The notes under the pieces: generated by a model
What the model was told of the DNA's origin: nothing
Database searches by the model: none
What the model saw: only the letters and a program-made list of their open reading frames with translations
Program-made: the position numbers and the translations under genes
Source of the DNA: an uncultured Lachnospiraceae bacterium
Lineage (GTDB): Bacteria; Bacillota; Clostridia; Lachnospirales; Lachnospiraceae
Direction of reading: 5' to 3'
DNA: 64,000 nucleotides
Assembly (NCBI GenBank): GCA_947588675.1
Contig: CANPYY010000012.1
Coordinates: 1 to 64,000, forward strand
In this document: positions 1 to 64,000 of the stretch, piece after piece
Position numbering within the stretch: position 1 is the stretch's first letter
Layout: each line of letters starts with the position of its first letter

Positions 1-80
1 ATTGTCAAATTTCTTTCCAATGTCTGATTAGGTGGTCATATTTACAACTTTTAATCATTCGTTTCGCAATCGACTATTTA

Positions 81-120
81 AAAATAAAACCACCTGAGCT
101 AACAAATGCTGCCCAGGCGG
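81..120 (-). terminator. Riboswitch expression-platform terminator
   Basis: On the minus strand CCGCCTGGGC pairs with GCTCAGGTGG and is followed by TTTTATTTTT. The left arm of the hairpin is the conserved 3' strand of the ZTP aptamer, so aptamer folding and terminator formation are mutually exclusive. That is the expected ligand-ON arrangement. Confidence 0.8.
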
Positions 121-185
121 TCGGCTTTTAATAACATCTGTACTCCCTGTGGGTAATCCCACGTATCCGCCAGTCGTACAAATCT
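109..185 (-). ncRNA. ZTP (pfl) riboswitch aptamer
   Basis: Read on the minus strand, the segment has the landmarks of the ZTP/pfl aptamer: GACTGGCGGA near the 5' end, a GTGGG/CCCAC hairpin followed by AGGGAGTA, a linker, then the diagnostic 3' block GCCGACCGCCTGGGCA. ZTP riboswitches sense the purine/folate-stress intermediate ZMP/ZTP and usually activate purine or one-carbon genes. The controlled gene would lie off the left edge of the window. Recognition is by eye, without a covariance-model score. Confidence 0.85.
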
Positions 186-189
186 ATAA

Positions 190-226
190 TCAGAATACAT
201 TATCTGACAGATAATTTCAACGTATA
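190..226 (-). promoter_or_regulatory. Promoter of the riboswitch leader with 17-bp palindrome
   Basis: On the minus strand TTGAAA, a 17-nt spacer and TATTCT lie just upstream of the aptamer. The spacer contains the palindrome ATTATCTG-A-CAGATAAT (199-215), a possible operator. No other gene sits in the first 252 bases of the window. Confidence 0.45.
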
Positions 227-252
227 AATAGAAAATTAATAATTTAATTACT

Positions 253-729
253 TTACATTCTTATTATCTGCCAATCCCTTATAAGTCTTTCAACGCTCCA
301 TGCTGCATTTGCCGGACTTGTGGACGGAAGGCAGAGCGCTTCTCTTTTAGTTTGCGGAAATATATATTTTTTATACAATTCTTCCGCTTTTCTGCCATTA
401 ACATATATTTTCTTTATATCTGCCGCAGCTAATATCAGGCTTATGTCATTTGCAGTAACATTTCTAATACTGCTGTCAGACGAGCCTGTAATATCGCAGT
501 ATTTTATAACATCCCATACTGCGATATGATGCTTTAAAAGAAACTTTCTTTTTTCATCCGTCGTCTGCGGCACATCATCTTCATATACGGCAGCAGTCAC
601 TGTCCAGAACCTGTTTCTGGGATGTCCGTAAAAAAACTTATTTTCTCTTGACTTAACCGATGGAAATGAACCAAGTATAAGTATTTCCGAATATTCATCA
701 TATACAGGTTCTATATTATGCTCTGTCAC
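253..729 (-). CDS. DNA-deoxyinosine (hypoxanthine) glycosylase, UDG superfamily
   Basis: A 158-residue single-domain protein of the uracil-DNA-glycosylase superfamily, matching the DNA-deoxyinosine glycosylase family. It is expected to excise hypoxanthine (deaminated adenine) from DNA as the first step of base-excision repair in the cytoplasm. Visible signatures are the N-terminal ILGSFPS loop (about residues 18-24), the YGHPRNRFW segment (34-42) and the C-terminal LPSTSPANA block (133-141). The start is GTG. The GTGA overlaps the serpin stop codon by 4 nt, and GGAGG sits about 9 nt upstream, so the gene is translationally coupled to the serpin gene. The pairing with a secreted serpin looks incidental. 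Length is normal for the family. Confidence 0.85.
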   Translation of the reverse strand: MTEHNIEPVYDEYSEILILGSFPSVKSRENKFFYGHPRNRFWTVTAAVYEDDVPQTTDEKRKFLLKHHIAVWDVIKYCDITGSSDSSIRNVTANDISLILAAADIKKIYVNGRKAEELYKKYIFPQTKREALCLPSTSPANAAWSVERLIRDWQIIRM

Positions 730-2264
730 AGATTATTAACCTCCCCGGCAAACAGTATCATTTCCGACACAGTGTCACGTATCATAAGAATGAACGGCCG
801 GTTTACAATAAAATCAATCTCTGAAGGTTTATCCTGCAGGTTGGCTGAAGCATTTTTTACACCGACATAAGTTGCCGCAGCAGCTTTACTTCCCGTTTCG
901 TCAACTTCAAGAGCCGTTTTATGTATAATCTCACCGACAAACAGTCTTTCTCCATATTTACCTGTTCCTATTTTTGAGAAGTCCGCACTGTTTTCATAAA
1001 ATGATGTTTTTATTCCAAGATTTATAAGCAGCTCCTTTAATGTATCGCTCGAACTATAATCAAGCTTAAATTTCGGAACTTTTAACGTTCTTATTTTTAC
1101 CGGGGAATTAATATCTGAAAGGGCGGCTGTGATTCCATCACGTTCCCCGGTGGTAAGAGAATCCCATATATCCCCCGTTCTACTGTCCGCATCTGCGGAC
1201 ATAATGATATCCATGGCATATTTCCCTGAAGAATAAGGCATCTCAATAGCAGTAACTTTATCATTCTTAAAATATCTGCAATAAGAATCCTTTTGGGTCA
1301 TCATTTGAACGTTTTTTTCAGATACGGAACCATAAAACGGTTCAGAAACAGTATTACCCGTATAAAATGTATTTGCCCACCTTCCTTCAAAATATATTGC
1401 ATTTATAAGAGCAAGCGACATATTTGCAGGAAACGCTGTAACAATACTGTCAATCATTTTATTTGTATTGTTGTATACCCATTTATTTACCTCTTTTACC
1501 GTAGAATCATCAAACAATACATTTCTGTATACTTCCGCATTATAATAATTATTAACAGGAACTATAAAACCATTATCAGCGCCGGGCGCAAGTTTAAGAT
1601 TCTTTCCAAGCCATAACGAATCCGCTATACTAAGCGTCACCATTTCATCAATACTTCCGTTTATATAACCGCTTATTGCATTATTCCAGCCGTTAATATC
1701 AGTTATTCCAAGCGTTTTCACAAGTTCATTGTACGTATCGCCTAAAGCCCCGTTAGCAAGCATTGACAGCGCAATATATATACTCGCAGGCGATATAAAA
1801 GTATTCTTATCATTTGACTTTAACCCGTCAAAAACTTTATATCCAAATGAATTTACTGCCTTTGAATACGGATTTAATGCTGTTGCCGCTGCTATAACTT
1901 CATCAGGCGATTTTGTCGGCTTATTAACAGCAGGCTTTTTTTCTTTTACCGTAACTTTAATTACAGCCTTCTTTTTCCTATATAAGACTTTAATCTTAGC
2001 CTTGCCTTCTTTTATACCTTTTATTACTATATATTTCTTTTTACGTACTGCTTTTGCAATCTTTTTATCAGATGTTTTTAACTTTACTTTGCCTGCCGAT
2101 GTATACTTGACTTTGACCTTTTTACCCGCATATACCGTTACCTTTTTCTTTGCCACCTTAAAGGCGGCACTTCTTTTGGCTACCACAGCATATGAACCGG
2201 CACCTGTATATGTAAGTATAATTGCCATAAACAGCGCTGTAATCTTTAAAATTTTACCTTTTAT
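726..2264 (-). CDS. Secreted serpin (serine protease inhibitor) with lysine-rich N-terminal domain
   Basis: The serpin fold covers about residues 125-510. It ends in the hinge DETGSKAAAAT, the reactive-centre loop and the FIVNRPFIL breach strand. The small-residue hinge is the type found in inhibitory serpins, so this is probably a secreted suicide inhibitor of host or competitor proteases. About 95 lysine-rich residues (VTVYAGKKVKVKYTSAG) precede it and resemble BIG2-type wall modules. The ORF track starts at ATG 2228, but that ATG has no Shine-Dalgarno and would cut the signal peptide. Twelve in-frame codons upstream (IKGKILKITALF) complete a signal sequence, and AGGAGGGG lies correctly placed for an ATA (2264) or ATT (2270) start. 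I therefore extend to 2264, with the start codon uncertain. The gene is followed by the deoxyinosine glycosylase with a 4-nt overlap. Confidence 0.82.
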   Translation of the reverse strand: MKGKILKITALFMAIILTYTGAGSYAVVAKRSAAFKVAKKKVTVYAGKKVKVKYTSAGKVKLKTSDKKIAKAVRKKKYIVIKGIKEGKAKIKVLYRKKKAVIKVTVKEKKPAVNKPTKSPDEVIAAATALNPYSKAVNSFGYKVFDGLKSNDKNTFISPASIYIALSMLANGALGDTYNELVKTLGITDINGWNNAISGYINGSIDEMVTLSIADSLWLGKNLKLAPGADNGFIVPVNNYYNAEVYRNVLFDDSTVKEVNKWVYNNTNKMIDSIVTAFPANMSLALINAIYFEGRWANTFYTGNTVSEPFYGSVSEKNVQMMTQKDSYCRYFKNDKVTAIEMPYSSGKYAMDIIMSADADSRTGDIWDSLTTGERDGITAALSDINSPVKIRTLKVPKFKLDYSSSDTLKELLINLGIKTSFYENSADFSKIGTGKYGERLFVGEIIHKTALEVDETGSKAAAATYVGVKNASANLQDKPSEIDFIVNRPFILMIRDTVSEMILFAGEVNNL

Positions 2265-2351
2265 ATTAATCCCCTCCTATATATTTTTTCATATGATTAT
2301 TTTATCATAAATCTATTTTAAAACAAATATTTTTATACAAATTAATTATAT

Positions 2352-2400
2352 AAAAACCCCTGATACGGTACGCTGTAAAAACATGCCGTATCAGGGGTTT
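2352..2400 (-). terminator. Intrinsic terminator of hsp20
   Basis: Perfect 15-bp arms (AAACCCCTGATACGG / CCGTATCAGGGGTTT) lie around a 17-nt loop. On the minus strand the hairpin runs into TTTTTATAT, just downstream of the hsp20 stop codon. It separates hsp20 from the serpin gene. Confidence 0.85.
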
Positions 2401-2429
2401 AAGGTGTGAATCCGGTATCTTATTAATTA

Positions 2430-2864
2430 TTATCCTTCAATAGCAATATATTTAGCTTCTTCTACTTCCGGTTTACTTTCCTTCTTAGGAATAGAAAGTT
2501 TCAAAGTACCGTCTTCAAATCTGGCTTTTATATCTTCCTGGGTTACATCATCGCCAACATAAAAACTTCTGCTGCATGTTCCCGAATATCTTTCTCTCCT
2601 GATATATCTGCCGTCTTTGTCTTTCTTTTTCTCGTCAGTATTGGTAGCCGCCGTTATAAGAAGATAGCCGTCTTTAAGTTCAGCCTTTACATTTTCTTTT
2701 TTAAATCCCGGCAGGTTCATTGTAACTTCATATCCATTCTCATGCTCCGAAATATCCGTCTGCATAAGACCTGATGTGTTATTCATTCTCCTGTAGCTGT
2801 CCTTTACAGGAAATCCAAAAAAGTCATCAAAAAAGTTTTCTCCAAAAATACTAGGCATTAACAT
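2430..2864 (-). CDS. Hsp20/alpha-crystallin family small heat-shock protein
   Basis: A 144-residue small heat-shock chaperone that holds unfolding cytoplasmic proteins in an ATP-independent way. After an N-terminal arm (MLMPSIFGENFFDDFFGF) the alpha-crystallin domain spans about residues 35-130. It includes the typical MNLPGFKKENVKAEL strand-turn segment and the FEDGTLKLSIPK end with the conserved GxLxLxIPK motif, then a short C-terminal tail. The ATG at 2864 has GGAGAG 7 nt upstream; an internal ATG two codons later is a weaker alternative. The gene is monocistronic, bounded by a strong terminator downstream and a CIRCE-containing promoter upstream, so HrcA control is expected. Confidence 0.95.
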   Translation of the reverse strand: MLMPSIFGENFFDDFFGFPVKDSYRRMNNTSGLMQTDISEHENGYEVTMNLPGFKKENVKAELKDGYLLITAATNTDEKKKDKDGRYIRRERYSGTCSRSFYVGDDVTQEDIKARFEDGTLKLSIPKKESKPEVEEAKYIAIEG

Positions 2865-2939
2865 AAGTCATCTCTCCTTTCAAAACATTTCACATTAACT
2901 TTGCCAATTACCTCGCAAGCTCTCGCTTGTTCTATAATT

Positions 2940-2981
2940 GTTATAACACTATTATTAGCACTCGTCAAGAGCGAGTGCTAA
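2940..2981 (-). promoter_or_regulatory. hsp20 promoter with CIRCE (HrcA) operator
   Basis: CIRCE is TTAGCACTC-N9-GAGTGCTAA at 2955-2981, identical to the consensus. On the minus strand the -35 TTGACG (2963-2968) lies in the CIRCE spacer region and the -10 TATAAC (2940-2945) follows after exactly 17 nt. HrcA bound here would directly cover the -35 box. Confidence 0.95.
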
Positions 2982-3000
2982 TAATTTTTGTGAAAATTTT

Positions 3001-3047
3001 GTGAACTTTCTCTTTTATACTTTACTGAGATAAATTTGAAAGTTCAC
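3001..3047. repeat. 10-bp perfect inverted repeat downstream of the M20 gene
   Basis: GTGAACTTTC and GAAAGTTCAC flank a 27-nt loop between the M20 amidohydrolase stop and the hsp20 promoter. It may terminate the amidohydrolase operon, but the following T-tract is weak (AAAATTTTC), so an operator role is also possible. Confidence 0.4.
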
Positions 3048-3081
3048 ACTATATTTTGTACAATTATTTTATTTTTATTCA

Positions 3082-4263
3082 TTACATATCATTATGCTCC
3101 TGCAGCCATCTGACTGCACTGTGCGCCAGACAGGCTGCGCCAACGCAAAGAACATCTTCATTAAACTGCACTTTCGGATTGTGGGCAGGATAATCGCCGC
3201 GTTCATCCCCATAACCGGCAGACAGATACATAAAAGCGCTTGGAATACGCTCTGCAATAATAGAAAAATCTTCTGAAGCGCTGGCTGCCACACCTGAATA
3301 ACCTGCCATATTCGGAATTGGAAGCTCATTCATATAGCCCGCAATCTCCTTAGTAAGCGTGCTGTCGCATACTAATGTCGGCACACTGCATATAAACTCC
3401 GTTTTTGCAAAACCACCATACACGGCTGCTACAGATTCCGGTACTTCCTCCAGCCGGCGAACCAGTTTTTTACGCGCCTCTTTATTGTTAGTACGCATAG
3501 TACCTTTAAGCACTGCCGTATCAGGAATGATATTTGCCGCAGCGCCTGCAGTAAACTGCCCCACTGTAAGAAGGCACGCATCGCTTGGATTGCTCTCACG
3601 GGCAATAAGCTCCTGTAATGCCAGATAAATATGCACCCCGATATTAATAGGGTCAACTGATAAATGCGGGTAAGCTCCATGGCTTCCCCTTCCCTTTATA
3701 TTAATTTCAAAAGTATCTACAGAAAACATCATAGTACCGGAATCGTTATAAAGATAGGTTCCGACAGGAAGCTTTCCGGGACTGACATGATATGCAAGAG
3801 CAACATCCGGTTTTGGCGATTCCAGTATACCATTATCTATCATATTACGGCTGCCCTCAAAGGTTTCTTCGGCAGGCTGAAACATAAATTTTACAGTTCC
3901 CTGCAAATTTGCTTCATCTTCTTTTAGCATTTTCGCCGCCGTAAGAAGCATTGCGGCATGAAAATCATGTCCGCAGGTATGCGCCTGTTCTTTCGTCGGG
4001 CAGGCAAAAGGCAGTCCGCTTTCTTCGGGCATAGGAAGCGCGTCCATATCTGCGCGAAGAAGAATTACCCTGCTTCCATGTCCTACCGTAGTTGTAACCC
4101 CTTCTCCACACTCACGTGGTTCTAATCCATATTCGTTAAGCTTTTTCATTACATATTCTTTAGCTTTTGGCATATGAAGTCCGACTTCCGCATTTTCATG
4201 AAAATAACGGCGGTTTTCAATTAACTCATTACGCAGACTCTGCGCACGTTCAAAATAATCCAT
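3082..4263 (-). CDS. M20 family amidohydrolase (hippurate hydrolase/N-acyl-amino-acid deacylase type)
   Basis: A 393-residue cytoplasmic metallopeptidase-fold hydrolase. Family members remove acyl groups from N-acyl amino acids or cleave related amides. Metal-binding landmarks are LRADMDALPMPEE and CGHDFHAAML (about residue 97), the PAEET block, and the lid domain with GRGSHGAYPHLSVDPI. The terminal SEDFS (SASEDFSII) is also typical. The ORF track begins at 4329, but AGGTGATG sits just ahead of the ATG at 4263, and starting there avoids overlapping the HdeD-like gene, which ends at 4280. It is the last gene of a three-gene operon with that membrane protein and the DUF5060 glycosidase. The exact substrate cannot be read from the sequence. 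Confidence 0.9.
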   Translation of the reverse strand: MDYFERAQSLRNELIENRRYFHENAEVGLHMPKAKEYVMKKLNEYGLEPRECGEGVTTTVGHGSRVILLRADMDALPMPEESGLPFACPTKEQAHTCGHDFHAAMLLTAAKMLKEDEANLQGTVKFMFQPAEETFEGSRNMIDNGILESPKPDVALAYHVSPGKLPVGTYLYNDSGTMMFSVDTFEINIKGRGSHGAYPHLSVDPINIGVHIYLALQELIARESNPSDACLLTVGQFTAGAAANIIPDTAVLKGTMRTNNKEARKKLVRRLEEVPESVAAVYGGFAKTEFICSVPTLVCDSTLTKEIAGYMNELPIPNMAGYSGVAASASEDFSIIAERIPSAFMYLSAGYGDERGDYPAHNPKVQFNEDVLCVGAACLAHSAVRWLQEHNDM

Positions 4264-4279
4264 TTTCCCATCACCTTTT

Positions 4280-4831
4280 CTATACATCTTCCTGTGTATT
4301 TCCTCTGCTGAAAAACAGCACAAATACATCCAGCACAGCCTCTACAATAAGCGAAATACCGACAAACATCCACATAACCAGTGTTGATACAAACGGATTT
4401 GAGAGAATCACACATGCGCAAACAATGGAAACAAGAGCGCTGATTGCCGGCAGAAACCACCTTCCGGTTTTCAGCCGCAGCGCATCTATCGCCCATTGAA
4501 CCTTACATAATCCCGCAAACATAATGACTATACCGTAAAGTATTGTCAGTATCGGAAAAGTAACAATAAACCATTTAGGACAAATTATACAAAAAACACC
4601 TGCAATCATCATCGCAAGACCTTTTACAAGCGTCCCCCTGAGAGCCGCTTCTACGGCGTCTGTACGGAAATATCCAACAGTACATATCAGACCTGCCACC
4701 GACAAAGCTATGCCAAAAGCGATAATAATAGCCGAGGTAAAAGCGATTGGGTCTACTAAAAGCAAAATTCCAATCAAAGCCTCAAATAAACAGAGTAAAA
4801 TAACATTTGCATTGCGTTTTAAAAATTTCAT
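4280..4831 (-). CDS. HdeD/DUF308-family membrane protein
   Basis: A 183-residue integral membrane protein with about six hydrophobic helices in three similar pairs, the layout of the HdeD/DUF308 family. In enterobacteria HdeD is linked to acid resistance; in Firmicutes the role is unknown. The start has a strong AGGAGGG 7-9 nt upstream. It lies 18 nt downstream of the DUF5060 glycosidase stop and 16 nt upstream of the M20 hydrolase start, so the three are probably co-transcribed. The short charged C-terminus (SRGNTQEDV) carries no recognisable motif. Confidence 0.85.
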   Translation of the reverse strand: MKFLKRNANVILLCLFEALIGILLLVDPIAFTSAIIIAFGIALSVAGLICTVGYFRTDAVEAALRGTLVKGLAMMIAGVFCIICPKWFIVTFPILTILYGIVIMFAGLCKVQWAIDALRLKTGRWFLPAISALVSIVCACVILSNPFVSTLVMWMFVGISLIVEAVLDVFVLFFSRGNTQEDV

Positions 4832-4849
4832 TGGTAATCCCTCCTAAAA

Positions 4850-6370
4850 TTAAATTTTTTTCTTTAACCTGACTGCCATGTATGGCCGTTTCGGCAAATC
4901 AATTTTGAATTTTCCTTTAAAAATACCGACTTTTTTTATTGTCATATTCCAGGTATCAATAACCTCTGCTTCATACTCGGTTTCATCATCTATATGAAAA
5001 ATTTTATACGACGGCTGCATGAAACTGTAATAATATATAAAATAAGTGTTATTATTCCTTTCCGTATCATCCTGTGGCACTGCAGTCACACCCATATAAT
5101 CCATTTTAGCATCAGAGGTAAGACCAAGCCCTGGAGTTTCACACATAATCCTATGAAGAAATTTCACGCGTTTCCAGCTTTCTCCACGAAGTTTTCCTCC
5201 ATGCGACCACCACAAAACCTTTTCTTTATTCTCATAAGTTTCCCCGTGTCCCGGATATCCGCCTCGCATCGCACATTCCCAAAAACGTCTAACCATTTCT
5301 TCGGCTGTAATATTTCCCCAGAAATGAGGGATATCACCCTCGTATGCCATTTCATCTATAACTACGGGTTTCTGATACTTTTTACGCCACTCATTCGTAC
5401 ATTCTGCAGTTTTATATATATCCTGTCTTTGTATGGAGCAATGCGTAATCCACGGGCGCGTATAATCATAAAACGGAATACAGTTATGTATTGAACGCAG
5501 ATGCCCGTAGGGGTCTTTCTCACATATTATCTGCGCATATCTTTCCCAGTCATCTATCGTCTTATCAAGAATATCGTACTCATTCGCAAGCGACCACCAT
5601 ACATTATGATAAGCTGCAAACCTTGCTACAATATAATTTATATACAAATCATCCTCATATGCACTCATTTTTGAAAATCCCCACCTGTCATATGGGTGCA
5701 TTATGATAATGTCGGCTTCTATTCCAATATCGCCAAGCTCTTTAATACACTTTTCAATATGCCTGAAATGCACAGGATTAAATCTTGTAAAATCCCACTC
5801 ATTATTTTCCTTTGGATTATTCGTATATTCCCAAAAATTATCATCTGTCAGTACAGAATTATCCATTGGCGTACCTTCATACGGATATGATCTGGGCTCG
5901 TTAAAATTATAATCATAATGTTTAGGGAAAATACAGAAACGTATTTTATTAAATCCTGATTCAGAAAGACTTTCCAATGTTTCTTTAATCCTGTCATCGC
6001 TCTGCAGTTCCCATACATAACACGTTGTACCTACAGAATAATACGGCGTATTATCCTCATATTTAAAATGATATGTATCAGAAACCCTAACAGGACCATG
6101 ATTGCCATCTTTTGCAGGAAATACTTCAAATTCTCCACTGACAATACCGGCATCCGAATAGTTTCCTGTTATCTCATAATTGTAAATCCCTTCATATGAC
6201 GGCATAAACCTTACTTTATATATACCGTCGCCATCGTAAAAGCCATCAACCTTTATTTCCTCATCCGCACATTTAAACACGCCACGGATAGTATAGTCCG
6301 TAAACGGATTACCTGCTGTATTACCACTAAGCGCAATTTCAAAAATATCCCATTTGAATACTTTATCCAT
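4850..6370 (-). CDS. Cytoplasmic DUF5060/DUF4038-type glycoside hydrolase
   Basis: A 506-residue protein without a signal peptide. It has an N-terminal beta-sandwich (about residues 1-85, DUF5060-like), a TIM-barrel of the DUF4038/apiosidase-like family (about 95-410), and a small C-terminal beta domain (about 425-506, DUF5605-like). Candidate catalytic acids are the glutamates in SLANEYD (about 262) and VVIDEMAYEG (about 340), at strand ends as in retaining barrel glycosidases. Cytoplasmic location implies it acts on imported oligosaccharides. It heads the operon with the HdeD-like and M20 genes, from a promoter divergent to the C26 hydrolase. Family assignment is by visual similarity and substrate is unknown. 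Confidence 0.8.
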   Translation of the reverse strand: MDKVFKWDIFEIALSGNTAGNPFTDYTIRGVFKCADEEIKVDGFYDGDGIYKVRFMPSYEGIYNYEITGNYSDAGIVSGEFEVFPAKDGNHGPVRVSDTYHFKYEDNTPYYSVGTTCYVWELQSDDRIKETLESLSESGFNKIRFCIFPKHYDYNFNEPRSYPYEGTPMDNSVLTDDNFWEYTNNPKENNEWDFTRFNPVHFRHIEKCIKELGDIGIEADIIIMHPYDRWGFSKMSAYEDDLYINYIVARFAAYHNVWWSLANEYDILDKTIDDWERYAQIICEKDPYGHLRSIHNCIPFYDYTRPWITHCSIQRQDIYKTAECTNEWRKKYQKPVVIDEMAYEGDIPHFWGNITAEEMVRRFWECAMRGGYPGHGETYENKEKVLWWSHGGKLRGESWKRVKFLHRIMCETPGLGLTSDAKMDYMGVTAVPQDDTERNNNTYFIYYYSFMQPSYKIFHIDDETEYEAEVIDTWNMTIKKVGIFKGKFKIDLPKRPYMAVRLKKKI

Positions 6371-6411
6371 AATTTTCTACCTTTTATTTTATATATACTA
6401 TTTATTAAGAT

Positions 6412-6503
6412 ACTTTAGCAGGAAATGCTATATCAGTCAAGTTTGAAAGTCAAACGCAAAGTTTTTGAATTACACTTGACAAATATCCCAAATGTCATAT
6501 ATT
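6412..6503. promoter_or_regulatory. Divergent promoter pair with central inverted repeat
   Basis: Minus-strand promoter for the glycosidase operon: TTGACT (6435-6440), 17 nt, TAAAGT (6412-6417). Plus-strand promoter: TTGACA (6476-6481) with TATATT (6498-6503). Between the two -35 boxes lies GTTTGA-AAG-TCAAAC (6441-6455), placed to let one regulator act on both directions. Confidence 0.65.
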
Positions 6504-6513
6504 ATTATATATG

Positions 6514-6551
6514 GACAAAGATGTTTCAGACGAGATATTTTGTCTTTTTTT
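6514..6551 (+). terminator. Leader hairpin followed by T7 (putative attenuator)
   Basis: A long imperfect hairpin (GACAAAG arm pairing with TTTTGTC, then a bulged A and a second 6-bp stem TGTTTC/GAGATA around loop AGAC) is followed by seven T residues. It starts within a few bases of the predicted transcription start and lies 33 nt before the start codon of the C26 hydrolase, so transcription must read through a terminator to express the gene. Confidence 0.6.
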
Positions 6552-6583
6552 ATTGCATAAATAAATAGAAAAGAGGAATATAT

Positions 6584-7288
6584 ATGAAACCATTAATCGG
6601 ATTATTACCGCTAATAGATTATCAGAAAAAAAGCTACTGGATGCTTCCAGGATATATGCAGGGAATAGAAGCCGCAGGTGGTATTCCGGTAATGCTTCCC
6701 CTTACAGACTGTAACGAAGATATCAATATGCTTACAAGCATGTGTGATGGATTTTTATTCACCGGAGGGCAGGATGTTTCTCCTGAAATATATAATGAGA
6801 AAAAACTTGAAAGATGCGGTGAATGTTCGCATACCCGTGATAAAATGGAACTTATACTCCTTAATGAACTTCTCGCTATTAACAAACCAGTTTTCGGAAT
6901 ATGCCGCGGCATACAGTTTATCAATGCGGCTCTCGGCGGTACGCTTTATCAGGATATTCCTTCACAGACTGATTCGAATATTAACCATCATCAAAAGCCC
7001 CCTTACGACATTCCTGTACATAAGGTGATTTTGGAAAAAGAATCTCCTATACATAATTTATTGAAAAAAGATATTTTATCCGTCAACAGCTATCACCATC
7101 AGGCAATTAAAAATCTTGCCCCACCTTTAAAGATAATGGCAACAGCTACAGACGGTATCATCGAAGGCGTGTATCTGCCTGACAAAAAATTTTTCCAGGC
7201 TATACAGTGGCATCCTGAATTATCATATAAAACTGATGAGGATTCTGCAAAAATATTCATAGAATTTGTAAAAGCCTGTATTACCTGA
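6584..7288 (+). CDS. Gamma-glutamyl-gamma-aminobutyrate hydrolase family protein (peptidase C26)
   Basis: A 234-residue class-I glutamine-amidotransferase-like hydrolase. PuuD-type members release glutamate from gamma-glutamyl compounds such as gamma-glutamyl-GABA. The catalytic cysteine is in FGICRGIQ (about residue 106), the histidine/glutamate pair in QWHPE (about 209-211), and the TGGQDVSPEIY segment is typical of the family. The start has AAGAGGAA about 7 nt upstream. The gene stands alone, divergent from the glycosidase operon. Its leader carries an intrinsic-terminator-like hairpin, suggesting attenuation control. No polyamine-pathway neighbours are present, so calling it puuD would over-reach. 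Confidence 0.88.
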   Translation: MKPLIGLLPLIDYQKKSYWMLPGYMQGIEAAGGIPVMLPLTDCNEDINMLTSMCDGFLFTGGQDVSPEIYNEKKLERCGECSHTRDKMELILLNELLAINKPVFGICRGIQFINAALGGTLYQDIPSQTDSNINHHQKPPYDIPVHKVILEKESPIHNLLKKDILSVNSYHHQAIKNLAPPLKIMATATDGIIEGVYLPDKKFFQAIQWHPELSYKTDEDSAKIFIEFVKACIT

Positions 7289-7291
7289 AAC

Positions 7292-7335
7292 AGCCGCTCA
7301 GTTTGTCAGACCGGGGCGGCTATTTCTGTGTTTTT
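7292..7335 (+). terminator. Terminator of the C26 hydrolase gene
   Basis: AGCCGC pairs with GCGGCT (7292-7321), followed by a T-rich stretch with TTTTTG. The hairpin is modest and the T-tract interrupted. Confidence 0.5.
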
Positions 7336-7392
7336 GTTTTTCCATGATGAGAGCCTATCGTATATCCTGTTCCGAAGCATGTACCGCAAAGA

Positions 7393-7430
7393 GCCGGTAC
7401 TTTTGGTTTTTAATATTTTCAGTTACCGGC
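7393..7430 (-). terminator. Probable terminator of the downstream signalling operon
   Basis: GCCGGTA and TACCGGC arms (7393-7399 and 7424-7430) lie just beyond the stop of the last operon gene. On the minus strand the hairpin is followed by TCTTTG, a poor T-tract, so termination is plausible but unproven. Confidence 0.4.
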
Positions 7431-7449
7431 CTTTATATTCGCTTACATG

Positions 7450-9153
7450 CTATTTTTTAGTCTTTACTTTTTTAATATTACTCCAAGCACCGGACACCTT
7501 ATACTGAATTTTTCCAAACTTAAAGGCTCTGACTCTGATATAATATTTTTTCTTTGATTTCAGAACTAGTCTTTTCTTATTCTCAAGTTTACTGTATTCA
7601 TATTCCTTTGTTTTTTTCTTGAAATTCTTATTCCTTGAATATTGAATCTCATAACCATCGGCATCCTGAACTTTACTCCATTTTATTTTTACTACACCAT
7701 ATTTCTTTGCTTTGCATGATTTTAAATATACTGCTGCCGGCACCGAAACTTCCTGTTTAGTAAAATTATTATCCGGCAATGATTTGCTTGCCGGTATTCC
7801 TGTTGACTTTGCCGTTGGCTTTGCTGATGGTTTTGCTGATGGTTTTGCTGATGGTTTTGCTGATGGTTTTGCTGATGGTTTTACCGTCGATTTTACTACC
7901 GGCTTATATGTCGGAACCGGCGCCGGCGTACTTTTAACCTTGTTTGCATCTATAACTTTATAACACCGCCAGTTACCTCTGCCATCATAAGCATATATAT
8001 GTGTAGTATACAATCCCTTATAATTATCAAACGTTGAATAATTGATTCTGCAAGTCCATGTATTACCTGTGCCTGACCCATCAAGCCATGGACAGCCTTC
8101 ACTTGATTTATTTGAAGGCCACGTTGGAAACTGTACACGGCTGATATCCACATTATCAGTAACTTCACATGATATAGTATATCCGGTATTATCTATGTCA
8201 TATACCTGAATGTTTGACACGGTCGGCGGTTCATTATCATTTGCCCAGTTGACATTATAGCATGTAGAATTTCCCGCCTTGTCATAAGCATAAATATGTG
8301 TATGATATAATCCCTTATAATTATCAAATGTCGCATAGCTTATACGGCATGCCCAGGTGTTGGCTGCATTTCCTCCCACAGGCCATGGACACCCTTCGCT
8401 CGATTTATATGCAGGCCACGTCGGAAACTGTACTCTGTCAACGCCTACGTTATCAGTCACTTCACAATATACCGAATATCCGCTATCATCTATTTCGGTA
8501 ACTCTTACATTTGATATAACAGGCGGTGTAGTGTCTGTAACTGAAGAACCATATGTCGCAGCCCATGGAGCTGAGTATATTGTATATGACGACATACTGT
8601 TGGTGTTAATGGTCTTTCCCCAGTTAATCCTACAATTTCCGTTATAATTACATTCACCTAATGTCAGAACAGTTCCACTACGCCCTATTATCATTGCCCA
8701 ATGGGTGCCAATTGCATCTCCGCCGGTATATTTGATTACATCCCCTGCTTTTGCATTACCTACTGTAGTCTGTCCCCATGACGTATGAGTAGAGCCATAC
8801 AAATCATATGCCAGTTTTTTTGCAAAACCACAACATTGTATTGCACTTTGAAAACTATTACAATCATGTCCTCCTATACCCGCATTTGCAGTATGAGTAT
8901 CGCACGGTGTCCACGTATAACCGTCAGGATTATTACATGGGCCAACATGATCATAGCCTGAATATCCATGACCACTCTGAACCACATGATTCCAGTAAGC
9001 ACCATGCGGAAATTTTTTCTGCAGGTCAGTGATTGTTGCAGCTTTTGAGGTTACTGAATATACCGCTAACGTATATACAAAACCAAGAACTGTTAAACAT
9101 AATAGTTTTGCAGCAAATTTTCTTATTAAATATAAATATACATCTCTTTTCAT
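7450..9153 (-). CDS. Secreted CHAP/NlpC-like cysteine peptidase or amidase with two Bsp-like repeats
   Basis: A 567-residue exported protein. It has a signal peptide (KFAAKLLCLTVLGFVYTLAVYS), then a papain-like amidase domain with candidate Cys in QCCGFAKKLAYDLYG (about 107) and His in THWAMIIG (about 151). Two roughly 90-residue repeats containing VQFPTWP and SSEGCPW follow (about 210-385, GBS-Bsp-like). A KPSA tandem-repeat linker and a lysine-rich C-terminal FN3-like module complete it. It probably cleaves peptidoglycan peptides or amides at the cell wall. The ATG at 9153 is preferred over 9186 because it gives a cleaner signal peptide and avoids overlap with the PP2C gene. It is the last gene of the 23934-to-7450 operon, 20 nt after the PP2C gene. 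Confidence 0.8.
   Translation of the reverse strand: MKRDVYLYLIRKFAAKLLCLTVLGFVYTLAVYSVTSKAATITDLQKKFPHGAYWNHVVQSGHGYSGYDHVGPCNNPDGYTWTPCDTHTANAGIGGHDCNSFQSAIQCCGFAKKLAYDLYGSTHTSWGQTTVGNAKAGDVIKYTGGDAIGTHWAMIIGRSGTVLTLGECNYNGNCRINWGKTINTNSMSSYTIYSAPWAATYGSSVTDTTPPVISNVRVTEIDDSGYSVYCEVTDNVGVDRVQFPTWPAYKSSEGCPWPVGGNAANTWACRISYATFDNYKGLYHTHIYAYDKAGNSTCYNVNWANDNEPPTVSNIQVYDIDNTGYTISCEVTDNVDISRVQFPTWPSNKSSEGCPWLDGSGTGNTWTCRINYSTFDNYKGLYTTHIYAYDGRGNWRCYKVIDANKVKSTPAPVPTYKPVVKSTVKPSAKPSAKPSAKPSAKPSAKPTAKSTGIPASKSLPDNNFTKQEVSVPAAVYLKSCKAKKYGVVKIKWSKVQDADGYEIQYSRNKNFKKKTKEYEYSKLENKKRLVLKSKKKYYIRVRAFKFGKIQYKVSGAWSNIKKVKTKK
7820..7884 (-). repeat. 12-bp tandem repeat encoding KPSA linker
   Basis: About five near-identical 12-bp units (GCTGATGGTTTT on the plus strand) encode a Lys-Pro-Ser-Ala linker between the catalytic/Bsp part and the C-terminal module. 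Unit-number changes would stay in frame, so linker length could vary between strains. Confidence 0.85.
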
Positions 9154-9173
9154 ATCAATCCCAATCCTTTCAA

Positions 9174-9917
9174 TTACATATTCCAAATTGCAATCGCAGA
9201 ATAATTATCCATATTTTTCTCTTTTCCATTATCTGCTACTTCCTTTTCCATCCTGTCAAGCCAATCTTTAACATTTTCGGAAACATTAAGCAACTCGCAC
9301 ATTCTGTCTTCATTTATTAATTCCCAGAATCCATCTGAACACAATAAAAACGCCTGATATTCCGATACATTTAACGGTCCTTCAATTGAACTCATACCTA
9401 TTTTCTCAACACCTCCCAAAGCATTTAAAAGCTTATTCCTGTCAGGATGATTTCTTATTTCTGACTCTGATATTTTCCCGGCGCGGAAAAGCATTTCTAC
9501 AACACTGTGATCATGCGTTCTGGAACTGACTAACGAATTACTGAATGTATATACCCGTGAATCTCCTATATGCCCTATGTACGCATATTCCTTATCCATT
9601 ATAAGTACCGCCGCCGTTGTCTTTAATTTATTTGGACAATTCATACTTTTTTGCATGTACATAAGTTCTGACTGCACATTATCAAAAAATTTTTCAATTA
9701 AAGAACTATTTAATATGTTATTATTTGATATAAGATAATCTTCTGGTATTTTTTCAAATAATTCAGTTGTTTTTAGCGAAGCCAAATCACCAAAACCGTG
9801 TCCCCCCAGTCCATCACACACTATGAAACCATAACAGTTTTTATCAGAAAAAAAACCTATGGAATCCTCATTTACGCTACGACTGCCTCTATCCGTCAGG
9901 TATGCATATTTAATCAT
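9174..9917 (-). CDS. PP2C-family (PPM) Ser/Thr protein phosphatase
   Basis: A 247-residue soluble Mg/Mn-dependent phosphatase of the Stp1/PrpC type, expected to reverse phosphorylation by the Ser/Thr kinases of the same operon. Metal-ligand motifs are GSRSVNEDSIG (about residues 9-19), VCDGLGGHGFGD (about 33-44), YIGHIGDSRVY (about 113-123) and LCSDGFWE, all with their aspartates intact. The ORF extends to a TTG at 9932; the ATG at 9917 matches the family N-terminus (MIKYAYLTDRG). It is 29 nt downstream of the ABC-2 permease and 20 nt upstream of the secreted peptidase gene. Confidence 0.92.
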   Translation of the reverse strand: MIKYAYLTDRGSRSVNEDSIGFFSDKNCYGFIVCDGLGGHGFGDLASLKTTELFEKIPEDYLISNNNILNSSLIEKFFDNVQSELMYMQKSMNCPNKLKTTAAVLIMDKEYAYIGHIGDSRVYTFSNSLVSSRTHDHSVVEMLFRAGKISESEIRNHPDRNKLLNALGGVEKIGMSSIEGPLNVSEYQAFLLCSDGFWELINEDRMCELLNVSENVKDWLDRMEKEVADNGKEKNMDNYSAIAIWNM

Positions 9918-9946
9918 AATAACACCACTCAAAATAAAATTTTTGA

Positions 9947-10828
9947 TTATCTTTTGTCATAATCTACACGTTTTAAAAATAATATTCCGATGAATCCATA
10001 GGCTGCGCTGTACCAAATCAACACAAGCCATGACATTGCAATATGCTGAACTGATGAATCATACTCCATTTCATATTCCTGCTCTAACCCCAGTTCTTTC
10101 CAACTGCTTATATTTTCATCTGACTCTGAAGCTTCGTTATATTTTTCTATAGTATCTTTTGTCGGAATTTCGTTAATATCTGCTGAACTTAATATCGCAG
10201 TCTGTCCCCATTTACTTATAGTAAGCTGTTTCAATGCTTCTGCCCCTCCGGAAAGCGGAAACATCATGCCTGCCATAACAAGCTGTACTATAAGTACAAA
10301 AGGCATTACCGTCATTGCTGCATTTTCTGTCTTTACAATACATGACACCATGAGTCCAAGTGCATCTGAGCAGAATATAACCAAAACAAATGATATAAAA
10401 AACTCAAAACCAACCCACACAAATACAACCCCTCGGTTTGGAAAATCCCTGAAAATATCAAATACCACGGTAAGGATAACTGCCTCACAGACGCACAACA
10501 CAAATTCATATATCATATGTGCAACAATATAAGAGGAAATATGAAGTCCCGTCCTGTGTTCTCTTTTTATAATATCCCTTTCCCTGCATACAGACTGTAT
10601 TGAATTAAACAATCCGACCCAGATACATCCGCAAATCATTGCAAATACTCCCGTCTTGGTGCTTTCATTTACCGAAAACGTATTATCACCAATGACCCAT
10701 GCAAGTATTGTTGATATTATCAATGTGCTTACAAGCGATTTCCAGCCTTTTTCATTTATAAAAACCCTGAAACATTTACCAACATATATTTTTATCTGTC
10801 CTATTCTTCCAATACGTGATTCATTCAT
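9947..10828 (-). CDS. ABC-2 type transporter permease
   Basis: A 293-residue membrane protein with an N-terminal cytoplasmic stretch and about six hydrophobic helices in the ABC2-membrane pattern (including TLIISTILAWVIGDN, ICGCIWVGLFNSIQSV and ALGLMVSCIVKTENAAM). The RERDIIKREHRTGLHISSYI segment is typical of ABCG/White-like exporters. It begins directly after the FHA-ABC ATPase stop (GGAGAA spans the junction), so the two form an exporter. A charged extracytoplasmic loop before the final helix is unusually acidic. The cargo is unknown; the two secreted DUF6273 proteins have Sec signals and do not obviously need it. Confidence 0.88.
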   Translation of the reverse strand: MNESRIGRIGQIKIYVGKCFRVFINEKGWKSLVSTLIISTILAWVIGDNTFSVNESTKTGVFAMICGCIWVGLFNSIQSVCRERDIIKREHRTGLHISSYIVAHMIYEFVLCVCEAVILTVVFDIFRDFPNRGVVFVWVGFEFFISFVLVIFCSDALGLMVSCIVKTENAAMTVMPFVLIVQLVMAGMMFPLSGGAEALKQLTISKWGQTAILSSADINEIPTKDTIEKYNEASESDENISSWKELGLEQEYEMEYDSSVQHIAMSWLVLIWYSAAYGFIGILFLKRVDYDKR

Positions 10829-10830
10829 TT

Positions 10831-12384
10831 TTATTCTCCAATATTTATAGAATTATATTTGTCTATATAATAATCCGACAGGCCCTCTCCGTTTTCATCT
10901 TTGCGGTTTATCCTCTTAACAATCCCTGAAAAAGATGAAACTTCAAAAAACTTAAATGCGTCATTAACAGTTCCGTAAAAAGCCAGATGTCCGCTATTAT
11001 CCAAACTGCTTTTAGCCAATACTATTACTTTATCAAACAAGTCTGACGCGCGTTCCGGACTGTGCGTAATAACCATAACGATTTTACCCCTGTCTGCAAT
11101 TCCTCTTAAATTTTCCATAAGTCCCCGTCCCATAATGTCATCCAGCCCGGAATCAGGTTCATCCAGGAAAAATAAGCTGGGATTTGCTATAAACTCAACT
11201 GCAATACTAAGTCTTTTTCGCTGTCCGCCGCTGAGTTTTGAAACAAGCGAATCTCTTTCCCTCGATAGCCCAAATTCATTCAATATATTATTGATTCTTT
11301 CTTCACGTTTTTCATCTTTCATTCGTTTTGGCAATTTCATTCTTGCGGCATTCGACAGTGTATCGTAAACCGTATCACTATTACGTAGAAGGTCCTGCTG
11401 CGGTACAAACCCTATCTCATACTTCATCTGCTCATATTCCTCATAAATATCGGTATCACGATATGTGATTTTCCCATCTGCCTTTTCATATCCCATTACC
11501 GCATTGATAAAAGTAGTTTTTCCCGCACCTGACCCGCCAAGGATAAGAACCATTTCTCCATTATTTACAGTCATTCTGATATCCTGCAAAAGCATCATTT
11601 TTTTGAATCTTTGAACAACGCTGCGTTCAACTATATTTATGCTAAGCTGTCCTCCGGAAGTCTGTCTGCTTGAAACAGCTTCTTTGCAAACAGCAGGCGC
11701 ATCGGAAACCATACAGCCGCCGGAGCAAATAAGTTTGTCGCCAAGAAATATAAAATACACATCCGCAATCCTTATCACATCAAATACGGACAAATAACGC
11801 GGACTTGTTATCCTTTTCCCATTTAACAACACTCCATTTGTACTTTTATGGTCTATAACAGCCCATCCGCTGCCTGAAAGAAAAAATGAAACATGTTTTT
11901 GCGAAATAAATTCATTATCAATTGCCACACCTGAAGCAACTGTTCTTCCAACGGCAAGTTCTGCCATAGTATCCGAAAGCGTGATACTATGCCAGTTAAA
12001 CTTTACTTTACTTTTGGTAAACAGAGCTATTGTTTTATCCCGTCCTACAATTTCTGACTGCCTGACCTCAAAGGAAATAATATCTCCGTCACTTAGCTGT
12101 ACTGCCTGTTCATTTGTTTTCCCATATAACTTACCATTTACATATGTACCATTTGTACTCCCAAGATCTCTGTATAAATAGCGGTCTTCTGACAGAACAA
12201 TTTCTCCGTGTCTTCTTGATACTATTGGTGAATTAATCATAATATCGCATTGGCTCTGTGTTGAATATCTTCCGATAACCGTAATATATTTTAGAGCATA
12301 TGAACCTGCAAGTCCGTCTCTGTTAAATAAATGCACTACAGCTTCACCATCAGAATCAGGTGAATACAATACCGTCTTATCCAT
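10831..12384 (-). CDS. FHA-FHA-ABC transporter ATPase (ABCG/White-like)
   Basis: A 517-residue cytoplasmic protein with two forkhead-associated domains (about residues 25-95 with RYSTQSQCDI...SPIVSRRHGEI and GSTNGTYVNG, and 128-205 with ISQKHVSFF and KSTNGVLLNG). A complete ABC ATPase follows (about 245-455: GGSGAGKTT Walker A, LSGGQRKRLSIA signature, LFFLDEPDSGLDD Walker B). FHA domains bind phosphothreonine, so transport by its permease partner is probably gated by the operon's kinases. The start is the ATG at 12384 with GGAGG upstream, overlapping the LRR-kinase stop by 8 nt (translational coupling); the ORF-track start at 12456 lies inside that gene. Confidence 0.92.
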   Translation of the reverse strand: MDKTVLYSPDSDGEAVVHLFNRDGLAGSYALKYITVIGRYSTQSQCDIMINSPIVSRRHGEIVLSEDRYLYRDLGSTNGTYVNGKLYGKTNEQAVQLSDGDIISFEVRQSEIVGRDKTIALFTKSKVKFNWHSITLSDTMAELAVGRTVASGVAIDNEFISQKHVSFFLSGSGWAVIDHKSTNGVLLNGKRITSPRYLSVFDVIRIADVYFIFLGDKLICSGGCMVSDAPAVCKEAVSSRQTSGGQLSINIVERSVVQRFKKMMLLQDIRMTVNNGEMVLILGGSGAGKTTFINAVMGYEKADGKITYRDTDIYEEYEQMKYEIGFVPQQDLLRNSDTVYDTLSNAARMKLPKRMKDEKREERINNILNEFGLSRERDSLVSKLSGGQRKRLSIAVEFIANPSLFFLDEPDSGLDDIMGRGLMENLRGIADRGKIVMVITHSPERASDLFDKVIVLAKSSLDNSGHLAFYGTVNDAFKFFEVSSFSGIVKRINRKDENGEGLSDYYIDKYNSINIGE

Positions 12385-14962
12385 TATTTTCCTCCGTTTC
12401 GTCAGAATCATATGCCATAGGGGCATCAAAGGTATATGCATCAAAGCCCATTCCACGCAGAGTTTCTACCTGCTGTTCATTTACCCCGTAAATACTTACT
12501 CTTACGCCGTCTAATTTTAATGTCTGCCAGTCAATCATTTCATTATAACTGATATCAAGTCTTGCTATTCCTTTATAACCATATTCAGGATGTAGCGAAA
12601 TGCCTGAAAAATCATAAACAGGATTACCAATTAAATCTAAATTACATAATCTTGTATTAGAAGCAAGCGGCGTGATATCTGATATATCGTTATCGCTCAA
12701 ATCCAGATTCCATAGTTCTGTCTTATCTGCTAATGCAGATATATTGCTAATATTATTTTTGTTCAATATAACATCGCTTAAAGGACAACCTGCAAGAATT
12801 GAAATATCCGAAATCTTATTTTGTCCTGCATGAAATGTTTCCAACCTGGCAGCGCCTGATAAGAAGCTTACGTCATCAATACCATCATTCATACATGAAA
12901 GAGCTGTAACTGATTCAGGAATAGTAATGGTCTGCGTATTAAGCCCCGAAACAGAATCCATATCCAAAATTATAAGATTTTGATACGTCCCGATTATACT
13001 TATATCAGAAACATTGGTTTCATTAATATGTAAAAAGTGAAGTCCCGTAAGGTTGTTTAAACATGATATGTCCTTTGTCTTTGTCTTATTCAGATTCAGC
13101 GTGGTCAGATTCGTAAGATTATTCAACGGTGAAACATCTGTAATATCGGTATTTCCCTCAAGAGATAATTCTTTTAATTTAGTAAGCTCACCTATAACCT
13201 TTACATCATTATCATCCATAAAACAATTTTTTATAATAAGCTTTTCAAGATTTTTAAGTTCTTTTAATTTGGCAATATCATTATCATTTACGATATCATA
13301 AGAAATTGTTACACTATCTGCATTTTTCGTTATATGTTTATCCCCGATAGTAATAGTATTAAAACTTTTAAATATAACTAAAATGATAGCCATAACAAGC
13401 AATGCCGCAATAACGCAACCGCATATTTTTAATCTCCGTAAAAGTTTTTTATGTTCCAGACGAGGATAATAAAAATATCCCATAAAAGCCGCAATGGCAA
13501 GAGCATCTATTATACAAATCATCTGAATATCATAATTATAAACAATTAAAATATCATTAATCCCACTATTAACAACAATATCAAGCAGCATAGACGATAC
13601 TATCCATGCCACTATAACAATCATTACAACACTGATTGCAAAGCAAACCTTATTTGGTTTTCTTTCTTTATTATTGATATAAGGGTAATACTTTCTTCCT
13701 GACAAAAAGGTCACGCCAACAAATATTGCTAGTATTATAAAACAAATAAATAAAAATACTCCCCCGGTAAAAGCCTGAGCCTGGATTCCAAATAATATAA
13801 ACGACAACATAAAAAGTGAAATCAATCCCGTAATTGTTGAAATCACCAAACCCGACTTTTGAGGCTGCATTAAGGGTTCTTGATTTTCCCGCACAGGCGC
13901 TTTTCTCTCCGGAGTTTCTGCAACCGGTTTTTCTGTTTTATTTACCGGCTTATCGGCATTTGGTGTCTGCCTGCTTATCTTCTGCATGTCAGGATTATTA
14001 CTAAAATACATATCGCCTGAAACCGTAACTTCACTGTCATCAAATTCGGTTTGCACATTATTTTCCGTATTTCCTTCCATACACGCTTTCTGCAAATCTT
14101 CTATTGATTGGAAACGGTTTTCCTGTTGTATCGCCATGCCTTTTAAAACAATATTATCCTGCTCTTTTGATATATCAGAATTTATGGATGACGGAGCTGC
14201 AAGTTCATCTTTAAATATTCTGTTCATTGCATCATCAGGAGTAACACCTGTAATAAGCTTATACATAGTAGCCGCTAAGGCATATACATCTGTCCATGGT
14301 CCCTGTCTGCCTTTTGTCCTGTATTGTTCTTCCGGGGCATAACCCGGCTTTAACATAATAGACAGGCTTTTTTCATCCGTTCCTACTACATTTCTTGCCG
14401 CTCCAAAATCAAGCAATTTTACAACGCCGTCACTAAGAACCATAATATTGGATGGACTTATATCACGGTGAATCAATCCCTGCTCATGTATTTTAGATAA
14501 AGCGCTCATTATCGGCGAAAGCATTTCAAACGCTTTTTCAAAAGACATAACACCCTTTTGTTCCAGATACTCTTTCAAATCAATTCCGCAAAGATATTCC
14601 ATTACAATATATGCCGTATTATTTTCAGAAAAAAAATCCCGTACTGAAACAATATTCGGATTGTTTGCAAACTTAGCTAACGTTCTGGCTTCTTTAAGGA
14701 AATTTTCTTTACCTTTTTCAAAATCTGCCTGGGCATTCCCAACATTAACCGTAACTTCCGCAGAAACAGCACTGTTTCTGTTTACAATGCCTGACGGAAA
14801 ATATTCCTTAACTGCTATTTTCATATCCAGATTAATATCCTGCCCTATGTATGTAATTCCAAATCCACCTTCACCTAAAACCGCGCCTATCTCATATTTA
14901 CCATTTAAAACCGTGCCCGGGCTCAAATGGTGCGGTGCATACATGTATTCATGTTGTTCCAT
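12377..14962 (-). CDS. Receptor-like Ser/Thr kinase with extracellular leucine-rich repeats
   Basis: An 861-residue protein with an N-terminal kinase domain (about 20-290). It has a glycine loop GEGGFGITY, VK lysine in MKIAVKEYFP, catalytic HRDISPSN (about 165), DFG in LLDFGAAR, and the APEEQY activation-segment end. A disordered acidic/proline linker (to about 365) and five hydrophobic helices (about 370-550) follow, then about ten 22-residue leucine-rich repeats of internalin type (NLTNLTTLNLN, LDLSDNDISDITPL) to about 840. Five membrane spans put the LRR domain outside, giving an inside-out mirror of plant LRR receptor kinases. It is translationally coupled to the FHA-ABC gene, the obvious phospho-target candidate. 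Ligand unknown. Confidence 0.93.
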   Translation of the reverse strand: MEQHEYMYAPHHLSPGTVLNGKYEIGAVLGEGGFGITYIGQDINLDMKIAVKEYFPSGIVNRNSAVSAEVTVNVGNAQADFEKGKENFLKEARTLAKFANNPNIVSVRDFFSENNTAYIVMEYLCGIDLKEYLEQKGVMSFEKAFEMLSPIMSALSKIHEQGLIHRDISPSNIMVLSDGVVKLLDFGAARNVVGTDEKSLSIMLKPGYAPEEQYRTKGRQGPWTDVYALAATMYKLITGVTPDDAMNRIFKDELAAPSSINSDISKEQDNIVLKGMAIQQENRFQSIEDLQKACMEGNTENNVQTEFDDSEVTVSGDMYFSNNPDMQKISRQTPNADKPVNKTEKPVAETPERKAPVRENQEPLMQPQKSGLVISTITGLISLFMLSFILFGIQAQAFTGGVFLFICFIILAIFVGVTFLSGRKYYPYINNKERKPNKVCFAISVVMIVIVAWIVSSMLLDIVVNSGINDILIVYNYDIQMICIIDALAIAAFMGYFYYPRLEHKKLLRRLKICGCVIAALLVMAIILVIFKSFNTITIGDKHITKNADSVTISYDIVNDNDIAKLKELKNLEKLIIKNCFMDDNDVKVIGELTKLKELSLEGNTDITDVSPLNNLTNLTTLNLNKTKTKDISCLNNLTGLHFLHINETNVSDISIIGTYQNLIILDMDSVSGLNTQTITIPESVTALSCMNDGIDDVSFLSGAARLETFHAGQNKISDISILAGCPLSDVILNKNNISNISALADKTELWNLDLSDNDISDITPLASNTRLCNLDLIGNPVYDFSGISLHPEYGYKGIARLDISYNEMIDWQTLKLDGVRVSIYGVNEQQVETLRGMGFDAYTFDAPMAYDSDETEENNG

Positions 14963-15003
14963 ACCTATTATCCCTTCTCATAGCTGATTGGTTTTTATTT
15001 GTT

Positions 15004-15492
15004 TTATTCTACTTTTCTCCACACATCAGATACATATTGACTTCCATCATCCGCAGTACGTTTCCAAGTCATTATAGAATCTGATATTTCTATAGAAAAT
15101 TCATCAACATTTCCATATCCATATTCACTATTATAAAACATTGTTAAATTATTTCCTGATAATTTATATGTACCAATATTTTCATCTTTCCAACTATTAA
15201 TATACCACCCTCCATTACTGTCAAATGTAATGGTTCCATCTCCTTCCCAGGTACCTACTATTCTGTTTTTATGTTTACCAATAAAAATTACTGCTATAAT
15301 TATCAGAATAATAATTATTACTGCTATAATTCCTGCCTTTGGAATCTTTCTCTTTAACCTGACTGCCTGTTCAGGTGATGCAACAGTTCCCATTCCGCCT
15401 ACTGCAGAAGCAGATAAAGGTTGTCCGCACCTGTTGCAGAACCCTGCGCTGTCAGCATTAGCAGCTCCACATGATCTGCAATATTTTGACAT
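15004..15492 (-). CDS. Zinc-ribbon membrane protein with lipocalin-like extracellular domain
   Basis: A 162-residue protein. The N-terminal double-CxxC zinc ribbon is YCRSCGAANAD...FCNRCG (about residues 5-23). A basic linker, one membrane helix (AGIIAVIIIILIIIAVIFIG, about 50-69) and a small beta-rich outer domain with GTWEGDGTITF and WYINSWKDENIGTYKL follow; the last looks like a DUF5640/lipocalin-like barrel. The ATG at 15492 follows AAGGA by 8 nt. It lies between the LRR kinase (41 nt downstream) and another zinc-ribbon protein (18 nt upstream). A signalling or sensing role is inferred only from context. Confidence 0.75.
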   Translation of the reverse strand: MSKYCRSCGAANADSAGFCNRCGQPLSASAVGGMGTVASPEQAVRLKRKIPKAGIIAVIIIILIIIAVIFIGKHKNRIVGTWEGDGTITFDSNGGWYINSWKDENIGTYKLSGNNLTMFYNSEYGYGNVDEFSIEISDSIMTWKRTADDGSQYVSDVWRKVE

Positions 15493-15510
15493 TTTAATCA
15501 TCCTTTCGCT

Positions 15511-16176
15511 TTAATTAGTAAACATATGTTTACGCTTATTAAAATATATGTAACTTAAAACTACTAATACTATAGTTCCCATCCAAATACCCGTCATTTG
15601 TGAAAAACCACTACTTCCTAAATCAGAAAAAGACACCTCAAGCACACTCATTTGTATTATAAAATGTAATGTATTTATAACGGGACTTACTATATAATAA
15701 GCCAGTAATAATACAATTGAATTAGACTTAAATCCTGCCAGTTGTTTGCGTACATACAATACTCCAAACAAAGCATATGCAATCCAAATAATACCAACAG
15801 TTATGTCCGTTCCTTTTAAAGCAGGAACTGTTTCATATAAAACCGATGCATCAATTTCAAGCCCATATATATCTCCTGTCATGGTTCTTATTGCCGTAAT
15901 TACTGCAAAGAAACCTGAAAAAAACAATTGAAAATATATTACGAATTTATACCATTTCATTGACAGATTCGGTTGAAAATTATTATAATTCTGCGAATAA
16001 TTATCAGTTTCACTTTGGTAATTAGTTTGTTGTTGGTAATTATTCATTCCCGATGAATAATTACTTGTTGCCTGCGAGTTATACCTTTCACTTTGACTAT
16101 CTAAAACGGCGCCACACATAGGACAAAACTTTGATTGTGGATTTTCTATTTGCTTACCACAGTTTGAACAATACAT
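15511..16176 (-). CDS. Zinc-ribbon polytopic membrane protein
   Basis: A 221-residue protein with an N-terminal zinc ribbon (MYCSNCGKQ...KFCPMCGAVLD). A Gln/Asn/Tyr/Ser-rich low-complexity linker (about 27-70) precedes four to five hydrophobic helices to the C-terminus. No catalytic motif is visible. It belongs to the run of four consecutive zinc-ribbon membrane proteins in this operon and shares only the ribbon with its neighbours. The Q/N-rich linker is unlike typical cytoplasmic linkers and might mediate assembly. Function unknown. Confidence 0.72.
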   Translation of the reverse strand: MYCSNCGKQIENPQSKFCPMCGAVLDSQSERYNSQATSNYSSGMNNYQQQTNYQSETDNYSQNYNNFQPNLSMKWYKFVIYFQLFFSGFFAVITAIRTMTGDIYGLEIDASVLYETVPALKGTDITVGIIWIAYALFGVLYVRKQLAGFKSNSIVLLLAYYIVSPVINTLHFIIQMSVLEVSFSDLGSSGFSQMTGIWMGTIVLVVLSYIYFNKRKHMFTN

Positions 16177-16230
16177 ACATCTCTCTCCTATTCTTTTTTT
16201 TAATTTATAATAATATAGTTATCCTATACA

Positions 16231-17073
16231 TTACCGCATCCATTTGCTTAATTGATTCAGTTCATCCAGTCCGCTCCGTATGTACCCTTTTATTTCATCT
16301 GAAACATACGATGTACATACTACCCTTGCAAATATAATAAAAATCAATATAGACAATAGCAGCATTGCCAAAAAAATGTATACACGCTTATTTTTATCTA
16401 CTCCTGATACAGAGTAGATTGAAACATTCTGATACACTATACCAATCAAATAACTTATAACATATAAAGCAAGTCCATATAACTCATTGCATTTAAATAA
16501 CAGACAACTAACCAATATAACAGGCGCCAATACAACGACCCTCATAGATGTAGCTGCCAAAGCCTCTTTAAAATTTATAGCCCCTTTTCCTATTTTTATC
16601 AGTACAAACAACAATGCCGTACTTATCATATAAAGTATACCTGAATATATAATTGTCAAAACAAAAGCCTGCAATACGGGAATAATTTTATAATCTCCGC
16701 CATCCAAAGAATTAATTCTTAATGCAAAAATCACAGCAAAAACAGCAGAAACCAACGCCTGAACACACATAAAAATTATTATAGTCAGCATATCAGTATT
16801 TTTGATATACGCACTTCCGGCGTCAAATGGTTTAAGTAAAATATCTAAATATGTTTTTGCAATAAATCCTGTTTTTTTCTTAATATCTTCTCCGTTATAC
16901 TGCCGCTGTCTGTAATCAGGCTGTGAATAACCGGTATATTGATAATTTACTGATGCATTCTGTTCAATATTAACGGGGTTTCCAAAATTGCCATTCAAAG
17001 CTTTTCCACATTTTGAACACAATGTTTCTGAATCAGCATTCGCTGTACCACAAAACATACAATATTTTGCCAT
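16231..17073 (-). CDS. Zinc-ribbon protein with Yip1-like membrane domain
   Basis: A 280-residue protein. The zinc ribbon MAKYCMFCGTANAD...LCSKCGKAL occupies about residues 1-27. A polar linker with YTGYSQPDYRQRQYNG follows, then five to six hydrophobic helices in a Yip1/DUF1282-like arrangement beginning KTYLDILLKPFDAGSAYI. The start is set at the ATG 17073 by AAGGAG 9 nt upstream; the ORF-track start at 17139 would overlap the neighbouring gene. Yip1-like domains in bacteria are often membrane partners of signalling proteins, but the role here is unknown. Paralogous N-termini suggest the four zinc-ribbon proteins share a common cytoplasmic partner. Confidence 0.75.
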   Translation of the reverse strand: MAKYCMFCGTANADSETLCSKCGKALNGNFGNPVNIEQNASVNYQYTGYSQPDYRQRQYNGEDIKKKTGFIAKTYLDILLKPFDAGSAYIKNTDMLTIIIFMCVQALVSAVFAVIFALRINSLDGGDYKIIPVLQAFVLTIIYSGILYMISTALLFVLIKIGKGAINFKEALAATSMRVVVLAPVILVSCLLFKCNELYGLALYVISYLIGIVYQNVSIYSVSGVDKNKRVYIFLAMLLLSILIFIIFARVVCTSYVSDEIKGYIRSGLDELNQLSKWMR

Positions 17074-17107
17074 TTCAATCAGCTCCTTATTATAATATTT
17101 ATATATG

Positions 17108-17926
17108 TTACTGAATTTTTTCCATATCAGTAATTCCACAATCAGGATTTAAAATAAAATAAGTTTCAAATGCACCTTTCAAAAATAATCTAACTTCCCC
17201 AGGATTGCAAAATACTGTTCCATTAATATTGCACATTTTATCTTTTGTAATTTCTACTGTAGCTCCCAATGTTTCAGTAAACCAGTCACCGCCTATGACA
17301 GTAGCTATATATCCATCACCGCTTTTTTCAATACTTATAGCCCTTGGTGTCATCCACGAGTAACTATTATCTTTTTCCTCCCAAACGCCTTCTATATCAT
17401 GATAATTCCAATCTTCTGTTATACTTAAATTTTTATTAACGTATATCCACTCCCTATTTACATATTCAAGCGGATAAGCTATTGTTACCGTACAGTCTGC
17501 ATATGTATAATTTGCAGATATCGTATATGTAACCGTAGCATTTTCGCCTTCTGATGATATTTCAGGTTCTGTTATTTGAATAGTCCTGTTTGTATTATTT
17601 TCATCATATGAACTTTCCAATGCAGCTATATATTGTTCGTTACGTCCAGTTAATAATTGTGTTACTTCTTCCTTTGTAGGTGCTTTTATGTACATACCCT
17701 TTGAGTAAAATATTGCACCTCCCGCAACTAATATTAAAACAATTAAAATAAATGCTGCCCATACTCCTTTATTAGATTTCTTTATCGACGGTTTCATTGG
17801 TGCGGCAGATATTGGTGATTTTGGAAACGTTGACATCATTCCCTGTTGCAGCCTTGCCCTGCAGCTAACACAATACTCCGTCCCATCTCTGTTAAAAGCT
17901 CCGCATGAGATACAGTATTTTGCCAT
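17108..17926 (-). CDS. Zinc-ribbon, single-pass protein with beta-rich extracellular region
   Basis: A 272-residue protein. The zinc ribbon MAKYCISCGAFNRDG...YCVSCRARL occupies about 1-26. A basic linker, one helix (VWAAFILIVLILVAGGAIFYS, about 54-74) and an extracellular part follow. The outer part begins with a helical KEEVTQLLTGRNEQYIAALES stretch and continues as two beta-rich units (about 105-175 and 180-260) including DIEGVWEEKDNSYSW. The second unit loosely resembles the outer domain of the 15004-15492 protein. It is the first of the four zinc-ribbon genes, 88 nt downstream of the membrane PP2C gene. No enzyme motif is visible. Confidence 0.72.
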   Translation of the reverse strand: MAKYCISCGAFNRDGTEYCVSCRARLQQGMMSTFPKSPISAAPMKPSIKKSNKGVWAAFILIVLILVAGGAIFYSKGMYIKAPTKEEVTQLLTGRNEQYIAALESSYDENNTNRTIQITEPEISSEGENATVTYTISANYTYADCTVTIAYPLEYVNREWIYVNKNLSITEDWNYHDIEGVWEEKDNSYSWMTPRAISIEKSGDGYIATVIGGDWFTETLGATVEITKDKMCNINGTVFCNPGEVRLFLKGAFETYFILNPDCGITDMEKIQ

Positions 17927-18014
17927 TTTAATTATCCTCCTCTGAAAATAATATGTCCGGATTCTTCCTATATCCTGTGTTGTCCTTCATATCCCGCCCT
18001 GTTATAGTTTACTC

Positions 18015-19490
18015 TTAATTCTTTTCCGTTTTAATATATTCTGAATCATATGAAGATTTTATTGTTTCAGTTTCACCAATATTATTATCCGGTTTTTCTG
18101 TTACTTTTGGTTTTTCTGTACTATTCGTTTTACTGTTTTTCTTATTTGATGGTGTAGATGCAGGTTTTTCCGTACTGCTTTCAATTTGTTTCAACTTATC
18201 TTTATAAGATTTAAGTACGTTCTGTGAGCCATTATAAATATGTAGCGTTATAAAAACCATAATTAACGAAATAACGCCAACGGCTAATGATGTCATGGCT
18301 ATTACCCTGTATTTTGCTGCTTTCCGTTTTAAATCAGCCATTCTTTTATGTAATATATAATTTTCCTGTCTTAATTTCCCATAATCCTGTTCCTGCAAAT
18401 TATCACCTGATTTAATTTGAGGTTCTTCCTTTGCGGTTCCATTAATAAGTTCCTCGACAGATTTTCTTACAGGTTCATCCGGAAGCTGTTTCCCATATAA
18501 AAATGCCTGATAACATTCCTGTTTCCACTGCCAGTCAGCCTCACGGTAATAATAAATATCCTGAGGCGTAACTTTAGCTTTTTCATTTATAATGCACACA
18601 ACAGATTTATCATCTGTTACATTTTCTATTGCTCTTACCGCGTAATCATATTCTTTTATTTCCTCACATATCACTCCTGCTTTCTGTACTCCAAACATTT
18701 TAACGTAAGCATGTTTTATACAATCCATAAATGTATTTTCTGCCGAATCGCCAAAAATTCCCTCTACAAATTTTTCAATAAAATTATTCTTGTCCTTTAT
18801 ATTTTTATTCAAGTAAACTGAATACGGATTCATAAAAAATTCTGATGCTGTAATATAAGCATTATTTTTCGGAAAATTTCCTCTTGCCAATGCAATTTTA
18901 TCCTTGGGAAGATTTAAAAGCACAGGTTGGAACACTCCGTCAAGCATACCGTCAGTAGCCAAAAGTACGGACGCAGCTTTTGCTTCACATATTCCAAACT
19001 TCCATGTCCTGTTTCCTCCCCTTAATGGAATAACAGAACTTCCATCAGCTCCTTTTTGCCTCTGCGTAATTGGTTGAATTATTCCATTATATAAACGTAC
19101 AAGAATCCCGCCGTCTCCTGCATGTCCATATATTACTTTTTCTCCGTCATACAATATTGAAGATAACGTCGTATCATAACTTTCTATAGAATTTCCTGTT
19201 TTCCCTGCACATAGTTCTATTTGTTTGAAAGCATATTCATAACCGTCTTCAAGCATTTCCCGGAGTTTGGAAACAGACATATTACGACTAATATTTTCTT
19301 TACAATACTCATACAGTGAATTGACTGCTGTTTTGGAGCCTATATCTGCATTTGCGGCGCTTCCTACTCCGTCTGCAACCACTCCCAGATACCAGCCGCC
19401 ATTTAACTGTACTGCTTTACTTGCGTCCTGACATACAACGCCTCTGCTTTTATGCGATTTACCTTGAATAGAAAATCCATACGTTATCAT
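18015..19490 (-). CDS. Membrane-anchored PP2C-type protein phosphatase
   Basis: A 491-residue protein. The N-terminal PP2C-like domain (about 1-255) has SHKSRGVVCQDAS, VADGVGSAANADIGS, YGHAGDGGILV and LATDGMLDGV, so the metal-binding aspartates are retained. A linker with a short coiled-coil (KLRQENYILHKRMADLKRKA), one membrane helix (about 393-415) and a Ser/Thr/Lys/Pro-rich outer tail follow. It is probably the phosphatase of the vWA-PP2C-kinase group that surrounds it (vWA 31 nt upstream). The membrane anchor and outer tail are unusual for triad phosphatases. Confidence 0.85.
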   Translation of the reverse strand: MITYGFSIQGKSHKSRGVVCQDASKAVQLNGGWYLGVVADGVGSAANADIGSKTAVNSLYEYCKENISRNMSVSKLREMLEDGYEYAFKQIELCAGKTGNSIESYDTTLSSILYDGEKVIYGHAGDGGILVRLYNGIIQPITQRQKGADGSSVIPLRGGNRTWKFGICEAKAASVLLATDGMLDGVFQPVLLNLPKDKIALARGNFPKNNAYITASEFFMNPYSVYLNKNIKDKNNFIEKFVEGIFGDSAENTFMDCIKHAYVKMFGVQKAGVICEEIKEYDYAVRAIENVTDDKSVVCIINEKAKVTPQDIYYYREADWQWKQECYQAFLYGKQLPDEPVRKSVEELINGTAKEEPQIKSGDNLQEQDYGKLRQENYILHKRMADLKRKAAKYRVIAMTSLAVGVISLIMVFITLHIYNGSQNVLKSYKDKLKQIESSTEKPASTPSNKKNSKTNSTEKPKVTEKPDNNIGETETIKSSYDSEYIKTEKN

Positions 19491-19521
19491 TATATTTCCT
19501 CCAATACATCTCCGAATATGT

Positions 19522-20232
19522 CTAATACCAGTCTTCGTCTATACGTCTGCCTCTTTCGGCTTTTCTTACATTTTCAGGTAAAGTTCCAAATTCAACATCT
19601 TCACCCGGACGGCTCTGTGAAATTACTGCCATACTTTCGGAAAGCCAGTCAAATACACCTCTGAAATCCTGATTCCTTAATTCAATAACCCGCTTTGTAA
19701 GTGAAAAAAGTTCATCCTGGTCATAATCACCTGTACCTAACGCCCAAAAACTCAGATGTCCATTTGAACCCTTTGATTCTGCCATTTTTATTTTCTGCGC
19801 AGCCTGCATCATTGCGCTTTCCGAAGATGTAGACAACCCGTCAGTAATCATAAATATCCATGGTTTATGACACGGCGTTCCCAGATTATGATATAAACCG
19901 GTACGTTCCTTTACCATATCAACAGCCTTGTCTATACCTGCCGCCATATCAGTCCTTCCACCTGCCCTAAGTACCGGTACAGGCATTTCTGTAACAGGCA
20001 TAAAATCACTGACAACTTTAACTTCAGAGCCAAATGTAATTAATGCAACATCTACTCTGTTCCTTGCAACCGGATCGTCAGACACATTATACTTAAACTG
20101 TTTAATACTGTTATTCAAACTGTTTATTGCATCTCCTGCCATAGAACCTGACACATCTAACAATAATGCACACGCCAGATGCGGTTCGCCACATGATTTT
20201 ATAAAATCGTCCATATTAAATTGTTTTGCCAT
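19522..20232 (-). CDS. von Willebrand factor A domain protein, TerY-like
   Basis: A 236-residue cytoplasmic vWA protein. It has a complete MIDAS: LLDVSGSMAG (DxSxS, about residues 24-33), the threonine in GGRTDMAAGI, and the aspartate in FMITDGLS. TerY-type vWA proteins act as adaptors for a PP2C phosphatase and a kinase with a zinc ribbon; exactly those genes lie next to it (PP2C downstream, kinase 23 nt upstream). The classical partners TerC, TerD and TelA are absent from the window, so this is a triad-like set without the ter core. Confidence 0.9.
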   Translation of the reverse strand: MAKQFNMDDFIKSCGEPHLACALLLDVSGSMAGDAINSLNNSIKQFKYNVSDDPVARNRVDVALITFGSEVKVVSDFMPVTEMPVPVLRAGGRTDMAAGIDKAVDMVKERTGLYHNLGTPCHKPWIFMITDGLSTSSESAMMQAAQKIKMAESKGSNGHLSFWALGTGDYDQDELFSLTKRVIELRNQDFRGVFDWLSESMAVISQSRPGEDVEFGTLPENVRKAERGRRIDEDWY

Positions 20233-20255
20233 AATATTTATCCTCTTTTCTTTTA

Positions 20256-21569
20256 TTATTTATAAATAAGCATATCTGCTTCATCATGCAATTCTCCAAC
20301 TGTCATATCAGTAATAGCCGACTGGCTGATTGTACCATTACAGGCTTTTATACACACTGCCGCAAATAATATAATAAATATCAATACTAATGCTATAATT
20401 CCATTACTATCATGCTGTTCTTTCTGCTGCGATGTCTGAGAACCGGCTTTATATGATGTTAATGGCTCTAAATTATCATTTTGCGGCAGTATAAGTATTC
20501 CTCTCATTCTTTCTTCAATCCCGCAAAACGGACAATATTTATTATGATTAAAGTATTCATGACCTTTTACACATTTAATAATATTTGAACAATTTACACC
20601 TGCGCATTCCTGTAACGTATCTATCCATTCCTGTGTTCCTGCTCTTTTTTGCGGATTATCATATCCGTCTGTAAATGTTCTTACAAATAAATTACAGATT
20701 TTCTCAGGCAACGCTTCAAATGAAGGCGCATATACCGGATATGTAATTCCTTCTTTTTTATGATAAAAAGGAAAAAATCCATCCTTAATATTATCTATAG
20801 GCTGCGGCGTTACAACTGAATTTTTATCAAATGAATCATTTATCTGCTGTATTGTATTATCCTTTGCACACGCAAATGGATGACATCCATTCATCAAAAG
20901 AGTAAATATATGCACCGCCAGAGCAAATAAGTCGCTTTCTTTAGTATAAGTAGGGAGTTTTGCATTCTTTAATGTATATCCCTCTGACAGTTTTTTCTGA
21001 ATTTCAGGAGCAATATATTCTGCCAGTCCCACTTCACATCTGTATGTTTTTCCATCAGCCGAAATATGATATGAATCTGCATCTACCATCGTAATGTGAA
21101 ATACATTTTTTCTGTCATTTTCATCCAGATTTATACAGATATTCTGTGGATTAAGGTCACCGCATACCTGTCCCATTTCATGTATATTCTGCACTGCTAC
21201 ACACAGATTCATGGCGGTAAGCAGTCTTTTCTTACAATCATATGTAACCCCATTTTCATTATTGTAAACAGCAGTAATGACATCTGTACTCTTTAGTTTT
21301 GGCATAATATACCCTGCAAAACCCATACTGTCATATATAACATCCTGCGGCCATGTTATCTGTTCCAATAAATCTTCTGACATTTTAGTCTGTACCATTA
21401 ATATAAGTTTTTCTTCTCTTTCCCTGTTCCTGTACTCAGTTTTAAATATTTTAGCAACCTGCGTTACATTATTTTGTATGTTATGAATACTTCCTTCTCC
21501 GCCCCTGGCAATCTTTTCTTCATCAATTACATATACTGTACCTGATATTCCTTTATACTCAATCTTCAC
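20256..21569 (-). CDS. Ser/Thr kinase-like protein with C-terminal zinc ribbon and membrane helix
   Basis: A 437-residue protein: a divergent kinase domain (about 10-290) with loop RGGEGSIHNI, lysine in QVAKIFK, catalytic loop VCGDLNPQNICIN and metal site MVDADSYHI. A zinc ribbon (CVKGHEYFNHNKYCPFCGIEERM, about 328-350) and a hydrophobic helix (about 400-420) with a short tail follow. The GDLNPQN loop and zinc ribbon match TerY-P-triad kinases. The start is GTG with GGAGG 7 nt upstream. It is a close paralogue of the 22567-23934 gene, from which it is separated by the Sel1 gene. Confidence 0.88.
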   Translation of the reverse strand: MKIEYKGISGTVYVIDEEKIARGGEGSIHNIQNNVTQVAKIFKTEYRNREREEKLILMVQTKMSEDLLEQITWPQDVIYDSMGFAGYIMPKLKSTDVITAVYNNENGVTYDCKKRLLTAMNLCVAVQNIHEMGQVCGDLNPQNICINLDENDRKNVFHITMVDADSYHISADGKTYRCEVGLAEYIAPEIQKKLSEGYTLKNAKLPTYTKESDLFALAVHIFTLLMNGCHPFACAKDNTIQQINDSFDKNSVVTPQPIDNIKDGFFPFYHKKEGITYPVYAPSFEALPEKICNLFVRTFTDGYDNPQKRAGTQEWIDTLQECAGVNCSNIIKCVKGHEYFNHNKYCPFCGIEERMRGILILPQNDNLEPLTSYKAGSQTSQQKEQHDSNGIIALVLIFIILFAAVCIKACNGTISQSAITDMTVGELHDEADMLIYK

Positions 21570-21586
21570 AAAACATCCTCCAAATA

Positions 21587-22543
21587 CTATATCTTTGATA
21601 ACTGCTCACAGGCATAAGCATTGCCGCATTCAGCAGCCATCTTATAATATTCGTACGCATTATTCCGATTGTAATTAAACGCATTCCCAATGCCATCCAA
21701 TATCAGGTCTCCTATCATCTGACACACATCACCTTTTTCTTCTTTAGCCAGCCGGGAGTTATTCGATACTGCTACCAATAACTGCAAATCCTGCTGCAGC
21801 ACATTCTGCGGAGCCTGTGTAATTCTATGAGCAATTGCTTTAAGATACGCTCCCCACGGATGTAATGCTATAACATCATCCTGTGCCAGATATCTATCCA
21901 TATCAGCAAACTGCTGTTCATTATATGCAGTAAATGCAAGCGTCCAGTATGCGTTTATTTTTAAATTGTCAATCTCATCTTTTTCGTTTTCCCGTATAAT
22001 TATGTCAGTTCTTCTTAAAGTAGCATCAAGCTTATTTATTGTATTATTACAAAGCTCCTTTGCCCGGTAATAATCTCCCTGCTTTCTTGCTTCTTCAGCC
22101 GATATATTACATTTTTCTGCATCTGCTATTATAAACGCAGCCGCATCCCCGGATGCAGGCATTGGCCCCGGATTTGGCGATGCCCCTGGATTTGGCATTG
22201 GTCCCGGATTTGGCATTGCTCCCGGATTTGGCGGTGGCGTCATTTGCAGGCTTAACGGATTTGGCGGCGGATAGGCTATCCCTGCCATATTACAATATTC
22301 AGCCGCAAGTTTTTGATTTCTGGCTAAATATATACCATACTCATACATCGAAGCTAAACCTTTATAAGCTTCGTTAAGTCCCATTTTTTCTCCTTTATGG
22401 TACAACTGATAAGCACGCGTCAGATTCTTTTCGTGTCCTTTACTTCCCAAAATACAACGCTCTGCCAATTCACATATTGCATATCCATCCTTATTATTTA
22501 CCAATTGTTCAAGCTGTTCATTAGTCGCGTTTGAATAATCCAT
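21587..22543 (-). CDS. Sel1/TPR-like repeat protein
   Basis: A 318-residue cytoplasmic protein. N-terminal Sel1-like helical repeats occupy about residues 15-95 (AICELAERCILGSKGHEKNL, AYKGLASMYEYGIYLA). A Met/Asn/Pro/Gly-rich linker of 18-bp tandem units (PNPGPM) follows, then a helical C-terminal half with YRAKELCNN and a final Sel1-like repeat (AYEYYKMAAECGNAYACEQL). Sel1 proteins are scaffolds for signalling complexes. Its position between two kinase paralogues suggests it tethers them. The ATG at 22543 has AGGAG 8 nt upstream; upstream ATGs lack spacing. Confidence 0.82.
   Translation of the reverse strand: MDYSNATNEQLEQLVNNKDGYAICELAERCILGSKGHEKNLTRAYQLYHKGEKMGLNEAYKGLASMYEYGIYLARNQKLAAEYCNMAGIAYPPPNPLSLQMTPPPNPGAMPNPGPMPNPGASPNPGPMPASGDAAAFIIADAEKCNISAEEARKQGDYYRAKELCNNTINKLDATLRRTDIIIRENEKDEIDNLKINAYWTLAFTAYNEQQFADMDRYLAQDDVIALHPWGAYLKAIAHRITQAPQNVLQQDLQLLVAVSNNSRLAKEEKGDVCQMIGDLILDGIGNAFNYNRNNAYEYYKMAAECGNAYACEQLSKI
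22155..22232 (-). repeat. 18-bp tandem repeats in Sel1 protein linker
   Basis: Units of 18 bp encoding variations of PNPGPM/PNPGAM repeat about four times. They separate two helical domains and could vary in copy number without breaking frame. Confidence 0.75.
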
Positions 22544-22566
22544 TATCATCACTCCTGTAAAATTAA

Positions 22567-23934
22567 TCATAAAATTCCAAAATATATACATAACTTTGAT
22601 ACTACGTAAGATACTCCTGACGCTATAAGCATATACAGTATAACCTTTAAGACAGTAAGTATCTGGCTGCCTGTCCCATTTTGCTGTGGCGGATATTGTG
22701 AAGGATTTGGAGGAACATAGGGCGGTGTCTGCGGCGATACCGGCGGCGGAACAGTATTATGCTTCTGTGACGGCGTAGTATTGACCTCGCTTCTGTTTTG
22801 CTGTTTTGGCGGCGGTGGCGGCACTTCAGACGAAGCGTTCAAGTACCTCATCATCCTTTCTTCCATTGCACATAATGGGCAACACGTGTTATGCCTGAAA
22901 AAGTAATGTGATTTATTTTTCGTACACGACACAATATTTGAAGTCCCAGTACCCATACAATGTATCAATGCGTCTATCCATTCCTGCGTATCTGCTCTTT
23001 TTTCCGGCTCATGATATCCCTCTGTAAATGTTCTCACAAATAACGTATATATCTCATATGGCAACGACTCAAAAGCCGGTGAATACAGAGGATATGTTAT
23101 ACCATCTTTTTTATGATAAAATGGGAAAAAACCATTTTTAATATTATCTATCGGCTGAGGTGTAACTACGGACGGTTTATCAAAAGATTTATTCATCTGC
23201 CCCATTGTATGTTGATATGAACCATTAATATCCTGTGCGCACGCAAACGGATGGCATCCGTTCATCAAAAGAGTAAATATATGTACCGCAAGAGCAAATA
23301 AATCTGTTTCTTTTGTATAAGTAGGTAACGGTATTGATTTCAATGTCCTCCCGCCGCCGAATTTCTTTTGCAGTTCAGGGGCAATATAATCAGCCAGTCC
23401 CACTTCACATCTGTATGTTTTCCCTTTGGCTGAAATATGATATGAATCGGTATCTACAAGCGTAATATGAAATCCTTCACTGCCCGTACTATCCAAATTA
23501 ACACATATATTCTGTGGATTAAGGTCACCGCATACCTGCCCCATTTCATGTACTGTCTGTACCGCTATACATAAATTTATTGCAGCAATTACTCTGTACC
23601 TGAGGTCATATTGATTATCTCCATTGTTATAAATGGACGTAATAGAATCTAATGCATTTAATTTTGGCATAATATAACCGACAAACCCATTCTTATCATA
23701 TATAACATCCTGAGGCCATGTAAGAGTCTGGTACTGTTCGTCGGTTAGTTTATAACTGACCATTAAACGAAGTTTTTCTTCTCTTTCGGGATTTCTGTTA
23801 TTAGCTTTAAATATTTTGGCAACCTGTTTATAGTTGCTTTGTATTTTATGTATACTGCCTTCTCCACCCCCTGCAATCTTCTTTTCTTCTACAAAATAGA
23901 CTGCACCGGACAATCCCTGATACTGCACCCACAT
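22567..23934 (-). CDS. Ser/Thr kinase-like protein with zinc ribbon, proline-rich linker and membrane helix
   Basis: A 455-residue paralogue of the 20256-21569 kinase: loop GGGEGSIHKI, lysine QVAKIFK, VCGDLNPQNICVN, LVDTDSYHI, and zinc ribbon CTKNKSHYFFRHNTCCPLCAMEERM (about 335-360). A long proline-rich linker (VPPPPPKQQ, TPPYVPPNPSQYPP) and one C-terminal helix (TVLKVILYMLIASGVSYVV) follow. The ATG has AAGGAGATAACAAAA upstream. It is the first gene of the long downstream operon, behind a promoter carrying the shared palindrome. Two linked paralogues suggest heteromeric signalling or distinct inputs to one phosphatase. Confidence 0.88.
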   Translation of the reverse strand: MWVQYQGLSGAVYFVEEKKIAGGGEGSIHKIQSNYKQVAKIFKANNRNPEREEKLRLMVSYKLTDEQYQTLTWPQDVIYDKNGFVGYIMPKLNALDSITSIYNNGDNQYDLRYRVIAAINLCIAVQTVHEMGQVCGDLNPQNICVNLDSTGSEGFHITLVDTDSYHISAKGKTYRCEVGLADYIAPELQKKFGGGRTLKSIPLPTYTKETDLFALAVHIFTLLMNGCHPFACAQDINGSYQHTMGQMNKSFDKPSVVTPQPIDNIKNGFFPFYHKKDGITYPLYSPAFESLPYEIYTLFVRTFTEGYHEPEKRADTQEWIDALIHCMGTGTSNIVSCTKNKSHYFFRHNTCCPLCAMEERMMRYLNASSEVPPPPPKQQNRSEVNTTPSQKHNTVPPPVSPQTPPYVPPNPSQYPPQQNGTGSQILTVLKVILYMLIASGVSYVVSKLCIYFGIL

Positions 23935-23991
23935 TTTTGTTATCTCCTTGCGTAAAATACTGATTGTCTTAAAAGATATTTTTATTAAATA

Positions 23992-24030
23992 ATTTTACAA
24001 AATTCACTCTCCGAAAATCTTTCAGATTTT
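23992..24030 (-). promoter_or_regulatory. Promoter of downstream signalling operon with shared palindrome
   Basis: On the minus strand the palindrome AAAATCTGAAAGATTTT (24014-24030, 7-3-7) occupies the -35 position. It is followed by a 16-nt spacer and TAAAAT (23992-23997) as -10. Sequence and spacing match the promoter of the upstream operon at 34813-34851. Confidence 0.7.
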
Positions 24031-24101
24031 TTCTTTTTTATGGTTTTTTTGTCATTTTTCACTATATATTGCTTTTTTAATAAAAATTTAATAATTAAAA
24101 T

Positions 24102-24137
24102 AAAAAAATGCTCCGCAAAATTTCAATTGCGAAGCAT
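24102..24137 (-). terminator. Intrinsic terminator between the two signalling operons
   Basis: On the minus strand ATGCTTCGCAA and TTGCGGAGCAT form an 11-bp arm with one mismatch, followed by a run of seven T. It lies 26 nt after the stop of the 24163-25572 gene, ending the upstream operon. Confidence 0.85.
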
Positions 24138-24162
24138 CAGATTCCTTTATTTAAGATATATG

Positions 24163-25572
24163 CTATTTTCCCTCATCTCCCCACACACCCAGCAAATCAC
24201 TGTAACTGTACATTTCCTCCTTTGTAAATAAAGCAAGCAAAATATAATCTATTTCATACTCCTCGCTGATTAACGGCATATTACATGCATTAAGCGTTGA
24301 ATCCGCCAAATCTATGAACATCTGCCGCGCTATGTCCTCATGATAATCATTTTCATATTCTTCCAGATATCTCTGTTGCGCTACAGTATGTATAAGAGGA
24401 AGCAAATCTTCCCTCTGTATCATAAGGCATCGCTGCTTATTATCAAGTCCGGACTGCCTTAATACTTCTTTGGCTTCCTTTACGGTATTGATTTTAACCG
24501 GTTTCAGATATATTTCTTTAAGCAGTACATATACCCAGTTTGGTACTTCTTCATCGTCAGGCATCTCATTTAATTTCTGTATTCCCCATTTAATTCTTAA
24601 TGACATTTCCCAATGCGACGGTATATTATAGAGATATGACAGATATTTTTCCGTAACCGGTTTTACAAAACCCAAATGTGTTTTTTTACCCTTGTCTTTC
24701 CAATCGTCCGAAGCTGTAAATACTTCCGATACAAGCCTTGAATTAGTTATTTTATCTGAATATACGTCTTTGGCAAGTTCAATTATCATATTACCCAGAT
24801 TTTCAGATACATTATATAAAGCAGACTTGCGATGGCTCATAATAAACTTTTCTATTGTTTCACGACAATCCGGATTAGCTATATCCTTTTTTTCCGCAAT
24901 CCATTTGTCGTATCCTGTCCCGTTAAGGAGCAGATTCATCTGTTTCTTTTCTTCACGCCGTATTTCTTCTATTATGTTATGCTTATATATTAAAAGATAG
25001 TCGAGCATAGTCTGGCTGTAACCTTTAAACCATTCTGCATTGTCACACATCCACATAATGAAATCTCCCGCAGCCATTCCCTTTTTACTTTCATATTGAT
25101 TAAGTAACTCTCTTGTACTGTTAGTTTTTATAGTAGAAAATGAAATATCCAGACTTGCCTCAAATTTTTCCATCATGCTGATACAGTCGTCATAAGATAT
25201 ATTGTTTTCCAATCCATATAGAAATATAATTTCCCGGTAATCATTAATCTGGAAGGAGGGCTGCCCGAGTCCTTTCGTCAGATACTCCTCCGTTTCCTCT
25301 TTACCAAGTTCCATCGCAAAACACATCTCATAAACGGCGTCCCTTGATGGTTTGGCATAACCATGTATTCCAAACCACCTCCGTATGGTAGGCATAGTTG
25401 CAATATTTCTTCTGTTTGTCCTTTTTCTAAATTCTTTCAGGGCAAGGGTTCTGTTTCCTTCGCCTTTTTCTCCTTCTTCATACTGATATCCCATTTTTTC
25501 AATGATAAAAGCATCAAATCTGATAAAATTACGTTTCCCGGCTACTTCATGTATATAGTCTGCAAATATCAT
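24163..25572 (-). CDS. HTH-like protein of unknown function
   Basis: A 469-residue soluble protein that I do not recognise as a named family. The segment MPTIRRWFGIHGYAKPSRDAV followed by YEMCFAMELGKEETEEYL (about 57-100) reads like a Xre-type helix-turn-helix with the usual recognition-helix spacing. The remainder is predicted all-helical, with stretches such as FIMWMCDNAEWFKGYSQTMLDYLLIY and no signal or membrane segment. It is the last gene of the DUF6273/kinase operon (17 nt after the kinase) and precedes a strong terminator. As the only DNA-binding candidate in the island it may read kinase output or bind the shared palindrome; this is inference. Confidence 0.6.
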   Translation of the reverse strand: MIFADYIHEVAGKRNFIRFDAFIIEKMGYQYEEGEKGEGNRTLALKEFRKRTNRRNIATMPTIRRWFGIHGYAKPSRDAVYEMCFAMELGKEETEEYLTKGLGQPSFQINDYREIIFLYGLENNISYDDCISMMEKFEASLDISFSTIKTNSTRELLNQYESKKGMAAGDFIMWMCDNAEWFKGYSQTMLDYLLIYKHNIIEEIRREEKKQMNLLLNGTGYDKWIAEKKDIANPDCRETIEKFIMSHRKSALYNVSENLGNMIIELAKDVYSDKITNSRLVSEVFTASDDWKDKGKKTHLGFVKPVTEKYLSYLYNIPSHWEMSLRIKWGIQKLNEMPDDEEVPNWVYVLLKEIYLKPVKINTVKEAKEVLRQSGLDNKQRCLMIQREDLLPLIHTVAQQRYLEEYENDYHEDIARQMFIDLADSTLNACNMPLISEEYEIDYILLALFTKEEMYSYSDLLGVWGDEGK

Positions 25573-25589
25573 TTCTGTACTCTCCTGTC

Positions 25590-26999
25590 CTAATCAATTA
25601 TTCCTATAAAACCATCTGACCTTTTAGTTTTTTTACTGCTTTTTGGCGCCTCGGTTTTTTTCGGTTCCTGAGTTTTTTTAGGCGCATAAGTTTTCTGAGG
25701 CGCCTCGGTTTTTTTCGGCTCTTGAGTTTTGGTTTCTTTTTTCTTTGGTTTAGCCGTTTTTTTCGGTTTTTCAGTTTTTACCGGTTTGTCCGTTTCTTCA
25801 GCCTGTGGTATTATTGTCGGCTGCACCGGCTGTATCGGCTCCTCCGTTATATATGGTGCAGAACTTGCGTATGGCGTTATTTCAGGTATATTCTCTTTTT
25901 CTGTTTTGTTGCTCTTTTTGAAAAATCCCATTATTATTCCTGCAAATATAAATACCATAAACAAAAAACATATAAGCATTGCCGTTTTTCTGTTTTTACC
26001 GTATTTATAAGATTTAACTGCAATTTCCTGACCATCATATATATCCGACATAAGCTCGCTTACGGTTTGATACCTGTCAGACGCCTTGACATTAAGGCCT
26101 TTCATTATGGCTTCTTTTGCCTTTATGGGAATATTTATATCGGGCATATCTGCAAGCGGTTTTAAAATTTCCCCCGCCATACGTTCAATAGCGTCTAAAG
26201 GCACTTTACCCGTAAGCATGAAATACATTGTTGCGCATATTGCGTATATATCTGACCACGGGCCCTGTTTTCCTCTCGGGCGGTACTGTTCTTCAGGTGA
26301 AAATCCCCGTTTAAACAATACGGTCATGCTCTTTTGCTCTACCGCATCCTGTACCCTTGCCGAGCCAAAATCAATAAGTACCAGTTTTTCTTCTTCCTGA
26401 AATAGAATATTATCAGGGCTTATATCCCTGTGCAAAAGTCCTGTACTATGTATTTTACACAATGAACCCAGAATAGGTTTCATAAGCCTCAATACTTCCT
26501 GACCGTCCATTTTACCTTTTGCTTTTACATATTTTTTTACGCTGTCGCCTTCTATATATTTCATAATAATATAAGCGGTATTATTGGCATAGAAAAAGTC
26601 CTGAACTGAAACTATACCGTCCAGATTGCTGAACCGCGCAAGACATCTTGCCTCTTTTATAAATTTATTAAGCTTTTTATCATATTCTGTTTTATCATTT
26701 ACATATATATTAAGGTCCGTTCCGCGTATTATATCCCTGCTCACTATATCAGCCGGATAATATTCCTTCACTGCTACAGGCACTAACAGTATCTTGTCCC
26801 ATGCCAGATATGTTATTCCGAAATTGCCTGAACCAAGCGATTTTCCAAGTACATATCTTTCAGCCAGAACAGTACCCGGGAGCAGATATCTAGGACCCGG
26901 CTTGTAATTTTTAATACGCATATGACAGTATGGGCATTCATCGGAATCATCCAATATATGCATACACCCTATACATAAGTTCATACCATCAACGTTCAT
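25590..26999 (-). CDS. Transmembrane Ser/Thr kinase with N-terminal zinc ribbon
   Basis: A 469-residue protein. An N-terminal zinc ribbon (CIGCMHILDDSDECPYCHM, about 9-27) precedes the kinase domain (about 38-300) with GSGNFGITY loop, VKEYYPADIV, HRDISPDN, LIDFGSAR and SPEEQYRPRGKQGPWSDIY. One membrane helix (about 343-363) and an outer tail of Lys/Thr/Pro repeats (KKTEAP, KKTQEP) follow. The kinase resembles that of the LRR receptor kinase. It sits 23 nt downstream of the 1673-residue DUF6273 protein, the likely extracellular partner. The tail lacks PASTA domains and may interact with wall polymers through charge. Confidence 0.9.
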   Translation of the reverse strand: MNVDGMNLCIGCMHILDDSDECPYCHMRIKNYKPGPRYLLPGTVLAERYVLGKSLGSGNFGITYLAWDKILLVPVAVKEYYPADIVSRDIIRGTDLNIYVNDKTEYDKKLNKFIKEARCLARFSNLDGIVSVQDFFYANNTAYIIMKYIEGDSVKKYVKAKGKMDGQEVLRLMKPILGSLCKIHSTGLLHRDISPDNILFQEEEKLVLIDFGSARVQDAVEQKSMTVLFKRGFSPEEQYRPRGKQGPWSDIYAICATMYFMLTGKVPLDAIERMAGEILKPLADMPDINIPIKAKEAIMKGLNVKASDRYQTVSELMSDIYDGQEIAVKSYKYGKNRKTAMLICFLFMVFIFAGIIMGFFKKSNKTEKENIPEITPYASSAPYITEEPIQPVQPTIIPQAEETDKPVKTEKPKKTAKPKKKETKTQEPKKTEAPQKTYAPKKTQEPKKTEAPKSSKKTKRSDGFIGIID

Positions 27000-27022
27000 A
27001 CTACATTATCTCCTTCAGTAAC

Positions 27023-30000
27023 TCATGTGACTATTTTCTTAACAGAAGAATAACGGCTGTATATCTTTTCTTTTCCTTTAACCCGGTATGTCCGTATTTT
27101 AATCTGTATCTTTTGCTTTCTTTTTTTATACCGGAGCTTAAATATTCCCTTATATTTCTTTATTTTTACTTTGCCAACAGATACCTTTTTAAAATGCTTT
27201 TTCTCATTTTTAACATATACCCCAATATATTCTCCATCGTACTTTTTAAGTTTTATTTCAATATATTTTATTGCGCCCTCTCTTTTTTTCTTTAATGTAA
27301 ACGTCGGTTTGATCAATAACCGCTTATTATTTTCCGTAAGAGGCGGCGCTATACCCGGTGAAGGAAGTACGGCGTCATTTTCTAATTGAAATTTCTGTAC
27401 GCTTTTATTCTCCGGTTGTAAGCTGACTACAGGCGAATTTTCTGAAAGAAGCGGGCTGTTTGTGGCACGCGGAACTAATGTGGCATAAGGCGGTTTTGTA
27501 GGCGACGGTCTTTTTGTAGCGCCAGGAGTCGGGGTCGGCAGCGGATAATCTTTATCAGAATACAGTTTTATATAATCAAACCCAAAAGAAGTGTACATAT
27601 CTGAAAGTTCCGTACCTGAGTTTGGTACCGTAGTATATATTTCTATCTTCGAAAGATATCCTTCCCATCCTCCCAGTGAATACAAATCTATATTACAGAC
27701 AGCCATTCCCTTATAGTCCTTAAAAATACCTGTTCCTATATCATATCTGGCTCCATAGGCGTCATAAAGTATAAGTCCATAAGTTTCATCAAGTTCATCA
27801 TAAGCCAGTTCAAGCCATCTGTAATACCCTTTCTCATGCGTTGTTTCGGGAGTCCAAATCGTCATCTGAACACCCGCGCGGTCATTAATTATACTATACC
27901 ACATTGTTTCTTCCATCACATAACAGGAAAACGCATCCTGCGGCCACGGTTTTTCCTGCTCAGGCTGTGGTTTTTCTGAATCAGGCATCGGGGTCGGAGT
28001 TGGAAATTCCCTCATGATATCCATATCAGATACGCTTATCTTTCCGGCATGTCTGTATGTATCTGACTCCAAATCAATATATATTACCGGTCTTATAAGT
28101 CCTTTATTATCCCAAATCACTCCGTATACCATACTACCTTCAACAAATACGCGGTTCAATTTATAATCCATAATCCACCACATGCTGCTTCCTGCCCATG
28201 GTCCCGTATCTCTTACATATATACCCGACTGTTTTGCATAATCGCTTCCCCTGCATGTTCTGGTACCGGTTGAAACATCATAAGCCATAGACGCAAAACC
28301 ATAACTGTCTTTATACAGATATCGTCCCAAAGGAAGTGTAACTTTATCCGAATTATCAAGCATCTTATTTATAATAATTGTATCTTTTTCTTCACTGTTA
28401 AACGCTTCATTATAAAAATCATTATTAAGCCATTCTCTTATACTGCTATCCTTCCATTCTGCCGTTTCTTCTTCCGCAGTGTAAAGACCCGTATCCGACA
28501 TCAGACACGCTGTATCTCCATCTACCGAAAGTACGCGCCATCTTATCGGCGTCTTTTTATCTTTAGTATCGGCCCTGCCATCTTTATTTGTATCCTCCTG
28601 CCAGTAGTTTCCGAAATATATACTGTCCCACTCGCTTCGCTCAATCCCTGTCTTTACCGTTTCTTCACTTTTAAGGGGAAATACAGATGTATCTACATGT
28701 ATTACAGGATGTACCTCATCTTCAAAACCGCTTACACTGGCAAAGCCGGTATTTACTTCTCCATATATTGTAGTTGCAATATCAGTACCCGACCTTCCGG
28801 GAGTACGTGTCCAATAACCGTTATAACCATCCATACATCTTCTCTGGTCGCTGTAAACATTTGGGCTGAAACCATAATCCTCATTTGTAAGCTCCTGAAC
28901 AGACGGCAGATATACTTTATCTATCGTATCATTTCCACCGTCGGTTCCGTATATCGGATTATCCTCGTTTACCACATAAGTATACTTCACCGCATGTTTT
29001 TCAATGCTGTTAAAAGCATCATTATAAAATTCTTCATTCAGCCATTTACGAAGACTGCAGGTTTCCCATGTCACATCTTCTTCCTTGTCATTATAAACCC
29101 TTTTTGCAACTTTACATTCGGACATAAGGAACATATCATCTCCGTCTTCTTTTAACACACGCCATTTAATCGGCTGCGGTTCATCTTCTTCGTCTATTTT
29201 ATAATCATTGTTTGTATCAATATATCTGTAATTTCCAAAATATACTATATCAGATTCCGTATAAGTTACTTTCGGAGCAGCAACTGAATCATTAGTATAA
29301 TAATCATAATCACCGGTCTGTACACTTTTTGCCTTTTTCCAGACTGACTTGGATAAATCTATATGCAGAACGGGACGCACCCCGTATTCATTAGTCATAT
29401 CGTATTGACTGTAGTCGTTGGAAAACAGTTGCCCTCTTTTATATGCTACTCTGAATACATCATTTGAATCACTGTCGCAAAAACGCAGCCACCAGATTTC
29501 CTCCGGATTCATTGAAATACTGCCGTCAGTCGCAATTCTTGTGTTTGTACTTTGGTCATTTTTACCAAAACCATATTTTATATTAACTGCTTCCTCCCCT
29601 GAAAGAAGATATATTTTTTCTGTTGTTTCATACATCCCGGTTTTTACTTTTGTTTCTGTTATTGCAGCTTTTTCACCGGCATTAAACGCTTCATTATAAA
29701 ACTCATTATTAAGCCACTTACGCAGGCCGCAGCCTTCCCATGTTACATTATCATCCTCCGTATCATTATACCGACGTTCTGCAAGTATATTATCCGCCAT
29801 TATAAAGGCATCATTTCCGGCAACGGAAAGAACTCTCCACTTAATCGGTTTTTTCTCACCATTTTCCTGTTCATAATTTCCAAAATATATACAGTCCCAA
29901 CTGCTGCGTTTTATACCGACTTCTATACTGCCTGCATCCTTATACTCTATTTTAGACAAATCAACATGTACGACAGGTCGTACTCCATATTTGTCAGTTT

Positions 30001-32044
30001 CATTGGCAGCATTGACAGATGAGGTTCCGTATGAACTCATTGTATAAGCGCCGTTTTTGTTTTCGTATGGTCTTACCCAGCAATTGAAGTATGTGGAATA
30101 ATTAGTTTCTTCTACATATTCCGTAGTATATGCTTCCAAGATTCCCGATATATATATTGTGTCACCATACGCGTTTTCTTTCTTCGATTTTATGTATTTT
30201 TCAATATCATACATTGAAAGAATGCTCGCCTGATTTCCTATTATCGCTTTCTGCTCGTTATAATTAAATGCATCGTCGTAAAATTCATCTTTAATCCATT
30301 TATACAGCGAACTGTCTTTCCATTTTACATCTTTTTTTTCATTGTACTGACTAACATACAGAATTTTATCAGATATAAGGAATGCATCGTTTCCGTCAAT
30401 ATCTATTATTTTCCATTTTATCGGAGTTTTTATATCTCTCTTATTTGTCTTTCCGTCAGCATTTACATCCTCCTGCCAGTAATTTCCAAAATATATACTG
30501 TCTATCGTTTCCAACGTTGTCTGCGGATTGCCGATTCCCCATTTACCCGGTTCTTCCGGCGCAGGCTCCTCATCAGCCTCCGAAATGCCGTACATATCTT
30601 TTATTCTGTAATCAGATGCCTGTACTGTTCCTGCTTTTTTTACATTACAGGAGGAAAGGTCAATATGCAGAACCGGACGTATCGCATAGGAATTGTTCCA
30701 TATATTACATTGTCCTACCATTCCTTTATTGCTGCACTGATAATTACTTTTTGTGCGTAAAAGCATATAAAAGTTATCTTCGCCAAATATGTTCTTCGTA
30801 TATTCCGTATGTCTTGCGCTCCGTGTGTCTGTATCCGCCGTCCTGCAGCCCAGAAATCCGTATCCGGTATTAACGGCTTCCTCTGCCGACATCAGATATA
30901 TCCTGTCTTTGGTATTATTTTCTTCTGTATTTATCACATTTGTTTCTTTTATTGATTTTTTATCATCATTACTAAACGCTTCATCATAAAAATCCTTATT
31001 AAGCCACTCCCTTATACTGCTCTTTTCCCATCCTTTACTTATATCTCCCGCAATTTCTTCATTACAACAATCAAGTATTTTATCTGACATAAGGAATGCA
31101 TCGTTTCCATTTACCGAAAGAACTCTCCAGCTTATCGGAGTCTTATCATCATTTTTATCCGAAACGCCGTCGCCATTTGTATCTTCCTGCCAGTAATTTC
31201 CAAAATATATAACGTCCCACTCGCTTCTGGCTATTCCAAGTTCTGCCACATCTGCTCCCTCGCATGGAAAAACAGATAAATCCAACCAAAGCGCCGGACG
31301 CACCGCAAATACTTCGTCGAGATAAGTATAATTATTCGATAACGATCCCTCCGGGTCAACTATATCCGCATATCCAAATCCTTTCGGCGTCCTAAGATAC
31401 CATTCAACATATCCTTCATCATTAATATAACTATCATACTTTTCTTTAACATAATCTGTAGCTTTAGCTTTTCTCGTCATGCTGCGTATGTAATAATCAT
31501 TTTTAAATCCGTAGTCCGGATTTTCTATTTCCCCCTCAGATAAAAGATATATTTTATCCTGAGTATCATAATTTCTCATTCCGCCGCTTAAATAATTGGA
31601 CATATAATTTTCTATTACGGTTTCTTTAATTGCCTGTTTTTCATCATCATTAAACGTATTTTCATAAAAATCATTATTTAACCATTTTCTCAGACTGCAA
31701 TTTTCCCATATTATATCCTCTTTTCCTGAATCATTATAGGGCATACATTCAATTGCTTCTTCTGAAAGCAAAAATACTTTATTTCCTTCCCTGCTTAATA
31801 TCCTCCATCTTACAGGAGTTTTATCGTCATTCTTATCTGCAACGCCATCGCCATTTGTATCTTCCTGCCAGTAACTTCCGAAATATATGCAGTCCATCGT
31901 ATTAAGGTTAACCCTTGGATTTTTCAGTTTATTCTCATCTGCTTTTACCGGACTGCCGGTAATCATCCACGACATAAACGTATGAACCCACAATATTAAA
32001 ATTAATGCTATCGAAATAAATCGTTTACCCTTTATCTTTATCAT
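27023..32044 (-). CDS. Giant secreted protein with six DUF6273 repeats
   Basis: A 1673-residue exported protein: signal peptide (KRFISIALILILWVHTFMSWM), then six DUF6273 units beginning near residues 51, 277, 515, 717, 931 and 1140. Each opens with a YFGNYWQED motif and continues WRVLS...R(E/K)WLN(N/D)(D/E)FY and GVRPVLHIDLS. Most units carry an inserted DTNGDGVADKND loop with EF-hand/dockerin-like calcium ligands. A jelly-roll-like domain (about 1395-1515), Thr/Pro linker and a strongly basic C-terminal module (about 1575-1673, ending SRYSSVKKIVT) follow. It is probably wall-associated and calcium-stabilised. It is co-transcribed with a second DUF6273 protein and a membrane kinase. Molecular function unknown. 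Confidence 0.88.
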   Translation of the reverse strand: MIKIKGKRFISIALILILWVHTFMSWMITGSPVKADENKLKNPRVNLNTMDCIYFGSYWQEDTNGDGVADKNDDKTPVRWRILSREGNKVFLLSEEAIECMPYNDSGKEDIIWENCSLRKWLNNDFYENTFNDDEKQAIKETVIENYMSNYLSGGMRNYDTQDKIYLLSEGEIENPDYGFKNDYYIRSMTRKAKATDYVKEKYDSYINDEGYVEWYLRTPKGFGYADIVDPEGSLSNNYTYLDEVFAVRPALWLDLSVFPCEGADVAELGIARSEWDVIYFGNYWQEDTNGDGVSDKNDDKTPISWRVLSVNGNDAFLMSDKILDCCNEEIAGDISKGWEKSSIREWLNKDFYDEAFSNDDKKSIKETNVINTEENNTKDRIYLMSAEEAVNTGYGFLGCRTADTDTRSARHTEYTKNIFGEDNFYMLLRTKSNYQCSNKGMVGQCNIWNNSYAIRPVLHIDLSSCNVKKAGTVQASDYRIKDMYGISEADEEPAPEEPGKWGIGNPQTTLETIDSIYFGNYWQEDVNADGKTNKRDIKTPIKWKIIDIDGNDAFLISDKILYVSQYNEKKDVKWKDSSLYKWIKDEFYDDAFNYNEQKAIIGNQASILSMYDIEKYIKSKKENAYGDTIYISGILEAYTTEYVEETNYSTYFNCWVRPYENKNGAYTMSSYGTSSVNAANETDKYGVRPVVHVDLSKIEYKDAGSIEVGIKRSSWDCIYFGNYEQENGEKKPIKWRVLSVAGNDAFIMADNILAERRYNDTEDDNVTWEGCGLRKWLNNEFYNEAFNAGEKAAITETKVKTGMYETTEKIYLLSGEEAVNIKYGFGKNDQSTNTRIATDGSISMNPEEIWWLRFCDSDSNDVFRVAYKRGQLFSNDYSQYDMTNEYGVRPVLHIDLSKSVWKKAKSVQTGDYDYYTNDSVAAPKVTYTESDIVYFGNYRYIDTNNDYKIDEEDEPQPIKWRVLKEDGDDMFLMSECKVAKRVYNDKEEDVTWETCSLRKWLNEEFYNDAFNSIEKHAVKYTYVVNEDNPIYGTDGGNDTIDKVYLPSVQELTNEDYGFSPNVYSDQRRCMDGYNGYWTRTPGRSGTDIATTIYGEVNTGFASVSGFEDEVHPVIHVDTSVFPLKSEETVKTGIERSEWDSIYFGNYWQEDTNKDGRADTKDKKTPIRWRVLSVDGDTACLMSDTGLYTAEEETAEWKDSSIREWLNNDFYNEAFNSEEKDTIIINKMLDNSDKVTLPLGRYLYKDSYGFASMAYDVSTGTRTCRGSDYAKQSGIYVRDTGPWAGSSMWWIMDYKLNRVFVEGSMVYGVIWDNKGLIRPVIYIDLESDTYRHAGKISVSDMDIMREFPTPTPMPDSEKPQPEQEKPWPQDAFSCYVMEETMWYSIINDRAGVQMTIWTPETTHEKGYYRWLELAYDELDETYGLILYDAYGARYDIGTGIFKDYKGMAVCNIDLYSLGGWEGYLSKIEIYTTVPNSGTELSDMYTSFGFDYIKLYSDKDYPLPTPTPGATKRPSPTKPPYATLVPRATNSPLLSENSPVVSLQPENKSVQKFQLENDAVLPSPGIAPPLTENNKRLLIKPTFTLKKKREGAIKYIEIKLKKYDGEYIGVYVKNEKKHFKKVSVGKVKIKKYKGIFKLRYKKRKQKIQIKIRTYRVKGKEKIYSRYSSVKKIVT

Positions 32045-32074
32045 CGCATGTTCCCTCTTTTTAACAAAATAAAG

Positions 32075-34732
32075 TTATGTAACTATTTTCTTTACAGATG
32101 AGTACCGGCTGTATATTTTTTTATTTCCTTTAATTTTATATGTACGGATTCTTAAATAAAGCTTCCGGTTCTTTTTATTATATTGAATTTTAAAAATTCC
32201 ATTGTATTTCTTTATCTTTACCTTTTTAAAAGATACCATTTTGAATCTTTTTTTACCGTTTTTTACATATACCTGAATATATTCTCCTTCATATTTTTTC
32301 AACTTTATTTCTATATATCTTATACCGCCCTGTTTCTTTTTCTTTAATGAAAATACGGGTCTTGCCATAAGCTTTTCTTCGTCGTCGCCTGACCGTACGT
32401 CCGATTGCCCGGGCGTATATTCCTGTTTTATATTAGTATCGGGAATTTCCGTCTGCAAAGGGACTGCGGCTGCCGGTGACTGAGAGGCTTTAGGTGATGG
32501 CAAAGGCGATGGCTTTATTCCTGTTTCAGGTGATGGAGATGGCGAAGGCTTGATTCTTGCCGTAGGTATAGGTCTTGTCGTATACTTAGGTTTTGCCGTC
32601 GGAGGAGGTTCAACAGTATCGGCATACAGTTTTATTGATTTTATTGTAATTCTTCCTCCTTTAGAATATCCTTCGTCGCCCCATGTAGGCGCCCAAACAT
32701 CTATCTGGGTTATATAATCATCCCAATTATTCAGTGAATATAAATCAATAACCTTAACGCACTCTCCCGCATACTCAGGGAGAGTTTTATACCCTAAATC
32801 ATACTTTGTATCAGTCCCGGACTCCCACGGGCGTTCTTCGTCAATAAATTTATCATATACCGACACACCCCTGCTTTCGTCCAAATCGCAATATACTATC
32901 TCAACCCACCTGTAATAATCATCTATTCTCTGTTTATCAGGTATTACATAACACATATCCGGGAAGTTTCCTTTGAATATAACAGTTACGCTTCCGTCAG
33001 AATTTTTCACATATCGCGAACCTCCTCCTGTATTTCCTGTATCCAGGTCAATTTCATAGCAGTAGGCATCCTTTGGCCACGGTCTTACTTTTTCGTCCGG
33101 AGGCTGGGTCGCAGGATTGCGTGTCGGGTTCGGAGTCTGAGAAGGCTCAGGTTCTGCTGTAGGTTTAATTGTAGGCTTAATTTCAGGCTCATAAGTTACA
33201 GCAGGAGTCGGTAATGCGGCAGGCGTTTCTGAAGGGACTGCCGAAAGATCTTCTTTTTCAGAAGCATCAATATCTGATATTCTGACGCTTCCCGCATAGC
33301 TATAACACTCTTTAGACAAATCAATATGTAAAACAGGTCTTATGCCAATTTTTTCATCCACTGAACCGCCTTTAATTATATTTCCGTCACTATTAATAAT
33401 TACCTCGTTATCGTCTATACCATTCCTCAAAAGCCAGTATTCTTTATTCGAGAAATTATATTTGGCTCTCAGTCCATTTACATAATCCGTATCATGTACA
33501 CGTCTTATATGCGTACTTGCATACATATACTCAGGAAAACCATACTCAGGGTTTATTGCTTCATCGACGGATAACAGATATATCCTGTCCGTCGTATTTT
33601 CTTCGTTTTTCAATACAGTATCAGGATTTACTGAATTATTTACATAAGTAGTCCTGATTGCTTCTTTTTCCGCTTCATCAAAAGCTTCATTATAAAATTC
33701 ATTATTCAGCCAGTTACGTATATCGCATGTCTGCCAAGTAACATTTCTGTATATATTATTATACTCTCTGTAATCAAGATTTTTATCGGCCATAATAAAA
33801 GCATCATTTCCATCTGCCGATAATACTCTCCATTTTACAGAAGTCCTGTCGTCATTTTTATCTACGATTCCATCATTGTTCGTATCCTTCTGCCAATATT
33901 TCCCAAAATATATGCAGTCATATACACAGTTATCTATTCCTGCGTTCACGCTTTCTGTATCTTCATATGATATAAGTGAAAGGTCCACATGCAGCACCGG
34001 ACGGACATATTTGCGTATACTTGCAGCATAAGCCATACACAATTCTCCCGCCTGGGTTATGTAATAATCATAGCTGCCATCATCCCTAATCCACCAGCCT
34101 ATGTATTTTTCATCACAAATCATATCGTTTGCATAACTGTCGTCAATGGCATAATCGGTTGCAGTCGCCTGGCTCATCATATTAGGAGTATCGTCAGAAA
34201 AAGCATAATACGAACTGTTAAATCCATAATCGTTGTTTGTCAAATCTTCTTTATCAAGAATATATATATAATCCAACATATATATATTATTGTCCATCAA
34301 TTTCGTCTTTTTAACTGCCTTTTTTTCCGTATCGCTAAAAACCGCATTATAAAAATCATCATTTAACCACGTTCTTAGTGTACTGTCTTTATATTTTACG
34401 GTATTAATATATAAATCAACATTATCATAATATGGCTGAATATCCAGACACTTGTCTGCCATAAGCAAAGCATCGTTACCATTTTTTTCAAGTATTCTCC
34501 ATTTAACAGGAGTCTTATCATCTTTTTTATCCGCAGTTCCGTCACCATTAGTATCCTCCTGCCAGTAATTGCCAAAATATATACTATCATACATTTTATA
34601 CTCTATTTTTGGATTTTTTAAATCACAGCCGGTATTTTCCGCTTTCGTGCTATTACCGCTAAACGACATTGAAACAGATAAGAAAACTGCCGCAATAAGA
34701 ATAATTGCTATTAATCTCCTGTACATTACCAT
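32075..34732 (-). CDS. Secreted protein with two DUF6273 repeats
   Basis: An 885-residue exported paralogue of the 1673-residue neighbour. After the signal peptide (RRLIAIILIAAVFLSVSMSFSG), two DUF6273 units (YFGNYWQEDTNGDGTADKKDD and YFGKYWQKDTNNDG, each with an EF-hand-like loop) lead to a Pro/Thr linker, a jelly-roll-like domain, a second Pro/Ser linker and the same basic C-terminal module ending SRYSSVKKIVT. The ATG at 34732 has GGAG 8 nt upstream; the ORF-track start at 34804 lies upstream of any ribosome binding site and at the predicted transcription start. First gene of its operon. Confidence 0.86.
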   Translation of the reverse strand: MVMYRRLIAIILIAAVFLSVSMSFSGNSTKAENTGCDLKNPKIEYKMYDSIYFGNYWQEDTNGDGTADKKDDKTPVKWRILEKNGNDALLMADKCLDIQPYYDNVDLYINTVKYKDSTLRTWLNDDFYNAVFSDTEKKAVKKTKLMDNNIYMLDYIYILDKEDLTNNDYGFNSSYYAFSDDTPNMMSQATATDYAIDDSYANDMICDEKYIGWWIRDDGSYDYYITQAGELCMAYAASIRKYVRPVLHVDLSLISYEDTESVNAGIDNCVYDCIYFGKYWQKDTNNDGIVDKNDDRTSVKWRVLSADGNDAFIMADKNLDYREYNNIYRNVTWQTCDIRNWLNNEFYNEAFDEAEKEAIRTTYVNNSVNPDTVLKNEENTTDRIYLLSVDEAINPEYGFPEYMYASTHIRRVHDTDYVNGLRAKYNFSNKEYWLLRNGIDDNEVIINSDGNIIKGGSVDEKIGIRPVLHIDLSKECYSYAGSVRISDIDASEKEDLSAVPSETPAALPTPAVTYEPEIKPTIKPTAEPEPSQTPNPTRNPATQPPDEKVRPWPKDAYCYEIDLDTGNTGGGSRYVKNSDGSVTVIFKGNFPDMCYVIPDKQRIDDYYRWVEIVYCDLDESRGVSVYDKFIDEERPWESGTDTKYDLGYKTLPEYAGECVKVIDLYSLNNWDDYITQIDVWAPTWGDEGYSKGGRITIKSIKLYADTVEPPPTAKPKYTTRPIPTARIKPSPSPSPETGIKPSPLPSPKASQSPAAAVPLQTEIPDTNIKQEYTPGQSDVRSGDDEEKLMARPVFSLKKKKQGGIRYIEIKLKKYEGEYIQVYVKNGKKRFKMVSFKKVKIKKYNGIFKIQYNKKNRKLYLRIRTYKIKGNKKIYSRYSSVKKIVT

Positions 34733-34812
34733 GTTCACAACTCCATTCCGTATAAGGCAAATTATTACCCCTTTTCCTACCCCATAACATGCTGACAGGC
34801 ACACACTGTTTT

Positions 34813-34851
34813 ATTATATCAGATACACCCGTAAAAAATCTTTCAGATTTT
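34813..34851 (-). promoter_or_regulatory. Promoter of DUF6273/kinase operon with shared palindrome
   Basis: On the minus strand the palindrome AAAATCTGAAAGATTTT (34835-34851) is followed by 16 nt and TATAAT (34813-34818). There is no consensus -35; the palindrome takes its place, as at 23992-24030. The flanking A-rich bases on the upstream side are also shared. Confidence 0.72.
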
Positions 34852-35017
34852 TTCTGTTTTTTTCTGCATAATATAATATTATATCATAAATATACTATAA
34901 AATCTTCTTTTTTTATGTTTAGTATTTTTTTACAAAAATGTGTTTAGTCTAATTTATGCCATAATCTGCGTGTATATTTTATCCGAACATAATTATAAAG
35001 GGTGATGATTACATATT

Positions 35018-36277
35018 ATGAAAAAATATTTTCTCTTTTTTACACTGATTTTAATGACATTATTATCTTTTAGAAACGAAAAGCAGGCTTCTGCCTCTTC
35101 CATGAGAGGCATGTGGATATCATACGTTGACTTTGAAGATGCAGGTTTGTATAACAAAAGCGAAGCTGATTTCATAAAGAACTCTGATACAATATTTAAG
35201 AATCTTAAAAAATATGGATTTAATACCGTATATTTTCATGTACGGCCTTTTGATGATTCAATATATCCTGACAGCTCTTTTAAATGGTGTACCAGCCTTG
35301 CAGATGAACCGCTTAAATATGACGCCCTGAAAATACTTACTGATGCGGCGCACAGATACAATATATCATTTCACGCCTGGATTAACCCGTACCGGATAAC
35401 CCTTGATAAAATATATGATCCTTCTAAAGAATCCACAACAGAACGCATAGTTCGGGGCGTAAAAGAAATTATAGAAAATTATCCCGTTGACGGAATACAT
35501 TTCGACGATTATTTTTATCCCGCCGCCAAACCGGGAAATCAGTTTTATGATGTTCCTGAAAAAGAACGCATGGAATATGTAAACAAAATGGTAAAGCGCG
35601 TATACAATACAATTAAAAGTTACAATCCCGACATTACATTTGGAATAAGTCCGTCAGGCAATATTAAATATGCAGAAAGCATCGGCTGCGACCTTAATAC
35701 ATGGCTTACCGAAGACGGTTATATTGACTACATCGCCCCGCAAATATACTGGTCGGACAATTATAAGCCCCACAAAAAAGTTAAAACCCTTTTTTCAGAC
35801 AGACTGGAAAAATGGTCAAATCTGGGTCTTGGCAATATTCCGGTATATCCTGGACTTGCGTTATACAAAGCGGGCGTCATAAGCAGTACGGACCGTGGAT
35901 GGAGAAATACCGACAATATTGCAAAGCAGGTAAAACTAAGTGATTTTTACGACTGTAACGGATATATTATGTTCAGTTACAAATATCTGTTTACAAATTC
36001 CGGCAAAAAAGAACTTGCATCATATATGAAATATATTTCTTCACTTAATATAAAAAAGACGACCCTGAGAATAAAAAAAGGAAAACGCTATAACATATCG
36101 AAACTTGTTTCCGTTAGCGGGCAGTATTCTTCATACATAAAATATTCTACTTCTTCCAAAAGAATTGCGTCTATATCACAAAATGGCGTGTTAAAGGCAA
36201 AACGTAAAGGGTTTGTAAAAATATATGTTAAAGGAATCGCCGGTTCAAAAACGGGCTGCCTGGTAAGAGTCTACTAG
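35018..36277 (+). CDS. Secreted GHL10/DUF187-type glycoside hydrolase
   Basis: A 419-residue exported protein: signal peptide (KKYFLFFTLILMTLLSF), then a TIM-barrel of the glycosyl-hydrolase-like-10 family (about 28-335). It has MRGMWISYVDFED, VYFHVRPFDDSIYPD, FHAWINPYRIT, VDGIHFDDYFYP and ISPSGNIKY, matching YngK-like proteins. The C-terminal 75 residues are a lysine-rich BIG2-like module (KRIASISQNGVLKAKRKGFVKIYVKG). The family is thought to act on cell-wall or environmental glycans, but the substrate is undefined. It is divergent from the DUF6273 operon and ends inside a terminator hairpin. Confidence 0.87.
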   Translation: MKKYFLFFTLILMTLLSFRNEKQASASSMRGMWISYVDFEDAGLYNKSEADFIKNSDTIFKNLKKYGFNTVYFHVRPFDDSIYPDSSFKWCTSLADEPLKYDALKILTDAAHRYNISFHAWINPYRITLDKIYDPSKESTTERIVRGVKEIIENYPVDGIHFDDYFYPAAKPGNQFYDVPEKERMEYVNKMVKRVYNTIKSYNPDITFGISPSGNIKYAESIGCDLNTWLTEDGYIDYIAPQIYWSDNYKPHKKVKTLFSDRLEKWSNLGLGNIPVYPGLALYKAGVISSTDRGWRNTDNIAKQVKLSDFYDCNGYIMFSYKYLFTNSGKKELASYMKYISSLNIKKTTLRIKKGKRYNISKLVSVSGQYSSYIKYSTSSKRIASISQNGVLKAKRKGFVKIYVKGIAGSKTGCLVRVY

Positions 36278-36285
36278 GCAGCCCG
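36252..36285. terminator. Hairpin overlapping the GHL10 stop codon
   Basis: CGGGCTGCCT and AGGCAGCCCG form perfect 10-bp arms, with the TAG stop codon in the loop-proximal end. It separates the convergent GHL10 and GH95 genes and may act in both directions; the T-tract (CATTTTAAATT) is weak. Confidence 0.55.
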
Positions 36286-36299
36286 GCTGTCATTTTAAA

Positions 36300-39200
36300 T
36301 TATTTTTTTATCACTACGCTCTTTTTACCGCTCCATTTACTGTAACTCTTTGTTTTTCCGCTCTTTTTAAAGCTTCTTGCCTGGACGTAATATTTTTTAC
36401 CCTTATTAAGTCCTTTTATTGTTTTTTTAAGCATTTTTGCTTTATTTAACGTAACCTTCACCGAAGCCTTCATATTCTTTTTCATGGAATATCTTATATT
36501 GTATCCTGACGCTCCTTTTATTTTCTTTTTAAGAGTTACTATGATTTTTCTTCCTTTAACATTTTTTACGCTTTTAATCTTAGGCGCTTTTGGAGCTTTT
36601 GAAGTTTTTACTCCTTGTACTGTCTGTCCGTAAACATTTTCATTTACGGTTACCGGTTTATCCGTACCTGTTACTGTGCCTGTTATTGTGCCTGTTTCCG
36701 TATCTGTCTGTGTATCATTTACATTTTCAAGTACGGGCATATACATAGATATAATGTATGTATTCCCTGCCTGCGTTGCAAATGATATCGTATCGGCATC
36801 AATTATTTCAGGAGTAACCTTCTGTCCCGTTGTGATATTGACTACATTATAAGCGGAAACTCCGCCGTACCTTACGGAACACTTATTGCCGCTGTTCGAC
36901 ACAATTGTTATATCGTCTGCCGTTCCGCCCGACCACGATGCGCTAACATCAAAATTTCCTCTTGCTTTTAATCCGCTGTAACTTCCGTCATTCCAGTCCC
37001 AGGGAAGCGCCGCCAGCGGTTCAATATAATCTCCCTGGCTCTGCAAAAGCATTTCAGCCACTCCTGAGGTAGCGCCAAAGTTACCATCTATCTGGAACGG
37101 AGGATGCGTATCAAAAAGGTTGTTTAAAGTCGAACCGGAAAGCTGTTCGCCAAGAAGTTTTAATGCCCTGTCGCCATCACGCAGACGCGCCCACATATTT
37201 ATTTTCCATGCCTTACTCCATCCTGTTCCTCCATCGCCGCGTTTCTCAAGGGTAATCCTTGCCGCATCCATGAGAGCATCATCTTCCGCGCTTCTTCCGG
37301 CAATAACATATGTACCCGGATGCAATACATACAACTGGTTCTGATGTCTGTGATTATCATAATTCGTTACTTCAAGATTAGTTTCATCTTTCCATTCGCG
37401 GTATTGTCCGCCAAGAGTATCCGCTTTCGGCATATACAGTTTTTCCTTTGCAGCCTTCACTTCAAGCACTTCGGAGTCATTGCTTTTACCCAGTATTTCA
37501 CTTGCTTTTTCTACTTCATCAAATAATTCCCATATTATCGCCTGGTCTGAAGTACAACCTATAGAATACCAGCCGTGCTCCGGAGAATATGACGGATTTG
37601 CAACCAAAGTGCCGTCTCTTTCGTCCACCCAAAGATTATCTACCCAGAATAACGCCGCTTCAAGCATAGTATCATAATATTTTTCAAGAACCGATATGTC
37701 GCTGTTAAACTGATACGCTTCCCATATATCCTGACACTGCCAGGCTGCCGCCGCCGGAAAATAAAAAGCAGTAGTATAATTACTCGGGCTTGTATTTCCC
37801 CAGATATTATTCTCGTGATGTATGACCCATCCCCTTACGTCCGAGCCATCCTGTTTGCAATAATATTTCTTTGCTGTTTCTTTTCCTTTCTCAACCATAT
37901 CATTTATATAGTCAATAACTACCGTATGACATTCCGCAAGGTTTGTCTGTTCGGCAAGCCAGTAATTCATCTGGAGATTGATATTGGTATGATAATCCGA
38001 ACTCCATGCAGGAGAAAGTCCCTGCGCCCATATACCCTGCAGGTTGGCGGGAAGCTTGGAGTTTTCTCTTGAACTTGAAATCAGAAGATATCGTCCATAT
38101 TGGAAAAACAATGTTTCAAGATATCTGTCTTCCTCTGCCGAATTGTTTTTCCCGTAATCTTTAACAAGCTCGTCCGTCATTTTATCAGGAACCTGCGTTG
38201 CTCCTATATTAATTACGCAGCGGTCAAAAAGTTCGCTGTAATCCGAAACATGCTCTCTGTACAATTCATCATATCCTTTATCTACAGCAGCATTTACCAG
38301 ACCGCTCACCTTATCAATCGGAGCGCCTTCTTCAAAATAATCATATCCGGTAGTTGCATCGCTTTTATAATTAGTACCAACGCTCATAATAATTATTATG
38401 CTGTCGGCGCCGTTTACGGAAAGCGTAGTATCATTACCTTTACTTATCTGGCCTCCATCTGCCAACACTTTAAGATATCCTGCAAATTTAAGTCCTTCCT
38501 CGCTCTGGTCAGACGGACGTCCTTCCATGGTAATCGTCCCTTCTTCTGCATCAACGCTCACCTGTTTTCTGCTCTGCTCCGATTCAATTGAAATATCCTT
38601 TGACAGCATACCCTTTTTATCCGCCGTAAATTTGCAGACAATTACATTTGAAGGATTATTCGCAAAATATTCCCTCAAATATTCCACTCCATCCTGCGTA
38701 TAACTTACCGTTTCCACCGCACGGTCTATATCCGAAGTCCTCATATAATCACTGTATGGCGCAGATACCCTGTCCTTAATCATAAGATTGCCAAATGTCT
38801 GATATGAACCGAAACTGTCCTTCTCGCCCTTCAGTTTATCCAGATTCGACGCAAACTGCGAATCATTAAGCAAATCTTTATAATCGCCCGCAACTACATT
38901 TGAGCCATTCATATAAGCCGCATTATTCTCGGAAAATTCCGTCACCATATCCTGAAGGCTTTCCCTGACTTTTGTAAGCGCATCATGCACCTGTTCCTTA
39001 CTGTAATTATTATCTCCACCGTCATAATTGCTGTTTGCGCCGGGTCCTCCGCTCCATATTGAACTCTCGTTAATCTGGATTTTCTCGGTATCAACACCGC
39101 CAAAAACCATGGCTCCTATATTACCGTTTCCAATCGGCAGCGCTTCGGATTCCCAGTCAGATGCAGGTTCATCATAACACAGCCTGAGAACGGGTTTATC

Positions 39201-39329
39201 GCCTTCTTTTATCCCGGCGGATACGACGTCTGCACATCCCGTTTTGTTATATATCCCCATTGATGTTACTAACATTGACACAACAGCCATAATACTTATA
39301 ACTCTCCTCTTTCCTTTTGTTATCTTCAT
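36300..39329 (-). CDS. Secreted GH95 alpha-L-fucosidase-like glycoside hydrolase
   Basis: A 1009-residue exported enzyme: signal peptide (ISIMAVVSMLVTSMGIY), then GH95 (about 45-830) with LPIGNGNIGAMVFGG, NESSIWSGGPG, ANLQGIWAQGLSPAWSSDYHTNINLQMNYW, general-acid glutamate in SYSPEHGWYS (about 585) and aspartate in FQIDGNFGATSG (about 746). GH95 enzymes remove alpha-1,2-linked L-fucose (some L-galactose) from plant xyloglucan or host glycans by inversion. The C-terminus is a Thr/Val linker and a lysine-rich FN3-like module (YYVQARSFKKSGKTKSYSKW). The ATG at 39329 has AGGGGTG upstream; the track start at 39368 has none. Confidence 0.92.
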   Translation of the reverse strand: MKITKGKRRVISIMAVVSMLVTSMGIYNKTGCADVVSAGIKEGDKPVLRLCYDEPASDWESEALPIGNGNIGAMVFGGVDTEKIQINESSIWSGGPGANSNYDGGDNNYSKEQVHDALTKVRESLQDMVTEFSENNAAYMNGSNVVAGDYKDLLNDSQFASNLDKLKGEKDSFGSYQTFGNLMIKDRVSAPYSDYMRTSDIDRAVETVSYTQDGVEYLREYFANNPSNVIVCKFTADKKGMLSKDISIESEQSRKQVSVDAEEGTITMEGRPSDQSEEGLKFAGYLKVLADGGQISKGNDTTLSVNGADSIIIIMSVGTNYKSDATTGYDYFEEGAPIDKVSGLVNAAVDKGYDELYREHVSDYSELFDRCVINIGATQVPDKMTDELVKDYGKNNSAEEDRYLETLFFQYGRYLLISSSRENSKLPANLQGIWAQGLSPAWSSDYHTNINLQMNYWLAEQTNLAECHTVVIDYINDMVEKGKETAKKYYCKQDGSDVRGWVIHHENNIWGNTSPSNYTTAFYFPAAAAWQCQDIWEAYQFNSDISVLEKYYDTMLEAALFWVDNLWVDERDGTLVANPSYSPEHGWYSIGCTSDQAIIWELFDEVEKASEILGKSNDSEVLEVKAAKEKLYMPKADTLGGQYREWKDETNLEVTNYDNHRHQNQLYVLHPGTYVIAGRSAEDDALMDAARITLEKRGDGGTGWSKAWKINMWARLRDGDRALKLLGEQLSGSTLNNLFDTHPPFQIDGNFGATSGVAEMLLQSQGDYIEPLAALPWDWNDGSYSGLKARGNFDVSASWSGGTADDITIVSNSGNKCSVRYGGVSAYNVVNITTGQKVTPEIIDADTISFATQAGNTYIISMYMPVLENVNDTQTDTETGTITGTVTGTDKPVTVNENVYGQTVQGVKTSKAPKAPKIKSVKNVKGRKIIVTLKKKIKGASGYNIRYSMKKNMKASVKVTLNKAKMLKKTIKGLNKGKKYYVQARSFKKSGKTKSYSKWSGKKSVVIKK

Positions 39330-39417
39330 TATGTTACACCCCTTGATTTTTTTATAATCGTAGCACATATACGTATGTTCTGCAATTATAAAATTTACTT
39401 TTACATATCCATTTACA

Positions 39418-39472
39418 TTGCAAAATCCTGATAAACATGCTAATCTTATTTTGTATATACGGTCCCGTATAT
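39418..39472 (+). promoter_or_regulatory. GH10 promoter with palindromic operator
   Basis: TTGCAA (39418-39423), 17 nt and TAATCT (39441-39446) form a plausible plus-strand promoter. The perfect 8-2-8 palindrome ATATACGG-TC-CCGTATAT (39455-39472) overlaps the expected transcription start, the usual position of a repressor operator. It lies in the divergent region between the GH95 and GH10 genes. Confidence 0.55.
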
Positions 39473-39521
39473 TACTATTAATTATAACTAATTGTATATT
39501 AATGAATAGGAGAATGGTATT

Positions 39522-41315
39522 ATGAAAAATAATTTTGTAAAAAAGCTTACTTCTGCTTTACTTCTTACTGCGCTTATTATAGCTTCATGCGGAAAAACTT
39601 CGTATGCAAAACCGCAAAAACTGCCCGGTCTTAATATAAAAAGCGCACAGACGCTTAAAATCGGCGACACAAAAAAATTTAAGATAAAAAAGAACGGCGT
39701 GGCAAAAATTGTAAAGGTATCGTGGAAAGCATCCACGAACAGAATAAAATTAAGCAAAAAAACCGGCGTTTCAACTAAAGTTACCGCTGTCAAAGCAGGC
39801 GCTTCAAAAATAACCGCCACCGTCAGATACAAAATTTCCAAAAACTCTAAAATCAAGTCAAAGAAACTTAAATGCAAAATAACCGTATCGGGAGCAGATT
39901 CATACATACAGCAATCCTCTCCACAGACTGATTCAAATACGAAAAACATAACGACAGATAAACCATCTGATAACAACAACCCTGAGCAGACAAAAACTCC
40001 CGGCAATTCAGAGCCGGACACTTCTGCGACGCCCGCACCATCGCCCTTGCCATCAGGTACTCTGCTCTCAGCATTGTCACCGTATGTACATAACGTAGGC
40101 ACCTGCGTATCATACAGTTCATGGGGCAATAACCCATGGGGCGGTTTCGGCGGCGGTTTCGGCGGCTGGGGCAATAACAACCAGAACGACACGGCATCAC
40201 AGCTTTTTGACACACAAACTACCGAATTTATAAAAGAAAATTATAACAGCCTGACAGCCGAAAACCAGATGAAGTCAAGTTATATACTCGGAAATTCAGC
40301 TAATCTTATAAGCGTATCTGAAGCAAAGTCGCAGGGTTACTATATACCGGACGGATATACGGAAAATAACGTGCCCGTGCTTAACTATACCAATATAGAC
40401 TCTCTCATGAAATTTGCCTCAGAAAACGGACTCCGTATAAGATATCACGGACTTTTATGGCATGAACAGGCTTCCAACTGGTTTTTCAGGAACAATTACA
40501 GCGACAACGCAGGTTTTGTAACTCCTGAAATTATGGATAAACGTATTGAATATTTTATTAAAAATGTAATGAACCACGTATATAACAGCGAATACAAAGA
40601 CGTTGTGTACTGCTGGGATGTCGTAAACGAATATTTCCATATGACTGAATGTATATCGCGTATAGGCGACGATAAAAACGATGATGTAAAATGTTTCTAC
40701 GAAGTATATGGCGACAGCATATTTGAAAATCCGTCAGACCCGGCAACTTCACCGGTAAAAACAAATCCCGCCTATGTAAAAAAGGCATTCAGGTATGCCT
40801 ATGACGTACTTAAAAGTTTTGGTCTTGAAAATACAGTCGAACTAGTATACAACGATTACGATACCGATTTTCCTGAGGTACGCGAGTGTATGCTTAAAGT
40901 TGGGGAATATATTAATTCCAAAGACGATATCAATCCCGACGGTGCAAAAATGCTTACCACCTTCGGTATGCAGGGCCATGACAAAATGGGCGTGCATACA
41001 ATCGAAGGACACAAAGCTACAATAGAAGCCGTAAAAGCTGCCGGTTATAATCTTCAATATACTGAAGTTGACCTTGCAAGAAAAAGCCATACGGCCGACG
41101 AACAGCTAAAATACTGGAACGACTGGATTTCACTTGTAGTAGACGAATGTAAACAGGGAGCGCAGTTTACCTGTTTTTCCTGGTGGGGACTTTCAGATTC
41201 CAATTCATGGCTTGGTTCAAGTGAAAGCCCGCTATTGTGCGGTTCATCCATATCCGATAAAAAACCGGCATATTATACTGTAATAAGCGCTGCTTTAGAT
41301 AATACGACGAGGTAA
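39522..41315 (+). CDS. Secreted GH10 endo-1,4-beta-xylanase
   Basis: A 597-residue exported enzyme: signal sequence with a possible lipobox (LIIASC), lysine-rich BIG2-like module (about 28-125), Thr/Pro linker, then GH10 (about 185-590). The acid/base glutamate is in CWDVVNEYFH (about 368) and the nucleophile in LQYTEVDLA (about 513); TAENQMK and YHGLLWHEQ are also typical. It hydrolyses xylan backbones outside the cell. The start of the catalytic domain carries an unusual Gly/Trp/Asn-rich loop (GGFGGGFGGWGNNNQN) not normally seen in GH10. Followed after 8 nt by an NlpC/P60 gene in the same operon. Confidence 0.94.
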   Translation: MKNNFVKKLTSALLLTALIIASCGKTSYAKPQKLPGLNIKSAQTLKIGDTKKFKIKKNGVAKIVKVSWKASTNRIKLSKKTGVSTKVTAVKAGASKITATVRYKISKNSKIKSKKLKCKITVSGADSYIQQSSPQTDSNTKNITTDKPSDNNNPEQTKTPGNSEPDTSATPAPSPLPSGTLLSALSPYVHNVGTCVSYSSWGNNPWGGFGGGFGGWGNNNQNDTASQLFDTQTTEFIKENYNSLTAENQMKSSYILGNSANLISVSEAKSQGYYIPDGYTENNVPVLNYTNIDSLMKFASENGLRIRYHGLLWHEQASNWFFRNNYSDNAGFVTPEIMDKRIEYFIKNVMNHVYNSEYKDVVYCWDVVNEYFHMTECISRIGDDKNDDVKCFYEVYGDSIFENPSDPATSPVKTNPAYVKKAFRYAYDVLKSFGLENTVELVYNDYDTDFPEVRECMLKVGEYINSKDDINPDGAKMLTTFGMQGHDKMGVHTIEGHKATIEAVKAAGYNLQYTEVDLARKSHTADEQLKYWNDWISLVVDECKQGAQFTCFSWWGLSDSNSWLGSSESPLLCGSSISDKKPAYYTVISAALDNTTR

Positions 41316-41323
41316 CAAAGTAT

Positions 41324-43180
41324 ATGAAAAAAATTAAAATTACGGCATTATTAACCGCCACAGCTTTGCTTTTAAATTTTTCCCCCTGCTCATCCGTACA
41401 GGCAAATGCAGAGGCGAACCTGTCAGTAAAAAATAAAATTTTAAAAACAGGAAAAAGCTTTACATTAAAAGTAAAAAACGCAAAGAAAAAGGCTGTTTTT
41501 AAAACTAACAAAAAAGGTATCGTAAAACTTTGCAAAAAGAAAAAATATTCTGTTAAAGTAAAAGGCATTAAAAAAGGCACGGTAAAAATTACGGCAATAA
41601 CCGGAAAGAAGAAATTATTTTGCAGGGTAAAAGTAAAAGCAGACTCTGCAGCTAAATTACCTGACCGGTCTGCGGCTCCTGAGGCAGTTGTTACAGACGC
41701 AGAAGTTACGTCTCCTGCTTCCACTATACCCGCGGCTGACGTTCCGTCTACCGCTCCCACGGCAACTGTTACAGAAACTCCCGCTTCCGCCGTACCTGCG
41801 ACTGACGCTCCGTCTACCGCTCCTACTCCTATTGAAGACGGAAACATTACATATGCAGGAAGCGTTTCACCTGAAATGTGCAAGGCCTCCTATTGGATTA
41901 ACAAAAGTTCAAACCCTGATAACATAATGCTTACCGAATCCGAAATAATAAAGCTGAACCAAAATATAATCGAAACACCGGGAACCAACATGTACGACCT
42001 TGCAGGTATGGAAGACACATACAATTCCATTTCCCTGAGAAATAGTCTGGCAAACGCTTCTACCCCTTCCCGATGTAATTTTATAAATGGCAGGGAAATG
42101 GAGGACAAAGAGGCGTATTATGAAGCCATGCGTGAAAATATACGCGGCGCAAAAGCTTCTGAAAATGATACAGTCCGCTATGCCCTGTGCGTCAGACGCG
42201 CAGACCACAAAGCATGGCCTACAAATGATTGCATCGGCAACAGCGCTACCGATACAGACGATGAACTTCAAAGTTCTGCCATTGTTGTAAATGAACCGAT
42301 AATCGTAAAACTTATAACTGCAGACGGCAAATACAGTTATGCGGTCAGTTCAAATTGTACGGGCTGGGTAGAAACTGATTCTATTGCATTCTGCCGCTCA
42401 AAAGAAGAATGGCTTGAAGCATGGCAAAAAACAGGAAAAGATTTTCTGGTTGTAACAACCGACAAAATCACACTTGAACCATCTTACAGCGAGCCTGAAA
42501 CATCAAAAGTTGAACTGTCACTGGGATGCAAACTTAACCTTGTTCCCAAAAATGAAATTCCGTCTGCCCTTGCTGAACGCGGAACCTGGAATAACTACGT
42601 AGTTTATATACCGACGCGTGACATAAACGGCAATTATATTAAAAAAGCCGCACTTATATCACAACATTATAACGTAAGTATAGGATATCTTCCTTTAACC
42701 GAGCGAAGCCTGCTAAATACCGCATTTGAATGCCTTGGCAACCGCTACGGATGGGGAGGCATGTTAGAAAGCATGGACTGCTCAATGTATACCCGGAGCA
42801 TATACCGTTGCTGCGGTGTGGAGCTTCCAAGAAATACTACATGGCAGACGGCAATACCAACACAAAACTATGATGTTTCTTCCATGAGCCGGAAAGACAA
42901 AGAAGAACTTCTTGATAAGCTTCCGGCGGGAACTCTGTTAATGTTCAATGGACACATTACTATGTATATTGGTAAAGATAATGGAAAATATTATGTCATA
43001 AGCTCTCTGGGAACTGTTTATGATGAAGAAAATACATCCGAAAACGAAAATGTAAAAAGCATATATTCAGTTGTAATAAATACGCTTGACGTACGCAGAG
43101 GCGCCACAGCCTCTGATGGCAGCCGCACATGGCTTTCGCATATGATTTGGTTTATATGTCCATGGTCAGTGACAAAATAA
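41324..43180 (+). CDS. Secreted NlpC/P60 peptidase with SH3-like domains
   Basis: A 618-residue exported protein: signal peptide, lysine-rich BIG2-like module (about 25-110), Thr/Ala/Pro-rich linker (SAVPATDAPSTAPTP), and a central region with an SH3-type wall-binding domain (about 300-420, CTGWVETDSIAF). The C-terminal NlpC/P60 domain has catalytic Cys in SMDCSMYTRS (about 485) and His in FNGHITMYIG (about 543). It resembles dipeptidyl-peptidase-VI-like endopeptidases cutting gamma-D-Glu-diaminoacid bonds of peptidoglycan stems. Pairing with a xylanase is odd functionally; it may help display or release surface enzymes. Confidence 0.9.
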   Translation: MKKIKITALLTATALLLNFSPCSSVQANAEANLSVKNKILKTGKSFTLKVKNAKKKAVFKTNKKGIVKLCKKKKYSVKVKGIKKGTVKITAITGKKKLFCRVKVKADSAAKLPDRSAAPEAVVTDAEVTSPASTIPAADVPSTAPTATVTETPASAVPATDAPSTAPTPIEDGNITYAGSVSPEMCKASYWINKSSNPDNIMLTESEIIKLNQNIIETPGTNMYDLAGMEDTYNSISLRNSLANASTPSRCNFINGREMEDKEAYYEAMRENIRGAKASENDTVRYALCVRRADHKAWPTNDCIGNSATDTDDELQSSAIVVNEPIIVKLITADGKYSYAVSSNCTGWVETDSIAFCRSKEEWLEAWQKTGKDFLVVTTDKITLEPSYSEPETSKVELSLGCKLNLVPKNEIPSALAERGTWNNYVVYIPTRDINGNYIKKAALISQHYNVSIGYLPLTERSLLNTAFECLGNRYGWGGMLESMDCSMYTRSIYRCCGVELPRNTTWQTAIPTQNYDVSSMSRKDKEELLDKLPAGTLLMFNGHITMYIGKDNGKYYVISSLGTVYDEENTSENENVKSIYSVVINTLDVRRGATASDGSRTWLSHMIWFICPWSVTK

Positions 43181-43215
43181 TAATGAAATGATATTTATAT
43201 GGTTATTAATTATTT

Positions 43216-43252
43216 GCCCTATGCTTCACAGACTTTCTGTAAAGCATAGGGC
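43216..43252. terminator. Bidirectional terminator between the NlpC/P60 gene and larE
   Basis: GCCCTATGCTT and AAGCATAGGGC form perfect 11-bp arms between convergent genes; plus-strand continuation is GGCTTTATTTTA, minus-strand continuation AAATAATTAAT. Confidence 0.7.
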
Positions 43253-43256
43253 GGCT

Positions 43257-44078
43257 TTATTTTACATCTTTTAACGTTTCATTCATACTTCCGGTACGAT
43301 ATCCCGACAAATCCATACTGACATATGTAAACCCATAAGATTTCAGTTTTGCCGCAATTTCTTCTCTCATATCTTTTTCAATCAGCTTTTCAAATTCTTC
43401 CGGCATGATTTCAATCCTTGCCATTTTATCATGAATACGCACCCTAACCTGAGTAAAACCTTTATCCAATAATAATTGCTCCGCATTCTCCACCATAGCC
43501 AGTTTTTCCTCAGTAATTTTCTCTCCATAAGCAAATCTGGAGGACAGACATGCAAAGGAGGGTTTCTCCCATGTAGGAAGTTTCAGCTCTTTCGACAATT
43601 CACGGATTTCTTCTTTATATAATCCGGCCTCGCGCAAAGGACTCTTTACATTTAATTCCGCCACTGCTATAAGTCCCGGACGGTAGTCGCCATTGTCATC
43701 TATATTGGAGCCTTCAGCAATATAATTCATATTTTGTTCTTCTGCAATATCAATAATCTTATTAAACAATTCTTTTTTACACAAATAACATCTGTTTGGC
43801 GGATTGTCACTAAATCCCTCTATTTCCAATTCTTCCGACTCGCATATAAAATGCCGTATGCCTTCTCTGTCACAGAACGCTTTCGCTTCCTCAAGTTCCC
43901 GTTTCGGAAAAGAACAGGATTTTGCCGTCACAGCAATTACATGATCTTTTCCCAGCACATCATAGGCTGTCTTTAATAAAAACGTAGAGTCTACCCCACC
44001 GGAAAATGCCACGGCTACACTTCCAAGATTTCTTAAATAATTTTTCAAATTTACAAGCTTTTCCTTTGCATCCGACAT
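43257..44078 (-). CDS. larE: LarE, ATP-dependent sacrificial sulfur transferase
   Basis: A 273-residue PP-loop enzyme. It activates the carboxylates of the pyridinium-dicarboxylate precursor with ATP and donates sulfur during synthesis of the nickel-pincer nucleotide cofactor of lactate racemase. The PP-loop is AFSGGVDSTFLL (about 24-35). The cysteines in NRCYLCKKELF and SFACLSSRFAYG are at positions conserved for sulfur donation or cluster binding in the family. The ATG at 44078 has AGGAGG and overlaps the ABC ATPase stop by 1 nt (TAATG); the track start at 44105 is not needed. LarB, LarC and LarA are not in the window. Confidence 0.92.
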   Translation of the reverse strand: MSDAKEKLVNLKNYLRNLGSVAVAFSGGVDSTFLLKTAYDVLGKDHVIAVTAKSCSFPKRELEEAKAFCDREGIRHFICESEELEIEGFSDNPPNRCYLCKKELFNKIIDIAEEQNMNYIAEGSNIDDNGDYRPGLIAVAELNVKSPLREAGLYKEEIRELSKELKLPTWEKPSFACLSSRFAYGEKITEEKLAMVENAEQLLLDKGFTQVRVRIHDKMARIEIMPEEFEKLIEKDMREEIAAKLKSYGFTYVSMDLSGYRTGSMNETLKDVK

Positions 44079-44815
44079 TATTTTCCCCTCCTGTCCTGCA
44101 TACACAACGGCAGTTCCATATCATGTTCTTCCAGTAATTCTTTATTTTTTAATATATCTTCCGTCTTTCCTTTACAAATTAATTTTCCCTCGGACAGAAG
44201 AATTGTTTCTTCACAGGTATCTAAAATCATATCCAGGTCATGACTTGCAATAATTTTTGTTTCAGACATTCCGTTCAGAACTCCTATTAAATTTCTGCGG
44301 TTCTTTGGGTCCAGCGCAATAGTAGGTTCATCGAACAAAACTATTTCCGGTTCCATAGACAAAATTGTCGCGATGGAGGCCAGTTTCTTCTGTCCTCCCG
44401 ACATACGGTAAATCTGACGGTCCTTTAAATTCTCAATATTCACTTTATGTAAGGCTTCCATAACCTTTTTTTGTACTATTTCTTCTGAATATCCGTAATT
44501 TCTCACTCCAAAAGCCACATCCTCATACACCGTAGACATAAAAAGCTGGCTTTCAGAATCACAAAACACATACCCTACTTTTTTTCGTATATCCGTCAGA
44601 TTCTTTTTCTCCACAGGCTGTCCCAATACTTCGATAGTTCCCTTATAACCATTAATCAACCCCACCAGAAGTTTTAACAGCGTAGATTTTCCCGCTCCGT
44701 TAGCTCCGATTAAACCTGTAGATTTTCCACGTTCAACCGATATATTTATATCATATAATACCTGTCTGCCCTTTTGATAAGAAAAATTCACATCTTTCAT
44801 CTCAATATCTGCCAT
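44078..44815 (-). CDS. Nickel/cobalt ECF transporter ATPase (NikO/LarO type)
   Basis: A 245-residue energy-coupling-factor ABC ATPase: Walker A IGANGAGKST, Q-loop FCDSESQLF, signature MSGGQKKLASIA, Walker B EIVLFDEP, and switch His in IIASHDLDM. It powers nickel uptake with the T-component (18-nt overlap upstream) and CbiM-type S-component. Co-transcription with larE points to nickel for the NPN cofactor rather than cobalt for B12. Confidence 0.92.
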   Translation of the reverse strand: MADIEMKDVNFSYQKGRQVLYDINISVERGKSTGLIGANGAGKSTLLKLLVGLINGYKGTIEVLGQPVEKKNLTDIRKKVGYVFCDSESQLFMSTVYEDVAFGVRNYGYSEEIVQKKVMEALHKVNIENLKDRQIYRMSGGQKKLASIATILSMEPEIVLFDEPTIALDPKNRRNLIGVLNGMSETKIIASHDLDMILDTCEETILLSEGKLICKGKTEDILKNKELLEEHDMELPLCMQDRRGK

Positions 44816-45573
44816 ATTGCCACCTCCGCCATTTTAAATATGGGAAAAAGCCGCATCGTCAAAATGGCGGCGCCCCATACTATTAAATAAACAATACTGC
44901 CTATATGACTATATTTACCGGAAAACATTTGAAAGGTACCATTAAATCCTCTCAGTTTCATACTTTCATATACCTCTCCCGCCCGGTCCATGCTCCTTAG
45001 AAGCAATAATCCTACAAAAGACCCCCAGGTTCTAAAATGCAGTCCTCTGTGTCCCGGCGCCCTGAGTTTATATGCAAGCTGCATACGCTCCAGTTCCTTC
45101 AGCAGAACTATCAGATACCTGTGCATAAGAAGTAAAACCGTAACGATTTCCTTTGGAAGTCGCATAATGTGCAGCGCATAACAAATCTGCCTTATACCTG
45201 TCTGAACAACCAGAATATATGACGCTGCAACACAGAATATCCCTTTTAATACAAGCGTCGCCATGGACAGCACTCCGGCAGAAACCGTCCTGTCAAAAAA
45301 AGGATTTGCGATTCCAAGCAATACCGTAAACAAAAACACCGGCCATATTCGTTTTATCATACCCGTTACAGATATTTCATACCATATGCACTGTATCAAA
45401 ATATACAGTACCATTCCTGCAAGCCCTATAATATTATATTTTGAAAACGATACTACCGCTATAATGTATACAATCGTTACTAAAAGCCACGAAATCGGAT
45501 GGACGCCTTTCTTTCCGTCATCCGCATTATCCGTTATATGTATATCCTTTATTGCCCGATTAAGCTTTACCAT
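44797..45573 (-). CDS. ECF transporter transmembrane T-component (NikQ/CbiQ type)
   Basis: A 258-residue membrane protein with about six helices. It has the T-component signature segments for ATPase coupling (ELERMQLAYKLRAPG, DRAGEVYESMKLRGF, which contain the two Ala-Arg-Gly-like coupling helices). The ATG at 45573 is preferred; a TTG at 45591 in the same frame is possible because GGAGATAAG sits between. Overlaps the end of the CbiMN gene by 14 nt. Confidence 0.88.
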   Translation of the reverse strand: MVKLNRAIKDIHITDNADDGKKGVHPISWLLVTIVYIIAVVSFSKYNIIGLAGMVLYILIQCIWYEISVTGMIKRIWPVFLFTVLLGIANPFFDRTVSAGVLSMATLVLKGIFCVAASYILVVQTGIRQICYALHIMRLPKEIVTVLLLMHRYLIVLLKELERMQLAYKLRAPGHRGLHFRTWGSFVGLLLLRSMDRAGEVYESMKLRGFNGTFQMFSGKYSHIGSIVYLIVWGAAILTMRLFPIFKMAEVAIWQILR

Positions 45574-46579
45574 TATTATTCTTATCTCCAAATCTGCGGC
45601 GCAGATATCTCAGAACGAAACATACGGCCACACATAACGCAACAACCGCCGCACCGCCAATTATTCCGGAAAACGCCGTGCCGCCGGCAAATCCGCTCTC
45701 CCGCCAGTTATAATCAGGCAAAAGCGACGTAACAGACTGAATACCATCCGCCAGTGCATATATGCCGCCCTCAGCTTCCGGTTCCGTCGTCCCTGCCACC
45801 TGTTTTACGGACCACTCCAGCCCATCAGGAGCAGATGAGGCAAACCCGGATAAAAGACCGCCTATTACCACTGCCGATACCGCAAGCACGGCAATAATTC
45901 CTTTATAGGAGAAACGGTTTTTCCTTTCATCCTTCTCATTATAATTCCACAAAATTTCCGGTCTGGTTTCATATAAAAATATTAAAACGGCAGCCGTAAT
46001 AAGTCCCTCTACAAGACCGATTGCAAGATGGATTGGCTGCATGGCTGCAAGAAATACTAAAAAAGGCAGTTCCGTAATACCCGACGCCAGTGTTTCCAAG
46101 GTAACGGAGAAAGCTCCCAACTGCAGCGTCAGAATACATCCAAATATGGACGCCGCCGCTATTTTCCCTCTTGACATACCATTTCGCGTCGCATATTTCC
46201 AGATTACCATTCCTCCAATAAAACAACCGTAAAACGCCATATTCCATATATTAGCGCCCAAAGCTAACAGTCCTCCGTCTGCAAAGAGCAGACACTGTAC
46301 TAAAAGGACTCCAATCATTGTAATAAACCCCGCTTCCGGTCCTAAAACCGCCGATAACATCATACTGCCGCACAAATGTCCGGAAGACCCTGTTCCGGGT
46401 ATGGAAAAATTAATCATCTGTGATGCAAACACAAAAGCCCCCATAACTCCCATAACAGGTATTTTTTTCTCGTCATTTTCTAATCGTATTTTATGTACGG
46501 AATAACCTGCCGCCACAGCAGAACAGGCATACATCGTACCTGCTGTTACCGGTGAAAGAAGCGCATCCGCCATGTGCAT
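45560..46579 (-). CDS. Nickel ECF transporter S-component, CbiM-CbiN fusion (NikMN/LarMN type)
   Basis: A 339-residue membrane protein. The N-terminus MHMADALLSPVTAG is the CbiM metal-binding N-terminal loop, where the start Met and His2 coordinate the metal; this fixes the start at 46579 (GGGGG upstream), not 46609. Six to seven helices form the S-component (about 1-215). The C-terminal part (PDGLEWSVKQVAGT...LPDYNW, final helix) is a fused CbiN-like small subunit. First gene of the four-gene operon that ends with larE. Confidence 0.92.
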   Translation of the reverse strand: MHMADALLSPVTAGTMYACSAVAAGYSVHKIRLENDEKKIPVMGVMGAFVFASQMINFSIPGTGSSGHLCGSMMLSAVLGPEAGFITMIGVLLVQCLLFADGGLLALGANIWNMAFYGCFIGGMVIWKYATRNGMSRGKIAAASIFGCILTLQLGAFSVTLETLASGITELPFLVFLAAMQPIHLAIGLVEGLITAAVLIFLYETRPEILWNYNEKDERKNRFSYKGIIAVLAVSAVVIGGLLSGFASSAPDGLEWSVKQVAGTTEPEAEGGIYALADGIQSVTSLLPDYNWRESGFAGGTAFSGIIGGAAVVALCVAVCFVLRYLRRRFGDKNNNGKA

Positions 46580-46614
46580 GATTAAAACCCCCATTCGATA
46601 ATCTTTCAATTGCC

Positions 46615-46643
46615 ATTTTAAACTATTACTTGATTTTTGTCTA
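46615..46643 (-). promoter_or_regulatory. Promoter of the nickel transporter-larE operon
   Basis: On the minus strand TAGACA, a 17-nt spacer and TAAAAT lie about 35 nt upstream of the CbiMN start. The leader is too short for a NiCo riboswitch. Confidence 0.55.
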
Positions 46644-46681
46644 ATTATTTTCTAATCACGCTTTGCACACTGACATTTTAT

Positions 46682-46726
46682 ATGAGAAAAAGGGCTGTGC
46701 AATAATTTCTTACTGCAACAGCCCTT
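46682..46726. terminator. Terminator of the GH2 beta-galactosidase gene
   Basis: AAGGGCTGT and ACAGCCCTT (46689-46726) with an inner TGCA pair; on the minus strand it continues as TTTCTCAT after the T-containing arm. It lies 22 nt beyond the beta-galactosidase stop. Confidence 0.75.
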
Positions 46727-46747
46727 AGATAAATTTATAATATTAAA

Positions 46748-49700
46748 TCATTTATAATTTACCTTTACTGCTTTTGTCCATTTACCATATGTCTTTCCAC
46801 TGCCATCATTTACATAGGCACGTATTCTATAATAATAAGTCTTCTTTTTCTTGACTTTCTTATCAGTATATTTTATGACGTTATTTTTTTTGATAAGAAC
46901 AAGTTTTTTAAAGCCGCCTTTTTTCTTAACCGACCGCTGAAGTTCATAACCTGTCACCTTACTGTTTTTCTTCCAGCTAATAACAACTTTTCCTGATTTT
47001 TTCTTAACTTTAAATGATTTAACAGGTGCAGGAGTAGTACTTACGACCGGTTCTTCCGGCTGCGTTATAACAGAAGTATTTGCAACAGAAGTGTCAGACG
47101 GCGCGGGCGCATCCGTTATAACAGGCGAAGGCGCAGGCTCCTGTGTCGGCCTTGGGTCCGGGATTTCATCATCCGTTACTTCTGCAAAGTCAAAGTTATC
47201 TGCTTCCGCTCTGTACTGCCTTGTAATATCTGATACATACCCTGTCATATCTCCCCAGGCATTAGTTACAGTATAAGGTACAATCGTAAATGAATAGTCA
47301 AAATTATTTCTATCAGCGTATATTCTGTACTCATCGAGTACGTCAGGTCTGAAACATGCGTTACCTGCGCCCTGCGACGCGCTGTTAACTGAAAGATAGG
47401 TTTCACCATGCCTTTCAAGGTCATATACATGTCTGGCAGCCGTAAGCTCATCAGCCGTGTAATGAAGCGCTGATGCTTCAAATTCCCCTTCGCTTGCAAT
47501 TGCAACGGCTGCTTTCTTTGCAGGGTCTGTTACCGTAAACCATTTTACGCCCAGCATATTGCCTGTATCCTGCGGTTCGACATACGGGTAAAACATTTCA
47601 TCAACGGTTGTTTCAAATGCGCCGTATGTGGCTCCAGAACATCTGTCGTTCATTGTTTCATATCCGCCTTTACCAAACCAGTTTACATTTTCAAACCCTT
47701 CCGGAAGCACAAAGTTACTGCCGACACGAAGAAGTCTCTTATTACTTACCGAAGCATTGGCAATATCATATGATATATCAATTCTTACTGCCCCGCTTCC
47801 GTCAACCGTATATGTAATTTTTTCATACGCATTCTGCAACTGGTCAAATGACAACGATACTTCAAATACATTCTGGTTCATATCGTTTACCGTTACATTT
47901 ATCGAATCGGCGCGGGCGCTTGCCCCTGCTGTCTGCCATACTTTACTGTAATCCCTGTCATTATTTAGTGGAGCCCTCCAGAAATTCGGCACAGGTCCTC
48001 TTTCAAGTACGAGTTCCCCTTTATATACATATTCTTCGATAGCTCCCGTATTCTTCATAATCCTGAAACTGAATAAATCTCCGCTTATCTCGTAACAGTC
48101 TCCCGTCTCGTTAACATTAACTGCATTTGTTGCAATAGTTCTCGTTACACCTAAAGCTGTCTCGGGAATTTCAAACTGCTCATATGCCATTACATGTCCT
48201 TTTGGCATAAGTATCTCCTTTTTCCCATCTACATCAGCGTATATATCTTCTTTTACATTAGCAGAAATATTGAGATAATATTTGCTTCCTTCTTTAAGCT
48301 CCTTCGGCATAAACTGTCTGTACGGAACATATAATTCTCCTTCTTCTCTAGGTCCTATATCAACATCTGCAACCTTTCCTGAACCTAACAGCTTACCGTC
48401 TTCGTATACTTCATATACAACATCAAACTTATTCAGGTTATCAAAGCTCGATTCGTTATATACATATACCCTTTCGTCAGCAATATCATCTTCTGTCGTC
48501 TTATTAAACCAGAAATTCTGATATTGATATTTAACTTCATTAAGCTCAGGCTGGACATCACGGTCCGGTGATACAAAACCGCACACACAGAAATTGGTCT
48601 CTGTCGTAATGTCTCCATTGTCGCCGCCATAACTGAAAAACATACCGTCATTTTCATCTTTATAAAGGTTCTGGTGAGCATAGTCTTCCGCATAATAGTC
48701 GTATCTGTTGCCTGTCACAAGTTTATCGGGAAGAATATCATCCAGCGAACGGAACCTGGACTGGTCGGCCCATACCCACAAGAATCCGCCGAGGATATTA
48801 TTGTTTTTAGCATTGCGGATAGAATCCCAGTATTCTTTTACGCTTCCTGCCGCATTACCCATTGCAAGGTGATATTCGCACATAAGATACGGCATCGTAA
48901 CATTTCCCTTATTTACAACGCCTTTTATATCCCACGGATACATTTCACTGTCTACGTCAACTCCATTTTGCGAACCGGAACTTTCGGAATGTACGGGTCT
49001 TGTGCCATCATGCTCCTTAAAATACCATATAAGGTCGTAGAACATCCTGTCGCAATAATCCCTGTTATCATTATAATAGCACTCGTTACCGGTTGACCAC
49101 ATTATAATGGCCGTTCTGTTCTTCAGCCTTTCAAATGCCGTAATCGTTCTGTCCATTACAAGCTTTTTAAAAGGCGTTTTAAGCTTTTCATCGGAATTTT
49201 GAAGCGCATGACATTCAATATTAGTTTCCGCCATCATATATAAACCGTATTTCTCGCACAGATAATACAGGTATTCGTCATTGCTGTAATGCGATGTACG
49301 GATTGAATTGATATTATACTGTTTCATGAGTTTAATATCCTCATACTGAACTTCGTGAGGACAATATTTGCCATACAGCGGGTCCGTGTCGTGACGGTTT
49401 GTTCCCTTAATATAAAACGGCTGTCCGTTAATAGTCATCTGCTTATACGCATTGACATCTGTCGCACGTTTACCGTTAGCATCGACTTCAGTTGAAGTAA
49501 ATTCTATTTCCCTGAATCCAAGGTTCTGTGAAACAGATTCAATAAGCGAACCCGTTTTTTTATTGTACAATGAAAGAACCATTACATAAAGATTCGGTTC
49601 TTCGCATGACCAGAGTTCAGGCTCATAAACCATATAATCCGATTCAGGCACTTCTGTTACCGAAGCCTTTCCGTCAGCACCTGCCGCAAGCGAAGGAACA

Positions 49701-51205
49701 TCAATGCTCCATCCGTTCATGAACGGCACTCCGTCTTCATGATAAAGCGCAACATTAATTGCATACTCTCCGTCGGGTATATCCGATGTACTATAATTAG
49801 ACACTGTTATATCTTTAAGAATAAGATTTGCATCCGTATAACTGTCATCAAGATCTACATTAACAAAATAATCTTCAAGATGAATAAGAGGCGTAGCATA
49901 CAGGTATACATCCCTGAAAATACCTCCGTCATATAAAAAGTCCTGGTCCTCCATCCATGTTCCGTCGCAGAACTTATGTACCTCTACCGCAAGAAGATTA
50001 TCCGCGCCGGTATCAACGCTTCCGTCACTGTTCTTATATAGATAATCAGTAATATCAAAACTGTGCGGACTGTACGAATCTTCACTGTAACCTACTTCCT
50101 GTCCGTTTACGTAAACGTAATAACAGGATTCAACACCCTGAAAGCTTATATTTATTCTACCTTTGGAATCTGCAAGTCCCTTATTAACCTTGAAGCTTTT
50201 TCTGTACATACCTACAGGATTATAGTTGACAGCACATTTGGGCGACTGTACATTTTCAGACTGCCATGGCATGTCTACGTTAGTATAAATAGGAAAATCA
50301 AAGCCATAATGCGTCCAGCTTGCAGGCAGGGTAAGGTCGTTCTTCCACTCACCCTTTTCTTCATAATCCGGTTCATAAAATCCCTCATAATCCGGCTGCT
50401 GCGCCTCTGTATGATTACGTACTACCGCAAGTGACCAGTCTGTTACGGAACTATCCTTACCCGTAAGAAATTGCACATATTTGGATTCATCCTTCCTGTA
50501 ATCACGCGCACCTGTAATAGCAGCTTCCACAGAATCATAAGATACAGCGGAAGTAGATGTTATAGACGCATTTTTCATATTAATATTATAAACTTCAGCG
50601 CCTGTCACCTGATTTCCCTTTGTATCGGTATAATCTATTCCCATCCATTCCTGATGCGTGAATTTAACCGTATCATTTACACTCGCATCTTCTATGGAAG
50701 TAAGAGCAGGTAATGTACTGTTATTAAACGGTTTCCAGCCTTTTACCAAATTAATTCCGGTCACTTCAGGCGTTGGCTGCACAGGCAAATCAGTTTCCTC
50801 TGCCGGCGGTACTGCTGTCTGAGTAGGCTGCACAGGCATGACAGTTTCCGATGCAGTTGTCGGTTCCGCTTTCTTTTCGTAAACCTTAACTGATACTTTG
50901 CCGAGTTTTCTGATTTTCTTTCCCAATATTTCTTTTACCGTAATTTTGGCATTACCTTTTCTTTTACCTGTCACAACACCTTTAGAATTAACCGTAGCGA
51001 CAGATTTTTTGGAGGTTTTAAATTTGTACTTAGCTTTTTTAGCTTTATTAGCTATTTTAATCACCTTCTTTTTCTTTACTTCTACCGATATTTTTTTCGT
51101 CTTTATAGACGCCTTCTTAGCCGCGTCTGCATAAAGGAATCCACTAAATACCGTAACGTAAACCACGGAAAATGCAAGAATAAAACTAATAACCCGCTTA
51201 AACAT
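46748..51205 (-). CDS. Very large secreted GH2 beta-galactosidase
   Basis: A 1485-residue exported enzyme: signal peptide (FILAFSVVYVTVFSGFLYA), lysine-rich BIG2-like module (about 30-112), Thr/Pro linker, then a LacZ-type GH2 core (about 160-1340). Acid/base glutamate is in WSTGNECYYND (about 705) and nucleophile in YLMCEYHLAMGN (about 775); WMEDQDF and NRHDTDPLYG are family landmarks. A Pro/Thr/Val linker and a lysine-rich FN3-like module end the protein. It releases terminal beta-galactose from oligosaccharides outside the cell. Divergent from an AraC regulator with shared upstream half-sites. LacZ itself is about 1020 residues; the excess is the added modules. Confidence 0.94.
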   Translation of the reverse strand: MFKRVISFILAFSVVYVTVFSGFLYADAAKKASIKTKKISVEVKKKKVIKIANKAKKAKYKFKTSKKSVATVNSKGVVTGKRKGNAKITVKEILGKKIRKLGKVSVKVYEKKAEPTTASETVMPVQPTQTAVPPAEETDLPVQPTPEVTGINLVKGWKPFNNSTLPALTSIEDASVNDTVKFTHQEWMGIDYTDTKGNQVTGAEVYNINMKNASITSTSAVSYDSVEAAITGARDYRKDESKYVQFLTGKDSSVTDWSLAVVRNHTEAQQPDYEGFYEPDYEEKGEWKNDLTLPASWTHYGFDFPIYTNVDMPWQSENVQSPKCAVNYNPVGMYRKSFKVNKGLADSKGRINISFQGVESCYYVYVNGQEVGYSEDSYSPHSFDITDYLYKNSDGSVDTGADNLLAVEVHKFCDGTWMEDQDFLYDGGIFRDVYLYATPLIHLEDYFVNVDLDDSYTDANLILKDITVSNYSTSDIPDGEYAINVALYHEDGVPFMNGWSIDVPSLAAGADGKASVTEVPESDYMVYEPELWSCEEPNLYVMVLSLYNKKTGSLIESVSQNLGFREIEFTSTEVDANGKRATDVNAYKQMTINGQPFYIKGTNRHDTDPLYGKYCPHEVQYEDIKLMKQYNINSIRTSHYSNDEYLYYLCEKYGLYMMAETNIECHALQNSDEKLKTPFKKLVMDRTITAFERLKNRTAIIMWSTGNECYYNDNRDYCDRMFYDLIWYFKEHDGTRPVHSESSGSQNGVDVDSEMYPWDIKGVVNKGNVTMPYLMCEYHLAMGNAAGSVKEYWDSIRNAKNNNILGGFLWVWADQSRFRSLDDILPDKLVTGNRYDYYAEDYAHQNLYKDENDGMFFSYGGDNGDITTETNFCVCGFVSPDRDVQPELNEVKYQYQNFWFNKTTEDDIADERVYVYNESSFDNLNKFDVVYEVYEDGKLLGSGKVADVDIGPREEGELYVPYRQFMPKELKEGSKYYLNISANVKEDIYADVDGKKEILMPKGHVMAYEQFEIPETALGVTRTIATNAVNVNETGDCYEISGDLFSFRIMKNTGAIEEYVYKGELVLERGPVPNFWRAPLNNDRDYSKVWQTAGASARADSINVTVNDMNQNVFEVSLSFDQLQNAYEKITYTVDGSGAVRIDISYDIANASVSNKRLLRVGSNFVLPEGFENVNWFGKGGYETMNDRCSGATYGAFETTVDEMFYPYVEPQDTGNMLGVKWFTVTDPAKKAAVAIASEGEFEASALHYTADELTAARHVYDLERHGETYLSVNSASQGAGNACFRPDVLDEYRIYADRNNFDYSFTIVPYTVTNAWGDMTGYVSDITRQYRAEADNFDFAEVTDDEIPDPRPTQEPAPSPVITDAPAPSDTSVANTSVITQPEEPVVSTTPAPVKSFKVKKKSGKVVISWKKNSKVTGYELQRSVKKKGGFKKLVLIKKNNVIKYTDKKVKKKKTYYYRIRAYVNDGSGKTYGKWTKAVKVNYK

Positions 51206-51224
51206 TTATATTCTCCTCTCTATT

Positions 51225-51370
51225 ACAATATATTTACAGTTCCAATTTCAATATGAGTATAAAACATTTTAACAAAATACACATTGCAATATACTGACAA
51301 CATATTGTACAATAATGATATATTGCAAAATAAGCATCTCAATATATCATTAATTTACTGTATAATAATG
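51225..51370. promoter_or_regulatory. Divergent regulatory region with repeated CAATATA half-sites
   Basis: Perfect 10-bp inverted arms TTGCAATATA (51284-51293) and TATATTGCAA (51319-51328) plus further CAATATA copies near 51225 and 51340, and a 15-bp imperfect direct repeat GTAYAATAATGATAT. TATAAT at 51361 may be the -10 of the AraC gene. The layout suits an AraC-family activator serving both genes. Confidence 0.55.
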
Positions 51371-51398
51371 ATATAAATAATGAAAAGGGGATGTTATT

Positions 51399-52241
51399 AT
51401 GGAAGACTATGCCAGATACCGCGAAGAAAACGGCCGTCCTACAAGCGGATTTATGTTTTCTAAATATACCTTATACGCAAACCCCGGACTCAACGTTCCA
51501 CTGCACTGGCACGAAGAAATTGAAATTTTGTTCACCAAAGCGGATGGAATATTGATACTAGACGGTAAAAAAATAGACTACCGCGCCGAAGATATTCTTT
51601 TTATTAACTCGCGTCAGCTTCACAGCACTTATCATACAACCGCAGGATGGGCATACCATATTCTGGTACACCCTGAACTTTTCTGTATCCGGAATATATT
51701 AAACGATAAAAACAAAAGGTTTCATTTCCCCGAAAAAATAGAATCTGATAGCGCATTGTGCAGACAAATACTCGAAGATATCATAAAAATTCCCGCACCA
51801 ATATCAGATACCGACAAACTATTGATTATGAGTAAACTTTTTGAAATGCTGTTTCACCTCATGGACGCCGGATACCCCATAATACAAAATTATATGGAAA
51901 GTACGGCTCAGACAGAATATATAAAATCTACTATTAAATATATCAGCCAGAACATCAGACATAAAATTTCAATTCAGGAAATCGCTGATTATGTTGGAAT
52001 TTCCAAAGAATACCTCATGCGCCTTTTTAAACTATATACAGGAAAGACAATTAACTCATACATACAGACAACCCGTCTTGAAGCCGCCAGAGATGATCTT
52101 TCCGGCGGATACAGTCTTACAGACATAATTTATAAATACGATTATTCGGATGTTGCATACTTCTGCAGATTATTTAAAAAGCATTACGGTATTTCACCCG
52201 GTCACTACACCAATTTACCAGGCGGCTCACATAGAATCTAA
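51399..52241 (+). CDS. AraC-family transcriptional regulator
   Basis: A 280-residue regulator with an N-terminal cupin-like sensor (about 20-95, LHWHEEIEILF and IDYRAEDILFINSRQLHS) and a C-terminal double helix-turn-helix (about 180-275, ISIQEIADYVGISKEYLMRLFK and YSLTDIIYKYDYSDVAYFCRLFKKHYGISPGHY). It probably senses a sugar and controls the divergent beta-galactosidase gene, as AraC-type regulators commonly do for secreted glycosidases in Firmicutes. GGGG lies about 9 nt upstream of the start. Confidence 0.92.
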   Translation: MEDYARYREENGRPTSGFMFSKYTLYANPGLNVPLHWHEEIEILFTKADGILILDGKKIDYRAEDILFINSRQLHSTYHTTAGWAYHILVHPELFCIRNILNDKNKRFHFPEKIESDSALCRQILEDIIKIPAPISDTDKLLIMSKLFEMLFHLMDAGYPIIQNYMESTAQTEYIKSTIKYISQNIRHKISIQEIADYVGISKEYLMRLFKLYTGKTINSYIQTTRLEAARDDLSGGYSLTDIIYKYDYSDVAYFCRLFKKHYGISPGHYTNLPGGSHRI

Positions 52242-52251
52242 TAGAGAATAT

Positions 52252-52407
52252 ATGGGTTTACACAGGCAGCAAGAAGCTTATGTACTAATTTTTCCATTAG
52301 TTAATATTCCTGATGGACTTGACAGATCTGACATAGAAAGCGGCATTGGAAATTATCTTATTTCAAAAAATGTACCTATCCTTGATTTCTATTCCCATAA
52401 TTACTGA
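52252..52407 (+). pseudogene. Short ORF, possible gene remnant
   Basis: A 51-codon ORF after the AraC gene. The peptide has protein-like composition (FPLVNIPDGLDRSDIESGIG and PILDFYSHNY), but no signal, domain or good ribosome binding site (only AGAGAA). It reads like the C-terminal end of a lost larger protein. I cannot name the family. Confidence 0.3.
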
Positions 52408-52413
52408 CTTTCA

Positions 52414-52968
52414 CTAATCAAAAACTAATATATCACTTATTACTTTAGATAGTATTTCCTCTGCATCATTGCCTTCAATATCCAAATATTCGGCGTAAAT
52501 TAATTTTGTTTCCTTAATGCCAAACATATTCTTTACCAGATAATCTATATAGTCAAAACTAAATCTTGGATTATACTCTCCACCTGCCGTAGTAACATAA
52601 TACAGTTTCTTTGCTTTACACAAACCCTGCGGACGTCCATCTTCATCATATTTAGTAACAATGCCTATAGAATAAATATTTTCAATATATGTTTTCAAAA
52701 CAGCAGGGAACTGACCGTCCCAATACGGGGCTGATATTACTATCAAATCAGCTTCTGCAAACTGTTTTGACAGTTCAAAAATACTATCATTATAATTTTG
52801 CTTTTCAATTTGAGCAGTACGATAATCCAATCTTTCTTCATTAAGCGGCTTAATATCAATATCGGTTAATTTAACTTCTTCAAAATCTCCGAACTTATTC
52901 AATAAGGCTTTTGCTAATCTATTTGTTCTTGATTCTGTTCTTACACAGGCATTAATATATAAAATCAT
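52414..52968 (-). CDS. NAD(P)H-dependent FMN oxidoreductase, flavodoxin-like fold (azoreductase type)
   Basis: A 184-residue flavodoxin-fold protein. It has the N-terminal phosphate-binding segment INACVRTESRTNRLAKALL (about 5-23), ISAPYWDGQFPAVLKTYIEN (about 78-97) around FMN, and TTAGGEY (about 126-132). It is related to AzoR/NAD(P)H dehydrogenase (quinone), which reduce quinones or azo compounds with NAD(P)H. It lies 31 nt downstream of a second flavoprotein, so the two form an operon for redox detoxification. Confidence 0.87.
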   Translation of the reverse strand: MILYINACVRTESRTNRLAKALLNKFGDFEEVKLTDIDIKPLNEERLDYRTAQIEKQNYNDSIFELSKQFAEADLIVISAPYWDGQFPAVLKTYIENIYSIGIVTKYDEDGRPQGLCKAKKLYYVTTAGGEYNPRFSFDYIDYLVKNMFGIKETKLIYAEYLDIEGNDAEEILSKVISDILVFD

Positions 52969-52999
52969 ATTTCATCCCTACTTTTCTCCACTATATTTT

Positions 53000-53626
53000 T
53001 CATTTGCCATCCGGAAAACTGGTAAATGAACCATTCTCCGTTTCCGGGTAACCATACTTATTCTTAGCATCAGAAAATGCCTTTATCATAAAACTCATGT
53101 TTCTGGCAAGATTTCTCATAGTCTGCAGACCTTCCAAATCCTTCTTTACATCCTCAGCAGTAAAACCATGCACCTGATTCCAATATGTTGAAGAAGCCAC
53201 AGGCATACTGCTTATTGTGAAATACTTGTTCAATACGTCAAAGCTTGCAGTATTACCGCCTCGTCTGCAACTAACTACTGCAGCACCTACTTTCATGTGC
53301 TTTGAAAAATGCGTACTGTAAAACAGTCTGTCCATAAAGGATAAAATATTTCCGTTCGGAGAGCCATAATATACCGGGCTTCCTACTACCAAACCATCCG
53401 CCGCTTCAAACTTCGGCGCCACTTCATTAACAAGGTCATCAAACACGCACCTGCCTGTTTCACTGCATGTGTTACAAGAGATACATCCACGTATATCCTT
53501 TGTTCCCACCTGGATAAGCTCGGTTTCTACACCTTCTGTTTCAAATACCTTAATCATCTCATCAAGCGCCGTAGCCGTACATCCGTGCTGGTGAGCACTT
53601 CCGTTCAACAGAATAACTCTACTCAT
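53000..53626 (-). CDS. Flavodoxin-family FMN reductase (iron-sulfur-flavoprotein-like)
   Basis: A 208-residue NADPH-dependent FMN-reductase-family protein: LLNGSAHQHGCTATALDEM FMN loop (about 5-23), Cys-rich CISCNTCSETGRC segment (about 48-60) typical of iron-sulfur-flavoprotein relatives, and VVGSPVYYGSPNGNILSFMDRLFYS (about 79-103). It probably carries FMN and shuttles electrons. The cysteines resemble ISF [4Fe-4S] ligands but in a shortened pattern, so a cluster is uncertain. Confidence 0.87.
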   Translation of the reverse strand: MSRVILLNGSAHQHGCTATALDEMIKVFETEGVETELIQVGTKDIRGCISCNTCSETGRCVFDDLVNEVAPKFEAADGLVVGSPVYYGSPNGNILSFMDRLFYSTHFSKHMKVGAAVVSCRRGGNTASFDVLNKYFTISSMPVASSTYWNQVHGFTAEDVKKDLEGLQTMRNLARNMSFMIKAFSDAKNKYGYPETENGSFTSFPDGK

Positions 53627-53951
53627 TGTTCAACCTCCATTTCATTTCTTCATAATTTTTCAGTTTTAATTACAGGAGCAAAAAAAGCGAACAGCAAGTT
53701 AGCAATGTTTTTGCTCCAACAGTTATATGATACATTTATTGAAAGAACCGCAGGCGCTAAAACACCTTTGCTCAATTTTACCACTAATCATTACAAATTG
53801 AAAACCTTTTCTTTCTGCACAACAAAAAACAAATAATTTTCTTGACGCCATGTCATTTACGTAATAAAAAAGTAATCCACGTACATATTATTGTCATCCC
53901 GTAAGTTATATGCTATATTAACAATTATAATATTTTTAAGGAGATACATCC
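53627..53951. other. Intergenic region with inverted repeat and PAP2 promoter
   Basis: No gene is seen. It contains perfect 10-bp inverted arms GGAGCAAAAA (53675-53684) and TTTTTGCTCC (53708-53717) in the leader of the flavoprotein operon. A plus-strand promoter TTGTCA-17-TATATT (53891-53919) lies ahead of the PAP2 gene, followed by AAGGAG at about 53938-53943. Confidence 0.6.
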
Positions 53952-54936
53952 ATGGACATTAATTATTTACTTATGCTTCAGAATTTTCGCGACGCAACCG
54001 GAGGCGTTCTGAATAATTTTTTTTGAATACATAACAAAACTTGGCGAAACTTCAATACTTATGTTTGCAATTGGCCTTATATACTGGGGAATTGATAAAC
54101 GAAAGGGAATTTTTATAATGTTCTCTTTCTATACCAACCGTATTATTAACGGATTTATCAAAATTACCGCATGTGCATACCGCCCATGGATAAGAGATTC
54201 ACGAATCATGCCTGTTCCCGAGGCACAGGCAGACGCTACAGGTTACTCTTTTCCAAGCGGACATACGGCAAACGCTGCAAGTTACTGGGGCGGTCTTGCC
54301 ATCAATACAAAAGACCGTTTAAAACCACAGAAAGTGCTACAGGCGCTTCTTATAATACTGGTACTTCTTATAGGATTCTCACGTAATTATCTGGGCGTAC
54401 ATACTCCGCAGGATGTAATAGTTGCGCTTGTAATAGGATTTGCAGTATTATTCGCTATGGCAAAGCTTTTGCCTGCTATCGATAAAAATCCACGTGCCGA
54501 CATTTATGTAATGCTTGCCGGAGTAACACTCTGCGTACTGTTAATTATATATGCGGCTTTCAAATCTTATCCCGTAGACTATAATGCAGATGGTTCCATA
54601 GTAGTCGAAGGTTCCAAAATGGCAATAGACTCTTACAAAAATGCCGGTATCGGAATAGGCTTTTTCATAGGCTGGTTTCTGGAACGCAGATTTGTAAAAT
54701 TTTCAACCGATGACAGCAAAACGGAAAATATAATAAGACTTATATTCTGTATGTTTACATATACCATACTTGATAATTTTGCAGGTTCTTCCTTTGTAAA
54801 AGATGCACTTACAAATATCGGTTTCGGCTCAGGCCTTATAAAAGCACTTACACAGGGTGTGTGCACGCTTTATTTTGTAGCAATTGCCCCGGCTATCGTA
54901 AAACTGCTTTTTAAGCTGTTTTCACGCCGTAAATAG
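53952..54936 (+). CDS. PAP2-family membrane phosphatase, frameshifted in a T8 tract
   Basis: The ATG at 53952 has a consensus AAGGAGA and promoter. Its frame reads MDINYLLMLQNFRDATGG and then hits TGA right after eight T residues (54017-54024). Removing one T joins it seamlessly to the next frame (NNFFEYITKLGETSILMFAIG...), which runs to 54936. The long frame has the three PAP2 signatures: CAYRPWIRD, YSFPSGHTANAASYW and SRNYLGVHTPQDV, with several membrane helices, as in lipid-phosphate or undecaprenyl-diphosphate phosphatases. The gene may be a homopolymer phase-off variant, a slippage-dependent gene, or a sequencing artefact. A start at 54061 would leave out the first helix. Confidence 0.8.
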
Positions 54937-54939
54937 ATT

Positions 54940-55015
54940 ATATGCTTTTAAACAATTATCATGTTCCACAATATTTGCATATTCAACCAAGCTTACATTA
55001 CCCATCTTATCTGCA
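54940..55015 (-). pseudogene. C-terminal remnant of a DUF234-type ATPase gene
   Basis: On the minus strand the frame ending near 54937 reads AADKMGNVSLVEYANIVEHD. This copies the C-terminus ANKMGNVSLVEYKEMI of the intact ATPase at 58767-60152, but with a stop codon immediately upstream. At the DNA level 32 bases are identical (54979-55010 versus 58782-58813) and similarity stops abruptly on both sides. Confidence 0.6.
54979..55010. repeat. 32-bp direct repeat, left copy
   Basis: Identical to 58782-58813 in the same orientation. The two copies flank the hsdS and nuclease-methylase genes exactly. Confidence 0.9.
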
Positions 55016-55081
55016 GCATATACTCATTTACAAAAGTGCCATCTTTCATTTGTATCGCATCCGGTTTTACCCCTAACCTTT

Positions 55082-56452
55082 TTAATCTACACTGAAAATT
55101 GTCTCCTCGAACTCTTTTTTTGCCTGTGTGTGAAGTTTTGCAGCTTCTGTGTGCATTTTTCTTACTTGATTTCTAATATCAAAAACTTTTTTCACTATAG
55201 TTTCCTGAGTTATAACATCAGGATTATCAGAATGTATTGGTAATTTGGGCAATGTCAACATCTCAAGAAAATCTGTACCTACACGTTGCTGACCTGCTGA
55301 ACCAGTAAAATAACTCATCGCAACTTTTCTTAATCTTTTAGTTCTTAGTAGACAATATATATACTCAGGAAGAGCATTTTCGTTTGTTCTAAACACATGA
55401 AACTCTGTAGAGCCATATGCATACCCATTTTTTAAATTTGTAGCCACCGCACATTTTCCGTTTTGCATACATGGAGTTATCTTTGCCCATATAACATCAT
55501 TTTCCTGAAATGCTGTATATCCTTTACTCTTGCTCGTTTTTCCAAGCTTATGTTCGATAATTTCTCCATATATGTCAGAGACGCATCCCATTGGTATAAA
55601 CGAAACATCTTCCACATCTTCTGGATATATGGTTTTGGGGTTAAGCTCGCAAAAGAATTCTAATGGCAAATTGTCAAACTGTGATGATTTGAAAACATCT
55701 TGTGGTTTGATTGTATTGCTGTTCATTTTTGCGCCCCAACCAACCAGTTTAGAAAAACTTGTAGTTTTTAATAGTTTTAAACCATCTTTAGTTATAATTC
55801 TTTTTTCTATTTTCAATATATCAAAAATATAATCATCTATCTCTTCATTAAGCAAATCTGCCTCCTGCTCAATTGATTTGGCTTTTTTTATGCAATCATT
55901 GTATTTTTCAACTAATTTACATTGAACATCTATTAGTGGGACAGGTATATTAATATTTGATAATTTGTCATACGATAATGTCTGCCTGACTGATCCGGTA
56001 GTATTATCTTTTATCAATGTGTTAAATATTGATGTTTTTAAAACAAGATACAGATATTCTGGCAAAAGTGTTTCCTTACATTTAAAAACCACATACGCCG
56101 GGCTGATATATTTATTTAATAATTCATCAGTCTTTAATCCAATAGAACCAACATTTACCCTGTAAGGATTATATGCTAAATATCCATTCTCAACATAAAT
56201 ATAAGGTTGGTTTATGTTTTTTCCTAATTCCGTATAGGCATCAAACATACCAAATTCATTTGAAATACCTAAAATTCCAAATTTCTTTTCTGGTTCTTCA
56301 AATAGCTTTGTTTTTGATGTAATACGAATTGTATGTTTACCTATATTACTAATAGGATACTTTGAGGTAATAGATGTGGAAAAAAAGTATTTTACATTCC
56401 ACTGTTCTGTTTCTCTAAAGCGAATAGTCTTTAATAAATTGCTACTTACCAC
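55082..56452 (-). CDS. hsdS: Type I-like restriction-modification specificity subunit (HsdS)
   Basis: A 456-residue DNA-recognition subunit with two target-recognition domains (about 20-180 and 235-425). Each is followed by a helical conserved region (PVPLIDVQCKLVEKYNDCIKKAKSIEQEADLL and PIHSDNPDVITQETIVKKVFDIRNQVRKMHTEAAKL). It dictates the sequence methylated by the partner enzyme. The GTG start overlaps the methylase stop by 7 nt, with GGAGG 10 nt upstream, so the subunits are coupled. No recombinase or spare TRD is nearby, so inversion-type phase variation is not indicated. Confidence 0.9.
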   Translation of the reverse strand: MVSSNLLKTIRFRETEQWNVKYFFSTSITSKYPISNIGKHTIRITSKTKLFEEPEKKFGILGISNEFGMFDAYTELGKNINQPYIYVENGYLAYNPYRVNVGSIGLKTDELLNKYISPAYVVFKCKETLLPEYLYLVLKTSIFNTLIKDNTTGSVRQTLSYDKLSNINIPVPLIDVQCKLVEKYNDCIKKAKSIEQEADLLNEEIDDYIFDILKIEKRIITKDGLKLLKTTSFSKLVGWGAKMNSNTIKPQDVFKSSQFDNLPLEFFCELNPKTIYPEDVEDVSFIPMGCVSDIYGEIIEHKLGKTSKSKGYTAFQENDVIWAKITPCMQNGKCAVATNLKNGYAYGSTEFHVFRTNENALPEYIYCLLRTKRLRKVAMSYFTGSAGQQRVGTDFLEMLTLPKLPIHSDNPDVITQETIVKKVFDIRNQVRKMHTEAAKLHTQAKKEFEETIFSVD

Positions 56453-58722
56453 TGCAATTCAACCTCCTTGCCATCAGAAATACGGCAAAGTTTACCTACA
56501 GAATTTATAGCATAAGAAACACTATTATCAGATTCAACCCATAGCTTATTCTTAATTCTATATTCCTTATACTTATCTTTAAGACCTGGTAACTGATTGC
56601 CTGCTGACTTTGCCCCGGTAGAGGTAATTCCGGCATCTTCCACCATCGCAATAGGAATTTCATAATCAAAATACTCTTTTACAAGCGGCTTTGCTTCTTC
56701 CGCGGCAAGTGCAGAAATATCTTCCAGTTGCTTGCGAATTGATTTAGCTTCTTTTGAACGTTCTTTTCCAGCATCGACTAACATCTGATGTTCTGCAAGC
56801 AGTTTATCACATTCATCTTTATAAGCAGCATATGTTTCCTCGTAAGCTTTTTTCTTTGCTTTGGCGTATTCATTCTCTTCTTCTTCAGTAAAACGTTTGA
56901 AAAATACAAGACTTGGTTTTACGGTAGCGCCGGCAGCAATAAACACATCTTGAGGAATTGAGCAAATTAAAATTATTTTTGCTCTTCCTTCAAAATATTC
57001 TCTAACTTTTTGAAGATTAGATGTATTTAATACTCCTTCCGGTAAAACCATACCCATACGACCACCTTTTTTGAGTAGACGCAAGCAGCGTTCCATAAAA
57101 AGAACCTCTGTAAGACTAGACATTGAACCGGTATCATACAATGAAAGCAGTTTTTTACCTATATTATCATTCACTTGTTTTAGCGCATTCTCGTAAGCCT
57201 CGCCATATTTCTCTTTATATTTTTCAATTAAGACTTCATCGGTAAACTTATCAGCTTCTGTAATCTTTTGATTTTTATCAATACGAGCACCAAAAGGAGG
57301 ATTAGTCAATATGACATCAAACCTTTCTTCAAAAATGCCATTAACATTTAACAAACCATCATGATGGTGAACTCCTCCGTGTCCATCGCCATGCATAATC
57401 ATATTCATTTTCGATGTTCTTGCCATACGTGGATTAGCGTCGGTACCATAAATACAATCGTGTGATAAATGGTACATACGGCTGCCTTCTGTTTGTGTAT
57501 CTAGCTCTTTATTTAAAATTGTTTGCATATCTTCAATACGCTTATTAATAGCGAGCTGTTCCGATTCCGAAAGGTCTTCATAATTATCCCCTTCAATTTC
57601 AGTACGCAATTTTGCTTTTTGCGTCTTTATGTCATTCTCAATCTGCTCACGTACATATTCAAATGCTTTAATTAAAAAGCCACCGCTACCACAAGTAGGA
57701 TCACAAATGACTTCGCATTCTTTCGGATCTAAAATCGAAGTCATAAAGTCTACAATAGTACGCGGTGTAAAAAATTGACCTAGTTCACCTCTGAAAGTTG
57801 TGCCAAGAAATTGTTCAAATGCGATTCCTTTGACATCGTCCTGTGTATCAGAAAGGTTATAGACCTGCAATTTTTCCAATATTTGCTCAAAACTGTTCTG
57901 ACGAATTTTTATGCTTTCATTTTCATCAAACAAACTGTCTTCTTTGAAAACATCTTTTGTATCGTTAAACAAAATTTGCATGTATGGCAAATCAACACCT
58001 CTTTTTTTAAGAGTCGGTCGGGTATATACTTCATAATCTTTTTCTAATTGCTGAAATTTTTTTAGTGTAAAAACTTCGCTGCCTCGTTTATCTCTTTCAT
58101 AGCGAATCTTCATAAACAATATTTTGCTTATTTCATCAAAAGCAGCTTCCGGAGAAAGTTTATCGTTATTTCTAATGATGTTATGGCATGTACGAAGCAT
58201 TTTAGTAAATTCTTCTCGCGTAAAAGTTTTCGTCTTTCCTAAAATCTCTTTTACCTTTTTATCAACAAGCGCCTCTTTAGCTGTTGGTATTGCAACAACC
58301 TCTACTAACTCTTTCGGCAAGTATTCTTTATCAACATTAAAATACCTTGTTTCTTTTTCGTTTGTAGTTACAAAAAAGCTTGCACCCGCCCAAGAGGCAT
58401 AATTATATCCCTGATAGTAATCTTCTTCACGGATACGCACATTTTCTGCTTTACATTCAACAACTATAAAAGCAGCTTTACTTTCGTCTTTATCCTTTTT
58501 TGATTTCCAGATAACAATATCAGCGCGTGCTTTCCCTTGGCCACGCTGAGAATTGTTGACTTTAATTTCTTGCGCCATTTGTTCAAGGGAATAACCATAG
58601 TCATCAACAAGTTTCTTTATATATTTTTGACGCACCTTTTCCTCTGGCGTTTCTATATGCCAAGAATTTGTTAACGGGCAAAATATTTTGCCATTTTCCC
58701 TTTTTATTTGCAATTCACTCAT
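56446..58722 (-). CDS. Nuclease-N6-adenine methyltransferase fusion (HsdR_N-HsdM)
   Basis: A 758-residue fusion. The N-terminal region (about 20-160) is a PD-(D/E)XK-type nuclease-like domain of the HsdR N-terminal class (ARADIVIWKS...AAFIVVECKAEN, giving D...ExK). The HsdM part follows (about 185-700) with FLGTTFRGELGQFFTPRTIVDFM, SAM motif CDPTCGSGGFLIK and catalytic NPPFGARI. Methylation and cleavage activities may therefore lie in one chain, with the HsdS partner giving specificity, as in BcgI-type (type IIB) systems. No translocase gene is present. ATG 58722 has GGAGAAATAAT upstream. Confidence 0.88.
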   Translation of the reverse strand: MSELQIKRENGKIFCPLTNSWHIETPEEKVRQKYIKKLVDDYGYSLEQMAQEIKVNNSQRGQGKARADIVIWKSKKDKDESKAAFIVVECKAENVRIREEDYYQGYNYASWAGASFFVTTNEKETRYFNVDKEYLPKELVEVVAIPTAKEALVDKKVKEILGKTKTFTREEFTKMLRTCHNIIRNNDKLSPEAAFDEISKILFMKIRYERDKRGSEVFTLKKFQQLEKDYEVYTRPTLKKRGVDLPYMQILFNDTKDVFKEDSLFDENESIKIRQNSFEQILEKLQVYNLSDTQDDVKGIAFEQFLGTTFRGELGQFFTPRTIVDFMTSILDPKECEVICDPTCGSGGFLIKAFEYVREQIENDIKTQKAKLRTEIEGDNYEDLSESEQLAINKRIEDMQTILNKELDTQTEGSRMYHLSHDCIYGTDANPRMARTSKMNMIMHGDGHGGVHHHDGLLNVNGIFEERFDVILTNPPFGARIDKNQKITEADKFTDEVLIEKYKEKYGEAYENALKQVNDNIGKKLLSLYDTGSMSSLTEVLFMERCLRLLKKGGRMGMVLPEGVLNTSNLQKVREYFEGRAKIILICSIPQDVFIAAGATVKPSLVFFKRFTEEEENEYAKAKKKAYEETYAAYKDECDKLLAEHQMLVDAGKERSKEAKSIRKQLEDISALAAEEAKPLVKEYFDYEIPIAMVEDAGITSTGAKSAGNQLPGLKDKYKEYRIKNKLWVESDNSVSYAINSVGKLCRISDGKEVELQW

Positions 58723-58766
58723 ATTATTTCTCCTGTTCAATTGTAATTAAATATTACTCTATGATT

Positions 58767-60152
58767 CTAAATCATTTCTTTATATTCAACCAAGCTTACA
58801 TTACCCATCTTATTTGCCCTGTCAATGCAACTCTTTGTAAAACCTGATTTTGAGAACATGTAGTAATATTTTGTTTTATAATTAAATAGTTCGCTTCGTT
58901 TTACGAGCGTTTCCAAAACGCCAAGTTCAACCTTTTCATTTGTCCATTTACATTCCGCAAACAGAGCTGTGTTTTTATCCTGTTCACCCATAATATCAAT
59001 TTCGGCCTGGACTTTTTCCTTTGGGTCGTTGCCCCACCAACGTCCAAGAGATTTAAACTCTACCGGGCAGTTGCCGGAAATAAGCTGATTCCAAAGATAC
59101 TGTTTGCAGATTTCTTCAAAAACCTTACCCATATAGTCAGAAAGCTGAGGTTCAATACGTTTATAAGCCAAATCGGCAGCGCCGCGGGCAATGATTGAAT
59201 TGTTATTAAGCACAAACCGATACCAGAAACGAAACATATTATCCTCAATGGAATAAACTGACTTTCTGGAAGTCTTTTCGCCGTAAGGCGTTTCTTTCTG
59301 TACGATTCCAAGATTGATAAGGTTTTTAATATAATTCGTGCATACATTGGTATCTTCACCGACCTTGCTTGAAATCTCTGACATTCTTGATGACCCTGTT
59401 GCAATGGCTGTTATAATTGCCGTATAAATAGCAGGTTCACGGACTTCCTGTTTTAAGAGGTTTACCGGTTCCTCGTAAAGAAATGACATTGGATTGAGGT
59501 ATGTGTTTTTTATGTTATACTCTATGCTTAACTTGTCACTCATCTGCAAAAGATACTGCGGTGTGCCACCTGCAATGCCGTAAATAAGCGCTTTATCTTC
59601 ATCAGACAAATTTTTAAAATAAATACAGGTTTCTTCAAAGCTAAACGGCTGCAGTTTAATTTGTGCCGTTCTTCTGCCGTAGAGAGGCGCTTTATAGGCA
59701 AGCACATGTTCTTCCATATATGACATGGAAGAACCGCAAAGAATAAACATTAATTTTGATGTGTCTTTATATTTGTCAATTAAAAACTGTAAGGTAGATG
59801 CAAGACTTTTTGACGCACGCGCCACATAAGGATATTCGTCAATCGCAAGGATGATTCTTTCTTTTTCTGCTAGCTTAAATATATATTCAAATGCAGCCTG
59901 GAATGAAAGAAAAGAGGATTCCGTTTCAATACCGTTTGCAAACTCCATAATGCTTTTTGAAAAGTTCTCAAGATTCTGCTTTGCATTACTTTCAACACCC
60001 ATAAAATATATTGCTTTTTTATCGCTGATAAACTGATTGATAAGTGCAGTTTTGCCTACACGCCGTCTACCGTAGATAACCGCAAATTCAAATTTATTCG
60101 ATTTATATAAATTATCAAGAGTATTAAGTTCACGTTCTCTGCCTATAAACAT
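58767..60152 (-). CDS. ATPase of archaeal-ATPase/DUF234 family
   Basis: A 461-residue STAND-like ATPase: Walker A YGRRRVGKTALINQF (about 26-40), Walker B RIILAIDEYPY (about 100-110), winged-helix region, and C-terminal DUF234 domain with AEIDIMGEQDKNTALFAECKWTN, a PD-(D/E)XK-like DxxG...ExK. Such ATPases are abundant in anaerobes and suspected of mobile-element or defence roles; function unproven. Its last codons contain the right copy of the 32-bp repeat. Directly upstream of the restriction-modification pair (44 nt), but transcribed from its own promoter. Confidence 0.88.
   Translation of the reverse strand: MFIGRERELNTLDNLYKSNKFEFAVIYGRRRVGKTALINQFISDKKAIYFMGVESNAKQNLENFSKSIMEFANGIETESSFLSFQAAFEYIFKLAEKERIILAIDEYPYVARASKSLASTLQFLIDKYKDTSKLMFILCGSSMSYMEEHVLAYKAPLYGRRTAQIKLQPFSFEETCIYFKNLSDEDKALIYGIAGGTPQYLLQMSDKLSIEYNIKNTYLNPMSFLYEEPVNLLKQEVREPAIYTAIITAIATGSSRMSEISSKVGEDTNVCTNYIKNLINLGIVQKETPYGEKTSRKSVYSIEDNMFRFWYRFVLNNNSIIARGAADLAYKRIEPQLSDYMGKVFEEICKQYLWNQLISGNCPVEFKSLGRWWGNDPKEKVQAEIDIMGEQDKNTALFAECKWTNEKVELGVLETLVKRSELFNYKTKYYYMFSKSGFTKSCIDRANKMGNVSLVEYKEMI
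58782..58813. repeat. 32-bp direct repeat, right copy (inside ATPase 3' end)
   Basis: Same sequence and orientation as 54979-55010. It encodes the C-terminal KMGNVSLVEY of the DUF234 ATPase. Confidence 0.9.
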
Positions 60153-60181
60153 TTACGCAACCTCCATCTTAGGTTGTTTAT

Positions 60182-60210
60182 ATTATAGTATACAAAAACA
60201 AATTAGTCAA
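60182..60210 (-). promoter_or_regulatory. Promoter of the DUF234 ATPase gene
   Basis: On the minus strand TTGACT (60205-60210), 17 nt and TATAAT (60182-60187), close to consensus. The -35 lies inside the arm of the terminator hairpin of the upstream gene. Confidence 0.85.
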
Positions 60211-60243
60211 GTATAAATGAGTAATTTACACTTGACTAATTTG
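60194..60243 (-). terminator. Terminator of flavin reductase, overlapping the next promoter
   Basis: Arms of 14 bp (CAAATTAGTCAAGT / ACTTGACTAATTTG) extend by a further 5 bp after one mismatch, followed on the minus strand by TTTTTG. The promoter-proximal arm of the repeat carries the -35 of the ATPase gene. Confidence 0.8.
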
Positions 60244-60259
60244 AAAGGTTCATATAAAT

Positions 60260-60820
60260 TTAAATACTTTGTCCGTCATGGAACGCTTCGCCAACACGTT
60301 CCGTTACCTTGTAATAACCATGCGTATATGGATCAAAAGCGATAGCATTCACTAAGGACATATCAAGCTTTCCGTTTGGCATTACACTTTCGTTGGCAGT
60401 AACATTAACAACCTTGCCAATAACCCCGCAGCCATATTCATTATTTTGATATTCAATATATTTACATTCCAGGCAAAGCGGAAATTCATTGATAACAGGC
60501 GCATCTACACTCTCTGCCTTAGCAGCGGTAAGACCTGCTTTTTCAAGCTTATTTTCAATGCTGTTGCCGGACACAACACCAAAATAATCTGCCGCTGCAA
60601 CATGAGCGGCATCAGCAATGCTTACCGTAAACGCGCCTCTTTCTTTTATATTTTTAACCGTCTTATGCGTTTCGGTCAAATTTAGTACCACTGTGTCTCT
60701 CGCCTGCATCGTTCCCCATGCGGCGTTCATGACATTTACGCTGCCGTCTTCATTATAAGTAGCGACCATTAACACAGGCATAGGAAAAATTCCTTCTGTA
60801 ATATCTAATTTTTTTCTCAT
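60260..60820 (-). CDS. Flavin reductase family protein (FMN-binding split barrel)
   Basis: A 186-residue flavoprotein of the flavoredoxin/flavin-reductase-like group: PMPVLMVATYNEDGSVNVMNAAWGT (about 13-37), VVLNLTETHKTVKNI (FMN phosphate region), FTVSIADAAHVAAADYFG (about 64-81) and a conserved His near the C-terminus (YTHGYYKV). It likely uses NAD(P)H to reduce flavin or a small substrate. Monocistronic, with AGAGG ahead of the ATG. Confidence 0.88.
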   Translation of the reverse strand: MRKKLDITEGIFPMPVLMVATYNEDGSVNVMNAAWGTMQARDTVVLNLTETHKTVKNIKERGAFTVSIADAAHVAAADYFGVVSGNSIENKLEKAGLTAAKAESVDAPVINEFPLCLECKYIEYQNNEYGCGVIGKVVNVTANESVMPNGKLDMSLVNAIAFDPYTHGYYKVTERVGEAFHDGQSI

Positions 60821-60915
60821 ATATAAAACCTCTTTTCTATTATTTTATCAATTAAACAACACAGAATTATATCCATCTGCAAATCTTCGTTATTTAATGT
60901 TACACCTTTTTTATA

Positions 60916-62262
60916 TTACAAACCGGTAATATCCAAATCTACTATCATCCGACCGATTTTTTGCTCCTGCAAAAGATAACACATATAAATCGGAAGATAT
61001 GTTACAACTCCTTCTGTTTCTACATTTCCGACAGAAAAAACATACGCTTTTTCAATATGATAATCCGGAATACTAATAAAATTATCCAAAGCTTTGTGCT
61101 TTTTATATGCTTTTCCTGATTTAACTTCTATCGGAACAACTTTTCCATTCATTTCTATTACAAAATCCAACTCGCCTACATTCTTTTTTTTACAAAAATA
61201 TGGCTCAAATCCATTTGCAGTTAATTGCTGTGTAACGGCATTTTCAAAATGAGCTCCGTTATTTACTTCTCCGTTTTTATTAATTAATTCAATTTTTGTT
61301 TCAGAAGGATATGCGCTTGTAAGCAAACCAATATCACTCGAAAACAGCCGGAATACATTACTGCTCTTGCTCGCCAAAAGCGGGATGACCGGCGCCGCAA
61401 CGTTATAAACCGGCAAAGCCACGCCTGCATCCTTCAGCCATAAAAAACTATTTTCATATCTATTAAACTTAAGCTCTTTATCCAGCATGGTAAAAACAAA
61501 TTTCTTATTCTGTTTATTTAATTCAGCTGGAATAAGATCATATATGGAGCGCAGCTTAAGTTTCCGATTCTCAATTTCATATTGTGAAAAATCTTCTTTA
61601 TAAAGCGTTATAATGTCTCGCTGAACTTTATCAACCTCTCTGATGTCCTTTGTTTCGATATAGGTTTTTACAGCATCCGGCATTCCCCCAACAATAAGAT
61701 ATACAAAAAACATATTTAAAAGTTTCTGATGTATGAATTCATCCACGGGGGTGCATGTTTCAAATTTCTCTTTCAGCATCTCTAACGTAGTTTTTGATAC
61801 ATTATTTGCCATCATAAATTCTTCAAAATCCATAGGGTACATCTTTAAAATGGTCAGGTACCCCACAGGCGCTGAATCTAGCCCCTTGAGTGAAACACCT
61901 AATAAAGAACCGCTCATTACATATTTAAAACTTCCTTCATCTACAAGAAATTTAATTTTTGTTACTATTTGGGGGCATTTCTGAATTTCATCAAAAAAGA
62001 TAACTGTCTCATGCGGTTTACAGTCTTCCGGCATTATCATTTTCAATTTAATTAAAAATTCTTCTGCGCTCATTTCCGCATTTAGATACTCGACCATATC
62101 CGGCTGGTCGATAAAATTTACTTCATATTTGGTGTAACCACTCTTTTCAATCTCATCTCTTATAAGCCAGGTCTTTCCTGTCTGCCTTGCTCCTGTTACC
62201 AGCAGCGCCTTATTCGAATTTTCAAGCCATTCTTCAACAATGATTGAATATTTTCTATACAT
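60916..62262 (-). CDS. AAA ATPase with DUF4143 domain
   Basis: A 448-residue protein: Walker A LVTGARQTGKTWLI (about 19-32), Walker B HETVIFFDEIQKCPQ (about 85-99), sensor SGSLLGVSLKG, and a C-terminal DUF4143 region with a PD-(D/E)XK-like ELDFVIEMNGKVVPIEVKSGKAYKKH (about 385-410). It is a very common accessory ATPase in gut anaerobes of unknown biological role. ATG with GGAGG upstream; its leader has three TTGCCCCGTTTT repeats. Confidence 0.9.
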   Translation of the reverse strand: MYRKYSIIVEEWLENSNKALLVTGARQTGKTWLIRDEIEKSGYTKYEVNFIDQPDMVEYLNAEMSAEEFLIKLKMIMPEDCKPHETVIFFDEIQKCPQIVTKIKFLVDEGSFKYVMSGSLLGVSLKGLDSAPVGYLTILKMYPMDFEEFMMANNVSKTTLEMLKEKFETCTPVDEFIHQKLLNMFFVYLIVGGMPDAVKTYIETKDIREVDKVQRDIITLYKEDFSQYEIENRKLKLRSIYDLIPAELNKQNKKFVFTMLDKELKFNRYENSFLWLKDAGVALPVYNVAAPVIPLLASKSSNVFRLFSSDIGLLTSAYPSETKIELINKNGEVNNGAHFENAVTQQLTANGFEPYFCKKKNVGELDFVIEMNGKVVPIEVKSGKAYKKHKALDNFISIPDYHIEKAYVFSVGNVETEGVVTYLPIYMCYLLQEQKIGRMIVDLDITGL

Positions 62263-62294
62263 AAATGAATACCTCCATATTTATAATACATCAT

Positions 62295-62372
62295 TTGCCC
62301 CGTTTTTTCAACCATTATTGTAATATATTGCCCCGTTTTTCTCATATTTATCCACGTGTTTTGCCCCGTTTT
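62295..62372. repeat. Three TTGCCCCGTTTT repeats phased at 33 bp
   Basis: Identical 12-bp copies start at 62295, 62328 and 62361, exactly 33 bp apart (about three helical turns), upstream of the DUF4143 ATPase. The 21-bp interspaces are AT-rich and unrelated. Confidence 0.9.
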
Positions 62373-62401
62373 AGTTCTGATTCACGAATCCTTTGTAGCA
62401 G

Positions 62402-62809
62402 TCACAGCCGTTCCAATAATTCCGACGGTTTGATTGCTGTAACCTTGCCACCGCTAAAATCCCTGATATTTCTTGTGACAATATAGTCTGCGTGTATTCT
62501 CGATGCGCAAGCGTTCTGTATGGCGTCCTCATAATCCTTAAATTTCAAATTAGCTGCTTTTTTCAGGTCGTCCGCTTTCAAGTCTGCAACATTAAAAATC
62601 AGCATCAGTTTATCCAAAATTTCTTTTATCTTTCCTGGCTCCAACTCCTTGCGCATAATATATACGATATTGGGAATGGAGAGGGCAGAAATATACCCTG
62701 ATATTTTATTTACCTCACACATCTTAAAAATCTTTTCGGATGCCTCCAAAAACTCCTGCCGGCTGCATAGAACATCGAGAATGACATTTGTATCAATCAG
62801 CACTTTCAT
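62402..62809 (-). CDS. PIN-domain toxin (VapC-like)
   Basis: A 135-residue PIN nuclease: VLIDTNVILDVL (Asp5 and neighbours), EASEKIFKMCE, and the distal acidic set in DYEDAIQNACASRIHADYIVTRNIRDF (about 91-117). Type II toxins of this kind cleave RNA, often tRNA. Overlaps the antitoxin gene by 17 nt and is co-transcribed with it. Confidence 0.9.
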   Translation of the reverse strand: MKVLIDTNVILDVLCSRQEFLEASEKIFKMCEVNKISGYISALSIPNIVYIMRKELEPGKIKEILDKLMLIFNVADLKADDLKKAANLKFKDYEDAIQNACASRIHADYIVTRNIRDFSGGKVTAIKPSELLERL

Positions 62810-63026
62810 ATTTTTTCATTCTCTCCGTTCTGATTTTTTTATCGTCATAGTTTCCCGACAACACGCCTATGAGAGAGTCCGTGAGGAAAGAAACGCTTCT
62901 TTCCTTGGAAATCAGCCTTGCTACTTCCTTACCGTTTTTCAGCACAATCACCTCTTCGCCTCTTTGAACTATAGAAAGATATTTTCCAAAATTGTTTTGA
63001 ACCTCAGTGGCAGTTGCAATTGTCAT
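62793..63026 (-). CDS. Phd/YefM-family antitoxin
   Basis: A 77-residue antitoxin: MTIATATEVQNNFGKYLSIVQRGEEVIVLKNGKEVARLI is the Phd/YefM fold for DNA binding, and the charged C-terminal tail (KKIRTERMKKYESAD) would wrap the toxin. GGAGG precedes the ATG. It should repress its own promoter with the toxin. Confidence 0.9.
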   Translation of the reverse strand: MTIATATEVQNNFGKYLSIVQRGEEVIVLKNGKEVARLISKERSVSFLTDSLIGVLSGNYDDKKIRTERMKKYESAD

Positions 63027-63042
63027 ACAGGTACCTCCTCGT

Positions 63043-63100
63043 TTTTAGCTAAAATCATTATATGTTATTTTATCTAAAACGTCAATGCAATTAACTAAAA
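63043..63100 (-). promoter_or_regulatory. Toxin-antitoxin promoter with three CTAAAA operator boxes
   Basis: On the minus strand TTGACG (63080-63085), 17 nt, TATAAT (63057-63062). Boxes: TTTTAGCTAAAA (63043-63054, perfect palindrome), TTTTATCTAAAA (63068-63079) and TTAACTAAAA (63091-63100) surround the -10 and -35, as expected for autoregulation. Confidence 0.75.
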
Positions 63101-63213
63101 TCCATCACTTGTATTTTCACCATTTTGAGCCTGCTTATACATAGCTGCTTTGTCCGCAGAAACTGTTAATTTAGAAAAGAAAAATCAGGGTAATTTGCGA
63201 ATAAGCGCATAAA

Positions 63214-63258
63214 TTTAAAAATCCCCTTCAAAAAAGGGTATTCCTCTTTCAAGGGATT
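63214..63258 (-). terminator. Terminator-like hairpin
   Basis: On the minus strand AATCCCTT pairs with AAGGGGATT across a 24-nt loop and is followed by TTTTT. It follows the small membrane protein gene and the decayed coding fragment, and precedes the toxin-antitoxin promoter. Confidence 0.5.
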
Positions 63259-63390
63259 GTTAGACGCTTTGAAAATGTTTTTGCCGTTTTTTCCAAGGTC
63301 GCTCGCAAACCTTCAACCGTTTTACAACTACTTTTCTTCTCAACAATAGTACCGGTGAAAAAACGCCATAATAATTCCTTCCATTTCTAT
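63249..63390 (-). pseudogene. Decayed coding fragment
   Basis: An open stretch of about 45 codons without a start (FFTGTIVEKKSSCKTVEG and LRATLEKTAKTFSKRLTIP, then stop) fills the gap between the membrane-protein gene and the toxin-antitoxin promoter. Stops block it upstream. It looks like a degraded C-terminus; family not recognised. The rest of the gap 63101-63416 shows nothing else apart from the hairpin. Confidence 0.3.
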
Positions 63391-63416
63391 CAAATGGTTG
63401 TTCGGCAAAAAGGAAT

Positions 63417-63905
63417 TTACAATATAAAATTTACTATTCCATATATCGAATGACAAATAGTAAAGCAGACAGCAGGAACAACCGCTATTATGTTCTTTCT
63501 ATCAAGTGCAAAAAAGATAAATGCAAGGCAAGGCGGAAACGTCAGGAATAATATCACGAGCGGGTCTGTAATTCCATTATAATATAGCGCCCATCCTACA
63601 AAATACATGATAATGCTGATAATCGAAAATATTATCAATAGAGAAAAACGCAGTTTGTTTCTTTCTTTGTTTTGAATAACGCAAAGAGAACAAATAAAAA
63701 ATGCTTGACAAATTGCGCCTATCATATCAACGATTGCAGTTACTGACTCTTTTCTTAAAATATCATTTGGTGCAGGGATAGCAAACCAAATAAAATTTGG
63801 AATCATTACAATCAGAAAAATTGCTAAACCATAAATATCAAAACCAAATCTATATTTTTTTAGCAATATATTATCCTCCCGTAAATTCGTATTTGCCGTC
63901 CTCAT
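63417..63905 (-). CDS. Small four-helix membrane protein of unknown function
   Basis: A 162-residue protein with about five hydrophobic helices (IYGLAIFLIVMIPNFIWFAI, IVDMIGAICQAFFICSLCVI, FSLLIIFSIISIIMYFVGWALYY, ILFLTFPPCLAFIFFAL, IIAVVPAVCFTICHSIYG) and a short polar N-terminus. GGAGAG precedes the ATG. Similar uncharacterised proteins are common in Clostridia; no functional motif is visible. It starts about 40 nt after the stop of a gene that runs off the right edge, so the two may be co-transcribed. Confidence 0.7.
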   Translation of the reverse strand: MRTANTNLREDNILLKKYRFGFDIYGLAIFLIVMIPNFIWFAIPAPNDILRKESVTAIVDMIGAICQAFFICSLCVIQNKERNKLRFSLLIIFSIISIIMYFVGWALYYNGITDPLVILFLTFPPCLAFIFFALDRKNIIAVVPAVCFTICHSIYGIVNFIL

Positions 63906-63946
63906 TATCTCTCCGACAAATGCTGAAGTTGTATATCTGAATGTAA

Positions 63947-64000
63947 TTACACTTCTACAACAACAGATTCACCCTCCGATTTATCTCCATTTAACCATTG
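63947..64000 (-). CDS. C-terminal end of a gene running off the right edge
   Basis: The minus-strand frame QWLNGDKSEGESVVVEV ends in TAA at 63947 and is open to the window edge. Only 17 codons are visible, so identity cannot be judged. Confidence 0.5.
   Translation of the reverse strand, partial: QWLNGDKSEGESVVVEV

Follow-up and report, generated by a model that had tools for sequence, protein, structure and literature searches.

The window, a 64,000 nt stretch of DNA from an uncultured, gut-type Lachnospiraceae bacterium, contains a five-gene unit that we interpret as a membrane phosphoswitch of the YegI/PphC/YegL type lying in a modular envelope and secretion island, with DUF6273 proteins as its likely input and FHA-containing machines as its likely output; we give this reading a probability of roughly 0.55. 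By all the sequence features tested, the kinase, PP2C and vWA triad at the core of the unit is a member of the YegI/PphC/YegL family (TerY-P in the broad sense) that falls outside the subgroup linked to ter genes. All five ORFs were found on the minus strand where the original prediction had placed them, in the order K1, Sel1, K2, vWA and PP2C, with intergenic spacings of 17-31 bases and a strong terminator-like site ahead of K1 (Table 1). The Sel1 ORF was likewise present, but its start is probably at position 22543 rather than 22591, because the homologous protein from the closest relative, designated here the sister species, aligns from residue 17.

Table 1. Features of the five-gene unit and of the surrounding island (window coordinates, listed in the direction of the minus strand).
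Feature	Coordinates	Strand	Remarks
Secreted 909-aa protein	32075-34804	-	Two DUF6273 domains
Secreted 1673-aa protein	27023-32044	-	Six DUF6273 domains
Conventional Ser/Thr kinase	25590-26999	-	One membrane helix (predicted), then Pro/Lys/Thr-rich tail
469-aa protein	24163-25572	-	HTH-like N-terminus by eye
Intrinsic-terminator-like site	24107-24138	-	12 pairs plus T tail; lies between the triad unit and the genes upstream
K1	22567-23934	-	YegI-type Ser/Thr kinase; zinc ribbon, proline-rich linker, predicted C-terminal membrane helix
Sel1-repeat protein, putative scaffold	21587-22543	-	Pfam Sel1 4.6e-8
K2	20256-21569	-	Second YegI-type kinase; zinc ribbon, predicted C-terminal membrane helix
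YegL-like vWA protein	19522-20232	-	Complete MIDAS
PP2C phosphatase	18015-19490	-	Predicted C-terminal membrane helix, residues 396-414
Four small zinc-ribbon membrane proteins	15004-17926	-	Site of the ~12-kb T7SS genes and IS of the sister species
Ser/Thr kinase with leucine-rich repeats	12377-14962	-	Several membrane helices (predicted)
FHA-FHA-ABC ATPase	10831-12384	-	Layout like M. tuberculosis Rv1747; start from ORF-overlap inspection and sister alignment
ABC-2 permease	9947-10828	-	
Stp1-type PP2C	9174-9932	-	

The two kinases are 65% identical and flank the Sel1 gene, which bears out the predicted duplication, and in both the glycine loop and the VAK lysine are preserved, the catalytic motif reads GDLNPQN, D-x-D-S occupies the DFG position and the expected C-terminal zinc ribbon (C...H...CPxC) is present. 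The Pfam Pkinase profile matched K2 with 2e-8 and K1 with 1.3e-6, the latter under the Pfam cut-off. In pairwise comparisons with E. coli YegI, K1 was 26% identical (4e-32) and K2 25% identical (1e-31), and the homology spans the kinase domain and the zinc ribbon at its end. Additionally, hydrophobicity predicts a single membrane helix in each kinase (residues 427-445 in K1 and 391-409 in K2), a feature absent from the original prediction. A PDB sequence search with the kinase retrieved generic kinases only, and a single-sequence AlphaFold model of K1 (pLDDT 38) was left unused.

The PP2C and vWA proteins matched Pfam PP2C_2 (1.6e-27) and VWA_2 (3.6e-8), and their E. coli counterparts are PphC (26% identity, 1e-8) and YegL (39%, 6e-36), respectively. 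As predicted, the MIDAS of the vWA protein is complete, and its residues D26, S28, S30, T94 and D131 are invariant in an alignment of 11 vWA homologues; the metal-binding Asp of the PP2C is also invariant among the homologues compared. Hydrophobicity likewise agrees with a membrane-anchored PP2C, with one predicted helix. For the Sel1-repeat protein, two loci lend support to a scaffold role: in L048, from a relative, 20 Sel1 repeats are fused to a triad kinase, and in L049 a Sel1/TPR gene adjoins the PP2C gene. We therefore designate the window protein a putative scaffold.

E. coli K-12 carries YegI, PphC (YegK) and YegL as adjacent genes; PMC13232886, citing Rajagopalan and Dworkin, describes YegI as a membrane Ser/Thr autokinase whose phosphate is removed by PphC, a cycle known solely from E. 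coli, and by analogy K1 and K2 could form an enzyme pair with the window PP2C. Both sets consist of adjacent genes for a vWA protein, a PP2C and a homologous membrane kinase with the zinc ribbon in the same position. However, the window has two kinases with a Sel1 gene between them and different neighbours; its PP2C is predicted to be membrane-anchored, whereas PphC has no helix, and its kinases lack the helix-hairpin-helix region of YegI. The features that make the window set a variant are thus the duplicated kinases, the Sel1 partner, the anchored PP2C and the DUF6273 context, while triads beside WXG/FtsK genes were already reported (PMC4978471, PMC11090510).

A vWA protein, a PP2C and a kinase with a zinc ribbon also make up the TerY-P architecture as outlined in PMC11090510, and the three occur together in one gene cluster of the window. 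The match to a TerY-P triad therefore stands for the architecture and the broad kinase family, whereas the association with tellurite or stress that had been attached to it found no support at this locus. Profile searches of the 95%-complete genome, in which positive controls worked, gave no match for TerD, TerC or TelA, as anticipated, and Pfam did not find on the window vWA the metal-binding TerY_C domain, which scored 3.2e-53 in one plasmid TerY control but is missing from the other plasmid TerY in the scan. The shared three-gene architecture and C-terminal zinc ribbon would also be expected of a metal or tellurite stress module that lost its ter operon; we consider such a loss very improbable, in view of these absences and of the distribution of ter genes in the family and the kinase phylogeny described below.

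A kinase profile was run against genomes from the order (392) and from the phylum (399), and the matches fell into two groups, the YegI-type family and a weaker PrkC-like group (E ~1e-11 to 1e-14), the latter assigned from ORF length (mostly ~600-750 residues) and score. Near 68 kinases of the family we found vWA genes at 54 loci, PP2C at 51, both at 49, TerD-like genes at six and EssC at two, all of these being lower bounds owing to contig ends. With TerD-like neighbours at so few loci, the absence of ter genes is the norm: the window set does lack them and its kinases do belong to the broad family, but a triad without ter genes, which the original prediction had singled out, is the usual state. 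A kinase tree with 77 members united the six genomic ter-linked kinases and one kinase from a tellurite plasmid in a single long-stemmed clade (SH-aLRT 100), and this split persisted when long branches were dropped (SH-aLRT 99); in the pruned tree, the group of 17 kinases that includes K1 and YegI holds no ter-linked kinase (support 92). Likewise, the loci of the subclade of K1 and K2 contain no ter genes, and in a vWA tree the window protein had the same nearest relatives as in the kinase tree. The kinase phylogeny thus went against a placement among tellurite-locus kinases, since K1 and K2 group elsewhere, with YegI, and it largely refutes the loss of a ter operon. Because a single kinase clade accounts for all the tellurite linkage in this sample, the TerY-P name should not imply a tellurite or stress function outside that clade; the window set shows no sign of a role in tellurite resistance, and control of something at the cell surface is more likely.

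CoCoNuT loci and stand-alone defence loci also contain triads of this architecture (PMC11090510), and the kinase-zinc ribbon, PP2C and vWA set is found in GAP1-N2 systems (PMC7159879); combined with the patchy distribution of the triad within the genus, where the vWA gene was present in 2/10 genomes, this could suggest an antiphage or other biological-conflict system, on the model of the GAP1-N2 sets or of TerY-P-like modules whose kinases carry an OB-fold. Such a role seems improbable to us: we found no OB-fold, nuclease, helicase or CoCoNuT gene in the island, where the neighbours are envelope and signalling proteins, and Pfam found no OB-fold fused to K1 or K2, in which the zinc ribbon is followed by the membrane helix instead. 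The PADLOC TerY profile did not match the window vWA either, a weak test since the plasmid TerY controls gave no match.

The sister species shows ~83-95% DNA identity to the window over long aligned stretches (L002/L030-L032), and ~37 kb of the window (2278-39394) are colinear with its contig. There are three main differences, which are K2, a secreted protein at 7450-9186, and ~12 kb between the PP2C and zinc-ribbon genes. The sister has one intact kinase, and its Sel1-vWA gap retains the first ~22 and the last ~20 codons of K2; because both gene ends survive there, K2 predates the split of the two species and was deleted in the sister, which rules out a recent duplication specific to the window species. 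In the kinase tree, K2 branches next to a pair formed by K1 and the K1 of the relative (support 95), and the one kinase observed in locus L003 falls outside. Extra kinases occur as well in the unrelated loci L018 and L085. The kinase duplication is therefore real, yet neither unique nor indispensable. The L018 triad locus also has a very divergent kinase-like ORF (L018:9952-10899), possibly a pseudokinase, alongside three other kinases and two copies each of the vWA and PP2C genes.

The ~12-kb stretch of the sister encodes ParA-like and YukD-like proteins, a WXG100 protein (2.8e-18) and an EssC-like ATPase that combines FHA with two FtsK domains; it also has three accessory ORFs and an IS. The indel edges coincide with the starts of zinc-ribbon genes on both sides, which makes swapping between such genes plausible. 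No EssC or WXG100 gene was found anywhere in the window genome, which thus has no type VII secretion locus; either a gain or a loss of T7SS would fit the two genomes. The sister genes, together with a second case of a family kinase adjoining an EssC-like gene (L045) and the TerY-P sets that accompany WXG/FtsK genes in H. pylori (PMC4978471), would fit a dedicated regulator of type VII secretion retained in a genome that lacks the system. We regard this as quite unlikely, given that EssC was near 2/68 loci and that the window genome keeps the module without WXG100 or EssC, as is seen from a vWA 93% identical to that of the sister and from two intact kinases. Likewise, the sister triad resembles those of H. 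pylori and the Type III-A CoCoNuTs (PMC4978471, PMC11090510) in its proximity to WXG100 and FtsK/EssC-like genes, but differs from them in that no restriction, helicase or nuclease genes were found here and in that the window species has no T7SS. The sister module (L030:13744-15324 and L031:497-8526) includes accessory ORFs of 644, 122 and 140 aa and has the IS transposase at its edge.

A further FHA-containing machine is common to both species. The genes at 9174-12384, beside the kinase with leucine-rich repeats, form a split Rv1747-like exporter module that is 92-96% identical in the sister. As in the M. tuberculosis PknF-Rv1747 pair, an FHA-ABC exporter with its cognate kinase (PMC3908365), an FHA-FHA-ABC ATPase lies beside a kinase, but in the island the permease is encoded by a separate gene and a PP2C is adjacent.

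As for the candidate input, two secreted DUF6273 proteins are encoded upstream of the triad, and DUF6273 is joined to triad components in other genomes. One triad kinase (genome G233, locus L040) continues past its membrane helix into DUF6273 and LRRs; elsewhere G233 has no DUF6273. In another locus (G401, L081) the triad PP2C is fused to DUF6273 and two further DUF6273 ORFs adjoin the kinase; since this fusion has no clear membrane helix, DUF6273 is not always outside. Additionally, the only DUF6273 gene of genome G264 adjoins the triad PP2C. Four independent triad loci, the window included, were near DUF6273, against 0.66 expected (P 0.005); with the window excluded there were three against the same expectation (P ~0.03, same Poisson reckoning). 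A C-type-lectin-like fold has been attributed to DUF6273 (PMC10743442). Our model built from twelve repeats (pLDDT 77, pTM 0.81) matched the solved gut-bacterial IgA peptidase 9qa6 (E 6e-7), whose N-terminal domain is DUF6273 (PMC12402451); the lectin fold was not confirmed, because the match to a mannose-receptor lectin domain was weak (E 1.2). Diversification of DUF6273 by a retroelement was ruled out, as the genome contains no reverse transcriptase. Fusions of DUF6273 to YegI-type kinases or phosphatases are not described in PMC10743442 or PMC12402451, the two papers covered by a limited novelty check.

DUF6273 is, however, common in this order, the island holds further kinases and phosphatases, and giant or large surface proteins were not significantly enriched beside triads (4/120 vs 7/523, P 0.13), so that the unit might be an ordinary member of the large pool of kinase operons in Clostridia, with surroundings that carry no functional information. 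The fusion of DUF6273 and Sel1 to triad components in independent families and the conserved order of the island in two species make this rather unlikely.

Our inferences about the membrane phosphoswitch, covering its function and substrates, the activity of the kinases, the scaffold and the direction of signalling, are as follows. K1 and K2, each with a cytoplasmic kinase domain and zinc ribbon and one membrane helix, would phosphorylate themselves and local targets, and the anchored PP2C would undo this phosphorylation. The vWA protein may act as a Mg2+/MIDAS-dependent partner joining kinase, phosphatase and client, with the Sel1 protein as a possible scaffold. The signal would probably come from the cell surface, with the upstream secreted DUF6273 proteins as candidate input; likely outputs would be the FHA-ABC exporter of the island and, in the sister, also the EssC-type T7SS ATPase. 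Input and output are hypotheses drawn from the fusions and from the gene content of the island, and other island kinases, rather than K1 and K2, could serve the FHA proteins. The physiological role of YegI/PphC/YegL is unsettled even in E. coli, and the fusions of DUF6273 to kinase and phosphatase offer a concrete candidate for the input; likewise, the T7SS present or absent at the same site in sister species is a candidate output. A broader proposal, which we put forward as doubtful but conceivable, is that, in Clostridia, a class of YegI-type phosphoswitches receives its input from surface DUF6273 proteins and has FHA-ABC and EssC-type T7SS exporters as a phosphothreonine-controlled output swapped between species in the same island; if true, this scheme would be a Gram-positive counterpart of the threonine-phosphorylation pathway of type VI secretion.

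Several other genes surround the unit. The secreted protein at 7450-9186, absent from the sister, contains GBS_Bsp-like repeats and lies at the edge of the island, and positions 726-2228 encode a serpin family protein (1.7e-82). The product of 24163-25572 had no Pfam or NCBIfam match and is 92% identical in the sister, being as conserved as the vWA protein.
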